Below, in pieces: positions 1 through 64,000 of a stretch of DNA of 64,000 bases (within the stretch, counting starts at the first letter, position 1; each line of letters opens with the position of its first letter). The notes beneath the pieces are model-generated. The model was not told the origin of the DNA. It saw only the letters and a program-made list of their open reading frames with translations, and ran no database searches. Position numbers and translations under genes: made by a program. Source of the DNA: Azoarcus sp. CIB (lineage in GTDB: Bacteria; Pseudomonadota; Gammaproteobacteria; Burkholderiales; Rhodocyclaceae); the NCBI RefSeq assembly GCF_001190925.1, contig NZ_CP011072.1, positions 3,720,001 through 3,784,000 on the forward strand, written 5' to 3'.

Positions 1-252
1 CTGGTCCAGCTCGTCGAGAGCCAAGCCTCGTGCGAACTCTACGGCCTGCTCAAGCGCACGGACGAGAAGTTCGTGACCGAGCGCGCCTACGAGAACCCGA
101 AGTTCGTCGAGGACATGGTGCGCGACGTCGCCGGCCTGCTCAACGCCGAGAAGCGCATCGTCCGTTTCGTGGTGGAATCGGAGAATTTCGAATCCATCCA
201 CAACCACTCGGCCTACGCACTCATCGAACGCGACAAGCGCCGCGACGCCTGA
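1..252 (+). CDS. folE2: GTP cyclohydrolase FolE2, C-terminal 83 residues (5' truncated by window edge)
   Basis: This is the tail of a zinc-tolerant type IB GTP cyclohydrolase, which converts GTP to 7,8-dihydroneopterin triphosphate for folate and queuosine synthesis. The frame is open from base 1 and closes with TGA. The visible protein contains a [15 protein letters not shown] stretch, then [19 protein letters not shown] and NHSAYALIE near the end, all typical of the FolE2 C-terminus as I know it. The catalytic N-terminal part lies outside the window. An intrinsic terminator follows directly. The call rests on the conserved tail alone but these blocks are distinctive. Confidence 0.88.
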
Positions 253-275
253 GCCGGCACGACGCTTGAACGGAA

Positions 276-313
276 AACGGGAGGCCGCATACAGCGGACC
301 TCCCGTTTTTTTG
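276..313 (+). terminator. Rho-independent terminator after folE2
   Basis: A GC-rich hairpin (ACGGGAGG-CCGC, ATACA-type loop, GCGG-A-CCTCCCGT) is followed by seven T residues. It sits 24 bases after the folE2 stop. The convergent MaoC gene ends at 349 and has no T-tract of its own here. Confidence 0.85.
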
Positions 314-348
314 TTGCGCGCAATGGCCCGCGAACGGGCCGAAACACG

Positions 349-798
349 TCAATCGCGCGCGGGAACCATCATCTCCGCCTCGCCTTCCAGCACTACCTTG
401 CCGCCCACCGTGCACACGGTGTCGAAGATCGCGCGCCGCTTCGGCGTGTTCAGCTCCTTCAGCGTGACACGCGCCACCACCGTATCACCCGGCTTCACCG
501 GCGCCTTGAACTTGAGCGTCTGCGACAGATAGATGCAGCCCGGCCCGGGCAGCTTGTTCGCGAACAGCGCGGAGATGTAGCTCGCCGACAGCATGCCGTG
601 GGCAATGCGGCCGCCGAACATCGAGGCCTTGGCGTATTCGTCATCGAGATGGGCCGGATTCGTGTCGCCGGAAACTCCTGCGAACATCAGGATGTCGGCA
701 TCCGTCACGGTGCGGCCAGTCGCGGCGGACATGCCCACCTTCAGATCCTCGTAGCGGTATCCGAGGAACTCGGAAAAGTCGCGGGTTTGTTCAGTCAT
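349..798 (-). CDS. MaoC-family (R)-specific enoyl-CoA hydratase, 149 aa
   Basis: A short single-hotdog hydratase of the MaoC/PhaJ type. It would hydrate trans-2-enoyl-CoA to (R)-3-hydroxyacyl-CoA, linking beta-oxidation to polyhydroxyalkanoate supply or to an oxidation route. The hydratase motif is visible at about residues 43-50 (GDTNPAHL, with the catalytic Asp and His), followed by a GRIAHGML segment. The length fits the 135-160 aa single-domain family. The ATG is chosen because AAGGGG precedes it by about 12 bases; the open frame upstream does not resemble the family. The gene stands alone between convergent and unrelated genes. The exact acyl-CoA preference cannot be read from the sequence. 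Confidence 0.85.
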   Translation of the reverse strand: MTEQTRDFSEFLGYRYEDLKVGMSAATGRTVTDADILMFAGVSGDTNPAHLDDEYAKASMFGGRIAHGMLSASYISALFANKLPGPGCIYLSQTLKFKAPVKPGDTVVARVTLKELNTPKRRAIFDTVCTVGGKVVLEGEAEMMVPARD

Positions 799-989
799 CT
801 CGGTTGGTTTCCCCTTAATCCCCTTCCCGGCACGCAACTGTCGCGCCCGACGCAGGGCTTTATATTTGTCACAAAAAGCCGGCCCGACTCTCCGGGCTCG
901 ACCCCGGGAGCATAACCCAACCATCACGACACAGGTGTGACAGACGGCAAGCGCCTTCCCCGCCGCGGGCAAGTACGTCGTCGTCGCGG

Positions 990-1271
990 TCAGCCCCCAT
1001 GCTCTTGCTCGTACGCGGACGGGCTGACCCCTGCATGTGCGAGATATTCGCGCAGCTGCTTGATGTCCTGCTTCGTACAGGCGCTGCCGTGGTGCGGATA
1101 GTGCAGGAATCCCTCGACCTTGTTCAGCACGATGCGAAAGCGGGCGCCGTGCGCCGGTTCGATGGCCGCGCCGAGGTGAATGAGCAGCGACTCGATCTCG
1201 CGCCAATGAATGTTGGCACTGACCGGGTCCTGGAAGATGGCGCGCAACAGCGCGATATGCTTGTGGCTCAT
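990..1271 (-). CDS. HicA-like small protein, no antitoxin partner visible (93 aa)
   Basis: This small protein resembles the group often annotated as HicA-family toxins, mRNA interferases with a double-stranded-RNA-binding fold. It keeps a GARFRIVLN strand and a HHGSAC segment in the place of the catalytic GSHH-type loop. A strong ribosome binding site (AAGGAGG) lies 8 bases before the ATG. Unlike canonical hicAB pairs, no HicB-type ORF is adjacent: the flanking genes are a MaoC hydratase and a spermidine-synthase-like protein. In relatives this subgroup is usually a lone gene as far as I recall, so a toxin role is doubtful and a conserved RNA-binding role is an alternative. Confidence 0.55.
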   Translation of the reverse strand: MSHKHIALLRAIFQDPVSANIHWREIESLLIHLGAAIEPAHGARFRIVLNKVEGFLHYPHHGSACTKQDIKQLREYLAHAGVSPSAYEQEHGG

Positions 1272-1343
1272 GATCTCGACCTCCTTCCGATGACGCCCCT
1301 TTCCGTGTGGCCGGCGGCGCCTTTGCCCCGGTACGCCGTGCCG

Positions 1344-2228
1344 TCAGTCGTCCCGCGTGCGGCGGAAGTCCTCTTCCCATAGGTCGGGGCGATAGTGCGC
1401 GCGGCGCTCGAGGCGCTGCTGGATGCGTTGCGCTGTCGACACTATCCCAATCGGGTGATGCGTGGCGAGCATTCGCGCACGTTCCAGCAGTTGCCGGCGC
1501 CGCGGCGGAAAGCCGCGCCCCTTGCAGGCGAAAGCGATGCGGTTGCTGTCGTGCTCGGCGCCGATCGCGACGAAGCGGTCCTCGAAGCTGTCGCGGATGC
1601 GCGACGCGTACAGCCCGTAACGCCGGTCCCCGGACCACAGATTCACCGCCATGACCCCGCCAATGGCGAGCATCGTGTGGCAGTCGTCGTAGAATCCCGC
1701 AGTGCTCAGGCGCTCGGGCTGACCGCCGCGATCGAAACCGTCGACCAGCAGCACATCCGGGGCATGCACCCGCCGGCGCACGTAATCGGCACCATCGGCA
1801 CACACCACCCGAAAACGCTCTCCGTCCGGCGGGATGCCGAAAGCGTCGCGCAGCGCGATCACGTCCGGATCGATCTCGACGGCAGTGAACCGAACCTCCG
1901 GCAAGGTGCGCAGACAGTATTTCGCCAGCGACCCGCCACCGAGTCCGATCATCACGATGTCGCGCGGCTCAGGATTGAAGAGCAGGAATCCCATCATCGC
2001 CCGCGTGTAGTCGATCTCGAGGGTGTCGGGATCGTCGAGCCGCATCTGGCTCTGCACCGTCAGGGCCTCGAAGTGCAGCGCACGCATTCCGTCCGTTTCG
2101 ACGACATACGGACGCCCCTCCTCGCCTGCCGTTGCCGCGAGAGCGCAGTACCGCAACAGGGAGTACTGATCGAGCGTCATTTCCACAAGCCCGTCATCGG
2201 ACGACCGGCGATTCAGAATGTACGTCAC
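1344..2228 (-). CDS. Spermidine-synthase-like SAM-dependent transferase, 294 aa
   Basis: The core is a Rossmann fold of the spermine/spermidine synthase family. A nucleotide-binding loop (MIGLGGGSLAKY) lies at about residues 92-103, then VEIDPDVI and a CADGADYV acidic segment. True aminopropyltransferases carry a D-S/T-S/T-D-P motif for polyamine binding; here the matching place reads VDGFDRGG, so the substrate is probably not putrescine. The start is GTG, the first start in a good context; an ATG-led shorter form is also possible. No speD or other polyamine gene is nearby. Function beyond SAM-type binding is not assignable from sequence. Confidence 0.7.
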   Translation of the reverse strand: MTYILNRRSSDDGLVEMTLDQYSLLRYCALAATAGEEGRPYVVETDGMRALHFEALTVQSQMRLDDPDTLEIDYTRAMMGFLLFNPEPRDIVMIGLGGGSLAKYCLRTLPEVRFTAVEIDPDVIALRDAFGIPPDGERFRVVCADGADYVRRRVHAPDVLLVDGFDRGGQPERLSTAGFYDDCHTMLAIGGVMAVNLWSGDRRYGLYASRIRDSFEDRFVAIGAEHDSNRIAFACKGRGFPPRRRQLLERARMLATHHPIGIVSTAQRIQQRLERRAHYRPDLWEEDFRRTRDD

Positions 2229-2289
2229 CGCGTGGTGACAACGATGGTAACCCGCCGCGAACCTGAACGCATGTTCCGGGCCCGGAAAT

Positions 2290-2317
2290 GAAAAGACCGC
2301 CTTGCGGCGGTCTTTTC
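2290..2317. terminator. Hairpin terminator serving tRNA-Pro (minus strand)
   Basis: A nearly perfect stem AAAAGACCGCC / GGCGGTCTTTT with a four-base loop lies just past the CCA end of the tRNA on its transcribed strand. The stem's A/T ends give a short U-tract in either direction, so it may also stop plus-strand readthrough. Confidence 0.75.
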
Positions 2318-2326
2318 ACGGATTCT

Positions 2327-2403
2327 TGGTCGGGGAAAGAGGATTCGAACCTCCGGCCCCTGCGTCCCGAACGCAGTGCTCTACCAGGCTGAGCTATTCC
2401 CCG
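2327..2403 (-). tRNA. tRNA-Pro(CGG)
   Basis: The minus strand folds into a complete 77-base tRNA with encoded CCA. The acceptor CGGGG pairs with CCCCG, the D-arm reads AGCTCAGCCTGGTAGAGC, the anticodon stem CTGCG/CGCAG encloses loop TTCGGGA with anticodon CGG, and the T-loop is TTCGAAT. It reads proline codon CCG. It starts only 14 bases after the ispB stop, so it may be processed from an ispB transcript. Confidence 0.95.
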
Positions 2404-2406
2404 ACG

Positions 2407-2442
2407 CTTTGCAGTTGTCAGTGATCTCGACCAACTGCAAAG
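2407..2442. promoter_or_regulatory. 11-bp perfect inverted repeat between ispB and tRNA-Pro
   Basis: CTTTGCAGTTG and CAACTGCAAAG form a perfect 11-bp stem with a 14-base loop. The repeat covers the last codons and stop of ispB and ends four bases before the tRNA 5' end. There is no U-tract on the transcribed strand, so it is not a standard terminator. A processing or stability element between mRNA and tRNA is a plausible reading. Confidence 0.6.
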
Positions 2443-3386
2443 TCCGATAATTGTAGCAGCGCTTCTTTGAAAATGGAAGGGGAAAGTACAGAAAGCGCAT
2501 CGGTCGCCAGCTTGGCCTCGGCGCGCGCGTAACGGCGCGTCTCATCCAGCGCCCCGGATTCATGGATCGCGACGAGGATTGCAGCGAAGTCGTCGCGCCC
2601 GCCCGTTTCGATTGCCCGACGCACGAGCGCCGCCTGCTCCGGCGTGCCGTGCTGCATGGTGTGGATGAGCGGCAGCGTCGGCTTGCCTTCGGCCAGGTCG
2701 TCGCCAAGGTGCTTGCCGGTCGCGGCTTCATCCGATGAGTAGTCCAGCACGTCGTCGATGAGCTGGAAGGCCGTTCCCAGGTGCATGCCGAAAGCCGCAA
2801 TCGCGGCTTCCGTCTTTTCATCCGCACCACCGAGGATCGCGCCCAGGCGCGTCGCGGCCTCGAACAGCTTCGCCGTCTTGTAGCGGATGACGCGCAGGTA
2901 GTCTTCGATCTCGACGTCGGCGTTGTGGCAGTTGAGCAACTGCAGCACCTCGCCTTCGGCGATGATATTGGTCGCATCGGCCAGCACCTGCATCACGCGC
3001 ATGTTGTCGACGCCGACCATCATCTGGAAAGCGCGCGTGTACAGGAAGTCGCCGACCAGCACCGACGCGGCATTGCCGAACATCGCGTTTGCGGTCTTGT
3101 TGCCGCGCCGCAGCTCCGATTCGTCCACGACATCGTCGTGCAGCAGGGTCGCCGTGTGGATGAACTCCACGACTGCCGCCAACTGGTGATGGTGCGTCCC
3201 TTCGTACCCCATCGCACCTGCTGCGAACAGCACCAGCGCCGGACGCATGCGCTTGCCGCCGCTGTGGATGATGTACTCCGCAACCTGGCGGATCAGGACG
3301 ACGTCGGAATGGAGACGCTGGCGAATGACCGCATCGACCGCCTGCATGTCGGCGGCGATCGGCGCGTAGAGCTGCTTGGTTGACAA
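2418..3386 (-). CDS. ispB: Octaprenyl diphosphate synthase, 322 aa
   Basis: This trans-prenyltransferase extends farnesyl diphosphate with isopentenyl units to make the ubiquinone side chain. Both Asp-rich motifs are present: HDDVVDES near residue 83 and DDVLDYSSD near residue 211, with GGKRMRPAL near residue 43 and a KTAKLFE motif between them. The length matches the family. The frame begins with TTG, and no in-frame ATG lies upstream; an internal ATG (residue 14) would cut conserved sequence, so TTG is preferred although no strong ribosome binding site is visible. In many betaproteobacteria ispB lies beside rplU; here rplU is 18 kb away. Confidence 0.93.
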   Translation of the reverse strand: MSTKQLYAPIAADMQAVDAVIRQRLHSDVVLIRQVAEYIIHSGGKRMRPALVLFAAGAMGYEGTHHHQLAAVVEFIHTATLLHDDVVDESELRRGNKTANAMFGNAASVLVGDFLYTRAFQMMVGVDNMRVMQVLADATNIIAEGEVLQLLNCHNADVEIEDYLRVIRYKTAKLFEAATRLGAILGGADEKTEAAIAAFGMHLGTAFQLIDDVLDYSSDEAATGKHLGDDLAEGKPTLPLIHTMQHGTPEQAALVRRAIETGGRDDFAAILVAIHESGALDETRRYARAEAKLATDALSVLSPSIFKEALLQLSDFAVGRDH

Positions 3387-3473
3387 GATGAAGCGCCCGA
3401 CGGAACAAAAAGAAGATGGTAGGGGGGGGAGCGGCGTGCCGTCAAGAATCGCACGCAGGCCGCCTTCGCGCGC

Positions 3474-4220
3474 TCACGCGCGCGAGGCGCGGACGATGTC
3501 GGGGCGATCGGTGATCACGCAGTCGACGCCCCATTGGAACAACGTGTCGGCCCGCCCGGGATCGTTGACCGTGTAGGTCACCACCCACAGGCCGGCTTCG
3601 CGCGCCGCCGCGACGCAGCCGGCATCGAGGTGGCGGTGATCGGCATGGAGGGCCGCAGCGCGCAGCCGGCGGCAGCGCGCGAGCCAGTCGGACGGCACGG
3701 CCCCGACCAGCAGTCCCCGTTGCAGGCCGGGCGCGAGCGAAGCCGCGATTTCAAGCGCGCGTTCGGAAAACGAGGACAGCAGGACCGCGTCCGGCGCAGC
3801 GGCCCACAGCGTGCGCGCACGTCGCACGACGCGCTCCGCCGTCTCGACATCGGTTCCGTGCGACGGCTTGATCTCGAGGTTCACCGCCAGCCCCAACGCC
3901 TGGCAGCGGGCCGCGGCGAGATCCAGGCAGGGAACGGGTTCGCCCGCGAAGCGCGGATCGAACCAGGACCCCGCATCGAGTGCGAACAGGGCGTCGTCGG
4001 AGGTGTGCGCGACCGGCCCGTAACCGTTGGTGGTGCGTTCGAGCGTTTCGTCGTGGATCAGCACCGGCGAAGCGCTGCCGCTGAGCATCACGTCGAACTC
4101 GACGCCGCGGCAGCCGTTCGCAGCCGTCGCGGCAAGCCCGGCCAGAGTATTCTCAGGCGCGAGCGCTCCGCCGCAGCGATGCGCAAGCACCGCGGGGAGC
4201 GGGAACTCCGGGCGGTGCAC
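3474..4220 (-). CDS. ugpQ: Glycerophosphodiester phosphodiesterase, 248 aa
   Basis: A cytoplasmic GDPD of the UgpQ type, hydrolysing glycerophosphodiesters to glycerol-3-phosphate and an alcohol. The N-terminal AHRCGGALAPENT block (usual form HRG), the EFDVML metal-ligand segment and HDETLERTTNG follow in family order. The GTG chosen here leaves ten residues before the HR motif, as usual, and begins eight bases after the ugpB stop; an upstream GTG at 4259 would overlap ugpB by 32 bases and is the alternative. The Cys replacing Gly in HRG is mildly unusual. It directly follows ugpB, so uptake and hydrolysis of glycerophosphodiesters are linked. Confidence 0.87.
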   Translation of the reverse strand: MHRPEFPLPAVLAHRCGGALAPENTLAGLAATAANGCRGVEFDVMLSGSASPVLIHDETLERTTNGYGPVAHTSDDALFALDAGSWFDPRFAGEPVPCLDLAAARCQALGLAVNLEIKPSHGTDVETAERVVRRARTLWAAAPDAVLLSSFSERALEIAASLAPGLQRGLLVGAVPSDWLARCRRLRAAALHADHRHLDAGCVAAAREAGLWVVTYTVNDPGRADTLFQWGVDCVITDRPDIVRASRA

Positions 4221-4227
4221 CCCGGAC

Positions 4228-5547
4228 TCAGCGCGGAACGGGGAACATCGCCTGGACACGCGTCACCGCGTTGTCCAGGGCTTCCTTGGCCGGCTTGCGG
4301 TCGGCCCACACGGCGCTCAGCTCCTCGTCGAGGATGCCCAGCACGCGCGCACGGCCGATGAAGCCCGATGCACTCGAATCGGCGGTCGCGGGCTTGTTGC
4401 CGAGTTGGGCGACGGCGACCTTCACGTTCTCGAGGTCGGCGCCGAGGACGTCGCTCTGCGCGGCAAACAGGCCGGCGCGGTTGAGCGGCAGATAGCCGGA
4501 TTCACGCTGCCATGCGACCTGGTTTTCAGGTTGCAGCCAGAAGGCGACGAAGCGCGCGACGCCCTTGTACTCGGCCGGCTTCTTGCCCGCCGCGACCCAC
4601 ATCGCAGCACCATCGGCAAGGGTGTTCTGCGGGGCGCCGGGGAAATCTTCGTGATACGGCAGCGGCGCGATGCCGATGTCGAATCCGGCCTTGCGGCGGA
4701 AATCGGTCCAACTGGACGACGGGGCGGCAATGACGGCGCATTCGCCCGAGGCGAAACGCTGCTCGGCCTCGGACTGGGCATCGAAGGTGTGGAGGTAGCG
4801 TGCGCGATGCCAGCTCGCCATCATCGCGACGTGCTTGACCTGCAGCATGCCGTTGAAGGCGGGACGCTCACCCTTGCCCTGGCGTGCCGCGACCGGCTCG
4901 TTGTGCCAGGCGCTGGTGTTGCCGATCATCACGCGCCCGGGCTGGGACACGGTGTAGGGGCATTTCGAGCCCGCATCGAAAAGCTGGCCGAGCGCCTGCT
5001 GCAGGTCGAACCAGGTCTTGGGCGGCGCATCGGGGTTGAGCCCCGCGCGCTGGAACTCCTTGCGGTTGATGTACATCACCGGTGTCGACAGCCCCACGGG
5101 AAGCGCCAGCAGCTGCCCCTTGGCATCCGTCAGGGCGCGATCCATCATTGCCGGCGGCTTGAGCGTCTGCAGCGGCACGCCCGCTTCGCGCATCACCCCG
5201 GAGAGGGCCTTGTAACGCGGCTTGCCGGCGCCGAGGAACTGCTCTTCGGCGCTCCCCTCCAGGATCGCCATGTGCGGCGCGTCCGTGTCGCTCCACGTCG
5301 CAGCCTGGACGACGAGGCGATAGTCCTTGCTGCCCTCGTTGAAGCGTGCGGCGAGCTTCTGCAATGCCTCTTCGCGCTCGGGGCCGAGTTGATGCACGAG
5401 ACGGATCTCCGTCGGCCCCACCGGCTCTGCGGCCGCCTTGGCAGGTTTCGCCTTGGCCGCATACGCAGCGACCGGGAATCCGACACACACCATCGCGGCG
5501 ATACCGGCCACGACACCATTACGCAACACTCGAGCCAAGGGCTTCAT
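4228..5547 (-). CDS. ugpB: sn-glycerol-3-phosphate-binding periplasmic protein, 439 aa
   Basis: This is the solute-binding component of the Ugp ABC importer. It has a Sec signal peptide (Lys/Arg n-region, then a hydrophobic stretch ending VAAYA) and blocks matching E. coli UgpB as I remember it: LLALPVGLSTPVMY, PPKTWFDL, FASGECAV, APQNTLADGA and SGYLPLNR. Length agrees with UgpB (about 438 aa). The ATG is chosen for its AAGGA site and signal peptide; the open frame upstream is not conserved-looking. The permease genes ugpA and ugpE and the ATPase ugpC, normally between ugpB and ugpQ, are absent here. Confidence 0.93.
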   Translation of the reverse strand: MKPLARVLRNGVVAGIAAMVCVGFPVAAYAAKAKPAKAAAEPVGPTEIRLVHQLGPEREEALQKLAARFNEGSKDYRLVVQAATWSDTDAPHMAILEGSAEEQFLGAGKPRYKALSGVMREAGVPLQTLKPPAMMDRALTDAKGQLLALPVGLSTPVMYINRKEFQRAGLNPDAPPKTWFDLQQALGQLFDAGSKCPYTVSQPGRVMIGNTSAWHNEPVAARQGKGERPAFNGMLQVKHVAMMASWHRARYLHTFDAQSEAEQRFASGECAVIAAPSSSWTDFRRKAGFDIGIAPLPYHEDFPGAPQNTLADGAAMWVAAGKKPAEYKGVARFVAFWLQPENQVAWQRESGYLPLNRAGLFAAQSDVLGADLENVKVAVAQLGNKPATADSSASGFIGRARVLGILDEELSAVWADRKPAKEALDNAVTRVQAMFPVPR

Positions 5548-5584
5548 TCCTGCTTCCTTAACGACCGTAGAATGCCAAAGTTTC

Positions 5585-5590
5585 ATTATA
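5585..5590 (-). promoter_or_regulatory. Candidate -10 element for ugpB
   Basis: A perfect TATAAT on the minus strand lies 38 bases before the ugpB ATG. No convincing -35 is present at 16-18 bases, and no Pho-box repeats (CTGTCAT-type) were seen, so phosphate regulation as in enteric bacteria is not evident. Confidence 0.45.
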
Positions 5591-5698
5591 AGACCCTTCT
5601 GCCCGGACGACCCGGGCCGGGATTCCGACATTGCGTCAAGATTTTTCCTCAGCGGACGTTATAGATCCCGAACCCCGTGACAGGCACAAGGTAGCCCC

Positions 5699-6109
5699 AT
5701 GCTCGCGCAACGTGTGATTCCTCTTTTCCTGCTCCTGAGCCTCGGCGCCTGCGAGCAGTTGAGCAACGCGCTCGACCTGCCCGACCCCCAGAAGACGGCC
5801 GCCCTTGCCGAAGCCGAGGGAAAGGCGATCGGCGGCGCCTGCCGGCACGCCGGCCGCTCGCTGGAAGACTGCTATGCCCTCAATGCCAAGGCGCAGAAGG
5901 CGGCCATCTTCGCGGGCTGGCGCGAGATGAACGACTACATGACACAGAACAACCTACCGAACGTACCGTCGCAGATCGCCCATCCCCAGGCACCGATCCC
6001 GCCGGCGGCCCAAGCGGCGGGTGGCGGCGCCCCTGTCGCAGCGGATGCGGGCATGGTCGCAGCACCCGTGGAAGATCGTGCGGCGAAGCGCCCGCGGGCG
6101 GCGCAGTAA
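5699..6109 (+). CDS. Small lipoprotein of unknown function, 136 aa
   Basis: I do not recognise a family. The N-terminus is a lipoprotein signal: short n-region, FLLLSLGAC lipobox with the acceptor Cys at residue 18. Asp is not at +2 (Glu is), so outer-membrane sorting is likely. The mature part has two further Cys residues (about residues 48 and 58) in a short helical domain, then a Pro/Ala/Gly-rich low-complexity tail from about residue 90. It is divergent from ugpB and upstream of rlmM on the same strand. Confidence 0.7.
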   Translation: MLAQRVIPLFLLLSLGACEQLSNALDLPDPQKTAALAEAEGKAIGGACRHAGRSLEDCYALNAKAQKAAIFAGWREMNDYMTQNNLPNVPSQIAHPQAPIPPAAQAAGGGAPVAADAGMVAAPVEDRAAKRPRAAQ

Positions 6110-6131
6110 TGGGAATGTCATGAGCAGCCGG

Positions 6132-6152
6132 GCGCCGGATGCGTTCCGGCGC
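6132..6152 (+). terminator. Weak terminator-like hairpin after the lipoprotein gene
   Basis: GCGCCGG and CCGGCGC form a 7-bp stem around a seven-base loop, followed by only three Ts. It could slow or stop transcription before rlmM, but the short T-tract makes this uncertain. Confidence 0.35.
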
Positions 6153-6238
6153 TTTGCGGCTCCTCCGCCGCGGCTTATCATCCGCGGCCATTCGATAACA
6201 GCACACAGCGCGGCAGTTCCCGCAGCGAGCCCCTCCCC

Positions 6239-7348
6239 ATGTCCCTGACCCCGTCGCCGCGATCCGGCCTTGCCGCCAACGGCCTTCTTGCCCTTTGTCG
6301 GGCCGGCTTCGAGAAGGAAGCCGCAGCCGAACTCGATGAATTCGCCGCCGGACTCGGGCTGATGGGCTTCGTGCGCGCCCAGCCGGGTCAGGCGTTCGTC
6401 GTGTTCGAAACGCCCGAGCCGATTCCGTTCACGGAGCTCGCCGAGCGCTGCGACTGGCGCAGCCTGATCTTCGCCCGCCAGCTCCTGCCCTGGTTCGCGC
6501 GCATCACCGACCTGCCCGAGCGCGACCGCGCGACGCCCATCGTCGCCGCGGTGCGTGCGAGCGGCCAGCGCTTCGCCGACCTGCTGCTGGAAACGCCCGA
6601 CACCGACGAGGCGAAGCAGCAGTCCGGCTTCTGCAAGCGCTTCACGGCGCCGCTGCAGCGCGAGCTCGACAAGGCCAACACCTTCCGCGAACGCGCGAAG
6701 GGCCTGCCGGCGCTGCACGTGCTGTTCGCCGACGCCCATACGGCCTGGCTGTGCGCCGCCCTACCGGGACGTGCCGCCCTGTGGCCGATGGGCGTGCCGC
6801 GCCTGCGCATGTTGCGCGAGGCGGCAAGCCGGTCGACGCTGAAGCTCGCCGAGGCGTTCTTCACGCTGCTCACCGAGGAGGAACGCAACGCCAGCCTGCG
6901 CCCGGGCCTGCGCGCCGTGGACCTCGGCGCCGCGCCCGGCGGGTGGACTTGGCAGCTCGCGCACAGGGGGCTGCGTGTCACGGCGATCGACAACGGCCCG
7001 ATGGCACCGTCGGTGATGGCAACGGAGATGGTCGAGCACGTGCGTGCGGACGGATTCACGTGGCGACCGCCGCGCCCCGTCGAATGGCTGGTGTGCGACA
7101 TGGTCGAGCAACCGACGCGCATCGCGGCGCTGGTCGCCGACTGGATCGGTACGGGCCGCTGCCGCAGGGCGATCTTCAATCTCAAACTGCCGATGAAGAA
7201 GCGCCTCGAAGCAGTCGAACAGTGCCGCGCAATCATCGCCAAGCGGGTCGGGCCACACGGGCCATTCGAGCTGCGCATGAAGCATCTGTACCACGACCGC
7301 GAAGAGATCACCTGCTACCTCGCGCTGCGCAATCCGGGCGGTGTCTGA
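6239..7348 (+). CDS. rlmM: 23S rRNA C2498 2'-O-ribose methyltransferase, 369 aa
   Basis: RlmM (YgdE) methylates the ribose of C2498 in 23S rRNA using SAM. The N-terminal THUMP-like domain (about residues 15-180) is followed by a Rossmann methyltransferase domain. The SAM loop VDLGAAPGGWTWQLA lies near residue 223, CDMVEQPT follows near 285, and the catalytic Lys of the K-D-K-E set is in NLKLPMKKR. The C-terminal RMKHLYHDREEITCYL block is typical of the family. Length is close to the E. coli protein. The ATG follows a purine-poor stretch, but no better start exists. Confidence 0.93.
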   Translation: MSLTPSPRSGLAANGLLALCRAGFEKEAAAELDEFAAGLGLMGFVRAQPGQAFVVFETPEPIPFTELAERCDWRSLIFARQLLPWFARITDLPERDRATPIVAAVRASGQRFADLLLETPDTDEAKQQSGFCKRFTAPLQRELDKANTFRERAKGLPALHVLFADAHTAWLCAALPGRAALWPMGVPRLRMLREAASRSTLKLAEAFFTLLTEEERNASLRPGLRAVDLGAAPGGWTWQLAHRGLRVTAIDNGPMAPSVMATEMVEHVRADGFTWRPPRPVEWLVCDMVEQPTRIAALVADWIGTGRCRRAIFNLKLPMKKRLEAVEQCRAIIAKRVGPHGPFELRMKHLYHDREEITCYLALRNPGGV

Positions 7349-7387
7349 GAGCGGGGTTCCGTCAAGGGCGACGCTGCCTGCATCGCA

Positions 7388-7416
7388 ACAAACGGGCGCG
7401 ATCATGCATGTATAAT
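7388..7416 (+). promoter_or_regulatory. Promoter -10 region for rhlE with long 5' leader
   Basis: A perfect TATAAT is at 7411-7416, leaving a leader of roughly 130 bases before the rhlE ATG. The -35 region at the right distance is poor. The leader contains a CCGG-rich inverted repeat (CCGGCCTGCCGG). Long structured leaders are common for cold-inducible DEAD-box helicase genes. Confidence 0.5.
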
Positions 7417-7551
7417 GCGCGCTTTAAAGCATCCGGCCTGCCGGTTGGCGCGAGCCCTTTCCGGAACCCCGACGTTCCGGTCTCAGTTCCTCCAGTCGCC
7501 TCTTCTGGCGTCGCGCCCGACGCGACAGGCCCCCATGGAAGATAGGCGCCT

Positions 7552-9027
7552 ATGAGCTTCGCCGACCTCGGATTGAATCCCGAGTTGTTACGCGCTGTGG
7601 CCGATACCGGCTACACCACCCCTACCCCGATCCAGCAGCAGGCCATCCCTGTCGTGTTGTCCGGCCGCGACGTGATGGGCGGCGCCCAGACGGGCACCGG
7701 CAAGACCGCCGGCTTCACGCTGCCCTTGCTGCAGCGCCTTTCCCGCCACGCCAGCACCTCGACGAGCCCAGCGCGCCACCCGGTGCGCGCGTTGATCCTC
7801 GCGCCCACGCGCGAGTTGGCGATGCAGGTGTTCGAATCGGTAAAGACTTACAGCAAGTACGTCCCGCTGCGCAGCACCTGCATCTACGGCGGCGTCGACA
7901 TGAAGCCGCAGATCCAGGAACTGCGCAACGGCGTCGAGATCGTGGTCGCCACGCCCGGACGCCTGCTCGACCATGTGCAGCAGAAGACGATCATGCTGAA
8001 CCAGGTCGAGATGCTGGTGCTGGACGAGGCCGACCGCATGCTGGACATGGGCTTCATTCCCGACATCCGCCGCATCCTCGATCTGCTGCCGGCCTCGCGC
8101 CAGAGCCTGCTGTTCTCGGCGACCTTCTCGGACGAGATCAAGAAGCTCGCCGACCAGATGCTGAAGGAGCCGCAGCTGATCGAGGTCGCGCGCCGCAACA
8201 TGGTGTCCGAAACGATCACGCACCGCGTGCACCCCGTGTCGGCCGGCCTCAAGCGCAACCTGCTGGCACACATCCTGCGCCACGAACCGGACACCCAGGC
8301 GCTGGTGTTCGTCGCAACCAAGATCGAATGCGGACGCCTTGCGCACTTCCTCGAGCGCCACGGTATCGCTGCCGACGCGATCCATGGCGACAAGGGACAG
8401 GCGCAGCGCACCGACACGCTCGAGGCGTTCAAGTCGGGCAAGCTGCGGGTGCTGGTGGCGACCGACGTCGCCGCGCGCGGGCTGGACATCGACGACCTGC
8501 CTTCGGTGATCAACTTCGAGTTGCCGCACACTGCGGAAGATTACGTGCACCGCATCGGCCGCACGGGCCGAGCGGGCCGCCAGGGCCGCGCGGTGTCGCT
8601 GGTGTGCTCCGAGGAGAAGCATCACCTCGCCGAGATCGAGAAGCTGATCAAGCTGCAGATTCCGCAGGAAGCCGTACCGGGCTTCGAGCCCGAACCCGAC
8701 TTCCATGACGCCGGCGCGCGCGGCAGGGGTCGCCGCGGCCCGTCCGCGAAGACGTCCGATGCACCGCGCGAGCCGGCACCGCGCGAACCGGCACCGAGCG
8801 CCCGCAGCACGGCCCCCGCCCGAAACGCCGACACGCGGCGCCGCGGCAAGTCGACGATCGCCGCTGACGGTTTCGATTTCAGCAAGCCCTACGAGCCGAC
8901 CACTCCCGTCGCAGCGACCGCCGCAAGCCTGCAACCGGCAGAAGCCGCGACCGACAAGCACGGTGCGCCGCCACGCCGTCACGTACGCCCCATCGCGGTC
9001 CTGCTGGGCGGACTGGGACGCAAGTAA
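7552..9027 (+). CDS. rhlE: DEAD-box ATP-dependent RNA helicase RhlE, 491 aa
   Basis: A cytoplasmic RNA helicase that unwinds short duplexes in ribosome assembly and mRNA turnover. All motifs are in order: F with the Q motif (TPIQQQAIP), AQTGTGKT (Walker A), [21 protein letters not shown], and [11 protein letters not shown] in the second RecA lobe. The C-terminal 120 residues are low-complexity, rich in Arg/Ala/Pro with tandem [10 protein letters not shown], typical of RhlE tails that bind RNA. Both the start (F at residue 3 and the Q motif) and total length agree with beta-proteobacterial RhlE. Confidence 0.92.
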
Positions 9028-9182
9028 GCCGCCCGGCAGGAGATTGCCGTCCGGCACGCGGCTGCGCGCAACGGACGGCAATCGGGTGGAATTGGGGGCG
9101 CCCTTGCCGCCTATTCGGCGCAATCGTTACGACACGTTCAAGTATTCTGGGGCCACGCCGAAACATCGCCCGAATACGTGGA

Positions 9183-11039
9183 ATGATCGACCCCATGAAC
9201 GCAGCCCGTCGCCCACAGGGTAACGAAAACCCAGAAGAGCCCTTCATCCCTGATTTCTCCGAAGGCGCGGAGACGGGGCTCTACCTTGCCCTCTTCGAGC
9301 TGATCGACGAGGGCCTGATCATCACGGGCGACGAGGTCGTGCTGGAAGCCAACAGCGCGGCCTGCCGCCTTCTCGAACGCGACTACCGGCAGATTGCCGG
9401 CAAGCCCCTCGCCGACCTCTTCCCTTCGGAGCGCGACTTTCTCGATGCACGCGCCCGCCTCTTCATCCAGGGCGAGATGCGCGGCAGCCTGCGCGTATCC
9501 TTGCCGGGCGAGCGGCACCGCGATCTGCGCTTCGTTGCCGCCGCGCGCATCCGGCCGGGTATCCACGCGCTGATCCTGAGCCCCGACGTCATTGCCGAGG
9601 CCTACGCAAGCAGCACATTCGACGAGACGCCGACGGTGGATGCCCTGTGGCCACGGCTTGCCGCGGCGCTCGAGCAGCCGGTCATCGTCATCGACGAGCG
9701 CGACCGCATCGCCGCTGCGAATGCGGCGGCCCTCGGCGCGCTGGGGCTCACGCGCGGCAACCTGGTCGGGCAGGCGATCGACGACTGTCTCGACATCGAC
9801 TGGCCGGCGACGGACGCCGCCCAGGTCGCACGCCTGAAAGTGCCGGGACGTGCCGGCGAATTCGCCGCACGCGTACTCGCCGGACCGAAGCCGGACTGGC
9901 GTCTGCTGATCCTGCCGCCGGCACCGCACGGCACGGCAACGGACAATCCCGCGTCAGCGGCCGGCGAGAACGTGCTGGAGCGAATGTTCGTCGACAGCCC
10001 CTTGCCGACGATGCTGTGCGAGGGGCCGCAGCTGCGCATCCTTGCCGCAAACGCGGCCGCGGCACGGGTGTATGGCTATTCGCGCGAAACCCTGAGCACG
10101 ATGGAGATCAGCGCCCTGCGCGCGACACCGGGCGACGGCCGGCACGCCGCCGAACCGGGCATCTGGCAGCACCGGCGCAGCGACGGCAGCACTTTCGACG
10201 TCGATGTGGTCACGTATGCGCTGGACTCGGCCGCCCATCCCGGCCTCTCGGTGTTGATGCACGATCTGCCCGAAACGCCCCTGCTGGCCTTCGAGACGCG
10301 CTTGCGCCAAGCCGTCGATCTCGGTCAGTTCGACGTCCATTTCCAGCCGCTGGTCGACGTCCGCGACGGCGGCGTGCATGCCGGCGAAGCCTTGCTGCGC
10401 TGGCATCACCCTGAACTCGGGCTGATCCCCTTCCAGCGTTTCGCCGGAGTCGCCCGCGATTCGGGGCAACTCGTGCGCATGGGCGACTGGGTGCTGCATG
10501 CAGCCTGCACGGCCGCAGCGGCATGGCCGCGGCACGAAGGCCGCCTCGTGCGCGTCGTCGTGAACGTGGCACTCGAGCAGCTGCTGCACGGCAACCTCGC
10601 GGAACGCGTACATCACGCACTCAGCGCGTCGGGCCTCGACCCCGCGCGGTTGGAGCTGGATCTCGACGAGCGCGTGCTGAACGACGAGCACACCCGCCTG
10701 ATCGGAATGCTGCAGACGATCGCAGAAAGGGGGGTACGGCTGGCGGTCGACGATTACGGCCGCGGCCTGTCGTCGATTCCCCGGCTCAAGCGCTATCCGC
10801 TGCACGCCCTGAAACTCGACCCCCTGCTGGTGCGCGAGGTCGGAATTCGCGAGGACAGCGAGGCCATCGTCGAGGCGATCACCGGCATGGCCGGAGTGCT
10901 CGGCCTGGAGGTGCTCGCGCGCGGGGTCGAGACGGAAGCGCAGGAAGCCTTCTTGTCCGCCCTCGGATGCCGGCTGCAGCAGGGGCCACTCTTCGGTCAG
11001 CCGATGACTACCGAAGCCTTCCGCAGCTTTCTCGCCTAG
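9183..11039 (+). CDS. PAS-PAS-PAS-EAL signalling protein, 618 aa
   Basis: A soluble cyclic-di-GMP signalling protein without transmembrane segments. Three PAS-like modules span roughly residues 25-135, 150-245 and 260-370, followed by an EAL domain from about 375. The EAL domain keeps GEALLRW, an Asn in VVVNVA, DDYG, KLD and QQGPLFGQP. The segment that normally reads AEGVET is ARGVET, so one Glu often counted among the catalytic set is Arg. It could be a weak phosphodiesterase or a c-di-GMP sensor. No GGDEF domain is present. A second ATG 12 bases downstream is a possible start. Confidence 0.85.
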   Translation: MIDPMNAARRPQGNENPEEPFIPDFSEGAETGLYLALFELIDEGLIITGDEVVLEANSAACRLLERDYRQIAGKPLADLFPSERDFLDARARLFIQGEMRGSLRVSLPGERHRDLRFVAAARIRPGIHALILSPDVIAEAYASSTFDETPTVDALWPRLAAALEQPVIVIDERDRIAAANAAALGALGLTRGNLVGQAIDDCLDIDWPATDAAQVARLKVPGRAGEFAARVLAGPKPDWRLLILPPAPHGTATDNPASAAGENVLERMFVDSPLPTMLCEGPQLRILAANAAAARVYGYSRETLSTMEISALRATPGDGRHAAEPGIWQHRRSDGSTFDVDVVTYALDSAAHPGLSVLMHDLPETPLLAFETRLRQAVDLGQFDVHFQPLVDVRDGGVHAGEALLRWHHPELGLIPFQRFAGVARDSGQLVRMGDWVLHAACTAAAAWPRHEGRLVRVVVNVALEQLLHGNLAERVHHALSASGLDPARLELDLDERVLNDEHTRLIGMLQTIAERGVRLAVDDYGRGLSSIPRLKRYPLHALKLDPLLVREVGIREDSEAIVEAITGMAGVLGLEVLARGVETEAQEAFLSALGCRLQQGPLFGQPMTTEAFRSFLA

Positions 11040-11046
11040 CGGCGGA

Positions 11047-11379
11047 TCAGTAAGCGAGCAGCGTCCGGCAGGTTTCGGCGCGGCCGGTGATGCGGCTGAA
11101 GCTTGCGAGCTGCGCCTTCACGAAATCGTCCGGCACGCGGTCGTCGGCGCAATAGTCGCGCAGTTGCAGCGCATGAGCGAGGTTCTGGAGATCGCGCTGC
11201 GTGCGCGACAACGCGGGATAGCGGTAGCCGGTGGTATCGCGGAAGGAGCGATCCGGTTTGGGTGTTTCAGGCGCTGCAGCAGGGGCGGACGGCGCGTCCG
11301 CTTTCGCGGGCACGGTCTGCGCCGGCAGGGCCGCAGGGAACAGCAGGGTCAAACTCGCAAACAGGGCTCGCAGCAGCAT
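11047..11379 (-). CDS. Small secreted protein of unknown function, 110 aa
   Basis: No family recognised. The protein starts with a clear Sec signal peptide (MLLRALFASLTLLFPAALPAQ), then a Pro/Ala-rich linker and a helical C-terminal domain of about 60 residues with two Cys (in LRDYCADDR and ETCRTLLAY) that could form a disulfide in the periplasm. The ATG is preferred over an upstream GTG because GAGGA precedes it by 8 bases and the signal peptide then starts correctly. It converges on the PAS-EAL gene, with 7 bases between the stops. Confidence 0.65.
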   Translation of the reverse strand: MLLRALFASLTLLFPAALPAQTVPAKADAPSAPAAAPETPKPDRSFRDTTGYRYPALSRTQRDLQNLAHALQLRDYCADDRVPDDFVKAQLASFSRITGRAETCRTLLAY

Positions 11380-11487
11380 CGGCCAGTCCTCGCCAATCAC
11401 CGGTTCCCGATATTACGGCACGACCCGCCGCAGACTGAAGCGACCTGCAGCCCCTTGCGGGCGCCGCAGGCCGCGTCCGGACGACGC

Positions 11488-12857
<1,370 letters not shown>

Positions 12858-12861
<4 letters not shown>

Positions 12862-13154
12862 TGCGCACCTCCCGACTTCGACTTGAACATTGCGAGCATG
12901 CGCTCGGTCACGACATAGCCGCCGGCGGCGTTGGCCGCACCGAGGAACACCGCAACGAAGCCGATGGCCAGCTGTGCCGGGTCTGCCGGATCGGCATGGC
13001 CGAGCACGACCATCGCGCCCACGAGCACGACGCCATGCACGAAGTTCGACCCCGACATCAGCGGGGTATGCAGGATCACCGGCACGCGCGAGATCACCTC
13101 GTATCCGGTGAATGCGGCCAGCATGAATATATACAGCGCGGTAATGCCTTCCAC
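12858..13154 (-). CDS. pntAB: NAD(P) transhydrogenase subunit alpha 2 (membrane part), 98 aa
   Basis: A small membrane subunit with three to four helices that corresponds to the C-terminal membrane part of the fused E. coli PntA. Split alpha subunits are common in alpha- and betaproteobacteria. The GTG start is chosen because AAGGAGG lies 8 bases before it; the longer TTG-initiated frame would place that site inside the coding sequence. It starts 13 bases after the pntAA stop. Confidence 0.92.
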
Positions 13155-13167
13155 TTTGCGTCCTCCC

Positions 13168-14292
13168 TTACAGTCCAAGAACCTGCCTGACGCCCGCGTG
13201 CCGCAGCTCGCCCGCGTGGGTGAGGCAGCAGCCGGCCATCACTTCGTCCTCCCAGTCGAGCGCGAGCTCGCCGTCCTTGATGAAGGGGGAGATGAAGTTG
13301 AAGAGGTTCTTGGCGTACATCTCGGACGCATGCACCGGCATGCGGCTGGCGATATGGATGGGGCCGATGACGAGCACGTCGTTGATCCACGTCTTCTCGC
13401 CGGCGACGGTGCCCTCGACGTTGCCGCCGGAGTCGGCCGCCATGTCGACGACGACCGCGCCCGGCTTCATGCGCGCGACCATGTCGGCGGTGATGATCTT
13501 GGGCGCCTTCCTGCCGGGAATCGCCGCCGTGGTGATCAGCGCGTCGCACTGCGCGACGGCCTTTGCGAGGCGTTCGGCCTGCTTGGCCTTCTCCTCGTCG
13601 GTGAGCTCACGTGCGTAGCCGCCGGTACCGGCCGCGGACACGCCGGTGTCGACGAACTTCGCGCCCAGCGACTCGATCTGCTCGCGCGTCTCGGGACGCA
13701 CGTCATAGGCCTCGACCATGGCGCCGATGCGGCGCGCGGTGGCGATCGCCTGCAGGCCCGCAACGCCGGCACCGATCACGAGCACCTTGGCCGGGCGGAT
13801 GGTGCCGGCTGCATAGGTGAGCATGGGGAAGAACTTCGGGCTGTGGTCGGCGGCAATCAGCGCGCACTCGTAGCCCGCGACGGCGGCCTGACTGGAGAGC
13901 GCGTCCATGCTCTGCGAGCGGGAGATCCGCGGCAGGAGCTCCAGCGCGAAGCTGGTGATCTGCTTTTCCATCAGCTGCTGCGCGCGCTCGACGCTGAACC
14001 AGGGCTGCAACATGCCCAGCAGTACGGCGCCCGGCTTCATGGCAGCGATCAGTTCGGCCGACGGGGGCTGCACGCACAGCACGGCGTCGGCCGCGGCGCA
14101 CAACTCGACGCCGCTCGATGCGAACTGCACATCAGCGAACATGTCGTCGCGCAGATGCGCGGGCACGCCCGCGCCGGTCTGAATCACGACCTTGGCGCCG
14201 AGGCCAAGGTATCTCTTCACTACATCGGGAACGACCGACAAACGTCGCTCCCCGGCCATCGCTTCCGCTGGCACTCCGATCAACAGAGCCAT
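13168..14292 (-). CDS. pntAA: NAD(P) transhydrogenase subunit alpha 1 (NAD-binding), 374 aa
   Basis: The soluble dI domain that binds NAD(H). It starts MALLIGVPAEAMAGERRLSVVPD, a typical AlaDH/PNT N-terminus, and carries the dinucleotide loop GAGVAGLQAIATARRIGA near residue 175 and AIPGRKAP further on. The ATG has GGGAGGA 7 bases upstream. The long open frame before it is a GC artefact. First gene of the pnt operon and divergent from corA; the 270-base gap between them has a small hairpin (GCAAATC-CTTGC-GATTTGC) and a GATAAT -10-like site facing corA. Confidence 0.94.
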   Translation of the reverse strand: MALLIGVPAEAMAGERRLSVVPDVVKRYLGLGAKVVIQTGAGVPAHLRDDMFADVQFASSGVELCAAADAVLCVQPPSAELIAAMKPGAVLLGMLQPWFSVERAQQLMEKQITSFALELLPRISRSQSMDALSSQAAVAGYECALIAADHSPKFFPMLTYAAGTIRPAKVLVIGAGVAGLQAIATARRIGAMVEAYDVRPETREQIESLGAKFVDTGVSAAGTGGYARELTDEEKAKQAERLAKAVAQCDALITTAAIPGRKAPKIITADMVARMKPGAVVVDMAADSGGNVEGTVAGEKTWINDVLVIGPIHIASRMPVHASEMYAKNLFNFISPFIKDGELALDWEDEVMAGCCLTHAGELRHAGVRQVLGL

Positions 14293-14563
14293 TGGCTGTC
14301 CTCCCAGACTGGGTTGGTAAAGGTATACGCTTGCGCGGGCCAACTCCGACGGCGGACATAGCAACACTGCGGCCGACCGCTCCGCAGCGCAATTTCCGTT
14401 TTCGACTCTCCGATGATCCGCGACTGAAACTGCAGGTGCTGGCGCCATCACCTGTTCTATTGTTTCGATGCAACCTGCAAATCCTTGCGATTTGCGGGGG
14501 GCGCCTGACGGATAATACCGATTGCCCATTTCGGCGCAACCTGTCCCTGCAAGAAAATTCCCG

Positions 14564-15661
14564 ATGAAGACGTCACGCAACGGCACCCGGCGAAGGAAAA
14601 CAAAGGTCATCACCACGGCGAAGGCCGGTCTCCCGCCCGGTTCGCTGGTCCACGTGGGCGCAGTGAAGACCGATCGCCCCGAGATCACGCTGATCGCCTA
14701 CGACGAAAACGGAATCGAGGAGAGGCGCTTCGCGAGCGTCGACGAATCGCGCGAATACAAGCCGGCACACGGGAGTCTGTGGCTCAACGTGCACGGCCTG
14801 CAGAATGCCGAGATCCTCGGCGAGATCGGGCGGCGCTTCCATCTGCATCCGCTGGTGCTCGAAGATATCCTGAACACGCACCAGCGACCGAAGATCGAGG
14901 ACTATGGCAGCTACCTGTTTTGCGTCCTGCGCGTGTTCGAGTACGACCCGGCGTCGCGCACGCTCGGTTCAGACCAGATCAGCGTGGTTCTGGGGGAAAA
15001 CTTCGTCCTGACCTTCCAGGAACGGCGCACGGGTATCTTCGAACCGATTCGCGAGCGCCTGCGCGCTCCGCTGGCGCCCGTGCTGAAACGCGGCACGGAT
15101 TACCTCGCTTACACCCTGCTCGACGCGGTCATCGACCGATATTTCATCGTCGTCGACCAGCTCGGCGACACGGCCGAACAGCTCGAGGACGACGCACTCG
15201 CCAGCCCCACCCCGGAACTCCTGCGCACGATCAATCAGGTCAAGCACGACACCCAGCTGCTGCGCCGGGCGATCTGGCCGCTGCGCGAGGTACTGAACAG
15301 CCTGCTACGTGGAGAAAGCGCCTTCTTCCAGCAGGAAACCCGCCTCTACCTGCGCGATGTCTACGACCACACCGTCCATGTGATCGAGACGCTGGATGCA
15401 GTGCGCGAGCTGCTCGGCGACCTGATGGACATCTATCTGTCGGCCATCAGCAACCGGCTGAACGTCGAAGTACGCATCCTCACGGTGCTGACGACGCTGT
15501 TCCTGCCGGCTACGCTCATTAGCGGCATCTTCGGCATGAACTTCGAACGGATGCCCCTGATCGCGGACGGACAGGGCTTCTACGTCGCGCTGGCGATTAT
15601 GGCCGGGGTCGCTGCCGCGATGGCCGCGGCGTTCTGGCGGCGCAACTGGCTCAGGCTATGA
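14564..15661 (+). CDS. corA: Magnesium/cobalt transport protein CorA family, 365 aa
   Basis: A pentameric inner-membrane divalent cation channel. A long cytoplasmic N-terminal domain (residues 1-300) is followed by two membrane helices separated by the signature loop, FGMNFERMPLI, matching the GMN selectivity motif. The second helix ends in a basic tail (WRRNWLRL). The ATG is preferred to an upstream TTG, which would add 14 non-conserved residues. The last 6 bases overlap the convergent phosphatase gene. Substrate could be Mg2+, Co2+ or Zn2+ (ZntB relatives share the fold). Confidence 0.88.
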   Translation: MKTSRNGTRRRKTKVITTAKAGLPPGSLVHVGAVKTDRPEITLIAYDENGIEERRFASVDESREYKPAHGSLWLNVHGLQNAEILGEIGRRFHLHPLVLEDILNTHQRPKIEDYGSYLFCVLRVFEYDPASRTLGSDQISVVLGENFVLTFQERRTGIFEPIRERLRAPLAPVLKRGTDYLAYTLLDAVIDRYFIVVDQLGDTAEQLEDDALASPTPELLRTINQVKHDTQLLRRAIWPLREVLNSLLRGESAFFQQETRLYLRDVYDHTVHVIETLDAVRELLGDLMDIYLSAISNRLNVEVRILTVLTTLFLPATLISGIFGMNFERMPLIADGQGFYVALAIMAGVAAAMAAAFWRRNWLRL

Positions 15662-16411
15662 GGCGGGGGCCTCGACGAGCTTGATCAGGGCCAGGGAGAT
15701 GTTGTCGCCCGAACCCGCCCCGCGCTTGCGCGCCCGCTCGACAAGCACCTCGGCGGCATCGCGGGCGCGGCGCGAGCACACCTCCGCGGCAATCTCCGCA
15801 TCCGAGAGCAGACCCCAAAGTCCGTCCGAACACAGGAGAAAACTGTCGCCGGCCTGCGGCCGGACCGCCTGCCCGAGGGCCACCTCGGGAGGCCTTTCGC
15901 TTCCCAGGCAGGACAACAGGACATTGCGCCGGGGGTGAATGCGGGCTCCGGCGTCGTTGAGCTGGCCCTTGCGCTGCAGGTCGCCGACGATGGAATGGTC
16001 CTCGCTGCGGGCGATCAGGCAATTATCACGAAAGTGATACAAACGAGAATCTCCGCAATGCGCCCAGCGTATCTCGCCGGGTTGCAGCACGAATACCACC
16101 GCGGTGCTGTGAGGCTCCTTCTCGCTCGTCAGACGCGTGAGGCGGATGATCAGGTGAGCCTCGCTGACGATGGTGTTCAGCAGGCTCCCGGCATCCTCCG
16201 AGCGCGGCGAATAATCATCGAAGTTCTGTCGTGCCTTGAGCAGCACCTGTTCTGCCGCCATGGCACCACCGGTATGCCCGCCCATCCCGTCGGCAAGTAC
16301 CGCCATGAGCATCCCGGGCTGGCGCGGGTGCGCGAACACACCCACCCGGTCCTGCTGTTCGCGCCGATCTCCGATGTGGCTCGCAACGCAGGTTTCTACT
16401 GTGATTGGCAT
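15656..16411 (-). CDS. PP2C-family serine/threonine phosphatase, 251 aa
   Basis: A soluble metal-dependent protein phosphatase (Stp1/PrpC type). Motifs in order: GDRREQQDR, LADGMGGHTGG with metal-ligand Asp, HCGDSRLY, LLCSDGLWGLL and GSGDNIS. Length matches the minimal bacterial PP2C. No Hanks-type kinase, FHA protein or type VI secretion gene is nearby, so the partner kinase is elsewhere. The ATG is used; a TTG three codons upstream is possible. It overlaps corA tail to tail by 6 bases. Confidence 0.88.
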   Translation of the reverse strand: MPITVETCVASHIGDRREQQDRVGVFAHPRQPGMLMAVLADGMGGHTGGAMAAEQVLLKARQNFDDYSPRSEDAGSLLNTIVSEAHLIIRLTRLTSEKEPHSTAVVFVLQPGEIRWAHCGDSRLYHFRDNCLIARSEDHSIVGDLQRKGQLNDAGARIHPRRNVLLSCLGSERPPEVALGQAVRPQAGDSFLLCSDGLWGLLSDAEIAAEVCSRRARDAAEVLVERARKRGAGSGDNISLALIKLVEAPAS

Positions 16412-16589
16412 GGGCGACAAGGCTCGTTCTTTTTCGCCGATATTACAATGCCTACCTATTTGGCGGTAGGTCGTGCGCCACCGCCCTGCACGCCCTCGTG
16501 ACGAGGATCACACCCCGGAAGGAACACCGGGGCTCCATCCCCGTCGAATCTGCCTGCGGCGCACCCCAGGCGAGATGCGCCACAGACGC

Positions 16590-17834
16590 TCAGAGCGGGA
16601 AGCCGTTGAGCCGGCTATCGACCAGCTCGACCCAGTGCCGTACGGGTGTCGAGGTACCGGCCTGAAGGTGGGTCATGCAACCGATGTTGGCCGAAGCGAT
16701 CATCGTCGCCCCGCCTTCGCCCAGCGCCGCTAGCTTGTTCGCACGCAGCTGCTTGGAGAGCTCAGGCTGCAGCAGCGAGTAGGTGCCCGCCGAACCGCAG
16801 CACAGGTGCCCGTCACGCACCGGCGTGAGCGTGAAGCCGGCCGTCGTCAGCAGGCTCTCTACAACGCCACGGATCTGCTGGCCGTGCTGCAGCGTACACG
16901 GCGACTGGAAGGCCACTGCGACGGCTTCGCCGCGCCGCGTCTCGAGCAGCTCCTGCAGCTTCTCGCCCTCGGCCGCGACGATCTCGCTGACGTCGCGCGT
17001 CATGGCGGAAATGCGGGCTGCCTTCTCCGCATAGGCCGCGTCCTGCGCCAGCAGGTGCCCATAGTCCTTGACCTGCACGCCACAGCCCGAGGCCGTCATC
17101 ACAATCGCCTCGACCTCACCACGCTCCACCGCCGGCCACCACGCATCGATATTGCGCCGCGCGTCGTCGCGCCCGCCTTCCTGGTCGTTGAGGTGGAAGC
17201 GCACGGCGCCGCAGCAACCGGCGCCCGGCTGTTCGACGAGCGAGATGCCGACGGCGTCGAGCACGCGCGCCGTTGCGGCATTGATCGACGGAGCCATCGC
17301 GGGCTGAGCGCAGCCGGCCAACGCGATCATGCGCCGGGCATGGCGCGGCTTCGGCCACGGGCCGCCGGGACGCACGTCGGGAATCTTCTCCTTCAGCGCC
17401 TCGGGCAGCAATCCGCGCACCGCGCGACCGGCCTTCATCGCGACACCGAACACGTCGGCACGCGGCACGAACTCGCGCAGCGCCCAGCGCTTGACCGCCT
17501 CCGCGCCGCTTCGCGGCACACGCTGCTCGACGATATGGCGACCGATGTCCGCAAGACGGCTGTACTGCACGCCCGACGGACAGGTCGACTCGCAGGAGCG
17601 GCAGGTCAGGCAGCGGTCGAGGTGCAAGCGCGTCTTCTCGGTGACGTCGTGACCTTCGAGCAACTGCTTGATCAGGTAGATGCGCCCGCGCGGCCCGTCG
17701 AGCTCGTCACCGAGGAGCTGGTAGGTCGGACAAGTCGCGGTGCAGAAACCGCAATGCACGCAGGAGCGCAGGATCGCCTCGGCCTCGCGCCCTTCCGGCG
17801 TGTCCTTGATGAAATCGGCTAGTTGGGTCTGCAT
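16590..17834 (-). CDS. glcF: Glycolate oxidase iron-sulfur subunit, 414 aa
   Basis: GlcF passes electrons from the FAD subunits of glycolate dehydrogenase to the membrane. Two 4Fe-4S clusters are bound by CVHCGFCTATCP (about residue 25) and CLTCRSCESTCP (about residue 77). Two CCG-type domains follow, with GAGCCGAVRFH and HLCCGSAGTYS. The ATG begins right after glcE (gap of two bases). Length agrees with E. coli GlcF (407 aa). Confidence 0.94.
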   Translation of the reverse strand: MQTQLADFIKDTPEGREAEAILRSCVHCGFCTATCPTYQLLGDELDGPRGRIYLIKQLLEGHDVTEKTRLHLDRCLTCRSCESTCPSGVQYSRLADIGRHIVEQRVPRSGAEAVKRWALREFVPRADVFGVAMKAGRAVRGLLPEALKEKIPDVRPGGPWPKPRHARRMIALAGCAQPAMAPSINAATARVLDAVGISLVEQPGAGCCGAVRFHLNDQEGGRDDARRNIDAWWPAVERGEVEAIVMTASGCGVQVKDYGHLLAQDAAYAEKAARISAMTRDVSEIVAAEGEKLQELLETRRGEAVAVAFQSPCTLQHGQQIRGVVESLLTTAGFTLTPVRDGHLCCGSAGTYSLLQPELSKQLRANKLAALGEGGATMIASANIGCMTHLQAGTSTPVRHWVELVDSRLNGFPL

Positions 17835-17836
17835 GT

Positions 17837-18910
17837 TCAGATTCCGTCGTAGAGGCGGCCGGGGTTGAAGATCCCGGCCGGATCGAAGGCCTGCTTGAGG
17901 CGTCGCTGGATCGCCATCACCGGAGCAGGGAGCGGCTGGAAGACGTCGCCCGCACGGTCCGCCCCGCGGAAGGCCGTGGCGTGGCCGCCCAGTGCGGTGA
18001 CACGCTCGCGGATCACAGCCGCGGGCGCATCCGAACGCAGCCAGCGCAGCGCGCCGCCCCACTCGATCAGCTGCTTGCCGGAAAGCTTCAACGGCGCGGC
18101 CGAACTCGGCAGCGACAGGCGCCACAGGACCTCGCCCGGCGCGGCGTCGGCGAAGAAATCGTCCGTCTGTTCGCGAATCCCCTGCCACAGGGCGTTGGCG
18201 GCATCGTCCGCCAGCACGTCGCCGCCCAGCTTGCGCTCGGCCGCACGCACCGCCGCCTCGGCGCCCGACAGGCGCAGGTGCACCGCACCATCCGCCCAGT
18301 TCGAGGCCGAAACCGGCAACGGCTGGCCACCCCAGTCATTGAGGCGATCGATCGCCTCCTTCTCGCCGATCGCGAAGCGCAAGGTGGTCTCCGCAACGGG
18401 ACGCGGCAGCACCTTCAGCGACACGTCGAGGATGACGCCCAGCGTCCCGAGGCTGCCGGCGATGGCGCGCGACACGTCGTAGCCGGCGACGTTCTTCATC
18501 ACCTGGCCGCCGAAGGAGAGCACCTCACCGCGTCCGTCGAGGATGCGCACGCCGAGAACGAAGTCGCGCAGCGCCCCGGCCGTCGCACGCCGCGGGCCGG
18601 ACAACCCGGCCGCCACACACCCGCCGACTGTCGCACCGACGCCGAAATGCGGCGGCTCGAACGCGAGCATCTGTCCGCTGCCGGCGACCAGAGCCTCGAG
18701 TTCCGCCAGCGGTGTGCCCGCCCGCACGGTCACGACCAGCTCGGTCGGCTCGTAGCTGACGACGCCCGCATGACCGCGGGTATCGAATACCTCGCCGACC
18801 GGGGTACGTCCGTAGAAGTCCTTCGTCCCGCCTCCGCGCACCTGCAGCGCCGTTCCCGCCGCGGCGGCCGCACACACCCGCTCGCGCCACTGTTCAGTCA
18901 AATCGCTCAT
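17837..18910 (-). CDS. glcE: Glycolate oxidase FAD-binding subunit GlcE, 357 aa
   Basis: The second flavoprotein subunit of glycolate dehydrogenase (PCMH-type FAD fold). Visible blocks include VRGGGTKDFYG, FEPPHFG, ATVGGCVAAGLSGPRRATAGALRDFVLG and GGQVMKNVAGYD, the standard order for GlcE. The ATG overlaps the stop of the small upstream gene by 4 bases (ATGA). The frame is open far upstream, but the start is set by this overlap and by similarity. Confidence 0.94.
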   Translation of the reverse strand: MSDLTEQWRERVCAAAAAGTALQVRGGGTKDFYGRTPVGEVFDTRGHAGVVSYEPTELVVTVRAGTPLAELEALVAGSGQMLAFEPPHFGVGATVGGCVAAGLSGPRRATAGALRDFVLGVRILDGRGEVLSFGGQVMKNVAGYDVSRAIAGSLGTLGVILDVSLKVLPRPVAETTLRFAIGEKEAIDRLNDWGGQPLPVSASNWADGAVHLRLSGAEAAVRAAERKLGGDVLADDAANALWQGIREQTDDFFADAAPGEVLWRLSLPSSAAPLKLSGKQLIEWGGALRWLRSDAPAAVIRERVTALGGHATAFRGADRAGDVFQPLPAPVMAIQRRLKQAFDPAGIFNPGRLYDGI

Positions 18911-19089
18911 TCGTTCTCCGCCTTGTTCCCTGCCTTGTCCTGTGTGCTGCGCCCTGCCTTCTCCGGCGTCTTCGACATGCCCGATTTCCGGTCGTGCCGC
19001 TCGGCGATCGCCCGCAACGCGAGCCACGAGCCGATCAGCGACATGACGGGCACCACCACCAGAAGAAACTGGATCCAGCCCCGATCCAT
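18907..19089 (-). CDS. 60-aa membrane peptide coupled between glcD and glcE
   Basis: A small unrecognised gene. Its ATG overlaps the glcD stop (TGATG) and its TGA overlaps the glcE ATG (ATGA), so all three are probably translated in sequence. The product has one hydrophobic segment (about residues 7-27, IQFLLVVVPVMSLIGSWLAL) and a highly charged tail rich in Lys, Glu and Asp. It could be a membrane anchor or assembly factor for glycolate dehydrogenase, whose known subunits lack membrane helices. That role is inference; the double overlap is what supports it as a gene. Confidence 0.6.
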   Translation of the reverse strand: MDRGWIQFLLVVVPVMSLIGSWLALRAIAERHDRKSGMSKTPEKAGRSTQDKAGNKAENE

Positions 19090-20600
19090 CAGAAGCGGGG
19101 GATATCCGGATACGGGACATGCCCGTTGCTCACGCGCATGCGCCCGTACTCGGCGCACCGGTTGAGCGTCGGAATCGCCTTGCCCGGATTGAGCAGCCCC
19201 TGCGGATCGAACGCGCCCTTCACGCGGAAGAACATCGTCAGCTCCGGCCGTGTGAACTGGCTGCACATCTGGTTGATCTTCTCGATGCCGACGCCGTGCT
19301 CGCCGGTGATCGTGCCGCCCAGCGCGACCGACAGCTCGAGGATGTCCGCACCGAAGGCCTCGGCACGCTCGAGTTCGCCCTCCTGGTTTGCGTCGAACAG
19401 GATCAGCGGGTGCAGGTTGCCGTCGCCGGCATGGAACACGTTGATGCAGCGCAGGCCGTGCTTGCCTTCCATCTCCTGGATCGCGGTAAGCATCTCGCCC
19501 AGGCGCTTGCGCGGGATCGTCCCGTCCATGCAGTAGTAATCGGGCGAGATGCGCCCCGCCGCCGGGAAGGCCGCCTTGCGACCGGCCCAGAACTTCATGC
19601 GTTCGGCCTCGTCGCGCGACACGCGGATCTCGGTCGCGCCGCTCGCCTCCAGCACCGCGCGCACGCGCTCGATCTCCTCGGCGACCTCCTCGGGCGTGCC
19701 GTCGGACTCGCACAGCAGGATCGCCTTCGCATCGAGCGGATAGCCCGCATGCACGAACTGCTCGACCGCCGCCGTCGCGGGCTGGTCCATCATCTCGAGG
19801 CCGGCGGGGATGATGCCGGCGGCGATGATCTCGGCGACCGCCTCTCCCGCCTTGATGACATCGTCGAAGGCCGCCAGAACGCACTGCGCGAGCTGCGGCT
19901 TGGGCGTCAGCTTGACAGTCACTTCGGTGACGACCGCAAGCATGCCCTCGGAGCCGATCACCAGCGCCAGCAGGTCGTAGCCCGGCGCATCGAGGCCGTG
20001 GTTGCCGATCTCGACGATCTCGCCGTCGATGGTCACGCCGCGCACCCGCAGCACGTTATGCACCGTCAGGCCGTACTTCAGGCAATGCACGCCACCCGAG
20101 TTCTCCGCGACGTTGCCACCGATCGTGCACGCAATCTGCGACGACGGGTCCGGCGCGTAATACAGGCCATGCGGCGACGCTGCCTCGGAGATCGCGAGAT
20201 TGCGCACCCCCGGCTGCACGACCGCCGTGCGCGCATGCGGATCCAGATGCAGGATGCGATTGAAGCGCGCCAACGAAAGCACGACGCCGAACCTGTGCGG
20301 CAGCGCGCCGCCCGACAAGCCGGTGCCCGCGCCGCGCGCGACGACGGGCACGCCCATCTCGCTGCATACCTTCAGCACCGCCACCACCTGTTCCTCGGTC
20401 GTCGGCAGCGCCACCACCATCGGCATCTGTCGATACGCCGACAGGCCATCGCATTCGTACGGACGCAGATCCTCGGCGTCGTACATCAGCGCGCCCGCGG
20501 GCAGCACCCGCGCCAGCGCCTCCACCACGCGAGCCTTGTCGACGGAAGAGAAATCCGCCTCCTGCTCGCCCAGGACCACCGGGTCCGCCGCAATGTTCAT
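19089..20600 (-). CDS. glcD: Glycolate oxidase subunit GlcD, 503 aa
   Basis: The main FAD-linked subunit oxidising glycolate to glyoxylate. The PCMH FAD-binding motif [16 protein letters not shown] is near residue 88, [20 protein letters not shown] near 142, and the FAD-oxidase C domain ends with [19 protein letters not shown]-type [10 protein letters not shown] and [12 protein letters not shown]. Length equals E. coli GlcD within a few residues. The ATG overlaps the regulator's stop by 4 bases, so glcD is the second gene of the operon. Confidence 0.95.
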
Positions 20601-21418
20601 CGCCCCTCCTCCACTCCGTGCAACTCCTCGTTGCGCGCGTCCGCTGCGCGCCCCCCCTTCACCGCAACCACCTCGCCCCAGCGCCGCTCGTCCAGCCCGA
20701 GGCGCCGCACCGCTCCGGCGAGATGCTCCGTGGCGGCCGCCCGTGCGGCGGCGCCATCGCCCGCCGCAATCGCCTCGAATATCCGCACGTGCTCGAACTG
20801 CGAGTCGCGCGCCCGGCCGGCGCGATGCCCTGCCTCGTTCCAGGTCGGGGCGCGCGAATCGGAAAACTGCTGCCCCATGAACGCCTGGAAGCGCTCGATC
20901 TGTGGGTTGTGCGTGGCTGCGGCGACCGCGACGTGAAACGCATCGTCATCCGTGTGCGCGTCGGCGCCGGTCTCCAGCGCGGCCGCCATGCGCTCCAGCG
21001 CCGCGCGCATGCGATCCAGTTCCTGCGGCGACCGGCGCAGCGCAGCCAGTTCGGCCGCACCAGCCTCGACGAGATAGCGCAGCTCGAAGATGTCCGATAT
21101 CTCGCGATCGGAAACGACGCTGTCGGTCGTCCCCTCGCCATTACCGTCGCGTCGCAGCAGGCGGAAGGTCCCCTGCCCCGGCCGCGCCGCCACATATGCG
21201 CCCGACCCCTGCCGGGTCATCACGCAACCGTCGGCCTTCAAGCGCGAAATCGCTTCGCGGATCACCGCCCGGCTCACACCGAAGCGCTCGCACAAGACCT
21301 TCTCGGTCGGCAGCAGCGCTCCCGCTTTCAGCCCCTGTTCGCTGATCCAGGCTTCGAGCTGGCGCGCGACGACGACGCTCAACCGCGGTCCGCGCTCCGA
21401 TTTTTCACTTGCCCCCAT
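20597..21418 (-). CDS. FadR/GntR-family regulator heading the glycolate operon, 273 aa
   Basis: A one-component regulator like GlcC/LldR. The N-terminal winged helix (about residues 10-75) includes [30 protein letters not shown] and a TRQGSGAYV wing; the C-terminal FCD domain holds the metal/ligand-binding His in [15 protein letters not shown]. It is the first gene of the operon and its stop overlaps glcD by 4 bases. The ATG is preferred to an in-frame earlier start because the promoter and operator lie just upstream and would fall inside a longer gene. Confidence 0.87.
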
Positions 21419-21435
21419 ATGCCCGGCCGCCCCAA

Positions 21436-21483
21436 GTTGTCTGACAACATTCGAATCATAGTTCCACTTCGACCCAATGTCAG
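21436..21483 (-). promoter_or_regulatory. Promoter and FadR-type operator of the gntR-glcD operon
   Basis: On the minus strand a -35 CTGACA (21478-21483), a 17-base spacer and a -10 TATGAT (21455-21460) form a good sigma-70 promoter. Six bases downstream, covering the expected start site, is a perfect 13-bp palindrome GTTGTC-A-GACAAC (21436-21448). It fits the FadR-subfamily half-site pattern GT...AC with flanking T/A. Binding there by the encoded regulator would block initiation, giving autoregulation and control of the whole operon. Confidence 0.75.
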
Positions 21484-21554
21484 CATTGGGGAATACCCGC
21501 ATCCGGCAACATGCCGACAAAGCTACCGGCGCCTGCGCCTAAGCGCTGATTTTC

Positions 21555-21584
21555 TTGACGATTCTTTGACCCATCGTGTAAAGT
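21555..21584 (+). promoter_or_regulatory. Candidate promoter of rplU-rpmA
   Basis: TTGACG at 21555-21560 and TAAAGT at 21579-21584 with an 18-base spacer lie 39 bases before the rplU ATG. A second TTGACC at 21566 overlaps. The -10 is imperfect. Confidence 0.45.
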
Positions 21585-21622
21585 GCGCGATTCTTTGCAA
21601 ACCCATCAACTGGAGCAACACC

Positions 21623-21934
21623 ATGTACGCGGTGATAAAAACCGGCGGCAAGCAGTATCGCGTCGTCGCCGGCGAAAAGATCAAGGTAGAACAGATACCG
21701 GCAGACGTGGGCTCCGAAATCACCATCGACCAGGTTCTCATGGTCGGCGAGGGCGAGTCGGTCAAGATCGGCACCCCGGTGGTTTCCGGCGCCGCAGTGA
21801 AGGCCACCGTGGTTTCCCACGGCCGTCACGAAAAGATCACGATTTTCAAGATGCGCCGCCGCAAGCACTATCAGAAACACCAAGGCCATCGTCAGAACTA
21901 CACCGAGCTTCGCATCGAAGCGATCTCGGTCTGA
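21623..21934 (+). CDS. rplU: 50S ribosomal protein L21, 103 aa
   Basis: The 103-residue length and the sequence [31 protein letters not shown] and the closing LRIEAI are standard for L21, which binds 23S rRNA domain near L20. A leader of about 25 bases with TGGAG precedes the ATG. The gene starts the conserved rplU-rpmA-obgE-proB order. Confidence 0.97.
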
Positions 21935-21954
21935 AGCCAAGGAGGTAATTCGTC

Positions 21955-22218
21955 ATGGCACACAAAAAAGCTGGCGGTAGTTCCCGTAACGGCCGCGACT
22001 CGGAATCGAAACGACTTGGCGTGAAGCGCTACGGCGGCCAGTTCGTGCTCGCCGGCAATATCATCGTTCGCCAGCGCGGCACCGAATACCACCCGGGCGA
22101 GAACGTCGGCATCGGCAAGGACCACACCCTGTTCGCGCTGACGAACGGCACCGTGCAGTTCACCGTGAAGGGCGCGTTGCGTCGCCGCACGGTCGTGATC
22201 GTACCCGAAGCCGCCTGA
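21955..22218 (+). CDS. rpmA: 50S ribosomal protein L27, 87 aa
   Basis: L27 reaches the peptidyl-transferase centre with its flexible N-terminus ([19 protein letters not shown]). The [10 protein letters not shown] and [10 protein letters not shown] blocks are diagnostic. An ideal AAGGAGGT site lies before the ATG. A terminator follows 20 bases after the stop. Confidence 0.97.
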
Positions 22219-22237
22219 GTTCCGGCGTCAAGGTTCG

Positions 22238-23510
<1,273 letters not shown>

Positions 23511-23572
23511 GCCCGAATCCGGCCTCGCGCCGGAACACCCTCCCCGTTAGCCCACGCCTGCCGTCACAGATC

Positions 23573-24688
23573 ATGCGAAACAAGATCCGCAACGCGCGCC
23601 GCCTGGTGGTCAAGGTCGGCAGCGCCCTCGTCACCAACAACGGCGCCGGCCTCGACAAGGCCGCGATGGCGGACTGGGCTCGCCAGTTCGCCGCCTTGCG
23701 CGACTCCGGCAAGCAGGTCCTGCTGGTGTCCTCCGGCGCCATCGCGGCCGGCATGCAGCGCCTGGGCTGGACGAAACGCCCACACGAGATGCACAAGCTG
23801 CAGGCCGCCGCGGCGGTTGGGCAAATGGGCCTCGTCGAAGCCTACGAGGACGCCTTCTCGCGCCACGGCATCCGCACCGCACAGATCCTGCTGACGCATG
23901 ACGATCTCGCCGACCGCAAACGCTACCTCAATGCACGCTCGACTCTGACGACGTTGCTCGAGCTTGGGGTCGTGCCGATCATCAACGAGAACGACACCAT
24001 CGTCACCGACGAGATCAAGTTCGGCGACAACGACACGCTGGGCGCGCTGGTCGCGAACCTCATCGAAGCGGACGCGCTGATCATCCTCACCGACCAGAAG
24101 GGCCTCTACACGGCCGATCCGCGCCAGGATCCGGCGGCGACGCTGGTTTCCGAAGGACGCGCCGAGGACCGCGCCTACGAGGCCATGGCAGGCGGCGCGG
24201 GCTCCGGCATCAGCAAAGGCGGCATGATCACGAAGATCCGCGCCGCCCAGCGCGCCGCCCGCAGCGGCGCCCACACCTGCATCGCCAGCGGGCAAGAAGC
24301 CGACGCGCTGGTGCGCCTCGGCCAGGGCGAAGCGCTGGGGACCCTGCTCTACGCCACCAGTTCGCCGCTGCAGGCGCGCAAGCAGTGGCTCGCCGACCAC
24401 CTGCAGCTCGCAGGCGACCTCGTCATCGACGACGGCGCCGTGTCGGCGCTGCGCAGCGGGCGCAGCCTGCTGCCGGTGGGCGTGATCGAGGTGCGCGGCG
24501 ACTTCGAACGCGGCTCGGCGGTCGCCTGCCGCACGCCGTCGGGCGAGGAGATCGGCCGCGGGCTGGTCAACTACAGCAGCACCGAATGCCGCCGCGTGGC
24601 GCGCAGACCCAGCACCGAGATCGAGCCCTTGCTCGGCTACATCGACGAGCCGGAACTGATCCACCGCGACAACATGGTGTTGCGCTAA
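23573..24688 (+). CDS. proB: Glutamate 5-kinase, 371 aa
   Basis: The first enzyme of proline synthesis, phosphorylating glutamate. The amino-acid kinase domain shows [40 protein letters not shown] and GTGISKGGM-type [14 protein letters not shown]; a PUA domain occupies the last 90 residues ([17 protein letters not shown]). Length is typical. It overlaps the convergent pseudopilin-like gene by 4 bases at the stops. Confidence 0.95.
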
Positions 24689-25251
24689 TCCCCTGACGCC
24701 GGAACGGCTGCACCGCCGCCCGCGCGAGCGCCTGCTGCTGGGCCCGCGCCGGGCGCTGCCCCCACTGCCGTGTCGCCGCCCGTCTCGAGCGGCCTGAACA
24801 CCCAATCGGCATAGCTCTTGACCTCTCCCGTCAGCCCGCCCAACTCCTTGGGCAGGTCGTGCTGCCTGATCGGCACGCCCTGCGCAAGACTGTAGACGCC
24901 CGAGATTCGTCCACCGGCCTTTTCCAGCCCCCAGACGGGCTGCCCCGTGAAAGGATCGCGATAGATCCGGCGCAAGTGCCTGACGAGCACCGGACCGCGC
25001 TTGTCCTCGACGAGCTGCTGCAGACTCTCGGGCAGACTGTGATCCGCGCCAGCCTTCACATAGCTCGACAGCGCACGCGAGAACTCCACGCCGATCACCA
25101 GCAGCTCCGCCTCGCGGTCACGCTGCGCTGCCTGGTGCCACACCAGTCCCGTCTGCGCTACCAGCAGCCCGAGCCCTGCAACGATGAACAGCACCAACAG
25201 GTAGGTATAACCGGACTGCAGCGCCCGGGCAGCACGGGACACGGCAGGCAT
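24685..25251 (-). CDS. Atypical pseudopilin-like protein, 188 aa
   Basis: Last gene of the T2SS-like operon. A short basic N-terminus ends in a prepilin-peptidase-like site (SG/YTYLL) followed by a hydrophobic helix, but the usual Glu at +5 is a Leu, so it resembles minor pseudopilins lacking that residue. After the helix come [16 protein letters not shown] and [16 protein letters not shown], blocks I associate with PulG-like proteins of Burkholderiales. The tail is Gly/Ala/Pro-rich. The ATG was chosen over a TTG further upstream, as it gives a normal leader length. Confidence 0.7.
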
Positions 25252-25282
25252 GCCGTGCGTACGCCGACTGCTGCGCACGATC

Positions 25283-25666
25283 TCACCACTCGGCAAAGCG
25301 CGTCCCGTCCTTTGCCGTGCCTTCGGCGCCGCTGTGCAGGTCCCACACCCCGGCCTCTTCTTCGCCCCGAGGGGGCTCGAGCAACCATGAGTCGCTGCGC
25401 TCCGTCACCGGGTCGACGGGAATCTTGCGCAGGTAGCGCTTGGCGACCAAGGTGTCGAGATCGTCGGGCCACTTGCCGATATCCGAGTGGTAGCGGTCGA
25501 TCGCATCGCGCACGACCAACAGCGTCTGGCGCAGGGACGCCTCGCGGCTGCGGTCCAGGTGCTCGAAATAGCGCGGCGCAGCGATCGACATCAGGGTCGC
25601 GATGATGGCCAGCACCACCAGCAGCTCGATGAGCGTGAAGCCGGTCACAGCCTTCCGGACCTTCAT
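25283..25666 (-). CDS. Type II secretion major-pseudopilin-like protein (GspG-like), 127 aa
   Basis: A class III signal (G/FTLIELLVVLAII) with the conserved Glu at +5 starts at residue 9. The C-terminal half carries the GspG-type YHSDIGKWPDDLDTLV and YLRKIPVDPVTER blocks, with a length close to GspG. It would be cleaved and N-methylated by a prepilin peptidase, which is not encoded in this window. The ATG gives an 8-residue leader; an upstream ATG would lengthen it and is less likely. Confidence 0.82.
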   Translation of the reverse strand: MKVRKAVTGFTLIELLVVLAIIATLMSIAAPRYFEHLDRSREASLRQTLLVVRDAIDRYHSDIGKWPDDLDTLVAKRYLRKIPVDPVTERSDSWLLEPPRGEEEAGVWDLHSGAEGTAKDGTRFAEW

Positions 25667-25691
25667 GCCGCCGCTACCATTCACGCCGTCC

Positions 25692-26171
25692 TTACCATTC
25701 ACGATAGGGCACGCCATTGAGTCCGCTGCGGGTCGATTTCGAATAGACGTCATACACGTCCTTGCCCCCCGCCGGCTCGTCGGGCGGGCTTGCGTAACTG
25801 CGCAGCCCCCACGTCTCGGCAGCCGGCACGGCCGGATCGGGATGAAAGGGGTCCCGCGGCAATCGGCGCAGGAAGTAGATGCGCTTGCCCGAGGGCGTAG
25901 TGACATCCGCCACACCTTTCACGAGGGACGCGAGATCCGGCGGGTAGCCCGACGCATCGACGCGCTGCTCGATGCGCTGCTCGACGTAGGCCGCCTTGTA
26001 CGCATCCAGTCCGGCACGAATCTGGCGCAGGGCGATGCGCAGTTCCGACTCCCGCTCGCGCTGGGCCGCCAGTTCGGCGAGCGGCATCGCCCCAGCCGCG
26101 AGGATTCCGATGATGGCAACCGTCACGACCAGCTCGATCAGGGTGAATCCGCGCGCCACGAGGCCCCTCAC
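25692..26171 (-). CDS. Type II secretion pseudopilin-like protein, 159 aa
   Basis: Another pseudopilin with a short leader (MRGLVARG) and FTLIELVVTVAII with Glu at +5. It shares with its neighbour the RQIRAGLDAY...YPPDLASLV segment and FLRRLPRDPFHP, so the two are paralogues, both GspG-like. It begins with GTG that overlaps the secretin stop by 4 bases (GTGA). Confidence 0.82.
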   Translation of the reverse strand: MRGLVARGFTLIELVVTVAIIGILAAGAMPLAELAAQRERESELRIALRQIRAGLDAYKAAYVEQRIEQRVDASGYPPDLASLVKGVADVTTPSGKRIYFLRRLPRDPFHPDPAVPAAETWGLRSYASPPDEPAGGKDVYDVYSKSTRSGLNGVPYREW

Positions 26172-28585
26172 TCGCCTATACGCAACGTGCCCCCGGCCGA
26201 CAGCGCCACGTCCTCGTCACCCGTCTCGCGGCGCAGCTTCATGCCGGTGACGACCATGGTCGCAACGCCCGAAGCGTCGGGTTTGGTGCGGAGGCGCATG
26301 ACCAGATCGGCCCCGCCGTCTTTGAGGCTCACGGGCAACTGGACCGTACCGGGGGTCGTCGCCCCATCCACTTCGAGCCGGTTTGCATCGTACGCGATCA
26401 TGACGTCGGCGGAGGTCGCCCCCACGGCTCCGCTCACGCGCACGACGGCATTCACGGATTCGCCGCGGCGGGCCGTTTCGGGAACGATCAGCACGACTTC
26501 GGGCGCTTCCTGTTCCTCCTTGGCCTGCGGCGCCTCGGTTGCAGCCGGGCGCTCCTCGGGCACCGGGCGGGGCAGCGCGACGGCCGGAGCACCTGAGGCG
26601 GCAGCCACCCGCGAGTCGCCGACCAGCCCCAGACTGCGCGGCGCAGTGGGACCGATCCGCAGGGGCTCTGCACCGATGTTCGACTCCGTCCCTGCAGGCA
26701 TTTCGGCCAGCAGCGCGACCGGCGGCAGGACGTTGCGCACGATGCGCGGCGTGATCAGCAGCGCGATCTCGGACTTGTTGTTGCTGTCGCGCTGGGCCGA
26801 GAACAGCCTTCCGACCATCGGCAGATTGCCCAGTCCGGGCAAGCGCTGCGCAGAGGAGCGTTCCTCGTCGTTGATCAGTCCCGCGAGCACCTGCGTTTCG
26901 CCGTTCCGCAGGCGTAGCGACGTGGAAGCGCTGCGCGAACCGACCTGGTAGGCCAGGGAACTGGAGGGGCCGGGCACCTCCTTGACGATGCTACTCACCT
27001 CCAGGCTGAGCTTGATCCCGACCTCGTCGTCGCGATAAACGGACGGCTCCACCTCCAGCTTCAGACCGACGTCGAGATAGGACACCGACGCCGACACGCC
27101 GACGTTAGCCGTCGAGGTCGTCGTGAACACGGGCAGCTTGTCGCCGATATGGACTTTCGCCTTGTCGCGGTTGCGCACGCGGATGCGGGGGTTCGCGAGC
27201 ATACGCGAATCGCCATCCTCGCTGCGCAGGCGCAGCACCGCGCCGGGGTTCGCGATGAAGGGCACAAGTTCCTTACGCGCGTTACGCAGGTCGATGTTGC
27301 CGTCGAGCAGCTTGCCGCCGAGTTGCTGCGGGGCTGTGATTGTTATCCCATTAACAATTTGACTCGGCCCCTCCAATGTCGGTGTGAGCAATCCGTAGCC
27401 CACCTGGTCCGGAAAATCGATCCCCAGATCCAGCAGCTTGTTACGGCTGACCTCCAGCACCTCCAGCTCCAGCATCACCTCCGGCTCGGGCACGTCCAGC
27501 GTCGCGACGAGCCGTTCGGCCATGCGCACCGCCTCGGGGGTGTCCTTCATCACGAGCAGATTAAGCTTCTCGTCGATGAAGACGTCGCGGCTTTTCACCA
27601 GCTGCTTGATCAGCGTCTGCGCGGCCTTCGCGTCGGCGTTGGCGAGGTAGAAGCTGCGCGTCACCAACTCGAGATGTTCGCGCTGCTTGGCGGTCGTGAC
27701 CGGATAGATCAGGACGGTATTGGCATTCAGCAGCTTGCGTTCAATGCCCTGCGTCGCCGCGAGCAGACGCAACACCTCATCGACCGAGTTCTCGCGCACG
27801 AACAGCGTCACGCGGCTGTCGGCGCGCACGTCCTTGTCGAACACGAAATTGAGCCCGCTCGCACGCGACAGCGCCTCGAACACGACGCGCAGCGGCGAGT
27901 CGCGGAACTCCAGCGTCACCGGCTTGGCCATCGCCCCCTGCAAGGATTCGGCGCGCGGCTTGCTCGCGCGTTCGGCACGTTCGTCCAGCTCCAGCACCAG
28001 CTCGCGCGCCGCCCGGTCCCCGGGCGCCTCGGCATACACGCCTCGCGCGATTCGTCCCGCTGTCGCCGCATCGCCGGTCGCCAGCGCGACCCTGGCCTGC
28101 CCCAGCCGGTCGGCGCGACGACGCGCACGTTGGACGTCCTCGAGTCCGAGTCGGGCCCTGGCGTTTTCCGGGTCGATCTTCTGCACGTCGCGGTACAGCG
28201 TCGCCGCTTCGTCCAGTTTCGCCGCTCCGTGCGCCTTCTCGGCCACGCTGAGCTTCTCCGTCACAACCTGATCGCGCTGGCGAACGTAATAGCTGCGCAG
28301 TTCGAGATTCTCGGGGTCCTTCTTCACGGCCTGTTCGAGCCGCTGCAGAGCCCCCACGCGATCACCGGCGGCGAAGTCGTGGCGGCTCTGTTCGAGCGCG
28401 GCATTAGTCGCGCACGCGGCGAGAAGAAGGACCGAAAGTGCCGGGAGCAGCATTCTCCGCAGCGCCCCTGCCAGCGGGAATTCGTTCCGCGCCGGAGCAC
28501 CCCTGCACGACGAGCCGCTCACGGGCATTGAACGACTGAGTTGGCAATCCCTGTATCGCGATAAGGTCGAAGTCTTCGTTTTCAT
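26168..28585 (-). CDS. Secretin lipoprotein with C-terminal cohesin-like domain, 805 aa
   Basis: Outer-membrane channel of the T2SS/T4P-like system. A lipobox (LLLAAC) ends the signal peptide near residue 58; a TPR-like region follows (about 60-190), then the secretin N domains (SPLRVVFEALSRASGLNFVF) and a secretin core with VPGPSSSLAYQVGSRSAS, LRNGETQVLAGLI and GLGNLPMVGRLF. The last 110 residues (VVLIVPETARRGESVNAVVRV...) resemble a cohesin-type beta-sandwich, unusual for GspD. The ATG overlapping the previous gene is used; a start at 28453 would put the signal peptide right at the N-terminus. Confidence 0.85.
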   Translation of the reverse strand: MKTKTSTLSRYRDCQLSRSMPVSGSSCRGAPARNEFPLAGALRRMLLPALSVLLLAACATNAALEQSRHDFAAGDRVGALQRLEQAVKKDPENLELRSYYVRQRDQVVTEKLSVAEKAHGAAKLDEAATLYRDVQKIDPENARARLGLEDVQRARRRADRLGQARVALATGDAATAGRIARGVYAEAPGDRAARELVLELDERAERASKPRAESLQGAMAKPVTLEFRDSPLRVVFEALSRASGLNFVFDKDVRADSRVTLFVRENSVDEVLRLLAATQGIERKLLNANTVLIYPVTTAKQREHLELVTRSFYLANADAKAAQTLIKQLVKSRDVFIDEKLNLLVMKDTPEAVRMAERLVATLDVPEPEVMLELEVLEVSRNKLLDLGIDFPDQVGYGLLTPTLEGPSQIVNGITITAPQQLGGKLLDGNIDLRNARKELVPFIANPGAVLRLRSEDGDSRMLANPRIRVRNRDKAKVHIGDKLPVFTTTSTANVGVSASVSYLDVGLKLEVEPSVYRDDEVGIKLSLEVSSIVKEVPGPSSSLAYQVGSRSASTSLRLRNGETQVLAGLINDEERSSAQRLPGLGNLPMVGRLFSAQRDSNNKSEIALLITPRIVRNVLPPVALLAEMPAGTESNIGAEPLRIGPTAPRSLGLVGDSRVAAASGAPAVALPRPVPEERPAATEAPQAKEEQEAPEVVLIVPETARRGESVNAVVRVSGAVGATSADVMIAYDANRLEVDGATTPGTVQLPVSLKDGGADLVMRLRTKPDASGVATMVVTGMKLRRETGDEDVALSAGGTLRIGE

Positions 28586-29094
28586 GGATTCTGGCGATTG
28601 AGAGTCTGCATTTTCTTGAGCGGCAGATAGGTGAATTCGACTGCGGAAGAGGTAATGCGCTCGACACGGTAACGGCCTGCGATTTCCTCTCCGGGGCGCG
28701 CCATGCGGACTTGCGCACCCTCGAGCAGAAACACGGCCTTGCCCTGCGCGTCGTCGATCGCGCCGACATAGCGGAACGGCAGTGGCGGCGCCTGCGGCTC
28801 GGCGGGGGCCAACGCTGCGAGCGAAGGCGGAGGTGGCGCGAAACTGACGATGCGCGCCAGCGGCTCGGCAAGTTCGGGCCACGGCGCCCGCTCCGCATCG
28901 AGCCTGGCCATGCTCCCTCCGGGTGATGACGGCGAATCGGCCGATGCCCTCGCCCCGGCGGCGACCTGCGCCCGGGTCGCACGCTCGACGGGCTGCACCA
29001 CGACGAGGTCACCCGAATCTTCATTGACCGCCCACCAGCTCGCGACCAGCGTTGCCAAGAGGGCGGCAGCCAGGAGAACCTGGCGCATTGTCAT
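28582..29094 (-). CDS. GspC/PilP-like inner-membrane protein, 170 aa
   Basis: One N-terminal membrane helix (VLLAAALLATLVASWW), a Pro/Ala-rich linker and a C-terminal small domain beginning FRYVGAIDDAQGKAVFLLEG, which resembles the HR/PilP domain that contacts the secretin periplasmic part. It overlaps its neighbours on both sides by 4 bases. Position directly before the secretin gene supports a role linking inner-membrane platform and secretin. Confidence 0.65.
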   Translation of the reverse strand: MTMRQVLLAAALLATLVASWWAVNEDSGDLVVVQPVERATRAQVAAGARASADSPSSPGGSMARLDAERAPWPELAEPLARIVSFAPPPPSLAALAPAEPQAPPLPFRYVGAIDDAQGKAVFLLEGAQVRMARPGEEIAGRYRVERITSSAVEFTYLPLKKMQTLNRQNP

Positions 29095-29762
29095 GAGCGC
29101 CCCCGCAGATAGAGTTGCAGGCGAATATCCGCCTCCACCGTCGCCGCATCGCTCGTCTCGCGCTTCAGACTCACCGACTCCAGCGCAATTTCGGGCATTT
29201 CGCGCAGCAGCGCGCCGAGCCAGACGTAGAGCGCCTCCGCGTCGGCCTGCACGGGAATCGTGAGGCTGACGAGCGTCAGCGGCGTGCCGGTCACGACGGT
29301 GCTGCGGTAGTCGGCACGCTGCACGCTGATACCATGGGCCGCGGCGTGTTCGTTTAGGCGCCGCAGGCTGTCGGGCAGCGCGCTTACCGGCGGGAAACGC
29401 TCGAAAAAATCCATCAGCCGGGTGCGTCCGTCTTCCCCCGGAGCCGGCGCGCTTGCGCTACGCTCGATCCGGCCCTGCTCCGCCGCAAGCTCGGCGACGC
29501 GGCGATCGTTGTCCGCGCGTGCGACGTATCCCCCCAGTACAGCGGCCGCCAGCAGGACGACGCCAAGCGCGCCGGGAAGACCCGCATTCATCGCGAGGCG
29601 CCCGACAGACTCCCTGGCCAGGCGGAAGGACGGCCCGCCGCTACGCGGCAGGTTCCCTTGCGGCACGGCGACCCCGGCAACCTCGCCACCGCCGGTCGCA
29701 GGCGCGATCGCTGCGAGGGGACGGGGGCACCAGCAGCGCACGAAGATACCAGCGCCGGGCAT
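29091..29762 (-). CDS. PilO-like assembly-platform protein, 223 aa
   Basis: A bitopic inner-membrane protein with a hydrophobic helix at about residues 64-80 (GALGVVLLAAAVLGGYVA), a coiled-coil stretch and a C-terminal ferredoxin-like domain typical of PilO/GspM (TLVSLTIPVQADAEALY). The N-terminal 55 residues before the helix look non-conserved; the ATG is set by a TGATG overlap with the previous gene, and an upstream ATG at 29780 is an alternative. Confidence 0.65.
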   Translation of the reverse strand: MPGAGIFVRCWCPRPLAAIAPATGGGEVAGVAVPQGNLPRSGGPSFRLARESVGRLAMNAGLPGALGVVLLAAAVLGGYVARADNDRRVAELAAEQGRIERSASAPAPGEDGRTRLMDFFERFPPVSALPDSLRRLNEHAAAHGISVQRADYRSTVVTGTPLTLVSLTIPVQADAEALYVWLGALLREMPEIALESVSLKRETSDAATVEADIRLQLYLRGRS

Positions 29763-30304
29763 CACGGGCGTCCGCTCCATTTAGCATTCACGGTAAATCG
29801 CACCGCATTCTCGGCATCGACACGCACCCATTCGTAATTCGCCAACTGCGCCTCACGTATCCCCTGCACGGCCCCGAGTCGGGCCACGAATTCGAACATT
29901 TCCGCCAGCGAGCGGGCCTGTCCCGCCACCGCGAGCGTGCCCCGCGCCTGATCGGCCTGCAGGTCCAGCCACGTCACGCCCTCACCTTGGCCCCCCGCCA
30001 CACCGCCGAGCATTGCCCCCCAGTCGGCGTTCAGGCGTGCCGCAACACCGAGGGCGGCTTTCTCTTCCTCGGCACCCACCGGGTTCCTTTCCGCCGCGGC
30101 CTCGGGCAGTGCGCGCCGAGCCGCTTCGCGCGTGCGCGCCACAGCCGCCTCGCGTGCGTCGATCTCGGCACTTGCACGGCGGAATTCCGCAAACTGAAGT
30201 GCGCAGGCAAGCAGCCCCGCCGCGAGCAGTCCCCAACCCGCGGCGCTCACGCGCCGGCGCGTTTGCAGAAAATCGAGATCGATCGGGAACGGAATCCGTC
30301 TCAT
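29762..30304 (-). CDS. PilN-like assembly-platform protein, 180 aa
   Basis: A PilN/GspL-C type bitopic membrane protein: short cytoplasmic start (MRRIPFPIDLDFLQTRRR), one helix (VSAAGWGLLAAGLLACAL), a coiled coil with Ala/Glu/Arg repeats and a small periplasmic domain. The N-terminal segment is the usual docking peptide for PilM. ATG overlaps the preceding stop by 4 bases. Confidence 0.7.
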   Translation of the reverse strand: MRRIPFPIDLDFLQTRRRVSAAGWGLLAAGLLACALQFAEFRRASAEIDAREAAVARTREAARRALPEAAAERNPVGAEEEKAALGVAARLNADWGAMLGGVAGGQGEGVTWLDLQADQARGTLAVAGQARSLAEMFEFVARLGAVQGIREAQLANYEWVRVDAENAVRFTVNAKWSGRP

Positions 30305-31029
30305 CCTTCCCACCCTTCGGCGTGCAGCGCGACCTTGCGCCATCCGGCAGGAACCCGCGGCCCCTCCCCGATGCAATACAGAACGCCGGCTTCGCCCTGA
30401 GCCCCCGAACGCAGCGCCTGCGATTCCAGGTACAAACCCAGCGACGTATCCCCGGCCGGCCCCTGCGGCTGGCTGCGCAAGGACTGCCACTGCGCGTCGC
30501 GCCAGAATCCCAGCGTGACCCGCCCGCCACGTTGCACCGCCAGCGCGCCGAACGGGTTCTCAAGTTCCGGACGCACGCGGTTATAGGCGGCGAGGAACTC
30601 GCCCGTAACGCTACCAAAGCGCAGCCGGTGCTCCCTTCCCCACGCAGCCACCGCCTCGACGTGCGCGGCAGGCACAGCGCACGCGATGACGGGAAAATCC
30701 GTGGCGCCGCGCTCGACGACGATGCGCCACTCGGGCGCCCCGACCCCGTGCACCTCCCTGAAACGGAGCGCAACGAAGGCCTCGCGCTCGGCCCCGCCGC
30801 GCAGGCCGGGCGGCCATTGGATGATCAGATAGCGCACCACCGCATCGGCGAACAGCACGTCCCAGCGCGACCCGCGCTGCACCCCGCCATCCGGTGCCGC
30901 GGCCAGCGCAGCCAGGGCGGCATCGGGCGCCCACTCGTAGGCCAAGCGTTTTTGCGTCGCGCCGTTCCCGACGCGGATCGCATCCTGCTCGATCAGCAGG
31001 CGGCGGACCTCAGCCGAGAAGCGTGACAC
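30301..31029 (-). CDS. PilM/GspL-like cytoplasmic protein, 242 aa
   Basis: No transmembrane segment is seen and the gene lies between the ATPase and the PilN-like gene, where PilM or the cytoplasmic part of GspL belongs. It is shorter than PilM (about 350 aa) and I do not see the clear actin-like ATP-binding motifs, so the function is assigned by position. The GTG start has an ideal GGAGGTGAATC before it and overlaps the ATPase gene by 20 bases. Confidence 0.55.
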   Translation of the reverse strand: MSRFSAEVRRLLIEQDAIRVGNGATQKRLAYEWAPDAALAALAAAPDGGVQRGSRWDVLFADAVVRYLIIQWPPGLRGGAEREAFVALRFREVHGVGAPEWRIVVERGATDFPVIACAVPAAHVEAVAAWGREHRLRFGSVTGEFLAAYNRVRPELENPFGALAVQRGGRVTLGFWRDAQWQSLRSQPQGPAGDTSLGLYLESQALRSGAQGEAGVLYCIGEGPRVPAGWRKVALHAEGWEG

Positions 31030-32683
31030 GATTCACCTCCTGCAGCGTGGTTTCCCCGGCGGCGGCCACCGCGAGCGCCGCGTCGCGCAGACCGCGGAAT
31101 CCGTTGCGCCGGGCCGCTTCCTTGACCGTCCGGATTGGTGCGCGGGCGACGATCAACTCGCGGATCTCGTCGTCGAGCAACAGCACTTCGGCGACCGCAC
31201 GCCGGCCGCGGTAACCCGTCCCGCGACACTGGCCGCAGCCATGACCTGCACGGAAGCGGAAACCGCTCGCATCGCCGATGCGCGAGCGCGCGATCAGCTG
31301 CGCGTCGGGCGGCACATCCTCGGTACAGTGCGGACAATTGATGCGCAGCAGGCGCTGGGCGACGATGCCGTTGAGCGCGGCGACGAGATTGAACGGATCG
31401 ATCCCCATGTGCATGAATCGCCCCATGACGTCGAAGACGTTGTTCGCGTGCACGGTGGTGAACACGAGGTGGCCGGTGAGTGCCGCCTGCACCGCGATCT
31501 CCGCCGTTTCACCGTCGCGGATCTCGCCGACCATGATCTTGTCCGGGTCATGCCGCAGGATGGACCTCAAGCCGCGCGCGAACGTCAGCCCCTTTTTCTC
31601 ATTCACCGGGATCTGCAGCACGCCGCTGAGCTGGTACTCGACCGGATCCTCGATCGTGACGATCTTGTCCAACCCCTGGTTGGTCTCCGCAAGCGTCGCG
31701 TACAGCGTGGTCGTCTTGCCCGAACCGGTCGGCCCGGTGACCAGCAGCATGCCGTAGGGTTCGCTCGCGAGGTGACGCAGCGCGCCCCGGGTCTCGTCGT
31801 CGAAACCCAGCGTCTCCAGTGTCAGCCCGCTCATTTCGCGGCTGAGGTGCTCCTTGTCGAGGATGCGCAACACGGCATCCTCGCCGTGGATGCTGGGCAT
31901 GATCGAGACGCGGAAGTCGATCTCGCGCCCGCCCGAGCGGACCTTGAAACGGCCATCCTGCGGCACCCGGCGCTCGGCGATGTCGAGTTCCGCCATCACC
32001 TTGATACGGGAAATGACCTGCTCCGCGAGCTCGTTGCCCTGCGCGCTGCCGACGCGCACCAGCACGCCGTCAAGGCGGTACTTGATCACCAGCCCGCCGG
32101 GGACCGACTCGAGGTGGATGTCGCTCGCGAGCTGCTTCAGGCCATCGTAGAGGGTCGAATTGACCAGTTTGACGACGGGGCTGGCGTCGGCGCTGATGCG
32201 CTTGAGCGACAGATCCTCGACACCGTCCCCCTCGACGCCCTCCTCGCGCGACTCGATCAGTCCGGCCGCCCGGCGGACCTCGTCCTCGTGACGCGCCAGG
32301 CAGGCCGCGAGATCGTCGTGGTCCACGAGCACCAGCGCATAGGCTTCGCCGAGACGCCCCCCCAAACCGTCGAGCAGATCGGAGTCAAAGGGATCGGCGA
32401 TCGCCACCAGCAATCCGCCGTCTTCGTCGCGCAGCGCCACGCATTCGCGGCTCAGTGCCATCTCGAACGGAATAGCGTCGAAGTCGGGCTCCAGCGCCAT
32501 CAGGCGCCCGTGCCCCATCGACGCAAGCCCTAGGGAGCGGGCCAGCCGTGCGACGCGAACAGCCGGATCCGATTCCAGCTTCGCAAGTCCGTCGACGACA
32601 CGCTCGCCGCCGGCGACTGCCGTCGCCATCTCAGCGGCGGAAAAGGGGGCGGTAGCTGGCTCCACCGACAACGATTCGCTCAT
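31010..32683 (-). CDS. GspE/PilB-like secretion ATPase, 557 aa
   Basis: Hexameric cytoplasmic motor of the system. The N-terminal N1E-like domain (residues 1-150) precedes the ATPase core: GPTGSGKTTTLY (Walker A), IMVGEIRDGETAEIA (Walker B), an Asp box (TIEDPVEYQL) and His box (TTVHANN). A tetracysteine zinc module (CPHC ... CGQC) is present, as in GspE and PilB. ATG overlaps the gspF-like stop by 4 bases. Length is typical for GspE. Confidence 0.87.
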   Translation of the reverse strand: MSESLSVEPATAPFSAAEMATAVAGGERVVDGLAKLESDPAVRVARLARSLGLASMGHGRLMALEPDFDAIPFEMALSRECVALRDEDGGLLVAIADPFDSDLLDGLGGRLGEAYALVLVDHDDLAACLARHEDEVRRAAGLIESREEGVEGDGVEDLSLKRISADASPVVKLVNSTLYDGLKQLASDIHLESVPGGLVIKYRLDGVLVRVGSAQGNELAEQVISRIKVMAELDIAERRVPQDGRFKVRSGGREIDFRVSIMPSIHGEDAVLRILDKEHLSREMSGLTLETLGFDDETRGALRHLASEPYGMLLVTGPTGSGKTTTLYATLAETNQGLDKIVTIEDPVEYQLSGVLQIPVNEKKGLTFARGLRSILRHDPDKIMVGEIRDGETAEIAVQAALTGHLVFTTVHANNVFDVMGRFMHMGIDPFNLVAALNGIVAQRLLRINCPHCTEDVPPDAQLIARSRIGDASGFRFRAGHGCGQCRGTGYRGRRAVAEVLLLDDEIRELIVARAPIRTVKEAARRNGFRGLRDAALAVAAAGETTLQEVNRVTLLG

Positions 32684-33855
32684 CGAATGCTCTCTGCAAG
32701 CATGAATATCGGAATGTACATGAGCACGACGATCAGGCCGATCGCGCAACCGATCAGCAACATCAGCAACGGGCCGAACAGGCGCGTAAACCACTCTACC
32801 TGCCGCGCTGTATCCTCCTCGTGAAATTCCGCCGCGCGGGTCAGCATTTCGCCCAGATTCCCGGCATGTTCGCCGACCTCCAGCATGCGCAGCGCAACGG
32901 GAGTCGTCAGGCCGCGCGCCGCCAACATCGACGAGAAACTGCGTCCCTCACGAATCGCCGAAATGGCAGCAGCCAGACTTGCCTGCAGCGGCGGCGAAAG
33001 CAGCCCCGACACCATCCCCAGCGCCGTCACGACCGGAATACCTCCCGAAAGCAGCATGCCCACGGTCCGGTAGAAACGTGCAAGCTGGAACACCCGCATG
33101 CGTTCGCCAACGAACGGCATCCGCCACATGTAGCGCCCGACCGTCGCCCACAACACGGGGCTGCGTACGACCATAACCCCAGCCCCCAGAATCGCCAACA
33201 CGGCCATCCCGAGCAGCGCGGCGTGCCCCTCGACGAACTGCCCCCACTCCAGCAGAAGACGGGACATCCACGGCAGGTTGGTCCCCACGTTCTGGTAAAT
33301 GTGCGAGAAACGCGGCACGACGTAACCGAGCAGGAACAGCACCACCAAGCCACCCACACCGACGAGCAACAAGGGGTAAATGGCCGCACTGATCAGCTTG
33401 TCGCGCAGGCGCTCGCCATCCTGCTGGTAAGCGATGTACCGAGCAATGGCCCGCTCCAGGTCGCTGGTGCGCTCAGCCGCACGAATCAGCGCGACATACA
33501 GGGGCGGAAAAGCCTGCGGCGCCGAATCCAGCGCACTCGACAGGCTGCGTCCTTCACGCAACGCATCACGCAGCCCCTGCATCACCGACCTGATCGCCGG
33601 CCACCGCTCCTTCTCGGCGAGAGCAGAGATTGCCTCGGCAAGGGGAATACCCGCTCGCAACAAAGCCAACAGCTGCTGGTTGAACAGGAGCAGCGGAAAT
33701 CGCCCACGACCCCGACCACGCTCCAGCGCCTTGAGCGAAAGTACGGACAAGCCCCGCGCCTCGGCCAACGCGCGTACATCCGCCTCGCACCCGGCCTCAA
33801 GCTCGGTTTCGACGACCGCCGCGTTCGCCCCGAGCGCCCTGACACGATAACGCAT
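32680..33855 (-). CDS. GspF/PilC-like inner-membrane platform protein, 391 aa
   Basis: First gene of the operon. Two homologous T2SSF domains (about residues 60-180 and 265-385) each follow the pattern LLRAGIPLAEAISAL and LLSGGIPVVTALGMV, with three membrane segments (around 160-185, 210-235 and 365-388). This is the rotor or platform contacted by the ATPase. The ATG lies after a weak purine stretch; upstream no other start fits. Confidence 0.87.
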   Translation of the reverse strand: MRYRVRALGANAAVVETELEAGCEADVRALAEARGLSVLSLKALERGRGRGRFPLLLFNQQLLALLRAGIPLAEAISALAEKERWPAIRSVMQGLRDALREGRSLSSALDSAPQAFPPLYVALIRAAERTSDLERAIARYIAYQQDGERLRDKLISAAIYPLLLVGVGGLVVLFLLGYVVPRFSHIYQNVGTNLPWMSRLLLEWGQFVEGHAALLGMAVLAILGAGVMVVRSPVLWATVGRYMWRMPFVGERMRVFQLARFYRTVGMLLSGGIPVVTALGMVSGLLSPPLQASLAAAISAIREGRSFSSMLAARGLTTPVALRMLEVGEHAGNLGEMLTRAAEFHEEDTARQVEWFTRLFGPLLMLLIGCAIGLIVVLMYIPIFMLAESIR

Positions 33856-34150
33856 GGATCACCAAAGTTCGTTAACTCACACTATCCTTAAGATGTCCGA
33901 GATCCCGGCAGGTACCGCGCTACGCACACCATGCGCCTACTTGCCACGCGAACGGCATCGAGACCGGTACCGCGCCAACATTAGCATAGAAAGCATCATC
34001 GAAATCCTACATACTCGAACGTGAGTACCGATCAAGCCTCACGATGCTGCACACTGATCGCATACGAACTCCCAACAGTTGCGAGGGCATATGAGCGGTC
34101 CGGCACATACGACCTACGACCGCTCGCGCTCGCTGAACGCGGTCAGAGTC

Positions 34151-34831
34151 ATGTCCGTTGCAAACGCGGGCAGTCGACGGGTAGCGATTGCGGCAAGTGC
34201 TGCGGTCGCATTCCTGTGCGCAGGCCCCTGCTGGGCCGACCGCCTGTACGGTTACGCGGACGAGCGCGGCGTCTTCAACTTCAGTGACGCCCCGAGCACC
34301 CCGAGACATCGCCTAATCCTGGAGATTCGCCCCGTCCACAAGGCGATTGAACGCGCGCGCAATGTGATCGCCGCAAGAAAAACCGACCGCGGCCGTGCCC
34401 CCACATCCCTGTCACCGCTTATCCGCAACGCGGCACACCGTGGGCGAATTGACCCATCGTTAATCGAGGCGATCGCCATTGTCGAAAGCGGTTTCAATGA
34501 ACGTGCCCGCTCACCAAAGGGCGCACTGGGGCTGATGCAACTGATGCCTGCAACGGCTACGCGCTTCGGCGTGAGTGACCCGCTAGACCCGGAGCAGAAT
34601 CTCCTCGGCGGCGCACGCTATCTGCGCGAACTGCTGGATCGCTTCGATTCGTTGCCGCTTGCACTCGCCGCATATAACGCTGGCGAGGCGGCTGTTCAGC
34701 GCCATGGAAACGCCATCCCCCCGTATGCCGAAACAATGCGCTACGTACCCGCGGTGCTGGGGCATTACGATCGGCTGCGGGATAGCGCGAGAATCGACAC
34801 AGCGCAATCCGCCCGCGTCGCGCACGACTAA
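34151..34831 (+). CDS. SLT-family lytic transglycosylase, 226 aa
   Basis: A periplasmic peptidoglycan lytic transglycosylase. Signal peptide: RRVAIAASAAVAFLCAGPCWA, then DRLYGYADERGVFNFSD, a DUF4124-like segment, and a C-terminal goose-lysozyme-like SLT domain. The catalytic Glu is in AIAIVESGF, followed by GALGLMQLMPATATRFG and LAAYNAGEAAV. The start at the second ATG is chosen for a normal signal peptide; an ATG at 34091 with GAGGG upstream would add 20 residues. It is divergent from the T2SS-like operon; the 295-base gap has a 10-bp direct repeat GGTACCGCGC (33911, 33966). Confidence 0.82.
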   Translation: MSVANAGSRRVAIAASAAVAFLCAGPCWADRLYGYADERGVFNFSDAPSTPRHRLILEIRPVHKAIERARNVIAARKTDRGRAPTSLSPLIRNAAHRGRIDPSLIEAIAIVESGFNERARSPKGALGLMQLMPATATRFGVSDPLDPEQNLLGGARYLRELLDRFDSLPLALAAYNAGEAAVQRHGNAIPPYAETMRYVPAVLGHYDRLRDSARIDTAQSARVAHD

Positions 34832-34888
34832 CGCTTAATCAATGGAGTATGGGCCGCGCGCGACACATCCTGCGGCGTTCTTTCGACA

Positions 34889-36112
34889 ATGGTCAAAGCG
34901 AAAATTCTCTTCTTCGCCGAAGGTGCGACGCTCGCACATGTCGCCCGGCCGTTTGTTCTGGCGTCCGGACTCGATCCACAACGATTCGACGCCGTATTCG
35001 CTCGACCGGCGGCATTCGGCTGGCTGACTGCGGGAGCCCCATTCAAGGTCCTTCCGCTTGAGTGCCAGGCAACGTCAGTCTTTTCCCGCCGGCTGGAGCA
35101 TGGCTTTCCCCTGTACGACATCGATACGCTTGCCCGCTATGTCGAGGCGGACCACACCCTGATCGATGCCGAACGGCCTGACGTCGTAGTAGGTGATTTT
35201 CGCCTGTCGCTGTCGGTCAGCGCGCGCTTGCGCGGCGTTCCCTATGCAACGATCTGCGATGCCTACTGGAGCCCCGAGCGTCCCCTGCAGACGCCCATGC
35301 CCGCTCTTGCCTTAACCCGTTTTGCCCCGCTCTCAATCGCGAACGCCATATTTCGGAGGATTTCTCCGCTTGCGCTGAAAATGCACGCGCGGCCGATGGA
35401 GGTGCTGCGGGCGCGTCACGGACTTCCACCCCTGGGCCACGACCTTCGGCGAAGTTATACGGATGCCGATCTGCGGCTGTTCGCCAACTTTCCCGAATTG
35501 TTTCCGGAAGTCCGTGAAAGTGCCACGGCAAGATTTATCGGCCCAATTGCATGGTCGCCCGACGCTGCTGCCCCTGTGTCATTCGAGGACGGCACGGACA
35601 CTCCCCTGGTTTACGTCACCATGGGCAGTTCGGGCGATCCGCGCGTGCTGCGGGATCTGATTCCCCTACTCGACGCGACCGGCGCGCGCGTACTGTTGGC
35701 CTCTGCGGGCAAATCCCTGCCGGCACAATTCACGTCCCAACGAACCCGCGTTTTCGACTACCTTCCCGGTCAACTGGTGTGCGAGCATGCGGATCTCGTG
35801 GTCTGCAACGGAGGCAGTCCGACTACCAACCAGGCCCTGACGGCAGGCGTTCCCGTGCTGGGGATCGCCCGAAATATGGACCAATTTCTGAACATGCAGG
35901 CCATCGAGCGCTTTGGCGCCGGTCTTCTCGTGCGCTCGGACCGCGCGAGCGCTGCCGTCCTGCAGCAGGCAATAACGAGACTCCTTGGAGACCCGAGCTT
36001 CGCCGCTTGCGCGCATCGCCTGCGCGAGGCCGCGGCAAGTAATCCTCGACGATCCGACCTTGCGCCTCACCTCGAACAATTGATCGCCGGGCGAATCCTG
36101 CCCACAACCTGA
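34889..36112 (+). CDS. GT-B glycosyltransferase (UGT/MGT-like), 407 aa
   Basis: Resembles glycosyltransferases of the family-1/MurG-like group that act on lipids or small molecules. The N-terminal acceptor domain starts KAKILFFAEGATLAHVARPFVLA; the C-terminal nucleotide-sugar domain has VYVTMGSSGD, DYLPGQLVCEHADLVVCNGGSPTTNQALTAGVPVLGIARNMDQ, the UGT-like signature with Asn-Gly-Gly and the donor loop. No signal peptide. It follows the transglycosylase by 57 bases and is likely part of the exopolysaccharide or glycolipid functions of this region. The acceptor cannot be named from the sequence. Confidence 0.75.
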   Translation: MVKAKILFFAEGATLAHVARPFVLASGLDPQRFDAVFARPAAFGWLTAGAPFKVLPLECQATSVFSRRLEHGFPLYDIDTLARYVEADHTLIDAERPDVVVGDFRLSLSVSARLRGVPYATICDAYWSPERPLQTPMPALALTRFAPLSIANAIFRRISPLALKMHARPMEVLRARHGLPPLGHDLRRSYTDADLRLFANFPELFPEVRESATARFIGPIAWSPDAAAPVSFEDGTDTPLVYVTMGSSGDPRVLRDLIPLLDATGARVLLASAGKSLPAQFTSQRTRVFDYLPGQLVCEHADLVVCNGGSPTTNQALTAGVPVLGIARNMDQFLNMQAIERFGAGLLVRSDRASAAVLQQAITRLLGDPSFAACAHRLREAAASNPRRSDLAPHLEQLIAGRILPTT

Positions 36113-36146
36113 ATTGCTGCAGCCAGCACCACCATTCCATCAATAA

Positions 36147-36186
36147 CAAAAACCGCGCTGCCGGGCGGTTTGCCCGACAGCGCGGT
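36147..36186 (-). terminator. Terminator after the PepA-like gene (minus strand)
   Basis: A strong stem ACCGCGCTG-CGGGC / GCCCG-CAGCGCGGT with one mismatch lies 24 bases after the stop of the minus-strand gene, followed on that strand by TTTTTG. On the plus strand no T-tract follows, so it mainly serves the minus-strand gene. Confidence 0.85.
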
Positions 36187-36209
36187 CGTGTGTGGCCGGC
36201 AGACGCCGG

Positions 36210-37934
36210 TTACTTCAGGTCAAAGCCGGTCAGCGGGTGGATCTGGAAGTTGCCACCATCGATGTAGCCATATACCTCGTAGATCTTGTCGGTCTTGTTG
36301 AGTCCCTCCACGTCGCCATTGGCGTCGAGGATGACCTTCCCGTCGGCATCCACTGCGGGTTGCACGCCCTTGTAGATAGTGATCCGGTAGAAGTCTGCGC
36401 AACCGCAATCGGCGATGTTGTCGGTGACCGGCGGATCCGCGAACGGGTTGTTACCGGATCCGGTCGGCGGGCAGTTTGCCCCGGGAATCGGCGTGTTCGG
36501 GTTCTCGCTACCCCCCTCCCCAAGATCCTCGATGTGCACCTGGAACCAGTGATAAGTCGGCACAGACTGAGTCGGGCGTTGCCCCTTCGGCTCGGGGATA
36601 ACCTCGTCGATCCCGTCGAAGATCACTCCGTCGCTCGCGGTGAAGGTGTTGTTGCTGATATTGCTGAAGGTACCCACGCCAACGAAGTCGATCTGCTTGT
36701 TCGGCGCCGGGCGCGCCTGTTCGCACCACCCCTCATCGGTACAACGGATCTCATCGATCTGTGTGCCCGCCGGAGCGTTCCGTCCGCCATGGAACGCGAA
36801 GCTCAGACCACTCGGGCTGCTGTGGTTGTTGTGTTCCCACTGGCCCTTCGGTTGCGGTGGCAAGGCCGTATTCGCACCGGCCTGCCCGCCGAATGAATAG
36901 TCATAGTAATCGGTCACGGTGCTCGACTTGGCGGCCTTGCCTCTCGGCTTCAACAGCACCGACGGCTTCAGGGAGTCGGCAGCAAAGGTTCCGTCCCATC
37001 CGCCTTCGGCTACGTTGATCCCGGAAGTATCGTTCCCGCCGCCGGTCACCCGACATGCCTGCGCCGTCGGAATGAACGCGAAGTTGTTGCTCGCATCGGT
37101 CTGAAGCAGCATCTCAGGCCCGGTCGCACCGTTGATCGCGCCAACTACTGCGGCATCGACGCCCGAATCCGTCTCAAAATTCTGCGAAGGATTGGTTTCC
37201 AGATACGGTACGTTCTGCTGGGTCGTAAAATTCAGTATCGTGCCTGGCTCAACCCCGCCCTTGAAGAATTCGGGATCTGCTTCCTGCACCATCACTGCGA
37301 TGCTTTGCGACCCCTGCCCCCTCACCGTCTGCGTACCAGCCCAGTTGTCGGTACCGAACTGGTCGAGCAAGCCTACCGAGCCATCGACTCCGAAGTTGCC
37401 GACGATCTCGACCACCACGCCGCGCAGAATCTGCCTTCCGTCGCCATAGCCGAGGCCGCTCAGCGACGCGCCCTTGCTACCCGAACCGTCAGTCAGATCG
37501 TCGTAATACAGATAAAAGAAGTTGCTCTGGGAAGTTCCGTCGAATGCGAAGGTCGCTACCGAACCGCTCGCATTGGTAGTGACCGTCTCACCCGAGCCCG
37601 CGATGTAGGTCAGTTCAAACGTCGAATTGAAGCCGGTCGGATCCGGATAGGGATCACCACCGGGATTCAACAGGCCGCTAAGGGCTCCGTGAACATAGGT
37701 CTGGACGGACTTCGTATTGGCTACACCAAGCGGAATCGCAGGAGCTCCGCCGGCAGGCGCGGTAACCAGGGCATTCCCGTTGCCCCAGTCGAAGGCACTC
37801 ACCGATTGTGGCTGATTCGATCCATTACCGTCCGGATCGAAAAGGATTAGGCTTGCGGCCCCCGCATCGCCCATCGCTACGAACAGAGGAACCAGCGCGA
37901 TCGCGCCAGAACCCAAAATCCTTTGAAGTTTCAT
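36210..37934 (-). CDS. Secreted PepA-like protein without a PEP-CTERM tail, 574 aa
   Basis: An extracellular protein with an N-terminal signal (MKLQRILGSGAIALVPLFVAM...GAA) followed by LFDPDGNGSNQ. Residues 40-320 parallel the upstream PEP-CTERM protein: AFDWGNGNAL, FYLYYDDLTDGSGSKGASLSGLGYGDG, NWAGTQTV, and TDASNNFAF. The C-terminal 250 residues are new: SFAFHGGRNAPAG, several Cys (CRVTG, RCTDEGWC, NCPPTG, DCGCADF) and no sorting tail. It may be released rather than anchored. AAGGGG precedes the ATG, but the site lies inside a small hairpin. Same family as flocculation-associated PepA from memory; function not proven. Confidence 0.65.
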   Translation of the reverse strand: MKLQRILGSGAIALVPLFVAMGDAGAASLILFDPDGNGSNQPQSVSAFDWGNGNALVTAPAGGAPAIPLGVANTKSVQTYVHGALSGLLNPGGDPYPDPTGFNSTFELTYIAGSGETVTTNASGSVATFAFDGTSQSNFFYLYYDDLTDGSGSKGASLSGLGYGDGRQILRGVVVEIVGNFGVDGSVGLLDQFGTDNWAGTQTVRGQGSQSIAVMVQEADPEFFKGGVEPGTILNFTTQQNVPYLETNPSQNFETDSGVDAAVVGAINGATGPEMLLQTDASNNFAFIPTAQACRVTGGGNDTSGINVAEGGWDGTFAADSLKPSVLLKPRGKAAKSSTVTDYYDYSFGGQAGANTALPPQPKGQWEHNNHSSPSGLSFAFHGGRNAPAGTQIDEIRCTDEGWCEQARPAPNKQIDFVGVGTFSNISNNTFTASDGVIFDGIDEVIPEPKGQRPTQSVPTYHWFQVHIEDLGEGGSENPNTPIPGANCPPTGSGNNPFADPPVTDNIADCGCADFYRITIYKGVQPAVDADGKVILDANGDVEGLNKTDKIYEVYGYIDGGNFQIHPLTGFDLK

Positions 37935-37944
37935 GACAGCATCC

Positions 37945-38004
37945 CCTTGTGAGTACAAGGGCTCGAGTGATGCTGATTGGGTACAACATCAGCGCCCTCG
38001 AGCC
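37945..38004 (-). promoter_or_regulatory. Two adjacent hairpins in the leader of the tail-less PepA-like gene
   Basis: A small stem CCTTGT / ACAAGG (37945-37960) contains the ribosome binding site of the downstream gene. Beside it a longer one pairs GGCTCGAG with CTCGAGCC, and inside GCTGAT with ATCAGC (37960-38004). They lie in the 121-base gap between the two PepA-like genes. No T-tract follows, so they are more likely translational control or processing structures than a terminator. Confidence 0.5.
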
Positions 38005-38055
38005 ACCCTGGATACGTCTTTCAGAAACACCCCGCCTGCGGAGCTCAGATCATCC

Positions 38056-39180
38056 TCATACGGTCCTTCTCCGCGACGAAACGCGGCCGATGCCGAGCAT
38101 CACGAGCGTCAGGCCCAGCAGCGCGAGGCTCGAAGGCTCGGGCACGGTAGTCCGGAACGAGTTGCTCGCGTCGGTCTCAAGGATGCAATCCGGACCATTG
38201 ACGCAGTTGATCGTGCCCAGACTGATCCCACCACCCGCCAGAGCCAGCGCGCCACCACCGAGGTCCGTGTCGAAGGACTTCGACGGGTTCGTGTCATCGA
38301 CGGGGAGGTTGTTGCGGGTCGTGAAGAACAGATCCTGCGATAGCGCGGTGATCAGCGACTTGAAGAAGTTGGAATCTTGGAACGTGACATCCACTTCGAT
38401 CGAGGTCGAACCTTCACCGTAGGCGGTCAGTTGCCCTGCCCAATCGTCACCGTTCGCGCTCTGGTCGAGCAGGCGGTCGGCGTTGACCGGATCGCCGGTG
38501 GCGGGATCAATCGCAGCTTCCTCACCGGCGTCGTAGGTCCCGTTGCCGTTCGTATCAACGAAGAACCAGTTCGATGTGAAGGTGCCGGCGCTCGTGAACT
38601 GCGAAACGGTACCTGACAGGATCAGCGTGCCGTCATCGAAGCCGAGACCGGTGAGCGAGCTGGCCTTCGTCCCGTCGCCGATCACGTCGTCGTAATAGAC
38701 CGCGAAGAAGTTCGTGGTGCCAGTCGTATCCAGGTTCAGGTTGATCGTGCTCGTGAACTGGTAGACGTCATCGGTGGCATCAGCCGGCGTTCCGCCGTCG
38801 CTGACCAGAGCGATCGTCGGCGCTCCCGCAAGCGTCGCAGTTTCCGCAAAGCCCGCGATCGCGGTGATCTCCCAGGTCGTGTTCATGTTCGCCGGATCGC
38901 CGACCGGGTCACCACCCACGTCTGTAAAACCATCCAGCACCGCATGGGTATACAGATTGAATGACGTACCAGTGGTGGGAATGCCCTGATCGATCAACGC
39001 GGACGATACTGCCCAGTCGAACGAGCCATAGGTCTGCGTGTTCGTGTTGGCGTCGGTCCCATCGGCGTCGAACAGGACGGGATCCGACTGAGCGAAGGCG
39101 GGCATCCCCCACCCCAGAGCCAGGGCAAGGCCTGCCGCAATCGCGCTGGAACGGATGCGGCGCGGAAGTTTTTTGGTCAT
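38056..39180 (-). CDS. PEP-CTERM protein, PepA-like, 374 aa
   Basis: An exosortase substrate. A signal peptide (RRIRSSAIAAGLALALGWGMPAFAQ) leads into LFDADGTDANTNTQ and a secreted beta-rich domain with FAVYYDDVIGDGTKASSLTGLGFDDG. The C-terminus is a full PEP-CTERM signal: VPEPSSLALLG, a hydrophobic helix and an Arg-rich end (SSRRRTV). Exosortase cleaves after such tails and attaches the protein at the cell surface. ATG has AAGGAG 8 bases upstream. The family resembles the flocculation protein PepA of Zoogloea-type bacteria as I recall it; that name is tentative. Confidence 0.85.
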   Translation of the reverse strand: MTKKLPRRIRSSAIAAGLALALGWGMPAFAQSDPVLFDADGTDANTNTQTYGSFDWAVSSALIDQGIPTTGTSFNLYTHAVLDGFTDVGGDPVGDPANMNTTWEITAIAGFAETATLAGAPTIALVSDGGTPADATDDVYQFTSTINLNLDTTGTTNFFAVYYDDVIGDGTKASSLTGLGFDDGTLILSGTVSQFTSAGTFTSNWFFVDTNGNGTYDAGEEAAIDPATGDPVNADRLLDQSANGDDWAGQLTAYGEGSTSIEVDVTFQDSNFFKSLITALSQDLFFTTRNNLPVDDTNPSKSFDTDLGGGALALAGGGISLGTINCVNGPDCILETDASNSFRTTVPEPSSLALLGLTLVMLGIGRVSSRRRTV

Positions 39181-39250
39181 GGCGAGACTCCTTTTTTGAG
39201 GGGTTGCCGATTCGGCACAGGGGCGATTCAACGCCCGACGCCCAAATAGG

Positions 39251-39266
39251 AGCAAATTCCACGCCA
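39251..39266 (-). promoter_or_regulatory. Sigma-54 (-24/-12) promoter of the PEP-CTERM gene
   Basis: The minus strand reads TGGCGTGGAATTTGCT, matching TGGCACG-N4-TTGCW with GG and GC exactly 10 bases apart. It lies about 71-86 bases before the ATG, leaving a leader near 60 bases. PrsR at 60-61.6 kb in the same window is a sigma-54-type activator, so it is the likely regulator of this promoter. Confidence 0.75.
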
Positions 39267-39276
39267 GATCTTTTTT

Positions 39277-39337
39277 TTCTTTTACATCAACGCCTTATAA
39301 ATCACGCTCACGAACACGCCGATCCACTGTAAAAGAA
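39277..39337. promoter_or_regulatory. 10-bp inverted repeat pair upstream of the sigma-54 promoter
   Basis: TTCTTTTACA (39277-39286) and TGTAAAAGAA (39328-39337) are perfect reverse complements, 41 bases apart, centre to centre 51 bp or about five helical turns. They are upstream of the -24/-12 element on its transcribed strand and could be activator-binding sites. An A+T-rich stretch with TTATAAAT lies between them. Confidence 0.45.
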
Positions 39338-39410
39338 TCCGACAGGAAAATCAGGAGCGTGCGCGAACCTTCGGGCAATACGGTCGCAGCCGACGAACGC
39401 CACCGATCCT

Positions 39411-40067
39411 TCACCGGAGGCGACGCGCCGGGTTACCCCCCCAAACCTCGCCGGCATGGACATGGATGCCCTTTGTGAGGACGGAACCGGCAGCAATGAT
39501 TGCGCCGTCCTCGATGGTCACACCCGACATCACAATCGACTTCGCTCCGACGGTAACCTTGGAGCCGATGCGAATTTTTGCGTGAGCCAGGCGCTCCCCT
39601 TCCATGGCATGAGAGAAGAGCACCGCATCGTGTCCGATGATCGTATTCGAGCCGACCTCGGTCAGGATCGGATCGAGGATCACCCCCGCACTGTACGTGT
39701 CCTTGCCCAACCGAGCGCCTAGAGCCAGATAGATGACACGCATGAGCGGCACCGGAAGAACATGGTTGCGGGTGATCGGATAGAACAGCAGCAGAAAGAA
39801 CAGCACATATACGTTGTAGGTGAACTCGTCGCGCGACCCCGGTGTGATGTCCCCCTCGCGCAGCGGCATCACGGAGAGGAAAAGCCGATACACGACAATC
39901 GCGAACGCATAGAACGTGATCACGAAAATGCCGCACAGCACGACACCACGAAAATCGCCCAGCGGCAGCTTGCCGGCCAGCGTCGATGTGGTGAGGGCGG
40001 CACCGGCGGCGGCAACGGCGACAAGAATCAGAAAGATGAGGATCTCCGACACTCCGATCTTGCGCAT
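39411..40067 (-). CDS. Membrane-bound left-handed beta-helix acyltransferase, 218 aa
   Basis: N-terminal hydrophobic segments (about residues 8-30, 40-65 and 87-110) are followed by hexapeptide repeats from about residue 115 (VGSNTIIGHDAVLFSHA, IRIGSKVTVGAKSIVMSGVTIEDGAIIAAGSVLTKG, ending VWGGNPARRLR). That is the fold of O-acetyl or acyltransferases, here anchored to the inner membrane. It looks like the terminal part of Pls/PosA-type NRPS proteins, which also join membrane helices to this fold. It follows the nitroreductase gene on the same strand after 122 bases. Confidence 0.72.
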   Translation of the reverse strand: MRKIGVSEILIFLILVAVAAAGAALTTSTLAGKLPLGDFRGVVLCGIFVITFYAFAIVVYRLFLSVMPLREGDITPGSRDEFTYNVYVLFFLLLFYPITRNHVLPVPLMRVIYLALGARLGKDTYSAGVILDPILTEVGSNTIIGHDAVLFSHAMEGERLAHAKIRIGSKVTVGAKSIVMSGVTIEDGAIIAAGSVLTKGIHVHAGEVWGGNPARRLR

Positions 40068-40189
40068 TCAGGATGCCTCCTAGAGAGAAAGCCCGCAGGC
40101 TCCGGTTTCCCACTTGCTCGCGCAAGAATCGGACGCCGTTCGCATTCCCGAGCATTACAGGGGAAGCGGCGAGGTCCTGCCGGTCGCAG

Positions 40190-41266
40190 TCACGGCTTCG
40201 TCATCAGCTCGTCGAGGCTCCGCCGAATCGAGCGCGAGACAGGTTGGCTCGCGCTCCCCACTCGACAGAAAAAGGCGAACGGATCCGTCGCTCCACTGCC
40301 ACTCAGCGCATCGAAGCGGCCGGCAAGCAGGCGCACGGCGTCATCAATTCCAGGCTTGGCGGATAGCGGACGAGCCGCTTGGGCATACCAGCGAAAAATC
40401 ACCGGTGTCATCTGTGGCTGAAGGTACAAGCCGAGCGCCGCAACGGTCAGCCAGAGCCTCTGCATCGCAACCCCGGCTGCAACGTAGTCGCCGTGCGTAG
40501 TCAACGGCCTCCGCGGACGAAGAAGCACGTGGGCCGCACATGCCATTGCCGGAATGAAATCGAGCTGGATGCGAGGGGCAACCGTTCCCAAAAGGTAGCG
40601 ATTGAAGAACTCTACACGCGCCCAGCTCTGCATCACCCATCGCATCAGCCTCGCCGTCATCGGATCGACGCCGACAGCCTCCTCAGGGATACGATCCGTG
40701 CTGAAGCGGGCTCCCCACTCGATGATCTCTTTGTGCACGGCGTAAGCTTCCGGGCAGGTCAAGCGGACTTGAGCGCTTCCCCAAAGCAGCCTGGCCACTT
40801 CGAACCGTTCGGCCAACGACTCGAAGAACTGCACCTGAAAGCCGGGACCGGTTGCAGCAACCAGGCGCTCGCGCTGCGCCGCGCTGAGTGGCGTGGTATG
40901 CATCGGTCGGCGCTGGACCACTCGCGTCTCGATGTGTGACAGCAACGGATCGGCTGCCAATCCGGGGGCCTCGTGCAATTTGACGTCGTAGACCGGCGCC
41001 GTGGCGGCGCAGCCGGCACGAATGGTCCAGCGCGCATCGAGGCCGAAACCCGTTGCAGCGATGCGTAAAGTCTCAAGCAACGCGCCGTGTGCCATGTGGC
41101 TAGGCCGACCGTCGAAGTCATACAGGCACCAATCGCGCGTATCAAAGCCGCGAACCACGATGTGGTCGCCCGAGACGACTTCGAAGCGCCACGGTTGCGT
41201 GTTGTCCCCGCTCGGAGCCCAGCGCGCGAGGTCAAGGATATTGAACAAGATGTCCCGTTCAGCCAC
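40190..41266 (-). CDS. Nitroreductase-family protein paired with ThiF, 358 aa
   Basis: An FMN-binding nitroreductase-like enzyme. The N-terminal block ILDLARWAPSGDNTQPWRFEV is the classic flavin site; later blocks include THGDYVAAGVAMQRLWLTVAALGLYLQPQMTP. Such proteins reduce or oxidise heterocycles, amides or quinones. The GTG start overlaps the ThiF stop by 8 bases and has AGGGGG in front. In mycobacteria the Rv1355c-type protein joins ThiF and nitroreductase domains; the split pair here probably corresponds to it. Confidence 0.75.
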   Translation of the reverse strand: MAERDILFNILDLARWAPSGDNTQPWRFEVVSGDHIVVRGFDTRDWCLYDFDGRPSHMAHGALLETLRIAATGFGLDARWTIRAGCAATAPVYDVKLHEAPGLAADPLLSHIETRVVQRRPMHTTPLSAAQRERLVAATGPGFQVQFFESLAERFEVARLLWGSAQVRLTCPEAYAVHKEIIEWGARFSTDRIPEEAVGVDPMTARLMRWVMQSWARVEFFNRYLLGTVAPRIQLDFIPAMACAAHVLLRPRRPLTTHGDYVAAGVAMQRLWLTVAALGLYLQPQMTPVIFRWYAQAARPLSAKPGIDDAVRLLAGRFDALSGSGATDPFAFFCRVGSASQPVSRSIRRSLDELMTKP

Positions 41267-42149
41267 GTTGCGCCCCCTGCTCGCGCATTCGCCGCAACTG
41301 CCTGCGTCCAATCCACAGCCCCAGGCGTTGAAGAGGGTTCCGATTGCCACCCGGGCGCCATGTGCGGACCATCCGGTTCCGGTACGCGTCGAACTGGTAG
41401 CCCCACGGCGCAGCGCGCACCTTGCCCCGGTCTAGAAGAATCTTCAGCGACTCGGCCGCCGTCACTCCCGCGCAAAGCTGGCAAGCAATGATCGTCGAGG
41501 GGCCCCGCCGCTCGCGCAGATTGACGCGCGACGGGTCCGCAAGATACGAACGCTGGAGCATGCCCGGCGACAAACCCAGCAGAAAGCGGATCGACATTTC
41601 CTCCTCATCGCAGCCTTCGAGACAGAAATACTCCTCGAAACTCATTTGCCCCGGGAGGAAGACAAGCACGGCCGTTCCCATCCCGAGTGGCGCCGCGGTC
41701 ACAGCCGGAATGCCGAGGCGGTGGCAGGCAGCGAAAGTTGCGCGGCGGATGCCGAACGAGAAGAAATCGAGGCCGTCCACGTAAAGATCGACATCCTTCA
41801 GGAATTCGTCGAGGTTCGCATCCGAAAGGCCTGTTGGGAAGCGATGCAAAGCGATTTCCGGGTTGATGTCGAGCGCCATCTCACCCAGGACGTCCACCTT
41901 GGGCCGCCCAACCGAAGACATCATCGCCCCCGCTTGGCGATTGAAATTGACAAGATCAAAGGTGTCGAAATCGGCGATGTTGAAGGCACCGATCCCAAGG
42001 CGCGCGAGGGTCAGCAGATGCACGCCACCAACGCCCCCCATCCCCGCAATGGCGATGCGCTTTCCGCGCAGTGCTGCCTGCTCCTCCGCGGTCACCCAAC
42101 CTAGGTTGCGGGCAAACGCAGCGTCGTAATCGAATAATGTATCCACCAT
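41259..42149 (-). CDS. ThiF/MoeB-like E1 adenylyltransferase, 296 aa
   Basis: An ATP-dependent adenylating enzyme of the E1 superfamily. The nucleotide loop GMGGVGGVHLLTLARLG is near residue 35, then DFDTFDLVNFNRQ with the arginine that contacts ATP, VDGLDFF and, late, CQLCAGVTAAESLKILL. Only one CxxC pair is seen, so the usual structural zinc may be absent. No ubiquitin-like or sulfur-carrier protein is adjacent, so what it activates is unknown; a carboxylate on a small molecule or peptide is possible. ATG has AGGGGG upstream. Confidence 0.78.
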   Translation of the reverse strand: MVDTLFDYDAAFARNLGWVTAEEQAALRGKRIAIAGMGGVGGVHLLTLARLGIGAFNIADFDTFDLVNFNRQAGAMMSSVGRPKVDVLGEMALDINPEIALHRFPTGLSDANLDEFLKDVDLYVDGLDFFSFGIRRATFAACHRLGIPAVTAAPLGMGTAVLVFLPGQMSFEEYFCLEGCDEEEMSIRFLLGLSPGMLQRSYLADPSRVNLRERRGPSTIIACQLCAGVTAAESLKILLDRGKVRAAPWGYQFDAYRNRMVRTWRPGGNRNPLQRLGLWIGRRQLRRMREQGAQRG

Positions 42150-42207
42150 ACCCCCTGATCGCTCCCCGAATCCATCATAGAGAATTCGGCCCGCGAGAGA
42201 AACCACG

Positions 42208-42220
42208 ACGCAACTTGCGT
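42208..42220. promoter_or_regulatory. 13-bp perfect palindrome in the ThiF/N-acyltransferase divergent region
   Basis: ACGCAA-C-TTGCGT is an exact inverted repeat 59 bases from the ThiF ATG and 167 bases before the divergent acyltransferase start. It has the size of an operator for a dimeric regulator controlling both directions. A TATGAT -10-like element for the plus-strand gene is at 42274-42279. Confidence 0.45.
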
Positions 42221-42386
42221 ACGGAGTCTTCCAGCGCGGAATTTGGCACACACCGGGAAACGTGAAGATGGACTATGATTAGGCACGAAGAATAGCTGCA
42301 CCGAAGGCCCCCCGGGCGGATTGAACAAGCGAATCCCTGCTGGCCTGGCGGCCCGACTCATCACCTTCCCCGACAAGGAGATCGCG

Positions 42387-43154
42387 TTGCTCCTGTTCGA
42401 CCGATTCAATCTCGGCCACGGATTCAGGAAGTACTTCGAGATCCATCCGGCAACCGACGACGCGCTGCGCGACTCCGTGTACCGCATTCGGCACGAGGTG
42501 TATTGCGAGGAACTCGGCTTCGAGCCGGTACGTCCGGATCGACGTGAAACCGACGAATACGACGCACACAGCGTGCATTGCCTGTTGCGCACGAGTTCGG
42601 AGCCCGCTAGACCGGTCGGGTGCACGCGCGTCGTGCTGACAAGGACTGACGATCCGGACTCCCCCCTGCCCTTCGAGCGTACCTGCGCCGCAACGCTCGA
42701 CCGCTCGATCATCGACCCGTCCCGCCTGCCTCGCGAGCGGATCGCCGAGGTCTCCCGACTGGCCGTGCGCTCGACCTATAGGCGCCGACGCGGCGAGTCT
42801 TCGGCCGACGCGCCGATCCACGCCGAGGACTTCGGCACGACAGTCCACCCCCGCTTCCCGTACATTCCGATCGGCCTGTATCTGGGCGCAATCGCGCTTG
42901 CCGAGCGCGCCGGAATCGAAACGCTCTTCATCCTGACCGAGCCTCGTCTGGCCTCGCATTTTGCGAAGCTGGGGGTCGATGTCCGGCAGATCGGCGGGCC
43001 TGTCGAACATCGAGGCACCCGTATTCCGTCGATGATGGACGTTCAAGGCATCATCAAGGGCATGCGTTTTCTGCTGAAACCGATGTGGCGGACGATTCAC
43101 GAAGAGATCGAAACCGCTTACGAACGCGTAGCCCAGGCGGGACGCCCCACCTGA
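42387..43154 (+). CDS. PEP-CTERM/exosortase-associated acyltransferase (FeeM-like), 255 aa
   Basis: A GNAT-type N-acyltransferase related to FeeM and LuxI-type autoinducer synthases, a family found with exosortase systems. Blocks FNLGHGFRKYFEIHP, LRDSVYRIRHEVYCEELGFEP, RPVGCTRVVLTR, RERIAEVSRLAV and FPYIPIGLYLGAIALAERAG are in family order. It likely moves an acyl group from acyl-ACP to an amine. The TTG is chosen because AAGGAGATCGCG sits right before it and it gives the usual N-terminus; an upstream TTG at 42321 has no such site. A terminator follows. Substrate unknown. Confidence 0.78.
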   Translation: MLLFDRFNLGHGFRKYFEIHPATDDALRDSVYRIRHEVYCEELGFEPVRPDRRETDEYDAHSVHCLLRTSSEPARPVGCTRVVLTRTDDPDSPLPFERTCAATLDRSIIDPSRLPRERIAEVSRLAVRSTYRRRRGESSADAPIHAEDFGTTVHPRFPYIPIGLYLGAIALAERAGIETLFILTEPRLASHFAKLGVDVRQIGGPVEHRGTRIPSMMDVQGIIKGMRFLLKPMWRTIHEEIETAYERVAQAGRPT

Positions 43155-43212
43155 GGTTAGTTGAAGGGGCGGCACCAGCCGTCACGGAAGAATCCTTCCC
43201 CTTGCTGCGTGC

Positions 43213-43242
43213 AAAAAAAACGCGCCTCGCGGCGCGTTTTTT
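43213..43242. terminator. Bidirectional terminator between acyltransferase and prpE
   Basis: A stem AACGCGCC-TCGC-GGCGCGTT is flanked by eight As and six Ts, so it can terminate transcripts from both convergent genes. Confidence 0.9.
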
Positions 43243-43258
43243 CTCCCGAAGCCAAGAC

Positions 43259-45151
43259 TCAACCCGCGAGAGCGACCTTGATCTGATCCAGCATGCTCGG
43301 ATCGTCGATCGTGGTCAGGTCGCCGGCATCACGGCCTTCTGCCAGCGCCTGGATGGAGCGGCGCAGCATCTTGCCGGAACGCGTCTTCGGCAGACCGGAG
43401 ATGAAATGCACGCGGGCCGGACGGGCGATGGCACCGAGGAGGTTGTCGACGGTCTTCATGACCTCCTTCTCGAGCACGGCACGCTTCTCGGCACTGTCGA
43501 CACGCGAGGCGTCCTTGACCACCGCAAAGGCCATCGGCATCTGCCCCTTGAGCTGGTCGGCCACACCGACGACCGCGACCTCGGCGATCGCCGAATGGGC
43601 CTGGATGGCTTCCTCGATCTCGCGGGTGCCGAGACGATGACCCGCGACGTTGATCACGTCGTCCATGCGCCCGAGGATGGTGTGATAGCCGTCGGCGTCC
43701 TTGATGCCCCAGTCGGACGACGAGAAGATCACCGGATCCTTGAACAAGGTGAAGTAGGTGCTGACGAAACGGTCATCCTGCCCCCACACGGTCGACAGGC
43801 AACCTGGCGGCAGCGGCGGCACGACACCGACGATGCCCTTCTCATCGGCCCCACACTCGGTCCCGTCTTCACGGAAGATGCGCAGGTCGTAGCCATAGAC
43901 CGGGAAGCTCGGCGAGCCGTACTTGATCGGCGTCTTCTCGATGCCACGGATCGCCGAGAGCATCGGCCAGCCGGTCTCGGTCTGCCAGTAGTTGTCGATG
44001 ACCGGAATGCCCAGCTCGTCCATGATCCACTTGTGCGTGGTTTCGTCGAGCGGCTCGCCGGCCAGGAACAGATGCTTGAGCGAGGACAGGTCGTACTTCT
44101 TGAGGAAGGCCGGATCCTGCTTCTTCAGCACGCGCACGGCGGTCGGCGCCGAGAACATCACCGTGACCTTGTACTTTTCGACGATCTGCCACCAGATGCC
44201 GGCATCCGGGCGCAGCGGCGTGCCTTCGTACATGATCGTGGCCATGCCGGCGAGCAGCGGGCCGTAGATGATGTAGCTGTGGCCGACGACCCAACCGATG
44301 TCGGAGGTCGAGAACATCGTCTCGCCCGCATCGCCGGTGAAGATGTGCTTCATTGACGCGGCGAGAGCGACGGCGTAGCCGCCGGTGTCACGCTGCACGC
44401 CCTTCGGCTTGCCGGTCGTACCCGACGTGTAGAGGATGTAGCTCGGCTCGGACGATTCGAGCCAGGTCACCGGAACCTTGGCGTCCATGTGCTTCGCGCG
44501 CAGTTCGCCGTAGTCGACATCACGACCGGCAACCTTCGGAAAGCCCTTGTCCAGGCCGCGATCGACGATCAGGACCTTCTGCGGCGGGAACTCGGCCAGT
44601 TTGCAGGCCTCGTCGACGAGGTGCTTGTACGGCACCGGCTTACCGTTGCGCATGCCGGCGTCGGAGCTCACCATCAGTACGGGCTTGGCGTCGTCGATGC
44701 GGGTCGCCAGCGAACCGGCGGCAAAACCGCCGAACACCACCGAGTGGATCGCGCCGATGCGCGCGCAGGCGAGCATCGCGAAGGCCGCCTCGGCGATCAT
44801 CGGCATGTAGATCAGGACGCGATCGCCTTTCTTGACGCCGAGGTCCTGGTAGATCGCCGCCATGCGCTCGACTTCGCGCTGCAGTTCGGCGAACGAATAG
44901 ACCTTCTCTTCGTCGGTTTCGGTCGAAATGTAGACCAGCGCGCGGTCATTCGGGCGCTTTGCGGCGTGACGGTCCACGGCATTGAAGCAAAGGTTGGTTT
45001 CCCCCCCCTTGTACCACTTCACGAAAGGCGGATTGGAAAAGTCGCAGATCTGCGCTGCGGGCTTGTTCCAGTCGATGAGTCCGGCCTGCTCGGCCCAGAA
45101 CTCGTCGCGCTTTTCGATGGAACGGCGGTGGAACTCCTTGTACGTAGTCAT
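43259..45151 (-). CDS. prpE: Propionate-CoA ligase, 630 aa
   Basis: An AMP-forming acyl-CoA synthetase that makes propionyl-CoA (or acryloyl-CoA) from the acid, ATP and CoA. AMP-binding motif YTSGTTGKPKGV near residue 245, NYWQTETGWP near 400, and the catalytic Lys in KTRSGKMLRR near the end. The PrpE-type N-terminus (MTTYKEFHRRSIEKRDEFW) separates it from acetyl-CoA synthetase; length 630 fits. GGGAGAGGAAGC precedes the ATG. acuI lies two genes upstream on the same strand, pointing to a propionate/acrylate pathway. Confidence 0.92.
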   Translation of the reverse strand: MTTYKEFHRRSIEKRDEFWAEQAGLIDWNKPAAQICDFSNPPFVKWYKGGETNLCFNAVDRHAAKRPNDRALVYISTETDEEKVYSFAELQREVERMAAIYQDLGVKKGDRVLIYMPMIAEAAFAMLACARIGAIHSVVFGGFAAGSLATRIDDAKPVLMVSSDAGMRNGKPVPYKHLVDEACKLAEFPPQKVLIVDRGLDKGFPKVAGRDVDYGELRAKHMDAKVPVTWLESSEPSYILYTSGTTGKPKGVQRDTGGYAVALAASMKHIFTGDAGETMFSTSDIGWVVGHSYIIYGPLLAGMATIMYEGTPLRPDAGIWWQIVEKYKVTVMFSAPTAVRVLKKQDPAFLKKYDLSSLKHLFLAGEPLDETTHKWIMDELGIPVIDNYWQTETGWPMLSAIRGIEKTPIKYGSPSFPVYGYDLRIFREDGTECGADEKGIVGVVPPLPPGCLSTVWGQDDRFVSTYFTLFKDPVIFSSSDWGIKDADGYHTILGRMDDVINVAGHRLGTREIEEAIQAHSAIAEVAVVGVADQLKGQMPMAFAVVKDASRVDSAEKRAVLEKEVMKTVDNLLGAIARPARVHFISGLPKTRSGKMLRRSIQALAEGRDAGDLTTIDDPSMLDQIKVALAG

Positions 45152-45205
45152 AAGCTTCCTCTCCCTACTTTGATCCCTGCACTTCTTGCTTTAGATATGC
45201 TTTCC

Positions 45206-45244
45206 GGCGCCGCCGGCCCCTTTCCTCCAAGGGACAGCGGCGCC
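45206..45244 (-). promoter_or_regulatory. Hairpin in the prpE leader
   Basis: GGCGCCGC and GCGGCGCC pair perfectly around a 23-base loop about 55 bases before the prpE ATG. It lies between the response-regulator gene and prpE, so it may be a weak attenuator or processing site. No T-run follows on the minus strand. Confidence 0.4.
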
Positions 45245-45286
45245 ACCTTTCACAGCTTTATTGTTATTGTTTCCGGGGGCAGCGGC

Positions 45287-46468
45287 TCAGGCCTTCTGCG
45301 TGCCTTGCGCGCCGGCCCCAGAGCCGGAATTGTAGTTACTAAGGCGGTCCAGCGGAATCCCGCAGCCGAGGCGGGCCTCGATCAGTTGCAGCAGCGGCAT
45401 CAGCGCGGCGACCGCCGCCGGCAGCTGCGCGTCGATCTCCGCAGCGTCGCCGGCGCGGATCTGGCCGAGCAGCTGGTCGATGCTCACGACCTGCCTGAGC
45501 AGTCGATCGACCGCGTCCTGGGTGACCTCGCCCTGGTCGCCCACCACGCGGTTTCCGCCCGCCTGCCGTCCCGCCTGGGCACGCTTCACGGCCATGCCGA
45601 TCAGCTCGCTGACACTTTGCGCTTCGTCCACCGACGAGCTTGCAACGCCTATCGTCACGCTGATGCGGATACGATCCTCGCGGTAGGTCATCACCAGCTT
45701 TTCCACCGCCTGCTGCATGCGCAGCGCGAAGGCGCAGATGCCCGCGAGATCGGTGCTGGGTGACAGCACGACGAACTGCGAGGGCGCGATCTGGGTGACG
45801 GTATCCTCCTTGCGCACCCGCGTTGCCAGGATGCCCGACAGCTTACGCCCGACGAGCTGGGCGACGTGGGCGCCGTAGGTCGTGATCAGCTGGTCGTAGC
45901 GATCGATCTCCACGAGCATCGCGCTGAGGTCGGCCTGATGCCGGCGGGCCAGCGCCAGCTCCTGTTCGCCGCGCCAGGTCATGTAGGACTCGGTGACGAG
46001 TCCCGACACGGGGTCGACCGGGCTCTGCTTAGCCAATGCGGCCCTGCTCTCCTCCAGTTCGCGCCGTGTCTGGGCAAGACGCGTCAGCGAATCGAGGCGC
46101 GCCAGAAGCTCCGTCGCTCCGATGCCCTTGGTGATGAAATCGTTGGCCCCCAGCTGGCGGGCGCGTTCGCGCACGGCATCGTCTTCCTCACCGGAAATGA
46201 CGATCACCGGGAGCTCCTGGATACGCGACACCTTGGAGGCCCGGATGCGCTGGAGCAGCCCATAACCGTCGAGCTGGGGCATCCCGATGTCGCTGAGGAC
46301 GAGCTGGATGGACGGGTCGACGAGCAATGCCTGCCAGCCGGCTTCGCCGTCGGCCTCCTCGCGGAATTCGAACCGCCCGCGGATGAGTTTGACGATGGAG
46401 GCCCGCACCATGCGCGAGTCGTCGACGATCAGCACCTTGGGTAGCGGCTGATTTTCCTGTTCGCTCAT
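45287..46468 (-). CDS. Response regulator with degenerate GGDEF domain, 393 aa
   Basis: Receiver domain (about residues 10-130) with phospho-acceptor Asp in LVLSDIGMPQLDG and Lys in DFITKG. A GGDEF-like domain follows (150-310), but where GGDEF should be the sequence is APSQF, so cyclase activity and product feedback are not expected; a c-di-GMP-independent output is likely. A tail of about 80 residues rich in hydrophobics closes the protein. GGGGAGA precedes the ATG. Its gene is 24 bases from acuI on the same strand. Confidence 0.82.
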   Translation of the reverse strand: MSEQENQPLPKVLIVDDSRMVRASIVKLIRGRFEFREEADGEAGWQALLVDPSIQLVLSDIGMPQLDGYGLLQRIRASKVSRIQELPVIVISGEEDDAVRERARQLGANDFITKGIGATELLARLDSLTRLAQTRRELEESRAALAKQSPVDPVSGLVTESYMTWRGEQELALARRHQADLSAMLVEIDRYDQLITTYGAHVAQLVGRKLSGILATRVRKEDTVTQIAPSQFVVLSPSTDLAGICAFALRMQQAVEKLVMTYREDRIRISVTIGVASSSVDEAQSVSELIGMAVKRAQAGRQAGGNRVVGDQGEVTQDAVDRLLRQVVSIDQLLGQIRAGDAAEIDAQLPAAVAALMPLLQLIEARLGCGIPLDRLSNYNSGSGAGAQGTQKA

Positions 46469-46491
46469 GGCCGGAATCTCCCCTTGCCGCT

Positions 46492-47490
46492 TCAGACGCC
46501 GATCCGCACGACCGTACGCCCCTTGATCGCACCCTTGATATACGCGTCGAAGGCGTCCGGCAGCTCGTCGAGCGTGATGGTGCGCGTCACGGCCGCAAGA
46601 TGGCGCGGCTTGAGGTCGGTCGCGAGACGATCCCACACGCGCTGACGGATCGGGAAGCCGATGTAGCCCGAATCGATGCCGAGCAGGCTCACGCCGCGCA
46701 GGATGAAGGGGAACACCGTGGTGTTCAGGTTGAAGCTCGCCGCATTGCCGATGCTCGCTACGGTGCCGGCTTGCTTCATCGTCGCCAGCACCCAGTGCAG
46801 GATCTGGCCGCCGACATTATCGACCGCGCCGGCCCACTGGGCGGCCTCGAGCGGACGCACCTTGTCGAGGTCGATCGTGCTGCGCAGCTTCACCTCCGCC
46901 GCGCCGAGCATCTTCAGATAGTCGCTTTCGACTTCCTTCCCGGTGAGCGCGACGACGTGGTAGCCGAGCCGCGCAAGCATGTCGATGGCAAGGCCGCCGA
47001 CGCCGCCGGTGGCGCCGGTCACGATGACCGGCCCGTTAGCCGGCGCGAGACCGTTGTCCTCCATGCGCACGACGCCCAGCGCCGCCGTGAACCCGGCGGT
47101 GCCCAGCGCCATCGCCTCGAACAGGTCCAGCCCCTGCGGCAGGGGCACGACCCAGCCCGCCGGTACGCGGGCGTACTCGGCATAGCCGCCGTGATGCGCT
47201 ACGCCGATATCGAAACTGGTAGCGATGACCTTGTCGCCTGCCTTGAAGCGCGCGTCGGCACTCTCGACGACCTCGCCGCTCATGTCGATGCCGCCGACGC
47301 ACGGAAAGCGGCGGATGATCTTGCCGGCACCGGTCGCGGCGAGGGCATCCTTGTAGTTGATGCTGGAGTAATGGACCCGGATCAGGACTTCGCCTGCATC
47401 CAGATTCGCCGCGTCGAGAGTCGCCATACCGCTGACGATCTTCTTGTTTTCGTCCTGATCGATCAGAAAAGCCTTGAAGGGTGTATTCAC
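46492..47490 (-). CDS. acuI: Acrylyl-CoA reductase AcuI (YhdH/YhfP-type MDR), 332 aa
   Basis: A medium-chain dehydrogenase that reduces acrylyl-CoA to propionyl-CoA with NADPH. Family blocks: HYSSINYKDALAATGAGKI, FPCVGGIDMSGEV, VTGATGGVGGLAIDMLARLGY (NADPH loop), and VDNVGGQ. Length equals characterised AcuI (about 325-330 aa). It sits upstream of prpE, which can activate acrylate, so the two may handle acrylate or 3-hydroxypropionate. The related YhdH name would be used if substrate data were lacking. Confidence 0.87.
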   Translation of the reverse strand: MNTPFKAFLIDQDENKKIVSGMATLDAANLDAGEVLIRVHYSSINYKDALAATGAGKIIRRFPCVGGIDMSGEVVESADARFKAGDKVIATSFDIGVAHHGGYAEYARVPAGWVVPLPQGLDLFEAMALGTAGFTAALGVVRMEDNGLAPANGPVIVTGATGGVGGLAIDMLARLGYHVVALTGKEVESDYLKMLGAAEVKLRSTIDLDKVRPLEAAQWAGAVDNVGGQILHWVLATMKQAGTVASIGNAASFNLNTTVFPFILRGVSLLGIDSGYIGFPIRQRVWDRLATDLKPRHLAAVTRTITLDELPDAFDAYIKGAIKGRTVVRIGV

Positions 47491-47580
47491 TTGCGCTCTA
47501 CTCCTCTCTCGTCGGGACGCGACACCGTGCCGCGCTTTTTGCGCCGATTATAGCCAAATAGCCGCACGCCACCCCGGCAA

Positions 47581-48504
47581 ATGGCATCCGCTCTTCATTT
47601 CGTCCGATCCGCTGCCGATAATTCCGACATCAGCCTGGTCCCGACCCTCATGGCCTTCATCGACACCCCGCTCGCATCGGTCGACGCCTATGTCGAATTC
47701 GTATCGGCACAGGATGTGCCCGTGCTGCGCCGGACCGTCCGGGAATTCGAAGCCCTCGCGGCGCACGACTCGACCGGCGCCAGGCACGTGGCGGCCGCCG
47801 TGCTCGCGGATCCGTTGATGACGATGAAGCTGCTGACGACGCTGCAAGCCCGACGCGGCGCGAGGCAGAATCACGACATCACGACCGTCGAGCGGGCGAT
47901 CATGATGATGGGGCTGACGCCGTTCTTCGAAACCTTTTCCGGCATGAGCACGGTGGAGGAGCGCCTGGCAGCGCATCCGCAGGCACTGGTCGGCGTGCTC
48001 AAGTCCATCGGCCGCGCACGCCGCGCGGCGCACTTCGCGCGCGACTGGGCCATTCTCCGCCACGACCTCGATGTCGACGAGATCATGGTAGCGGCGCTGC
48101 TGACCGACGCCGTCGAGATCATGTGCTGGACCTTCGCGCCGGCGATGACCCTGCGGGTATTCGAAATGCAGCGCGCAAACCGCTGGTTGCGGCGGAGCGA
48201 GGCGCAACGCACCGTCTTCGGCGCCACCGCGCTGGAGATACAGGAAGCGCTGGTGCGCGCCTGGAATCTGCCCGAACTGCTCATCACCCTGATGGATGCG
48301 GACCAGGCGGACAATCCGCGCGTGCGCAACGTGCGGCTGGCGGCGGACCTTGCACGGCACCTGCAGACGGGCTGGGACAACGACGCCCTGCCCGACGACA
48401 TCGCGGAAGTGGGCAAGCTCGTCCACATGAGCCCGGAACAGCTGCTCACGCGCCTTGGGACCCCGGCCGAAGAACTCCACCGCTTTTTCCCGCCGGCGAC
48501 CTGA
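47581..48504 (+). CDS. HDOD-domain signalling protein, 307 aa
   Basis: A single HDOD domain (about residues 20-235), a degenerate HD-phosphohydrolase fold without the catalytic His-Asp pair. The TVERAIMMMGLTPFFETFSG segment and AALLTDAVEIMCW are typical. HDOD proteins act as adaptors in chemotaxis, motility and c-di-GMP signalling. No other domain is seen. The ATG has no good ribosome site; no better start exists. It is divergent from acuI. Confidence 0.82.
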   Translation: MASALHFVRSAADNSDISLVPTLMAFIDTPLASVDAYVEFVSAQDVPVLRRTVREFEALAAHDSTGARHVAAAVLADPLMTMKLLTTLQARRGARQNHDITTVERAIMMMGLTPFFETFSGMSTVEERLAAHPQALVGVLKSIGRARRAAHFARDWAILRHDLDVDEIMVAALLTDAVEIMCWTFAPAMTLRVFEMQRANRWLRRSEAQRTVFGATALEIQEALVRAWNLPELLITLMDADQADNPRVRNVRLAADLARHLQTGWDNDALPDDIAEVGKLVHMSPEQLLTRLGTPAEELHRFFPPAT

Positions 48505-48533
48505 GCCGCCCGCGTGCCGTCACCACAGCCGGC

Positions 48534-48566
48534 TTGCCGCAAATTGCGTATATCATGCTGCGGCAA
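48534..48566 (+). promoter_or_regulatory. Hairpin in the lemA leader
   Basis: TTGCCGCA and TGCGGCAA form an 8-bp stem with a 17-base loop (containing TATCAT) just before the AAGGGGAG ribosome binding site of lemA. It may mark a weak terminator for the HDOD gene or a control element. Confidence 0.35.
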
Positions 48567-48583
48567 CAAGGGGAGATATAACT

Positions 48584-49159
48584 ATGAGCATATCCGCTGC
48601 CGTCGCGCTGGGCGCATTGGTCATCGCCCTGCTGTATGCGATCGTCGTCTATAACGGCCTCGTCCGGCTCAAGCACAATATTGCCAAGGCATGGGCCAAC
48701 ATCGACGTGCTGCTGAAGCAACGGCACGACGAATTGCCCAAACTCGTCGAGGTCTGCAAGCAATACAAGCAGTTCGAGCAGGAAACGCTGCAGCGGGTCA
48801 CCGAAGCGCGCGCGCGCGTCGCCAGCGCGCGCGAACATCAGGACGTCGCAGCGCTCGGCAAGGCGGAAGGGATGCTGCGAGCCGGACTGGGGCAGATCTT
48901 CGCCGTCGCCGAAGCCTACCCCGAGCTGCGCGCCAATGAGCACTTCATGCAATTGCAGACGCGCATCACCGCCCTCGAGAACGGCATCGCCGACCGCCGC
49001 GAGTGGTACAACGAGGCGGTCAATCTGCTCAATGTACGCATCGAGCAATTCCCCGACGTCTTCGTCGCCCGCATGTTCCAGTTCGAACCCAGGCCTCTGC
49101 TCGAATTCGCGAGCGCCGAAAAGTCGGACGTCGACCTGAAGACCCTGTTCAGCACCTGA
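48584..49159 (+). CDS. lemA: LemA family protein, 191 aa
   Basis: One N-terminal membrane helix (SAAVALGALVIALLYAIVVYNG), then the LemA four-helix domain: RLKHNIAKAWANIDVLLKQRHDELPKLVEVCK, EARARVASA, and NLLNVRIEQFPDVFVARMF. The function of LemA proteins is unknown, often linked with envelope homeostasis. AAGGGGAG lies before the ATG. The GIDE-domain gene follows after 19 bases, a frequent pairing. Confidence 0.9.
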   Translation: MSISAAVALGALVIALLYAIVVYNGLVRLKHNIAKAWANIDVLLKQRHDELPKLVEVCKQYKQFEQETLQRVTEARARVASAREHQDVAALGKAEGMLRAGLGQIFAVAEAYPELRANEHFMQLQTRITALENGIADRREWYNEAVNLLNVRIEQFPDVFVARMFQFEPRPLLEFASAEKSDVDLKTLFST

Positions 49160-49178
49160 CCGGACGGCCAACCGCCGT

Positions 49179-50090
49179 ATGCTGACCCGCCTGCGCCGCG
49201 ACATCGCGAACGTCACGCTGCCGACGCTGCATTTCCTCACCGTCGTGATCATGCTCAAGACCGCACCCGGCAAAGGTTGGGGTCTCGGCATCGGCGTTCT
49301 CGTCGCAAGCGGACTCGTCGGCTGGCTGCGCTCGCTCAGGGCGGCACGCATGATCTCCGACACGCCGACATCGCGCATTGCATCCGCCGCCCAAGGCTAC
49401 GTCGAGCTGACCGGCCGCGGCCGCCCCTTTGACGGAACACCGCTGCTGTCGCCGGTAAACGGACTCCCCGTGCTCTGGTATCGCGTGGAAACCGAGCGCC
49501 GGCAGAGCGACGGCAAATGGCGCCATGTCTCCACCGACGAGAGCGACGCGTCCTTCCTGCTCGATGACGGCAGCGGCGTATGTGCCGTCGATCCCGAAGG
49601 CGCCGACATGATGGTCAGCCGGAAGGAAACCTACACGCAGGGCGATACGCGGCACACGCAATGGTGCCTGATCGACCGGGACCGCATCTATGTGCTCGGA
49701 GAATTCGCCACGCTCGGCAGCGTCGCGCCCGATTTCGACATCGGGTGCCAGACGCGCGAGCTACTGGATCACTGGAAATCGGACCGCAAGCGCCTGCTCG
49801 AACGTTTCGACCTCGACGGCGACGGCGAAATCGATCTCCGCGAATGGGAGCTGGCGCGAAGCCAGGCTCGCCGCGAAGTGACTAAACTGCGCGACGAGAC
49901 CCTCTCCGCCCCGGAAGCGCACGTCGTACGAAAACCCGCATCGAAGTCGCTGTTCCTCGTTTCCGACCTCGACCCGAACCGGCTCGCCACGCGCTATCGC
50001 TGGTGGTCGGTGTATCACATCGCCGTATTCTTCGCGTCCGCTGCCGCTGCGGCGGCCTGGTTCAACAATGTCGGCGGCCTTGCGCGGTAG
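49179..50090 (+). CDS. GIDE-domain membrane protein with EF-hand, 303 aa
   Basis: Partner of lemA. Two membrane helices near the N-terminus (LHFLTVVIMLKT region and LGIGVLVASGLVGWL) and one at the C-terminus flank a GIDE domain like that of eukaryotic E3 ligases (TSRIASAAQGYVELTGRG, LSPVNGLPVLWYRVETE, DRIYVLGEFATLG). A canonical EF-hand, FDLDGDGEIDLREWE, sits near residue 210, suggesting calcium binding in the cytoplasm or periplasm. No RING finger is present, so ubiquitin ligase activity is not implied. Confidence 0.82.
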   Translation: MLTRLRRDIANVTLPTLHFLTVVIMLKTAPGKGWGLGIGVLVASGLVGWLRSLRAARMISDTPTSRIASAAQGYVELTGRGRPFDGTPLLSPVNGLPVLWYRVETERRQSDGKWRHVSTDESDASFLLDDGSGVCAVDPEGADMMVSRKETYTQGDTRHTQWCLIDRDRIYVLGEFATLGSVAPDFDIGCQTRELLDHWKSDRKRLLERFDLDGDGEIDLREWELARSQARREVTKLRDETLSAPEAHVVRKPASKSLFLVSDLDPNRLATRYRWWSVYHIAVFFASAAAAAAWFNNVGGLAR

Positions 50091-50093
50091 ACT

Positions 50094-52001
50094 TCAGCCG
50101 GCGCGGCCCTCAAGCGCCTCCCAGCGCACCAGCGCATTCTCGATCTCCGCCTCGAGCTCGTCCAGACGCCCCTTGATGCGCGCCACCTCCTGCGGCGCCT
50201 GCTGATACAGCGCCGGGTCGGCCATCCTTGCATGCAATGCTGTTTGCTCCGCCTCCAGCGCGGCAATGCGGTCGGGCAAGGTGTCAAGTTCGCGCTTTTC
50301 GTTGAACGACAACTTCCCGCCCTTCGCAGCCGGCGCCTTCGGCGCGGACGGCGCTGCAGGTTTCGGGGTCGCAGCCCTCGTCTCCTCGGCCTCGCGCTCC
50401 GCCGCGGCCTGCTTCACCCGCTGCCAGTCTGCATACCCGCCGGCGTACTCGCCCCAGCGCCCGTCGCCCTCGGCAGCGATCACCTGGGTCACGACGTTGT
50501 CCAGGAACGCCCGATCGTGGCTGACGAGGAAAAGCGTGCCGTCGTAGTCCGCGAGCAGTTCCTCGAGCAGGTCGAGCGTCTCGATATCGAGGTCGTTGGT
50601 CGGCTCGTCCAGCACCAGCACGTTCGCGGGCCGTGCGAACAACCGCGCGAGGAGCAGCCGGTTGCGTTCGCCGCCCGACAGCGATTTCACCGGCGAGCGC
50701 GCGCGCTGCGGCGCGAACAGGAAATCGCCGAGGTAACCGATCACATGCTTGCGCTCGCCCCCGATCTCAACGAAGTCCGATCCCGGGCTGATCACCTCGG
50801 TCAGTGGCAGTTCCGGGTCGAGCTGGGCGCGCAGCTGGTCGAAATAAGCGACCGTCTGGCGCGTTCCGCGGCGCACAGTCCCCGAATCCGGACCAATCTC
50901 GCCGAGGATGAGTTTGAGCAGCGTGGTTTTCCCCGCTCCGTTCGGACCGATCAGGCCGACGCGGTCGCCGCGCATGATGCGCGTCGAAAAGTCGCGCACC
51001 ACCACGCGATCGCCGAAACGCTTGGTGACGTCGGTCAGTTCCGCAACCATCTGGCCGCTCTGCTCGCCCTTGTCCACCGCGAGCTTGACGTTCCCCAGAC
51101 CGTCGCGCCGGGCAGCGCGGTCGCGCCGCAAGGCCTCGAGCCGTCGCACGCGCCCTTCATTGCGAGTGCGACGGGCCTCGACACCCTTGCGTATCCACAC
51201 CTCCTCCTGCGCCAAGACCTTGTCGAAGCGAGCGCTGGCTTTCGCCTCAGCCTCCAGCTCCTCGACCTTGCGCCGTTGGTAGTCGCCGAACTTGCCCGGG
51301 TAGCTGCTCAGCTTTCCGCGATCGAGCTCGACGATGCGCGTTGCAACGTTGTCGAGGAACACCCGGTCGTGGGTGATCACGACAACCGCGCCGCGGAACT
51401 CCCGGATCAGCGATTCGAGCCAGACGATGCCGTCGAGGTCAAGATGGTTGGTCGGTTCGTCGAGCAACAACAGATCCGGCTCCAAAACCAACGCCCGGGC
51501 CAAGGCCACGCGCTTGACTCCGCCCCCCGAAAGGCTGGACACCAGCGCATCGCCCGGAAGCGCGAGACGGACGATGATCTCGTCGACACGCTGGTTCAGC
51601 CGCCACGCGTCGGCCGCATCCACTTCGTGCTGCAGGGCATCGAGTCGCGCCAGGGCCTCTGCGCTCGCGAACTCAGCGACGGCATGCATCGCATCGTGAT
51701 ACTCGACGAGCAGGCGCGCTGCGTCGCCCAGTCCGTCCGCGATCGTCGCAAACACGTCGCGATCGAGGGCGAATTCCGCCTCCTGCGGCACATAGGCGAC
51801 CTTGAGGCCGGACTGGCGCCACACCGTGCCGTCATCCAGCATTGCCTGGCCGGCCAGGGCCTTCAGCAGACTGGACTTGCCCGAACCGTTGCGGCCGATC
51901 AGCGCAACCCTTTCCCCCGCATCGAGCTGAAACTCGGCGCGGTCGAGTAGATCGACGTGACCATAGGCAAGGCAAGCGTTGTCGACGGAAAGAAGCGGCA
52001 T
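50094..52001 (-). CDS. uup: ABC-F ATPase Uup, 635 aa
   Basis: A cytosolic ABC-F protein with two nucleotide-binding domains: Walker A GRNGSGKSS and GPNGAGKTT, signatures LSGGGVKR and LSGGERNR. A linker of about 80 residues joins them, and a C-terminal coiled coil (FNEKRELDTLPDRIAALEAEQ) matches Uup, which binds DNA/ribosomes and affects transposon excision and ribosome assembly. Length 635 matches E. coli Uup. Convergent with the GIDE gene with only 3 bases between stops. Confidence 0.92.
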   Translation of the reverse strand: MPLLSVDNACLAYGHVDLLDRAEFQLDAGERVALIGRNGSGKSSLLKALAGQAMLDDGTVWRQSGLKVAYVPQEAEFALDRDVFATIADGLGDAARLLVEYHDAMHAVAEFASAEALARLDALQHEVDAADAWRLNQRVDEIIVRLALPGDALVSSLSGGGVKRVALARALVLEPDLLLLDEPTNHLDLDGIVWLESLIREFRGAVVVITHDRVFLDNVATRIVELDRGKLSSYPGKFGDYQRRKVEELEAEAKASARFDKVLAQEEVWIRKGVEARRTRNEGRVRRLEALRRDRAARRDGLGNVKLAVDKGEQSGQMVAELTDVTKRFGDRVVVRDFSTRIMRGDRVGLIGPNGAGKTTLLKLILGEIGPDSGTVRRGTRQTVAYFDQLRAQLDPELPLTEVISPGSDFVEIGGERKHVIGYLGDFLFAPQRARSPVKSLSGGERNRLLLARLFARPANVLVLDEPTNDLDIETLDLLEELLADYDGTLFLVSHDRAFLDNVVTQVIAAEGDGRWGEYAGGYADWQRVKQAAAEREAEETRAATPKPAAPSAPKAPAAKGGKLSFNEKRELDTLPDRIAALEAEQTALHARMADPALYQQAPQEVARIKGRLDELEAEIENALVRWEALEGRAG

Positions 52002-52116
52002 GGGATGTTACTCGCGGTAAAGGATTCGCATTTTAGCGGTCTGTTAAGATGCAAGGCTCGCCCGATTTTTGCGCACTGCAACATCACATGACCGCGACCA
52101 CACGAATGGAGACCGG

Positions 52117-54171
52117 ATGGATCGACTGCTGGAACGCCTGGATACCCCCGAATGCGACGAACTCGCACAGTGGAAGGACCTGATCGGCCAGCTGCGCCCA
52201 CCCAGTGCCGGCGATGCCGCGGGTGCGGAATCCAGGCTACGGCAGCTCATCGATACGCTCAAGGCGCGTCCGGAGCTGCGCCGGCGCCTGAACGCGGCGT
52301 TCCGCCGGCTGTTCCGCGAGCACAAGCAGGTGTCGCTCTACGCTTCGTCCGGACTGCTTCCGTCGACCGGTTTCTTCTCCGAAACGGCACGCCGCCTCTC
52401 CGGGCGGCTGCTTCCCGACTACCTCGACACTGCCTACATGAAGGACGTGCTCGCCCTGCTGTTCTGGCGCGGCGACGACGAAGTGTGGGTCAACGCCGTC
52501 GCCGACCAACTGTGGTGCGAGCTGATCTGCACCGTCCTCGGGGACGAGGCGCCCGCATCGGAAACCGACAGCCGCACCCTGCCCGAAGGAATCGCCGAAA
52601 TTCTCGAGGCGCTTCGTGTGCTGTCCTATCACGTCAGCGCGATCGGCCTGGACCCCGAGTTCATCCGTATCGATCCTGAACTCGAAGAACACGAATCGGC
52701 CTTTCTCGCGCAGAACGCCGAGCTGATCGCCTACATCCGCAATTACGCGCAGTGGTGGGAAACACCGGCGACACTCGTGGAGGACGAGAGGCACGTCCAG
52801 GTCATGCTCGACCAGTGCGAGGAAGCCCTGCTGCGCATTCGCCGGCGCGCCACCAAGCTCGGCACCAGCCTCACCCTGACCTTCAAGCTCGAACGCCTGC
52901 GCCAGCACCTCCGACGCATAGCACGCCTGCTGCGCCTGCTTGCAGGACTGCGACAACGCCGCATGCTCGCGGACGTGGCGCCCGAGATCGTCGATCTCTT
53001 CAAGGAGCTTGTCCGCTCCGAATGCCGCAAACACCGCCTCTCCGACTATCTCGGCAAGAACATCGAATTGCTTTCGCTACGCATGACCGAGAGCGCGGGC
53101 AAGACTGGCGAACGCTACATCACGACCTCCCGCCGCGAATACTTCGGCATGCTGCAGTCCGCCGCATTGGGCGGACTGATCATCGCCTGCATGGCCGCCT
53201 TCAAGCTCGTGCTCGCAAAGCTCGGCCACGCGCCGCTCACGTCCGCCCTGAGTTTCTGCCTCAATTACGGCATCGGCTTCGTCATCATCCACATCATCGG
53301 CGGCACCGTTGCCACCAAACAGCCGGCCATGACGGCCAACGCGATCGCCGCGTCGATCGGCGAGACCCAAGGGAAGGGTCGGGATCTTGACAACCTGGTC
53401 GACCTGATTGCCCGGACGGTGCGCAGCCAGCTCGCTGCAATCATCGGCAACGTCGGTGTGGCAATCCCCGCCGCGATGGTGATCGCACTTGTCGTTCACG
53501 CCACTACCGGCGCCAATTTCGTGTCGCCGGAAAAAGCGCTTACGCTGCTGGACGAGATCGATCCAGCCGGGGGCGCTGTGTTCTTTGCCGCAATCGCCGG
53601 CGTCTGTCTCTTCCTCTCCGGTCTCATCGCCGGCTATTACGACAACCTGTGCGCCTATGCACGCATTCCGGAGCGTCTCCTGCAGCTGCGCTGGCCGCGT
53701 CGCCTCCTCGGCGCACACCGCATGGAGCGCATCGCCCGCTACGTCGAGAACAACCTCGGGGCGCTCGCTGGCAACTTCTTTTTCGGCTTCCTGCTCGGTG
53801 GCGTCACCGCAGTGGGCGTGCTGTTCGGTCTCCCCCTCGACATCCGCCACATCGCCTTCTCCTCCGCCTATGTCGGGTACGCCAGCGCAGGCCTCGATTT
53901 CGCCCTGGGTTGGCAAGCCGCCGCCCTCGCCGCCTGCGGCATTGTGCTGATCGGCCTCACCAATCTGGGCGTCAGCTTCTCCCTGACGCTATACGTGGCG
54001 ATGCGTGCGCGCCGGATCACCTTCGCCCAGGGCCGCACCCTGGTCTGGATGACCCTTAGGCGCTTCCTCTCGCGCCCTCGGGACTTTCTGTTTCCACCGC
54101 GCAACGAGCGTACCGAGATGACGCCCGAACGCGACGCCGAACCGAAGCCGCACGCTGCGATCGACCCCTGA
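52117..54171 (+). CDS. Gcr-type 'site-specific recombinase' family membrane protein, 684 aa
   Basis: Belongs to the family named after the gonococcal recombinase Gcr (SpecificRecomb). N-terminal half is helical and soluble; the C-terminal half (residues 355-640) is hydrophobic with about six membrane segments, e.g. AALGGLIIACMAAFKLVLAKL, GIGFVIIHIIGG and FFFGFLLGGVTAVGVLF. No tyrosine- or serine-recombinase motif is visible. I think the recombinase name is misleading and the protein is an inner-membrane protein of unknown role. GGAG precedes the ATG; the TTG 48 bases upstream is not needed. Confidence 0.8.
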   Translation: MDRLLERLDTPECDELAQWKDLIGQLRPPSAGDAAGAESRLRQLIDTLKARPELRRRLNAAFRRLFREHKQVSLYASSGLLPSTGFFSETARRLSGRLLPDYLDTAYMKDVLALLFWRGDDEVWVNAVADQLWCELICTVLGDEAPASETDSRTLPEGIAEILEALRVLSYHVSAIGLDPEFIRIDPELEEHESAFLAQNAELIAYIRNYAQWWETPATLVEDERHVQVMLDQCEEALLRIRRRATKLGTSLTLTFKLERLRQHLRRIARLLRLLAGLRQRRMLADVAPEIVDLFKELVRSECRKHRLSDYLGKNIELLSLRMTESAGKTGERYITTSRREYFGMLQSAALGGLIIACMAAFKLVLAKLGHAPLTSALSFCLNYGIGFVIIHIIGGTVATKQPAMTANAIAASIGETQGKGRDLDNLVDLIARTVRSQLAAIIGNVGVAIPAAMVIALVVHATTGANFVSPEKALTLLDEIDPAGGAVFFAAIAGVCLFLSGLIAGYYDNLCAYARIPERLLQLRWPRRLLGAHRMERIARYVENNLGALAGNFFFGFLLGGVTAVGVLFGLPLDIRHIAFSSAYVGYASAGLDFALGWQAAALAACGIVLIGLTNLGVSFSLTLYVAMRARRITFAQGRTLVWMTLRRFLSRPRDFLFPPRNERTEMTPERDAEPKPHAAIDP

Positions 54172-54180
54172 GCGCCCATA

Positions 54181-54226
54181 CCGGTTACGCGCCGCACTTG
54201 GTGCGCGGCGCGCAACCGGATAGAAT
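54181..54226 (+). promoter_or_regulatory. tRNA-Arg promoter overlapped by a long hairpin
   Basis: TTGGTG (54198-54203), a 17-base spacer and TAGAAT (54221-54226) give a promoter 9 bases before the tRNA 5' end. The same DNA forms a stem CCGGTT/AACCGG with GCGCCGC/GCGGCGC inside (54181-54219), 9 bases after the upstream stop. It could terminate the Gcr-type gene and modulate tRNA transcription. Confidence 0.55.
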
Positions 54227-54235
54227 TGCGCGCCC

Positions 54236-54310
54236 CTCCCTGTAGTTCAATGGATAGAACGAGCGCCTCCTAAGCGCTAGATGTGAGTTCGATTCTCGCC
54301 GGGGGGACCA
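54236..54310 (+). tRNA. tRNA-Arg(CCT)
   Basis: A 75-base tRNA with encoded CCA. Acceptor CTCCCTG pairs with CGGGGGG (two G-T pairs); the D-arm is GTTCAATGGATAGAAC; the anticodon stem AGCGC/GCGCT holds loop CTCCTAA with anticodon CCT, reading AGG; the T-loop is TTCGATT. No attachment-site repeat or integrase is nearby. Confidence 0.95.
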
Positions 54311-54313
54311 GGA

Positions 54314-55102
54314 TCACTGGACATCCGTCAGCAAAGCACGAAGGTGCGAGACGGGAATCGCGTAGGTGATTCCAGACGGCGCACTCAACGCGTTCTCCTT
54401 CGTACCTTTCACAAAAACCATATTCACGATGCCGAGCACCTCACCAGTGTCCGGGTCGAACACCGGGCTGCCGCTATTGCCCGGATATGCCGTTGCATCG
54501 AGCTGATAGACACGGAACGTGTCCCCTGCGAGTCGCCGGATCAACGCCGGATTGAGTTGGCGGGAATTCGCCTGCGGAATGCCGATCGGCGTCACTGCGG
54601 CGATGATGCCCCGGTGCGTGACCGGAGTGAGTCCCAGTGCGCTGCCGATCGGGAACCCCATGAATGCAATCGGCTGGCCTTCGGCAACGAAACTTGCATC
54701 GGCGAGCGGCAAGGCGGGCAGGGGCTGGCCGTCGAGCCGCAGGACAGCAAGATCGGTATTCGGGTCGACCGCCGCCTTCGCAACCTTGCGGATGGCGCTT
54801 TGTGAGGCACCCGGCACGACGACGACCAGGGACTCCAACTGATCATCTGAAACCGGCAACGACACGACATGTGCATTGGTCGCGACAAGGCGACCACTTC
54901 CGACTGCGAATCCCGTGCCCAGGAATCGGAATTGCGGGGAACGCGTCCGCTGAAACGTTCCCACGGCAACCACCGAGGGCTTCAGTCGCGGCAGCACTTC
55001 GACGAGACCTGCGACCGCCAGGCGCGGAACGGGGATGGCAGTACAAAGCACGACAAGCGACATCCACGCACCACACAACGCGGGATACCAGGCTCTTTTC
55101 AC
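54314..55102 (-). CDS. Trypsin-like serine protease (S1C), 262 aa
   Basis: A secreted or periplasmic chymotrypsin-fold protease without a PDZ domain. Signal peptide/anchor near the N-terminus (PALCGAWMSLVVLCTAIPVP). Catalytic triad: His in VATNAHVV, Asp in NTDLAVL and Ser in YPGNSGSPV. The GTG start overlaps the lytic-transglycosylase stop by 4 bases and has GGGGGAGG before it. Proteases of this type occur in exosortase clusters as candidate surface-protein processors. Confidence 0.85.
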   Translation of the reverse strand: MKRAWYPALCGAWMSLVVLCTAIPVPRLAVAGLVEVLPRLKPSVVAVGTFQRTRSPQFRFLGTGFAVGSGRLVATNAHVVSLPVSDDQLESLVVVVPGASQSAIRKVAKAAVDPNTDLAVLRLDGQPLPALPLADASFVAEGQPIAFMGFPIGSALGLTPVTHRGIIAAVTPIGIPQANSRQLNPALIRRLAGDTFRVYQLDATAYPGNSGSPVFDPDTGEVLGIVNMVFVKGTKENALSAPSGITYAIPVSHLRALLTDVQ

Positions 55103-56058
55103 GAACCTCCCCCGCGGTCGCTGACGAGTTGCAAAGCAGGCGCGGCCGGGCTCGGCTCCGTGATACGGCTGTCGTATGCATGCTTGCGCCGCTGCATGAA
55201 GGCCAGGATACGCGCAACGTAGGCCTGCGTTTCGGCGTACGGCGGCACCCCCCGATAGCGATCGACGGCACGCTCGCCGGCGTTGTATCCGGCCGCAGCC
55301 ATGGCAATGTCCCCGCGGAAATAGGCAAGGAGCCAACGCAGATACGCTAGACCGCCCCGGATATTCTCCTCGGGGTCGAAGGGTTTTCGCACGTTGAAGC
55401 GCGCCGCGGTATCCGGGATCAGCTGCATCACCCCCATCGCATTCTTCGGCGAAACTGCTTCCGCGTTGAGGTTCGACTCGGTCAGTGCAATCGCGAGCGC
55501 GAGTCTCGGGCTGATCGCGTATTCGGCGGAGAGATCGACCACGAGTCGCGCCAGTTGCTTGCGCTGCGCCGACAGTGCGGCGATGTGCGCTTCGGCACTC
55601 CAGCCCGGATCCAGCGACTCATCGGGGGGAGGCTGCAGACAGTCAGGCACGGCCCCAACATATTCGCCGGTGAATCGGCGCATCTGATCGGCCTGCGGAT
55701 GCCCGAAAAATGCGGCCATCGCAAACAGCGTTCCCGCATAGGCGTCATTGCGGTCCAAGCCCCGCCCGTTGGCGTACATCCAGCCGAGCGAATACATCGC
55801 CTCGACATTGCCCAGACGCGCAGACTCGCAATACAGCGCGGCAGCCCTTGCAGGTTCGCGTTCCACCCCCTCACCGTGCTCATGGGCCACCGCAAGCTCC
55901 GCCAGGTAGCGCGCGTGATCTACGAAAACTGCCTCAACGGCGGGCCCCGCCAACTCGACAGGATCGCCCTTCGCAGCAATCGACGCGTGCGATCCGGCGG
56001 CAAGCAATGCGGCCCCCAGCAAATGAAGGCTTCGGCTTACATACAATCCACGCCTCAT
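55099..56058 (-). CDS. Sel1-repeat lytic transglycosylase, 319 aa
   Basis: A periplasmic peptidoglycan hydrolase. Signal peptide (RSLHLLGAALLAAGSHASIAA), then Sel1-type repeats (YCESARLGNVEAMYSLGWMYANGRGL) and a C-terminal SLT domain with catalytic Glu in ALAIALTESNLNAEAVSP, then NAMGVMQLIPDTAARF and AAGYNAGERAV. The ATG with GGGAGG a few bases ahead is chosen over the ATG five codons upstream. It is upstream of and overlapping the serine protease gene, so both are made from one mRNA. Confidence 0.85.
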   Translation of the reverse strand: MRRGLYVSRSLHLLGAALLAAGSHASIAAKGDPVELAGPAVEAVFVDHARYLAELAVAHEHGEGVEREPARAAALYCESARLGNVEAMYSLGWMYANGRGLDRNDAYAGTLFAMAAFFGHPQADQMRRFTGEYVGAVPDCLQPPPDESLDPGWSAEAHIAALSAQRKQLARLVVDLSAEYAISPRLALAIALTESNLNAEAVSPKNAMGVMQLIPDTAARFNVRKPFDPEENIRGGLAYLRWLLAYFRGDIAMAAAGYNAGERAVDRYRGVPPYAETQAYVARILAFMQRRKHAYDSRITEPSPAAPALQLVSDRGGGS

Positions 56059-56105
56059 CATGGCCTCCCGCATGGCACACCGCTAGCGAAATGCGACCGC
56101 TCCCG

Positions 56106-57386
56106 CTACAGCCGCCAGACAGATACCCCGGACGCCGCCATCGCGTCGCGGTCATACGCCGACTTCACATCGACGAAAATACCGTTCGGCAACAATCTTT
56201 CGGTGATCTTCGTGAGCGGCATTTCCAGGTACGCCTTGTGCGAGACCGCTGCAACCACGGCCGTCGCGCGCGGCAGCTCCTCCCAGGACACAAGGGCCTC
56301 GCCATACTCATGCTCGGCCTCCGACGATGTGGCAACGGCATCATGGACATGCACCCTGCAGCCGAAACTGCGCAGCTCCCGGATCACGTCGATGACCTTG
56401 CTGTTGCGCAGATCGGGACAATTTTCCTTGAAGGTGAGCCCCAGTACGATGACGTCGCAGCCTCGAACCGGATGCCCCGCCTGAATCATCTGCTTGACGG
56501 TCTGTTCGGCAACGTACTTGCCCATCCCGTCATTGATACGCCGTCCAGCCAGGATCACGTCCGAGTGGTAACCCAGCATTTCCGCCTTGTGCGTCAGGTA
56601 GTAGGGATCGACGCCGATGCAGTGTCCCCCGACGAGGCCCGGACGGAACGGCAGGAAGTTCCACTTCGTCCCTGCGGCTTCGAGCACCTCGAGCGTGTCG
56701 ATTCCAATCTTGTGAAAGATCACCGCCAGTTCGTTCATCAATGCGATGTTGAGGTCCCGCTGCGTGTTCTCGATGACCTTCGCCGCCTCTGCGACCTTGA
56801 TCGAGCTTGCAGCATAGACCCCTGCGGTAATGATCGCCCCGTAGACCTCGCGAACCTTCGCCAGTGTCGCGGGCGTATCCCCCGATACCACTTTCGCGAT
56901 CTTCGTGACCGTGCGCTCCTTATCGCCCGGATTGATGCGCTCCGGAGAGTAGCCGACGAAAAAGCCGTCCTTCCACTTCAGGCCGGATTCACGCTCGATG
57001 ATCGGGATGCAGACTTCCTCGGTTGCACCGGGATACACCGTCGACTCGAATACGACGATCGCCCCTCGCTTCAGGTTCTGTCCGACAGTCCGCGATGCCC
57101 CGACCAGTGGCGAAAAATCGGGCTGGTGTGCCTCACCCACCGGTGTCGGTACTGCGACGACGACGAAATCCGCTTCGGCGATCACACCCGCATCCGCATG
57201 GCACGAGAGCATCGTCGCAGCGCGCAAATCCTCGCCTGAAACCTCACCGGTCGGATCGTAATACTCGCGATATGCTGCTACCTTGCTGGCCGAAAGATCA
57301 AACCCCAAGGTCTTGAACTTCTTCCCGAATTCAACGGCAAGCGGCAGGCCGACATAGCCCAGACCGATAACGGCGACCGTAGTCAT
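56106..57386 (-). CDS. UDP-N-acetylhexosamine 6-dehydrogenase-like, 426 aa
   Basis: A nucleotide-sugar dehydrogenase of the WbpA/TviB group that oxidises the C6 of UDP-GlcNAc or UDP-GalNAc to the uronic acid for exopolysaccharide. NAD motif VAVIGLGYVGLPLA at the N-terminus, YSPERINPGD, LNIALMNELAVIFHKIGIDTLEVL, catalytic Cys in LVGGHCIGVDPYYLTHKAE, and LGLTFKENCPDLRNSKV. Length fits TviB/WbpA (about 425-436). The second ATG is used; the first adds six residues without a ribosome site. Glycan sugar cannot be determined. Confidence 0.87.
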   Translation of the reverse strand: MTTVAVIGLGYVGLPLAVEFGKKFKTLGFDLSASKVAAYREYYDPTGEVSGEDLRAATMLSCHADAGVIAEADFVVVAVPTPVGEAHQPDFSPLVGASRTVGQNLKRGAIVVFESTVYPGATEEVCIPIIERESGLKWKDGFFVGYSPERINPGDKERTVTKIAKVVSGDTPATLAKVREVYGAIITAGVYAASSIKVAEAAKVIENTQRDLNIALMNELAVIFHKIGIDTLEVLEAAGTKWNFLPFRPGLVGGHCIGVDPYYLTHKAEMLGYHSDVILAGRRINDGMGKYVAEQTVKQMIQAGHPVRGCDVIVLGLTFKENCPDLRNSKVIDVIRELRSFGCRVHVHDAVATSSEAEHEYGEALVSWEELPRATAVVAAVSHKAYLEMPLTKITERLLPNGIFVDVKSAYDRDAMAASGVSVWRL

Positions 57387-57438
57387 GATTTGCACCCCAG
57401 ACATAACCCAAAAAACATAATTCGGACAACTGACGCAA

Positions 57439-60234
57439 TCATAGCTTCTCCTTCAGCGCCATGATCTCTGCACGCAGGGGACTGTTCTGCGGTAGCGACT
57501 GCAAAAGAGAATCCGCCTCTTTCGCCGCATCCTGCTTGCGACCAGCTTTCACATATGCTTTCGCGAGATTGAGACGCAGAGCCGGTGCAGTAGGCGCCAG
57601 AGTCACCGCCTTTCGGAGGTTCTCAATCCCGTTTTCCGGCTGGCCGCTATCGATTTGCAGTACACCTAAGGTCCCGAGGATATTGGGATCTTCCGGAGCC
57701 AACTTTACCGCCCGCTCAGCCAGCCCCATCGCTTTCGGATCCCTACGTTGGCCGGCGATCCACGCCAGATTGTTGAGGACTCGGGGCGTGTCCGGTTTAA
57801 GCTCATCGAGCTTTCTATAAAACTGTTCGGCCTCATCGAATCGCCGGGCAGCAAAAGCCCGCTCGGCAAGATAAGAACGCACCCGTACATCCTTCGGCTC
57901 CTGCCGCAACCATTCGGAAACCGATTTCTCAGCCTCTTTTTGCTTACCGGATTGAATCTGAACGGCATAGAGTTTGATCACCGTCTCTGCCGTCGGCCTG
58001 ACACTGAACGATTTCCTGTAAGCGACGATCGCAGATGGGTAGTCCTTTGCGACAAGGTACAGATCGCCTTCCAGATTCCAACCAACGGGTGTCTTAGGCC
58101 TTTGCTTCTGTACCGTATGGGCAACCGCAATCGCCTCCTTGAGTCGCTGCGTTCCTGCAAGCAATGCGGCGAGTCGCTGCTGCGCATCGATCAAATCCGG
58201 CTTCAACCCGAGCGCCCGTCGCAAGGATTGCTCCGCGGCAGCGGAATCCTTGGCCAGTTGTTGTGCATCCGCGAGCCGGATCAACGGTGCCGGCAGTTTC
58301 GGCTGCAGACTCACCTGCTTGTTGAACGCAGTGATCGCCTGCTGGAGGTCACCCGCCAGCAACTGGCCTCGGCCCATCATCTCGTGCGCACGCGGATCAT
58401 CCGGATGGGCGGCGATGACTTCCTGAGCGATCGAAATCGCCTTCTTCGCATCCCTCTGCCCCAAAGCCTCCGCGGCCAAGGCAAGTTTCGGCGTCGCTTC
58501 CGTGGGGTTCGCACGGCTGACGCGCTCGAGGGTTCCACGCACCTTGTCCGGGGCGGCACCGGTCGCCTTCTGCAGGTTCGCCAACAGGAGAGAAGCTGCG
58601 ATGTTATCAGGATGCTTGGCGACGATTGCCTCGACACGCTCCAGCGCATCCTCAGGCTTCCTTTCCGCCAGATCCATGCGAGCGAGATTCACTGCAGCCG
58701 GCAGGTAATCGCTCTTGAGCGTAAGCGCTTTTTCAAACGAGAGCCTTGCGCTGGCGAGATCCCGCTTCGCAAGTGCGATTCCGCCTTGCAGCATGTAAGT
58801 ACGGGGGTCATCCGGACGTCTTTCCTCGAGCCTGCGTTGCGCAGCAGCCGCCTTGTCGAGTTCGCCCTGTCGCAAATGCACCATCACCAACGCAAAATCG
58901 GCCGCTCCGGAACTCCCTTCGAGCGTCGAAGCGGTCTCGAGATCGCTCAAACCGGCCGCAGCGTCGCCCTCGAGCAGACGGGCCACCCCCAGCTGCGTGC
59001 GTGCCAGCTCGTCGGAAGGCCGCACGGCAACAAGCTTTTCATACGTTTCCGAGGCCGCATCCAGCTTGCCCTGGGCCAGCTGAATGCGCGCAGCCAGTTG
59101 CAGGCTTTCGGGATCTGGAGTCTTTACGGAAAGGAGGGGCTTGAGCGTTTCCATTGCCTTCTCGGGGTCACCTGCAGCAAGCTCCAATCGCGCAAGCCCC
59201 AACCGGGCGCTCCTGTTCTGAGGAACACGACCGACCACCATCGCCAGATGTTCGCGCGCAACGACATGCTCGTTCAGGCTGGCGTGAATCAAACCTGCCA
59301 GCAGACGTCCGGGCAGGTACTCGGGCGCCAATCGAATGGTCTCCGCAATGTGATCGCGAGCCGAAGCCGCCTTACTGCTTCGAAGGTCATGCAGCGCGAA
59401 CAGATAGTGCGTGAGCGGGTGCTTCGGCGCGACCTTCTCCATCGCCGCAAGTCGCTCCGCAGCCGCACTCATGTCGCCGCGCTCAAGCAGCAACGAGATC
59501 AGTGCAAAGTGATATGCAACCGATGACGGGCGAAACTTCACCGCCTCGTGTAGCGCTGCGAGAGCGTCGTCGACCTGCTTCCGAGCAAGCAACACGTCAG
59601 CACGCAATGCGTGGGCATCGCCTGCCTCCGCCCCCCCCACGCCCCGGGCCAGCACGGCCTCAGCCTCCGCCAACGCACCGTCAACGTCTCCCGTCAGGTA
59701 TTTCATACGGCCAAGGCCGATTCGAGCGGGAACGTCGTCCGCATTCGACGTCAACGCTGCTTCGAACGCCTCACGTGCCTTGGAAAAATCCTTACGTTCG
59801 AGATAGGCATCTCCGACGCTCGCCATGAGTTGGGCGTTCGCCACCGGATCCTGGAACTTGGTATCCCCAAATTCCTTGATGACCTGCTCGAACTGTCCCA
59901 TCTGCACCATCGCACGCGCCAGAAGCGGGCTCACCTGTTCGACGGAACTGCCCAACTCCAACGCGCGACGAAAATCTTTCTCGGCGGCAGTCGAATTCCC
60001 CTGCCTGAGGTTCACGGCTCCGAGCAGGTATCGTGCTTCGGCGAGCTTCGGGTTTTCCTGCAACGCATTCTTGAGTTGAATGCTCGCTGCCTGGAGATCG
60101 TTATTTGCAAGATAATCGCGAGCCGAAGCCACCATGGAATCGGGGCTCGCGCCGCAGCCGGCAATCAAACCCGAAAACAGGAAGGCCAGCGCAACCTGCC
60201 GTCTGGACTGCGGGAAAAGCGTCGGACGGGACAC
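57439..60234 (-). CDS. prsT: PEP-CTERM system TPR-repeat lipoprotein PrsT, 931 aa
   Basis: A very long periplasmic or outer-membrane lipoprotein. Lipobox FSGLIAGC near residue 28, then some 20 tetratricopeptide repeats over nearly the whole length (e.g. AARDYLANNDLQAASIQLKNAL, LLLERGDMSAAAERLAAM). PrsT belongs with exosortase systems and may act as a scaffold for polysaccharide or PEP-CTERM protein export. The GTG is preferred because AAGGAGA is just upstream and it starts one base after the prsR stop. The TTG before it would start inside prsR. Confidence 0.92.
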   Translation of the reverse strand: MSRPTLFPQSRRQVALAFLFSGLIAGCGASPDSMVASARDYLANNDLQAASIQLKNALQENPKLAEARYLLGAVNLRQGNSTAAEKDFRRALELGSSVEQVSPLLARAMVQMGQFEQVIKEFGDTKFQDPVANAQLMASVGDAYLERKDFSKAREAFEAALTSNADDVPARIGLGRMKYLTGDVDGALAEAEAVLARGVGGAEAGDAHALRADVLLARKQVDDALAALHEAVKFRPSSVAYHFALISLLLERGDMSAAAERLAAMEKVAPKHPLTHYLFALHDLRSSKAASARDHIAETIRLAPEYLPGRLLAGLIHASLNEHVVAREHLAMVVGRVPQNRSARLGLARLELAAGDPEKAMETLKPLLSVKTPDPESLQLAARIQLAQGKLDAASETYEKLVAVRPSDELARTQLGVARLLEGDAAAGLSDLETASTLEGSSGAADFALVMVHLRQGELDKAAAAQRRLEERRPDDPRTYMLQGGIALAKRDLASARLSFEKALTLKSDYLPAAVNLARMDLAERKPEDALERVEAIVAKHPDNIAASLLLANLQKATGAAPDKVRGTLERVSRANPTEATPKLALAAEALGQRDAKKAISIAQEVIAAHPDDPRAHEMMGRGQLLAGDLQQAITAFNKQVSLQPKLPAPLIRLADAQQLAKDSAAAEQSLRRALGLKPDLIDAQQRLAALLAGTQRLKEAIAVAHTVQKQRPKTPVGWNLEGDLYLVAKDYPSAIVAYRKSFSVRPTAETVIKLYAVQIQSGKQKEAEKSVSEWLRQEPKDVRVRSYLAERAFAARRFDEAEQFYRKLDELKPDTPRVLNNLAWIAGQRRDPKAMGLAERAVKLAPEDPNILGTLGVLQIDSGQPENGIENLRKAVTLAPTAPALRLNLAKAYVKAGRKQDAAKEADSLLQSLPQNSPLRAEIMALKEKL

Positions 60235-60235
60235 G

Positions 60236-61594
60236 TCAACTCTCCTTCTTGAATCCAAAGCGGTTCATCAAGTCGTACAAGGACGGCCTGCTGATGCCAA
60301 GCGCATCGGACGCGCGCGCTATATTGCCGTTGGTTCGCGCCAGAGCCCTGATCACTGCCCGTCGCTCGGCCTCGTCCCTGACGTGACGCAGATTGAGCTC
60401 CATCAGATCCGTTTCCGCCGCATCGAGCCCGAGATCCTCCGCGGTGATCCGGCTGGATTCCGCCATGATTACCGCACGCTTGAGGCAGTTCTCCAGCTCG
60501 CGCACATTTCCTGGCCAGGGATGCGCCTCGATTGCGGCGAGCGCATCCTCGCCGAGATGCATGGCCCCGCGCCCGTTGTCCTTCGCGAAGCGCTGGACGA
60601 ACGCATGCGCCAGTAACACGGCATCGCCGTCTCGCTCCCGCAGGGGTGGGATATCGATGACAATCTCGGCGAGCCGATAGTAAAGATCCTCCCGAAAAAG
60701 CCCGGCCTGGATTTGCGCTTTCAGGTCCCTGTGCGTCGCACATACGACCCGAACATCGACCGGAATCTCCTCGCGCCCCCCAATACGTTCGACGACTCTC
60801 TCCTGCAGAAAACGGAGCAGCTTCGCCTGCAAGGACATCGGCAAGTCACCGATCTCGTCGAGAAAGAAGGTCCCCTTGTGTGCCGTTTCGATCTTTCCCA
60901 GCGTCTGCTTGGCTGCCCCGGTGAAGGCGCCTTTCTCGTAACCGAACAACTCGCTTTCCAGCAGATTCTCAGGAATCGCCGCACAGTTGATCGCAAGGAA
61001 TCGTTCCTTGGATCGCGACGACAATGCGTGCAACGCGCGCGCCAGAATCTCCTTGCCCGTCCCGCTCGCGCCAAGCAATGCCACAGTGACATTTGCCGAC
61101 GCAACCCTTTCAACGGTCCGACACACCTTCAACATCCCGGGATCCCGAGTGATGACTCCGGAAAGAGGACTGGTCTGCTGGGCCATGAGACGATGATTCT
61201 CCGCCTGCAGGTCATGCAGGCGAAATGCACGGTCGATCGTCAGCGCGAGCAGTTCCGGCTCAAAGGGCTTGCCGAAGAAATCATAGGCGCCCATTGCGAC
61301 CGCCCTCACCGCGTTCTCGCGATCATGCTGACCTGTGAGGACGATTACCTTCGTTTCCGGGGCCAGCACCAACATCTCCCCCAAGAGCCGGAAACCTTCG
61401 CTCACGTCATCCGGATTTGGCGGCAAGCCGAGGTCCATCGTGACGACAGCGGGCTCATGGCGGCGCAACTGGGCGAGCGCGCTCTCCCTGTCATCCGCGA
61501 CAACGGTTTCGAACGAATCGAACGCCCATCGCATCTGCTTCTGCAGCGCAGGATCGTCCTCCACAACCAGAAGCGTACGTCTCTTGTCGTTCAT
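60236..61594 (-). CDS. prsR: Response regulator PrsR, sigma-54-type activator, 452 aa
   Basis: An NtrC-like regulator. Receiver domain with phospho-Asp in VVTMDLGLP and Lys in FFGKPF; AAA+ domain with GASGTGKE (Walker A), FLDEIGD (Walker B) and GAFTGA, the loop that contacts sigma-54; a Fis-type helix-turn-helix at the C-terminus (GNIARASDALGISRPSLYDLMNRFG). PrsK is the partner kinase; the ATG overlaps the prsK stop by 4 bases. The sigma-54-type promoter at 39.2 kb upstream of the PEP-CTERM gene is a candidate target. Confidence 0.93.
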   Translation of the reverse strand: MNDKRRTLLVVEDDPALQKQMRWAFDSFETVVADDRESALAQLRRHEPAVVTMDLGLPPNPDDVSEGFRLLGEMLVLAPETKVIVLTGQHDRENAVRAVAMGAYDFFGKPFEPELLALTIDRAFRLHDLQAENHRLMAQQTSPLSGVITRDPGMLKVCRTVERVASANVTVALLGASGTGKEILARALHALSSRSKERFLAINCAAIPENLLESELFGYEKGAFTGAAKQTLGKIETAHKGTFFLDEIGDLPMSLQAKLLRFLQERVVERIGGREEIPVDVRVVCATHRDLKAQIQAGLFREDLYYRLAEIVIDIPPLRERDGDAVLLAHAFVQRFAKDNGRGAMHLGEDALAAIEAHPWPGNVRELENCLKRAVIMAESSRITAEDLGLDAAETDLMELNLRHVRDEAERRAVIRALARTNGNIARASDALGISRPSLYDLMNRFGFKKES

Positions 61595-63672
61595 AATCCC
61601 TGCGTCATCACCACGGTCTTTATTTCATCCCGCACGTCGCGGACAACTACCGGCAGTGTGATCGCTACGCGAGTCCCCTCCCCGGGTTCGCTATCCACTG
61701 CGATGCTGCCCCCGATCTCCCGGATGTACTGCTGAGCCTCAAATGCACCGATGCCCATTCCTCCCGTTTTGCTGGTCTGGAATGGCCGGAACAATCGCTC
61801 CCGAGCGAATTCCTTCGTCATGCCGCATCCGTTGTCGGCAACGCTCAAGACCACCGAACCTTCGCCCATCGGCTTGATGCTTACTACCACCCTACCATCG
61901 TCTGGTGTCGCTTCCAGCGCATTCTGCAACACATGGCCGATGACGCGTTCAAGTCGCTCCGGGTGCGCAATGACCTCGACGGCCCCTGCCTCCCCCGCCT
62001 CAAACTCGATCGGAGGGCGTTGGTGACGCTTCGCCAGCCTCAGACGTTCGACCAGACCGTTGATTTCCACGCGCCGCGGCGGATCGATCGACCGTTTCTC
62101 CTGCAACTGCCCCATCAGGCCGCGCATGCGCGACTCCACATTCGCAACGGTCTCCAGCATGTCTTCCTGAAACGCCGGGTTATGCTTGTGCCGCTCCGCG
62201 TTCTTCAACATCAGGGAAAGCTGCGCAACAAGATTCTTCAGGTCGTGAACAACGAATGCAGACATGCGATTGAACGAGTCGAACTTCCTGGACTCGATCA
62301 AGGCCTCCATCGCCTGCATGCGTGACAGATAACTCGCTGCCTGCGCCTGCGCTGTTTTCAGCAGGTCGAGAACCTCCCAGTTCACGTCGACCGGCGTCCT
62401 TGGCGCACTAAGCAGCACGAAACCCACGAGAACGCCCCCGGATTTCAGGGGAAGAACCAGCCAGGCGCTCGAGATCTCGGACAACCACAGAGGGAGCTCC
62501 AACATCGCGTAGTTAGTCGAGCCTGACCGGTACTCCTCGAGATTGATCACCCATTCGCGTTCCGCGAGAAATCGACAGAACGAACTGCCCTCGTCCTCCG
62601 TCACCGCGATCGCCGGGTGGTTGAGCCGCGACTGGACGCAATAGCGGTGTCCCCCCGACTCCCGAAGCCAAAGCACTCCCCCGGGGCTCTCCACGAGGTC
62701 GGACAGCCCCTTGATCACCGACTCACCCAGGTCGAGCGCACCGTCAGCCGAGGACAGGGCCTGCGTGAACCGCAACCACTCGCTCCGATAGTCGTAACGG
62801 TACGGGAACAGGTGCTTGTTCAGGAACACACGCAACCTTGCTCGTTGCGCCCCCGATACCACGAACACGCTCAAAAGCAGGAGGCCTGCAAAAAGCAAGG
62901 TCAACTGGAGCGCACGCCCCCAATCGCCCCCGACGAAGCGCACGTAATACCCGGCCGCCGCGATCACCAGAAGGTAGGCCCCTGAGAGCGCCAAGGCTGT
63001 CGAATGGAACACTGCGTCTCGCGAAACCGTAATGCGGAGAGCCCAATCGGGATTGCGCCCCGCCGACACCGCGACGAGCGGAAGCGTCAACGCATGAGCG
63101 ATGCCGCGCACCGCCCATACATCCGCATCCAACAGACCAAACAGGAACCCATCCGCGAAAAGGTACAGTTCGAAGACATAACTGGCCGCGAGCGCCAGGC
63201 ATAGCGGCTTCAAGGCCCATCGCGACTCCGCGGGCACGGACCGGAACAGCTGCTCGATCAGTACCAACCCCAGCACCGCTCCTGCCAGAAAACTACCCAG
63301 GTGCAAGTTAGTCTGCGACAAGAACCCAGCCTCGACTCCGAACACACCGAGCAACTGTGCGATTGCCACGATTGCCGTGGCAACGATCGGCCAACGCACC
63401 ACGCGTGCATTGACGGCGTGCAGAAGAATGATCACAAACGCCAACCAGCTGACCTGACGAACTGTGTCACTCATCCACGCCAGCGTAAGAGCCGTCGATG
63501 AAGGGTTACGGACGACAAAGACGTTTGCAAGCGTCCACAGGGCACTCGCCCCGACAGCCAGCAGGAGGGCTCCGCCACGCGGCCGCTTGCGCCAGCCAAG
63601 AAGCAGGTAAATCCAGAACAGCGTGTACGCACCGCAAGCGATGCCGTATGCCACACCAGCCGACTCTGACAA
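61591..63672 (-). CDS. prsK: PEP-CTERM system histidine kinase PrsK, 693 aa
   Basis: An inner-membrane sensor kinase. The first 290 residues hold about 8-9 hydrophobic helices; a GAF-like domain follows (about 310-440), then a histidine kinase core with the His in FVVHDLKNLVAQLSLM and ATPase blocks HVLQNALEATPD, VADNGCGM and GMGIGAFEAQQYIREIGG. The start is TTG with AGGGGA 6 bases ahead; no ATG fits. PrsR is co-transcribed downstream. Part of the exosortase-A regulatory pair. Confidence 0.92.
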   Translation of the reverse strand: MSESAGVAYGIACGAYTLFWIYLLLGWRKRPRGGALLLAVGASALWTLANVFVVRNPSSTALTLAWMSDTVRQVSWLAFVIILLHAVNARVVRWPIVATAIVAIAQLLGVFGVEAGFLSQTNLHLGSFLAGAVLGLVLIEQLFRSVPAESRWALKPLCLALAASYVFELYLFADGFLFGLLDADVWAVRGIAHALTLPLVAVSAGRNPDWALRITVSRDAVFHSTALALSGAYLLVIAAAGYYVRFVGGDWGRALQLTLLFAGLLLLSVFVVSGAQRARLRVFLNKHLFPYRYDYRSEWLRFTQALSSADGALDLGESVIKGLSDLVESPGGVLWLRESGGHRYCVQSRLNHPAIAVTEDEGSSFCRFLAEREWVINLEEYRSGSTNYAMLELPLWLSEISSAWLVLPLKSGGVLVGFVLLSAPRTPVDVNWEVLDLLKTAQAQAASYLSRMQAMEALIESRKFDSFNRMSAFVVHDLKNLVAQLSLMLKNAERHKHNPAFQEDMLETVANVESRMRGLMGQLQEKRSIDPPRRVEINGLVERLRLAKRHQRPPIEFEAGEAGAVEVIAHPERLERVIGHVLQNALEATPDDGRVVVSIKPMGEGSVVLSVADNGCGMTKEFARERLFRPFQTSKTGGMGIGAFEAQQYIREIGGSIAVDSEPGEGTRVAITLPVVVRDVRDEIKTVVMTQGL

Positions 63673-63727
63673 ATCAGTCCCCTGACCTTAGCGTCGCAAA
63701 GCTACGCAGCTGACGGAGATCTCCCGA

Positions 63728-63773
63728 TGCACACAGCAAGGCGGCAACCGCTTCGGCAGCGGCTTAGTGTGCA
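63728..63773. promoter_or_regulatory. Hairpin spanning the stop of the EpsB-like gene
   Basis: TGCACAC (63728-63734) and GTGTGCA (63767-63773) pair around a GC-rich inner region, overlapping the last codons of the sugar transferase gene. No T-run follows on the minus strand. A separate 10-bp palindrome GGAGATCTCC lies 10 bases further on, at 63716-63725. Confidence 0.35.
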
Positions 63774-64000
63774 CCTTCGCCCGTCAGCACAACCCGGACC
63801 GTTTCGAAAAGCACGAGGATATCGAGGGCCAGATTGTGGTTCTTCACGTAGTACAGGTCGTATTGCAGTTTCTGCATCGCGTCGTCCACCGAAGCACCGT
63901 ACTGGTATCGAACCTGGGCCCATCCTGTAACCCCCGGCTTGACGCTGTGACGCACCGAGTAGAACGGTATCTCGCGCGTCAGCTGATCCACGAAATACGG
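63764..64000 (-). CDS. EpsB-like sugar transferase, C-terminal part (5' end outside window)
   Basis: The C-terminal 78 residues of a polyprenyl-phosphate hexose-1-phosphate transferase. The blocks PFYSVRHSVKPGVTGWAQVRYQYG and QYDLYYVKNHNLALDILVLFETVRVVLTGEGAH match the tail of the PEP-CTERM-associated EpsB type. It would start exopolysaccharide repeat synthesis at the inner membrane. The frame is open to the right edge. It lies 91 bases upstream of prsK on the same strand. Confidence 0.87.
   Translation of the reverse strand, partial: PYFVDQLTREIPFYSVRHSVKPGVTGWAQVRYQYGASVDDAMQKLQYDLYYVKNHNLALDILVLFETVRVVLTGEGAH

Follow-up and report, generated by a model that had tools for sequence, protein, structure and literature searches.

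A predicted N-acyl oxazolone or dehydroamino-acid lipid locus in a PEP-CTERM/exosortase setting in Azoarcus sp. CIB

Genes and features of the locus

The window analyzed here is a 64,000-nucleotide stretch of the Azoarcus sp. CIB genome (NZ_CP011072.1, positions 3,720,001 to 3,784,000); its annotated features are summarized in Table 1. Profile searches matched each family of the four genes that a first-pass annotation had placed here (N-acyltransferase, ThiF-type enzyme, nitroreductase and hexapeptide acyltransferase) and confirmed their positions, with the hexapeptide gene on the strand of the ThiF and nitroreductase genes and the N-acyltransferase gene (NAS) divergent.

Table 1. Features annotated in the window, by window position.
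Feature	Position	Strand	Basis
EryCIII/UDPGT-like glycosyltransferase	34889..36112	+	PF06722, 70.9 bits
Terminator-like hairpin, end of minus-strand unit	36151..36187	-	16 pairs, 12 G-C, T-rich tail
Secreted paralogue of PepA-like protein	36210..37934	-	34% identity to PepA-like protein
PepA-like PEP-CTERM protein	38056..39180	-	PF07589, 21.7 bits (cut-off 20.7)
Membrane-anchored left-handed beta-helix (hexapeptide) acyltransferase	39411..40067	-	PF00132; co-occurrence with cyclase
Nitroreductase-superfamily flavin-dependent oxidase, Acg-like single-chain type	40190..41266	-	PF00881; 2ymv fold match
ThiF (putative cyclase)	41259..42146	-	NF006077, 475.6 bits; MoeB/ThiF nucleotide-site residues invariant
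Divergent intergenic region, NAS vs. ThiF operon	42147..42386	.	Sequence read
N-acyl amino acid synthase NAS, exosortase-associated acyltransferase family	42387..43154	+	TIGR03694, 263.5 bits; 255 aa counted from TTG 42387
prsT	57439-60258	-	TIGR02917, 865.8 bits
Presumed prsR (452-aa ORF between prsT and prsK)	60236-61594	-	Position alone
prsK	61591-63672	-	TIGR02916, 854.5 bits

Gene boundaries depend on the choice of start codons. The 8-base overlap reported for the ThiF and nitroreductase genes depends on a nitroreductase start at GTG 41266 and a ThiF end at 41259; the longest ORFs of the two start farther upstream (41350 for nitroreductase, 42251 for ThiF), and GTG 41266 fits the structure model, which is confident from residue 1. 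The divergent spacer proposed as a shared control region is also present; its length is 240 bases, not 237, when TTG 42387 is taken as the NAS start and ATG 42146 as that of ThiF. This TTG has AAGGAG 6 bases upstream (the longest NAS ORF runs from 42321), and the A. evansii NAS, from its first ORF start, is also 255 aa. No sigma-70 consensus site was found in the divergent region, and the sigma-54 pattern showed no excess over chance in the window. The hairpin that closes the minus-strand unit has the longest stem among five such sites in the region (5.5 expected by chance).

The surroundings include components of the XrtA/PEP-CTERM system, with prsT and prsK about 14-21 kb from the locus. The genome encodes two exosortases (XrtA at G000:C1:4118753, the second at 2061955). 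The PepA-like PEP-CTERM protein is likely an exosortase substrate; it was not among the four matches in the whole-genome PEP-CTERM search, and its ORF (38056-39255) scored 51.7 bits against the flocculation-associated PepA model floc_PepA (NF033554), under the cut-off of 80. Its secreted paralogue (351 alignment columns, E 1e-40) has a long C-terminal extension in place of PEP-CTERM, and a motif scan of that protein found no PEP-CTERM.

The three core proteins and their relatives

All three core families exceed their Pfam cut-offs, and ThiF and NAS exceed NCBIfam cut-offs as well. NAS scores 263.5 bits against TIGR03694, "PEP-CTERM/exosortase system-associated acyltransferase" (cut-off 111.95), and 30.8 bits against FeeM (PF21926, cut-off 27). 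Its AlphaFold model matches the AHL synthases BjaI and RpaI (BjaI E 5.7e-10), with FeeM 2g0b at rank 13 (E 3.9e-7), and Glu143 (numbering from 42321) is invariant in 76 of 76 aligned sequences. NAS thus has a predicted FeeM/AHL-synthase fold with a conserved, putatively catalytic Glu, which we equate by motif with that of FeeM/Nas354.

The ThiF protein scores 139.1 bits against PF00899 and well over the cut-off of 266 for NF006077/PRK08223. GxGGxG, D61, N67, N69, R70, K83 and D127 (A1 numbering) are invariant in 25 of 25 aligned sequences and align to the nucleotide-site residues of MoeB/ThiF; from their roles in those enzymes we take them to be ATP-site residues. The protein is therefore a ThiF-superfamily member with an intact predicted ATP site, encoded next to the oxidase gene. 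We give virtually no credence to its being a housekeeping MoeB/ThiF enzyme of cofactor synthesis. It shares the superfamily, and MoeB and ThiF are its best PDB sequence matches, but it falls under the cut-off of every listed MoeB/ThiF model despite its NF006077 score, and the genome has three other ThiF-family loci, one at 258.4 bits to PF00899.

The nitroreductase scores 37.7 bits against PF00881 (cut-off 23.5). In the PDB its model (pLDDT 95.4) is best matched by 2ymv, an Acg homologue, at E 2.2e-14 (next best E 8.0e-5) and a TM of 0.69 by query length. By modeled fold it is an Acg-like flavin-dependent oxidase, although at 111.3 bits it is under the curated cut-off of 199 for the Acg-family model NF047509, which weighs against the pathway reading below; we predict it to be an O2-dependent desaturase. 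Arg196 and Gln311 (ORF from 41350; 97% and 94% conserved) are candidate equivalents, by position offset only, within the TrzS set Asp217/Arg540/Gln651.

Taken as a set, the three proteins look like the core of the known N-acyl oxazolone/dehydroamino-acid pathway (OxzAB, TyzABC, TrzAS; kyonggic acids, stieleriacines). The annotation had called the pathway uncharacterized; however, the core chemistry has been published for Mycobacterium, Rhodococcus and, as OxzAB, Pseudoalteromonas (PMC10404671, PMC12856293), and it has been proposed for three further compound families (PMC12479983). The order suggested in the annotation, acylation then adenylation then oxidation, is close to the published mechanism, but activation by ThiF for attachment is not: the published ThiF step is an ATP-dependent cyclization to the oxazolone (PMC10404671, PMC12856293).

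The closest parallel in layout is TyzABC of Mycobacterium tuberculosis, which makes C12:0-tyrazolone with a separate N-acyltransferase, ThiF cyclase and flavin-dependent oxidase, arranged as here with the acyltransferase gene divergent (tyzA, then tyzB-tyzC; PMC10404671). The acyltransferase fold is FeeM/BjaI-like and the oxidase fold Acg-like in both, the likeness to TyzA being one of fold and layout. The neighbors differ: cysK1/cysE and mmpL9 in M. tuberculosis, a PEP-CTERM/exosortase context with a hexapeptide acyltransferase and a glycosyltransferase here. OxzAB of Pseudoalteromonas rubra (tyrazolones/phenazolones), as described in PMC10404671 and PMC12856293, shares the acyltransferase, ThiF and nitroreductase chemistry with ThiF and nitroreductase fused, whereas the genes here are separate and overlapping. 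TrzAS of Mycobacterium/Rhodococcus (tryptazolones; PMC12856293) is also fused; the nitroreductase here matches the Rv1355c family over the latter's C-terminal half (E 1.4e-31) but, as a separate gene product of 109.5 bits, lies far under the cut-off of 476, and a single Rv1355c-like fused protein (NF005901) was rejected for this locus.

Loci for kyonggic acid, thalassotalic acid and stieleriacine likewise hold NAS, ThiF and nitroreductase in one region (PMC12479983, PMC7293339), with the genes overlapping or closely adjacent where kyonggic and thalassotalic acids are made (PMC12479983); two producers have them overlapping or <10 bases apart. The Stieleria maiorica cluster also contains a PEP-CTERM gene, but its tailoring is by methyltransferase rather than by the hexapeptide acyltransferase and glycosyltransferase proposed here (PMC12479983, PMC7293339). 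Exosortase-linked N-acyl amino acid synthases, with genes adjoining PEP-CTERM/exosortase genes like NAS here, are credited to Craig et al. (2011) in PMC7293339 and PMC4897644, whose passages citing that work do not mention the ThiF/nitroreductase pair.

Exosortase genes and recurrent neighbors of the cyclase

Across 369 genomes of the window's class (40 with the cyclase, 329 without), an exosortase is present in 38 of the 40 vs. 72 of the 329, and NAS in 30 vs. 17. This supports the proposed link to exosortase/PEP-CTERM genes. From cyclase to exosortase the link is strong. In the other direction, the strict expectation that exosortase genomes conserve all four genes together is partly refuted: among 110 such genomes 38 have the cyclase and 28 both cyclase and NAS, and the hexapeptide gene is rare. 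The 72 exosortase genomes that lack the cyclase count against the pathway reading, as does XrtA lying ~356 kb from the locus in Azoarcus sp. CIB.

The neighborhood comparison covered 82 loci with complete flanks, the window's among them, and counted neighbors ≤8 kb from ThiF. A nitroreductase is found in 64 and NAS in at least 55, more than chance would give; since 18 loci lack the former and 27 a recognized NAS, the module is often split, a further point against the pathway reading. At some of the 27, tagging missed the gene: rescanning 20 genomes without a recognized NAS gave a FeeM-family match over cut-off in 18 (≥78 bits in 16), ≤6 kb from the cyclase in two (G237 and G345). All four genes together are a minority arrangement.

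Fusions also occur. ThiF and nitroreductase are fused in 14 of 39 relatives from the class, and a Nitratidesulfovibrio plasmid gene (DVUL_RS15680, 989 aa) is a natural FeeM, ThiF and nitroreductase fusion, neighbored by three PEP-CTERM genes, an XrtA-system glycosyltransferase and a TPR protein. ThiF-type and nitroreductase-type enzymes are also known from pathways that modify ribosomal peptides or small proteins, through E1-like activation and azoline-type oxidation, in which case NAS would be unrelated. We regard this as very improbable: DVUL_RS15680 joins a FeeM domain to the same two domains, the proteins match PRK08223/PRK14851/Rv1355c-type models, and the scanned recurrent neighbor families included no recognized peptide-modification partner.

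The hexapeptide protein (41.2 bits to PF00132, over cut-off) is a rare but real accessory, present at 13 of the 82 loci. Among 280 genomes of the order, 10 of its 11 carriers also have the cyclase, on the same contig and ≤22 kb away in nine, which bears out its proposed membership of the pathway as a non-obligatory partner. The EryCIII-like glycosyltransferase gene, the genome's single PF06722 match, has counterparts ≤8 kb from ThiF at 24 of the 82 loci; that both are minority partners also tells against the pathway reading. Lol- or MMPL-type exporter genes lie near the cyclase in 39 of 77 loci; beside the trio in Azoarcus sp. CIB an ABC ATPase was tagged but no Lol/MMPL permease, again a point against that reading. 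Our literature searches found no account of the cyclase-exosortase co-occurrence in these genomes, of a hexapeptide acyltransferase as accessory to the cyclase, or of recurrent EryCIII-like glycosyltransferases or Lol-/MMPL-type exporters near it.

PEP-CTERM-like ends occur in 87 of 4512 ORFs ≤8 kb from the cyclase vs. 4 of 601 beyond at the same loci (shuffled-ends mean 2.25). This and the strong exosortase co-occurrence would suit an oxazolone that serves as a reactive acyl donor and links the N-acyl amino acid covalently to a nucleophile, be it a PEP-CTERM protein, an EPS sugar amine or a surface amine. However, the link could be one of shared regulation only, and the exporter genes suggest a free lipid; we consider a donor role improbable.

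Proposed pathway and product

We think it probable that the locus encodes a pathway to N-acyl oxazolone/N-acyl dehydroamino-acid lipids that is tied to the XrtA/PEP-CTERM exopolysaccharide system. This reading is based on the core families, the folds of two proteins, the invariant residues, the tyzA-like gene order, the DVUL_RS15680 fusion and the co-occurrence counts, from which we infer the chemical steps in Azoarcus sp. CIB, the amino acid, tailoring, export and biological role. NAS would acylate an amino acid with a fatty acyl group, and analogy suggests that this amino acid is probably an aromatic one; ThiF would use ATP to activate the carboxylate and cyclize the product to a 5-oxazolone; and the Acg-type oxidase would use O2 to form the alpha,beta double bond. 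The lipid or its ring-opened form may then be O-acylated by the membrane hexapeptide enzyme, presumably an accessory tailoring enzyme, and glycosylated by the more loosely tied EryCIII-like enzyme. The exporter genes near relatives' loci are indirect evidence that a Lol-type or MMPL-type exporter there carries the lipid outward, where it would be incorporated in the PEP-CTERM/EPS matrix of flocs and biofilm.

Whether the ring persists affects the identity of the product. The oxazolone might be transient, acidifying the alpha-proton for the oxidase and then hydrolyzing to a linear N-acyl dehydroamino acid of the kyonggic/thalassotalic/stieleriacine type. The same three families occur in linear N-acyl dehydrotyrosine producers in which oxazolones were not observed (PMC12479983), and TrzS needs cyclization before desaturation, with tryptazolones acid labile (PMC12856293). 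On the other side, the oxazolone itself was detected in M. smegmatis and Rhodococcus cell extracts (PMC12856293) and C12:0-tyrazolone in those of M. tuberculosis (PMC10404671), and no hydrolase was recognized at this locus. We judge the linear end product a serious possibility, somewhat short of even; it is a variant of our best explanation, and its probability overlaps that of the pathway as a whole.

As the product we favor an N-acyl amino-acid lipid that is exported, belongs to the EPS/PEP-CTERM matrix and is possibly glycosylated and O-acylated. What stands out is the close tie of a known pathway to a system that sorts proteins and builds slime, and the frequent presence nearby of a sugar-transferase, acyl-transferase or lipid exporter. 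These are candidate tailoring enzymes and exporters for a pathway whose descriptions have so far covered three enzymes and, in Stieleria, methyltransferases. An extension that we consider unlikely is a dedicated XrtA branch. Its product, an N-acyl dehydroamino-acid (or azlactone) lipid that is glycosylated, O-acylated and exported, would be the hydrophobic component, even the covalent acyl anchor, by which PEP-CTERM proteins and exopolysaccharide are fastened to one another or onto the cell surface within flocs and biofilms. Given the exosortase co-occurrence, the extracellular matrix of bacteria that form EPS offers a setting for tests; Aromatoleum, Thauera, Zoogloea and Duganella are such bacteria with loci among those compared.

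Core enzymes and their published counterparts

The core of the locus comprises an exosortase-associated N-acyltransferase (N-acyl amino acid synthase, NAS), a ThiF-family cyclase and an Acg-type nitroreductase, and its chemistry is already known, since three published systems use the same families. In Mycobacterium tuberculosis, TyzA N-acylates tyrosine, TyzB (a ThiF protein) cyclizes with ATP, and TyzC (nitroreductase superfamily) desaturates with O2, with tyzA divergent from tyzB-tyzC (PMC10404671); the window resembles this arrangement, as its NAS gene is divergent from the ThiF-nitroreductase pair. TrzAS is described as the tryptophan counterpart, with a fused ThiF-oxidase and cyclization first (PMC12856293), and OxzAB from Pseudoalteromonas rubra, which both papers describe, is the third such system (PMC10404671; PMC12856293). 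Producers of kyonggic and thalassotalic acids are likewise reported to carry NAS, ThiF and nitroreductase genes together; Massilia umbonata, which gives saturated products only, is described as having neither ThiF nor nitroreductase in its candidate clusters (PMC12479983). By homology, we infer that N-acylation, cyclization and desaturation would occur at this locus. The first-pass annotation had treated the pathway as a candidate uncharacterized one; the steps that it put forward, in which a compound is acylated, adenylated and then oxidized, come near the published chemistry.

The predicted nitroreductase model (pLDDT 95.4) best matched the Acg homologue 2ymv (E 2.2e-14), well ahead of ordinary nitroreductases (next best, 8.0e-5), although its sequence scored below the curated Acg-family cut-off. 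For the NAS model (pLDDT 87.5), CoA-dependent AHL synthases ranked first and FeeM 13th. The ThiF nucleotide site is kept in 25 of 25 sequences; the nearest named relatives of this ThiF, among the matches listed, are Aromatoleum evansii and A. tolulyticum, each with 92% identity over the best segment, which probably places its source in or close to Aromatoleum.

A plasmid of Nitratidesulfovibrio vulgaris encodes a FeeM domain, ThiF and nitroreductase as one 989-aa protein (DVUL_RS15680; L172, 5068-8037), beside three PEP-CTERM genes, an XrtA-system glycosyltransferase and a TPR protein. Through this fusion, the three activities are linked to one another and to a PEP-CTERM setting in another phylum. 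The discovery of oxazolone synthetase was reportedly prompted by domain co-occurrence. On a Rhodococcus qingshengii plasmid (L173, 1849-4732), a GNAT N-acyltransferase gene and a ThiF gene have an IS256-family transposase between them, and no nitroreductase is annotated in the stretch covered.

Layout of the locus

On a single 5.26-Mb contig, the window spans positions 3,720,001 to 3,784,000; the features of the locus are listed in the table below.

Features of the locus, in window positions
Feature	Position	Strand	Remark
Type II secretion-like genes	25283-33855	minus	diverged
EryCIII-like glycosyltransferase	34889-36112		
Strong hairpin with T-rich tail	36187-36151	minus	3' of secreted-paralogue gene
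Secreted paralogue of PEP-CTERM protein	36210-37934	minus	582-aa ORF 36210-37958; without PEP-CTERM
PEP-CTERM protein	38056-39180	minus	
Hexapeptide acyltransferase	39411-40067	minus	N-terminal part hydrophobic
Acg-type nitroreductase	40190-41266	minus	
ThiF-family cyclase	41259-42146	minus	
prsT	57439-60258		
prsK	61591-63672		

The 8-base overlap of ThiF and nitroreductase reported earlier was recovered, and the divergent region between ThiF and NAS measured 240 bases rather than 237. A scan of the 122-base gap between the nitroreductase and hexapeptide genes found no terminator-like site, so a single transcription unit is plausible for these minus-strand genes. No sigma-70 site was found in the divergent region. 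A sigma-54 promoter there was rejected, as the pattern occurs 54 times in the window against a shuffle mean of 70.4, at or below chance.

The PEP-CTERM protein and its secreted paralogue share 34% identity (E 1e-40). The paralogue has a long C-terminal extension in place of the PEP-CTERM, had no match among Pfam and NCBIfam profiles, and has similar proteins at some related loci. The type II secretion-like genes include GspD, GspE, GspF and GspG matches, all below equivalog cut-offs.

Association with exosortase and PEP-CTERM genes

In an even sample of 369 genomes from the class of the window, 40 contain the cyclase (above the NF006077 cut-off), 47 NAS (TIGR03694) and 110 exosortase (TIGR02602); all three are present in 28. 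With neither genome size nor phylogeny controlled, exosortase occurs in 38 of the 40 cyclase genomes (the exceptions are G360 and G098) vs. 72 of the 329 without cyclase (Fisher test, 2.6e-20), NAS in 30/40 vs. 17/329 (Fisher test, 1.2e-23), and exosortase in 34 of 47 NAS genomes vs. 76 of 322 NAS-free ones (1.1e-10). Even at an assumed exosortase base rate of 60%, the probability of 38 or more in 40 is 5e-7. The tie to exosortase proposed in the first-pass annotation is strong from the side of the cyclase, but the 72 cyclase-free genomes among the 110 with exosortase argue against a tight two-way link. In the genome of the window itself, XrtA lies at 4,118,753 in an EPS-type locus, approximately 356 kb from the cyclase locus, but prsT and prsK are inside the window.

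Of 20 genomes with no NAS tagged near the cyclase, 18 have a FeeM-family match above the cut-off (at least 78 bits in 16). In two (G237 and G345) the match is less than 6 kb from the cyclase, so these absences are tagging misses; on the complete chromosome of L132 it is more than 1 Mb away. Five Oxalobacteraceae loci (L116, L119, L122, L132, L138) have ThiF-nitroreductase and no tagged local NAS, with a FeeM-family match above 180 bits in each genome.

We compared 120 cyclase loci (39 from the class genomes, the best 80 of at least 553 confirmed, and the window); removal of duplicates L112 and L137 left 118, of which 82, including the window, have at least 5.5 kb on either side. Because over-extended ORFs hid nitroreductases from ORF-based counts, core genes were counted by tblastn within 8 kb of ThiF. 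Nitroreductase was found at 64 of the 82 loci, NAS at 55 or more, and both at 39. The NAS count is a lower bound because tblastn misses longer (~415-aa) FeeM-type proteins. Two of these, at L050 (15366-16619) and L061 (9881-11113), have 410-417 aa and match NAS/FeeM in the N-terminal part; that of L050 also matches a cAMP-receptor-type regulator model, which suggests that the longer proteins may be nucleotide-regulated variants.

An ORF-based tally, in which over-long ORFs can hide genes, covered 111 unique loci, of which 77 were fully flanked. A PEP-CTERM-like protein is near the cyclase at 59 of the 77, PrsT/R/K at 31, two or more XrtA EPS genes at 16, and any of these at 67. A LolC/E-type permease occurs at 28, an MMPL-type transporter at 11, one or the other at 39, a LolA-like protein at 23 and DUF1302 at 20. 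The profiles were built from single proteins, families were named from one representative each, and several are promiscuous (ABC ATPases, TPR proteins, FtsX-type permeases), so some of the proteins counted as PrsT or exporters may be unrelated. A purpose-made motif scan of all open frames, real or not, found PEP-CTERM-like ends in 87 of the 4512 ORFs close to the cyclase vs. 4 of the 601 at greater distance (mean for shuffled ends, 2.25).

On a Bdellovibrio plasmid, a LolA-like gene, an ABC ATPase and a MacB/FtsX-type permease adjoin the cyclase. Six loci from Azoarcus/Thauera and relatives (L094, L095, L096, L100, L108, L110) have two LolC/E-type-tagged genes between NAS and ThiF, where the window has only its spacer. 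A class I methyltransferase gene is near the cyclase at 9/77 loci, and such genes were seen at L044, L059, L064, L065, L071, L098, L110, L144, L147 and L170, a recurrence that brings the methylation of stieleriacine to mind.

In one open-licence collection of papers, we found no paper joining ThiF, nitroreductase and exosortase, and a search for oxazolone with exosortase gave one match, whose oxazolone refers to methanobactin-like clusters. Some of the link of an oxazolone-type pathway with exosortase may nevertheless have been published already. In the EPS cluster of Rubrivivax gelatinosus, as tabulated in one paper, UBA/THIF genes are flanked by genes for ABC transporters and polysaccharide export, and the passage concerned assigns them no role (PMC3684757).

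Accessory genes

Of 280 genomes from the order of the window, 11 carry the hexapeptide acyltransferase (E 1e-20 or better), the fourth gene of the originally proposed pathway, and 47 the cyclase. Since 10 of the 11 carriers have the cyclase, vs. 37 of 269 genomes without the gene (Fisher test, 7.2e-8), the acyltransferase counts as an optional member. In nine of the 11 the two genes are on one contig and less than 22 kb apart; G399 has the cyclase on another contig, and G406 has none. An obligatory role is ruled out by these 11/280 genomes and by its presence within 8 kb of ThiF at 13 of the 82 loci (tblastn).

The glycosyltransferase, the sole PF06722 match in the genome of the window, is within the same distance at 24 of the 82 loci (tblastn), and both genes occur at 11; their association (9.6e-6) is indicative only, given how closely related many of the loci are. 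The glycosyltransferase merits consideration as a fifth member. Judging from genomic context, the two enzymes might tailor the lipid by O-acylation and glycosylation, and the lipid may be exported and have a role in the matrix.

Apparent nitroreductase-hexapeptide fusions at L121, L125 and L127 (557-563 aa ORFs) were dismissed as the product of over-extended ORFs, because their upstream half does not encode nitroreductase, the true sequence of which lies in a different frame.
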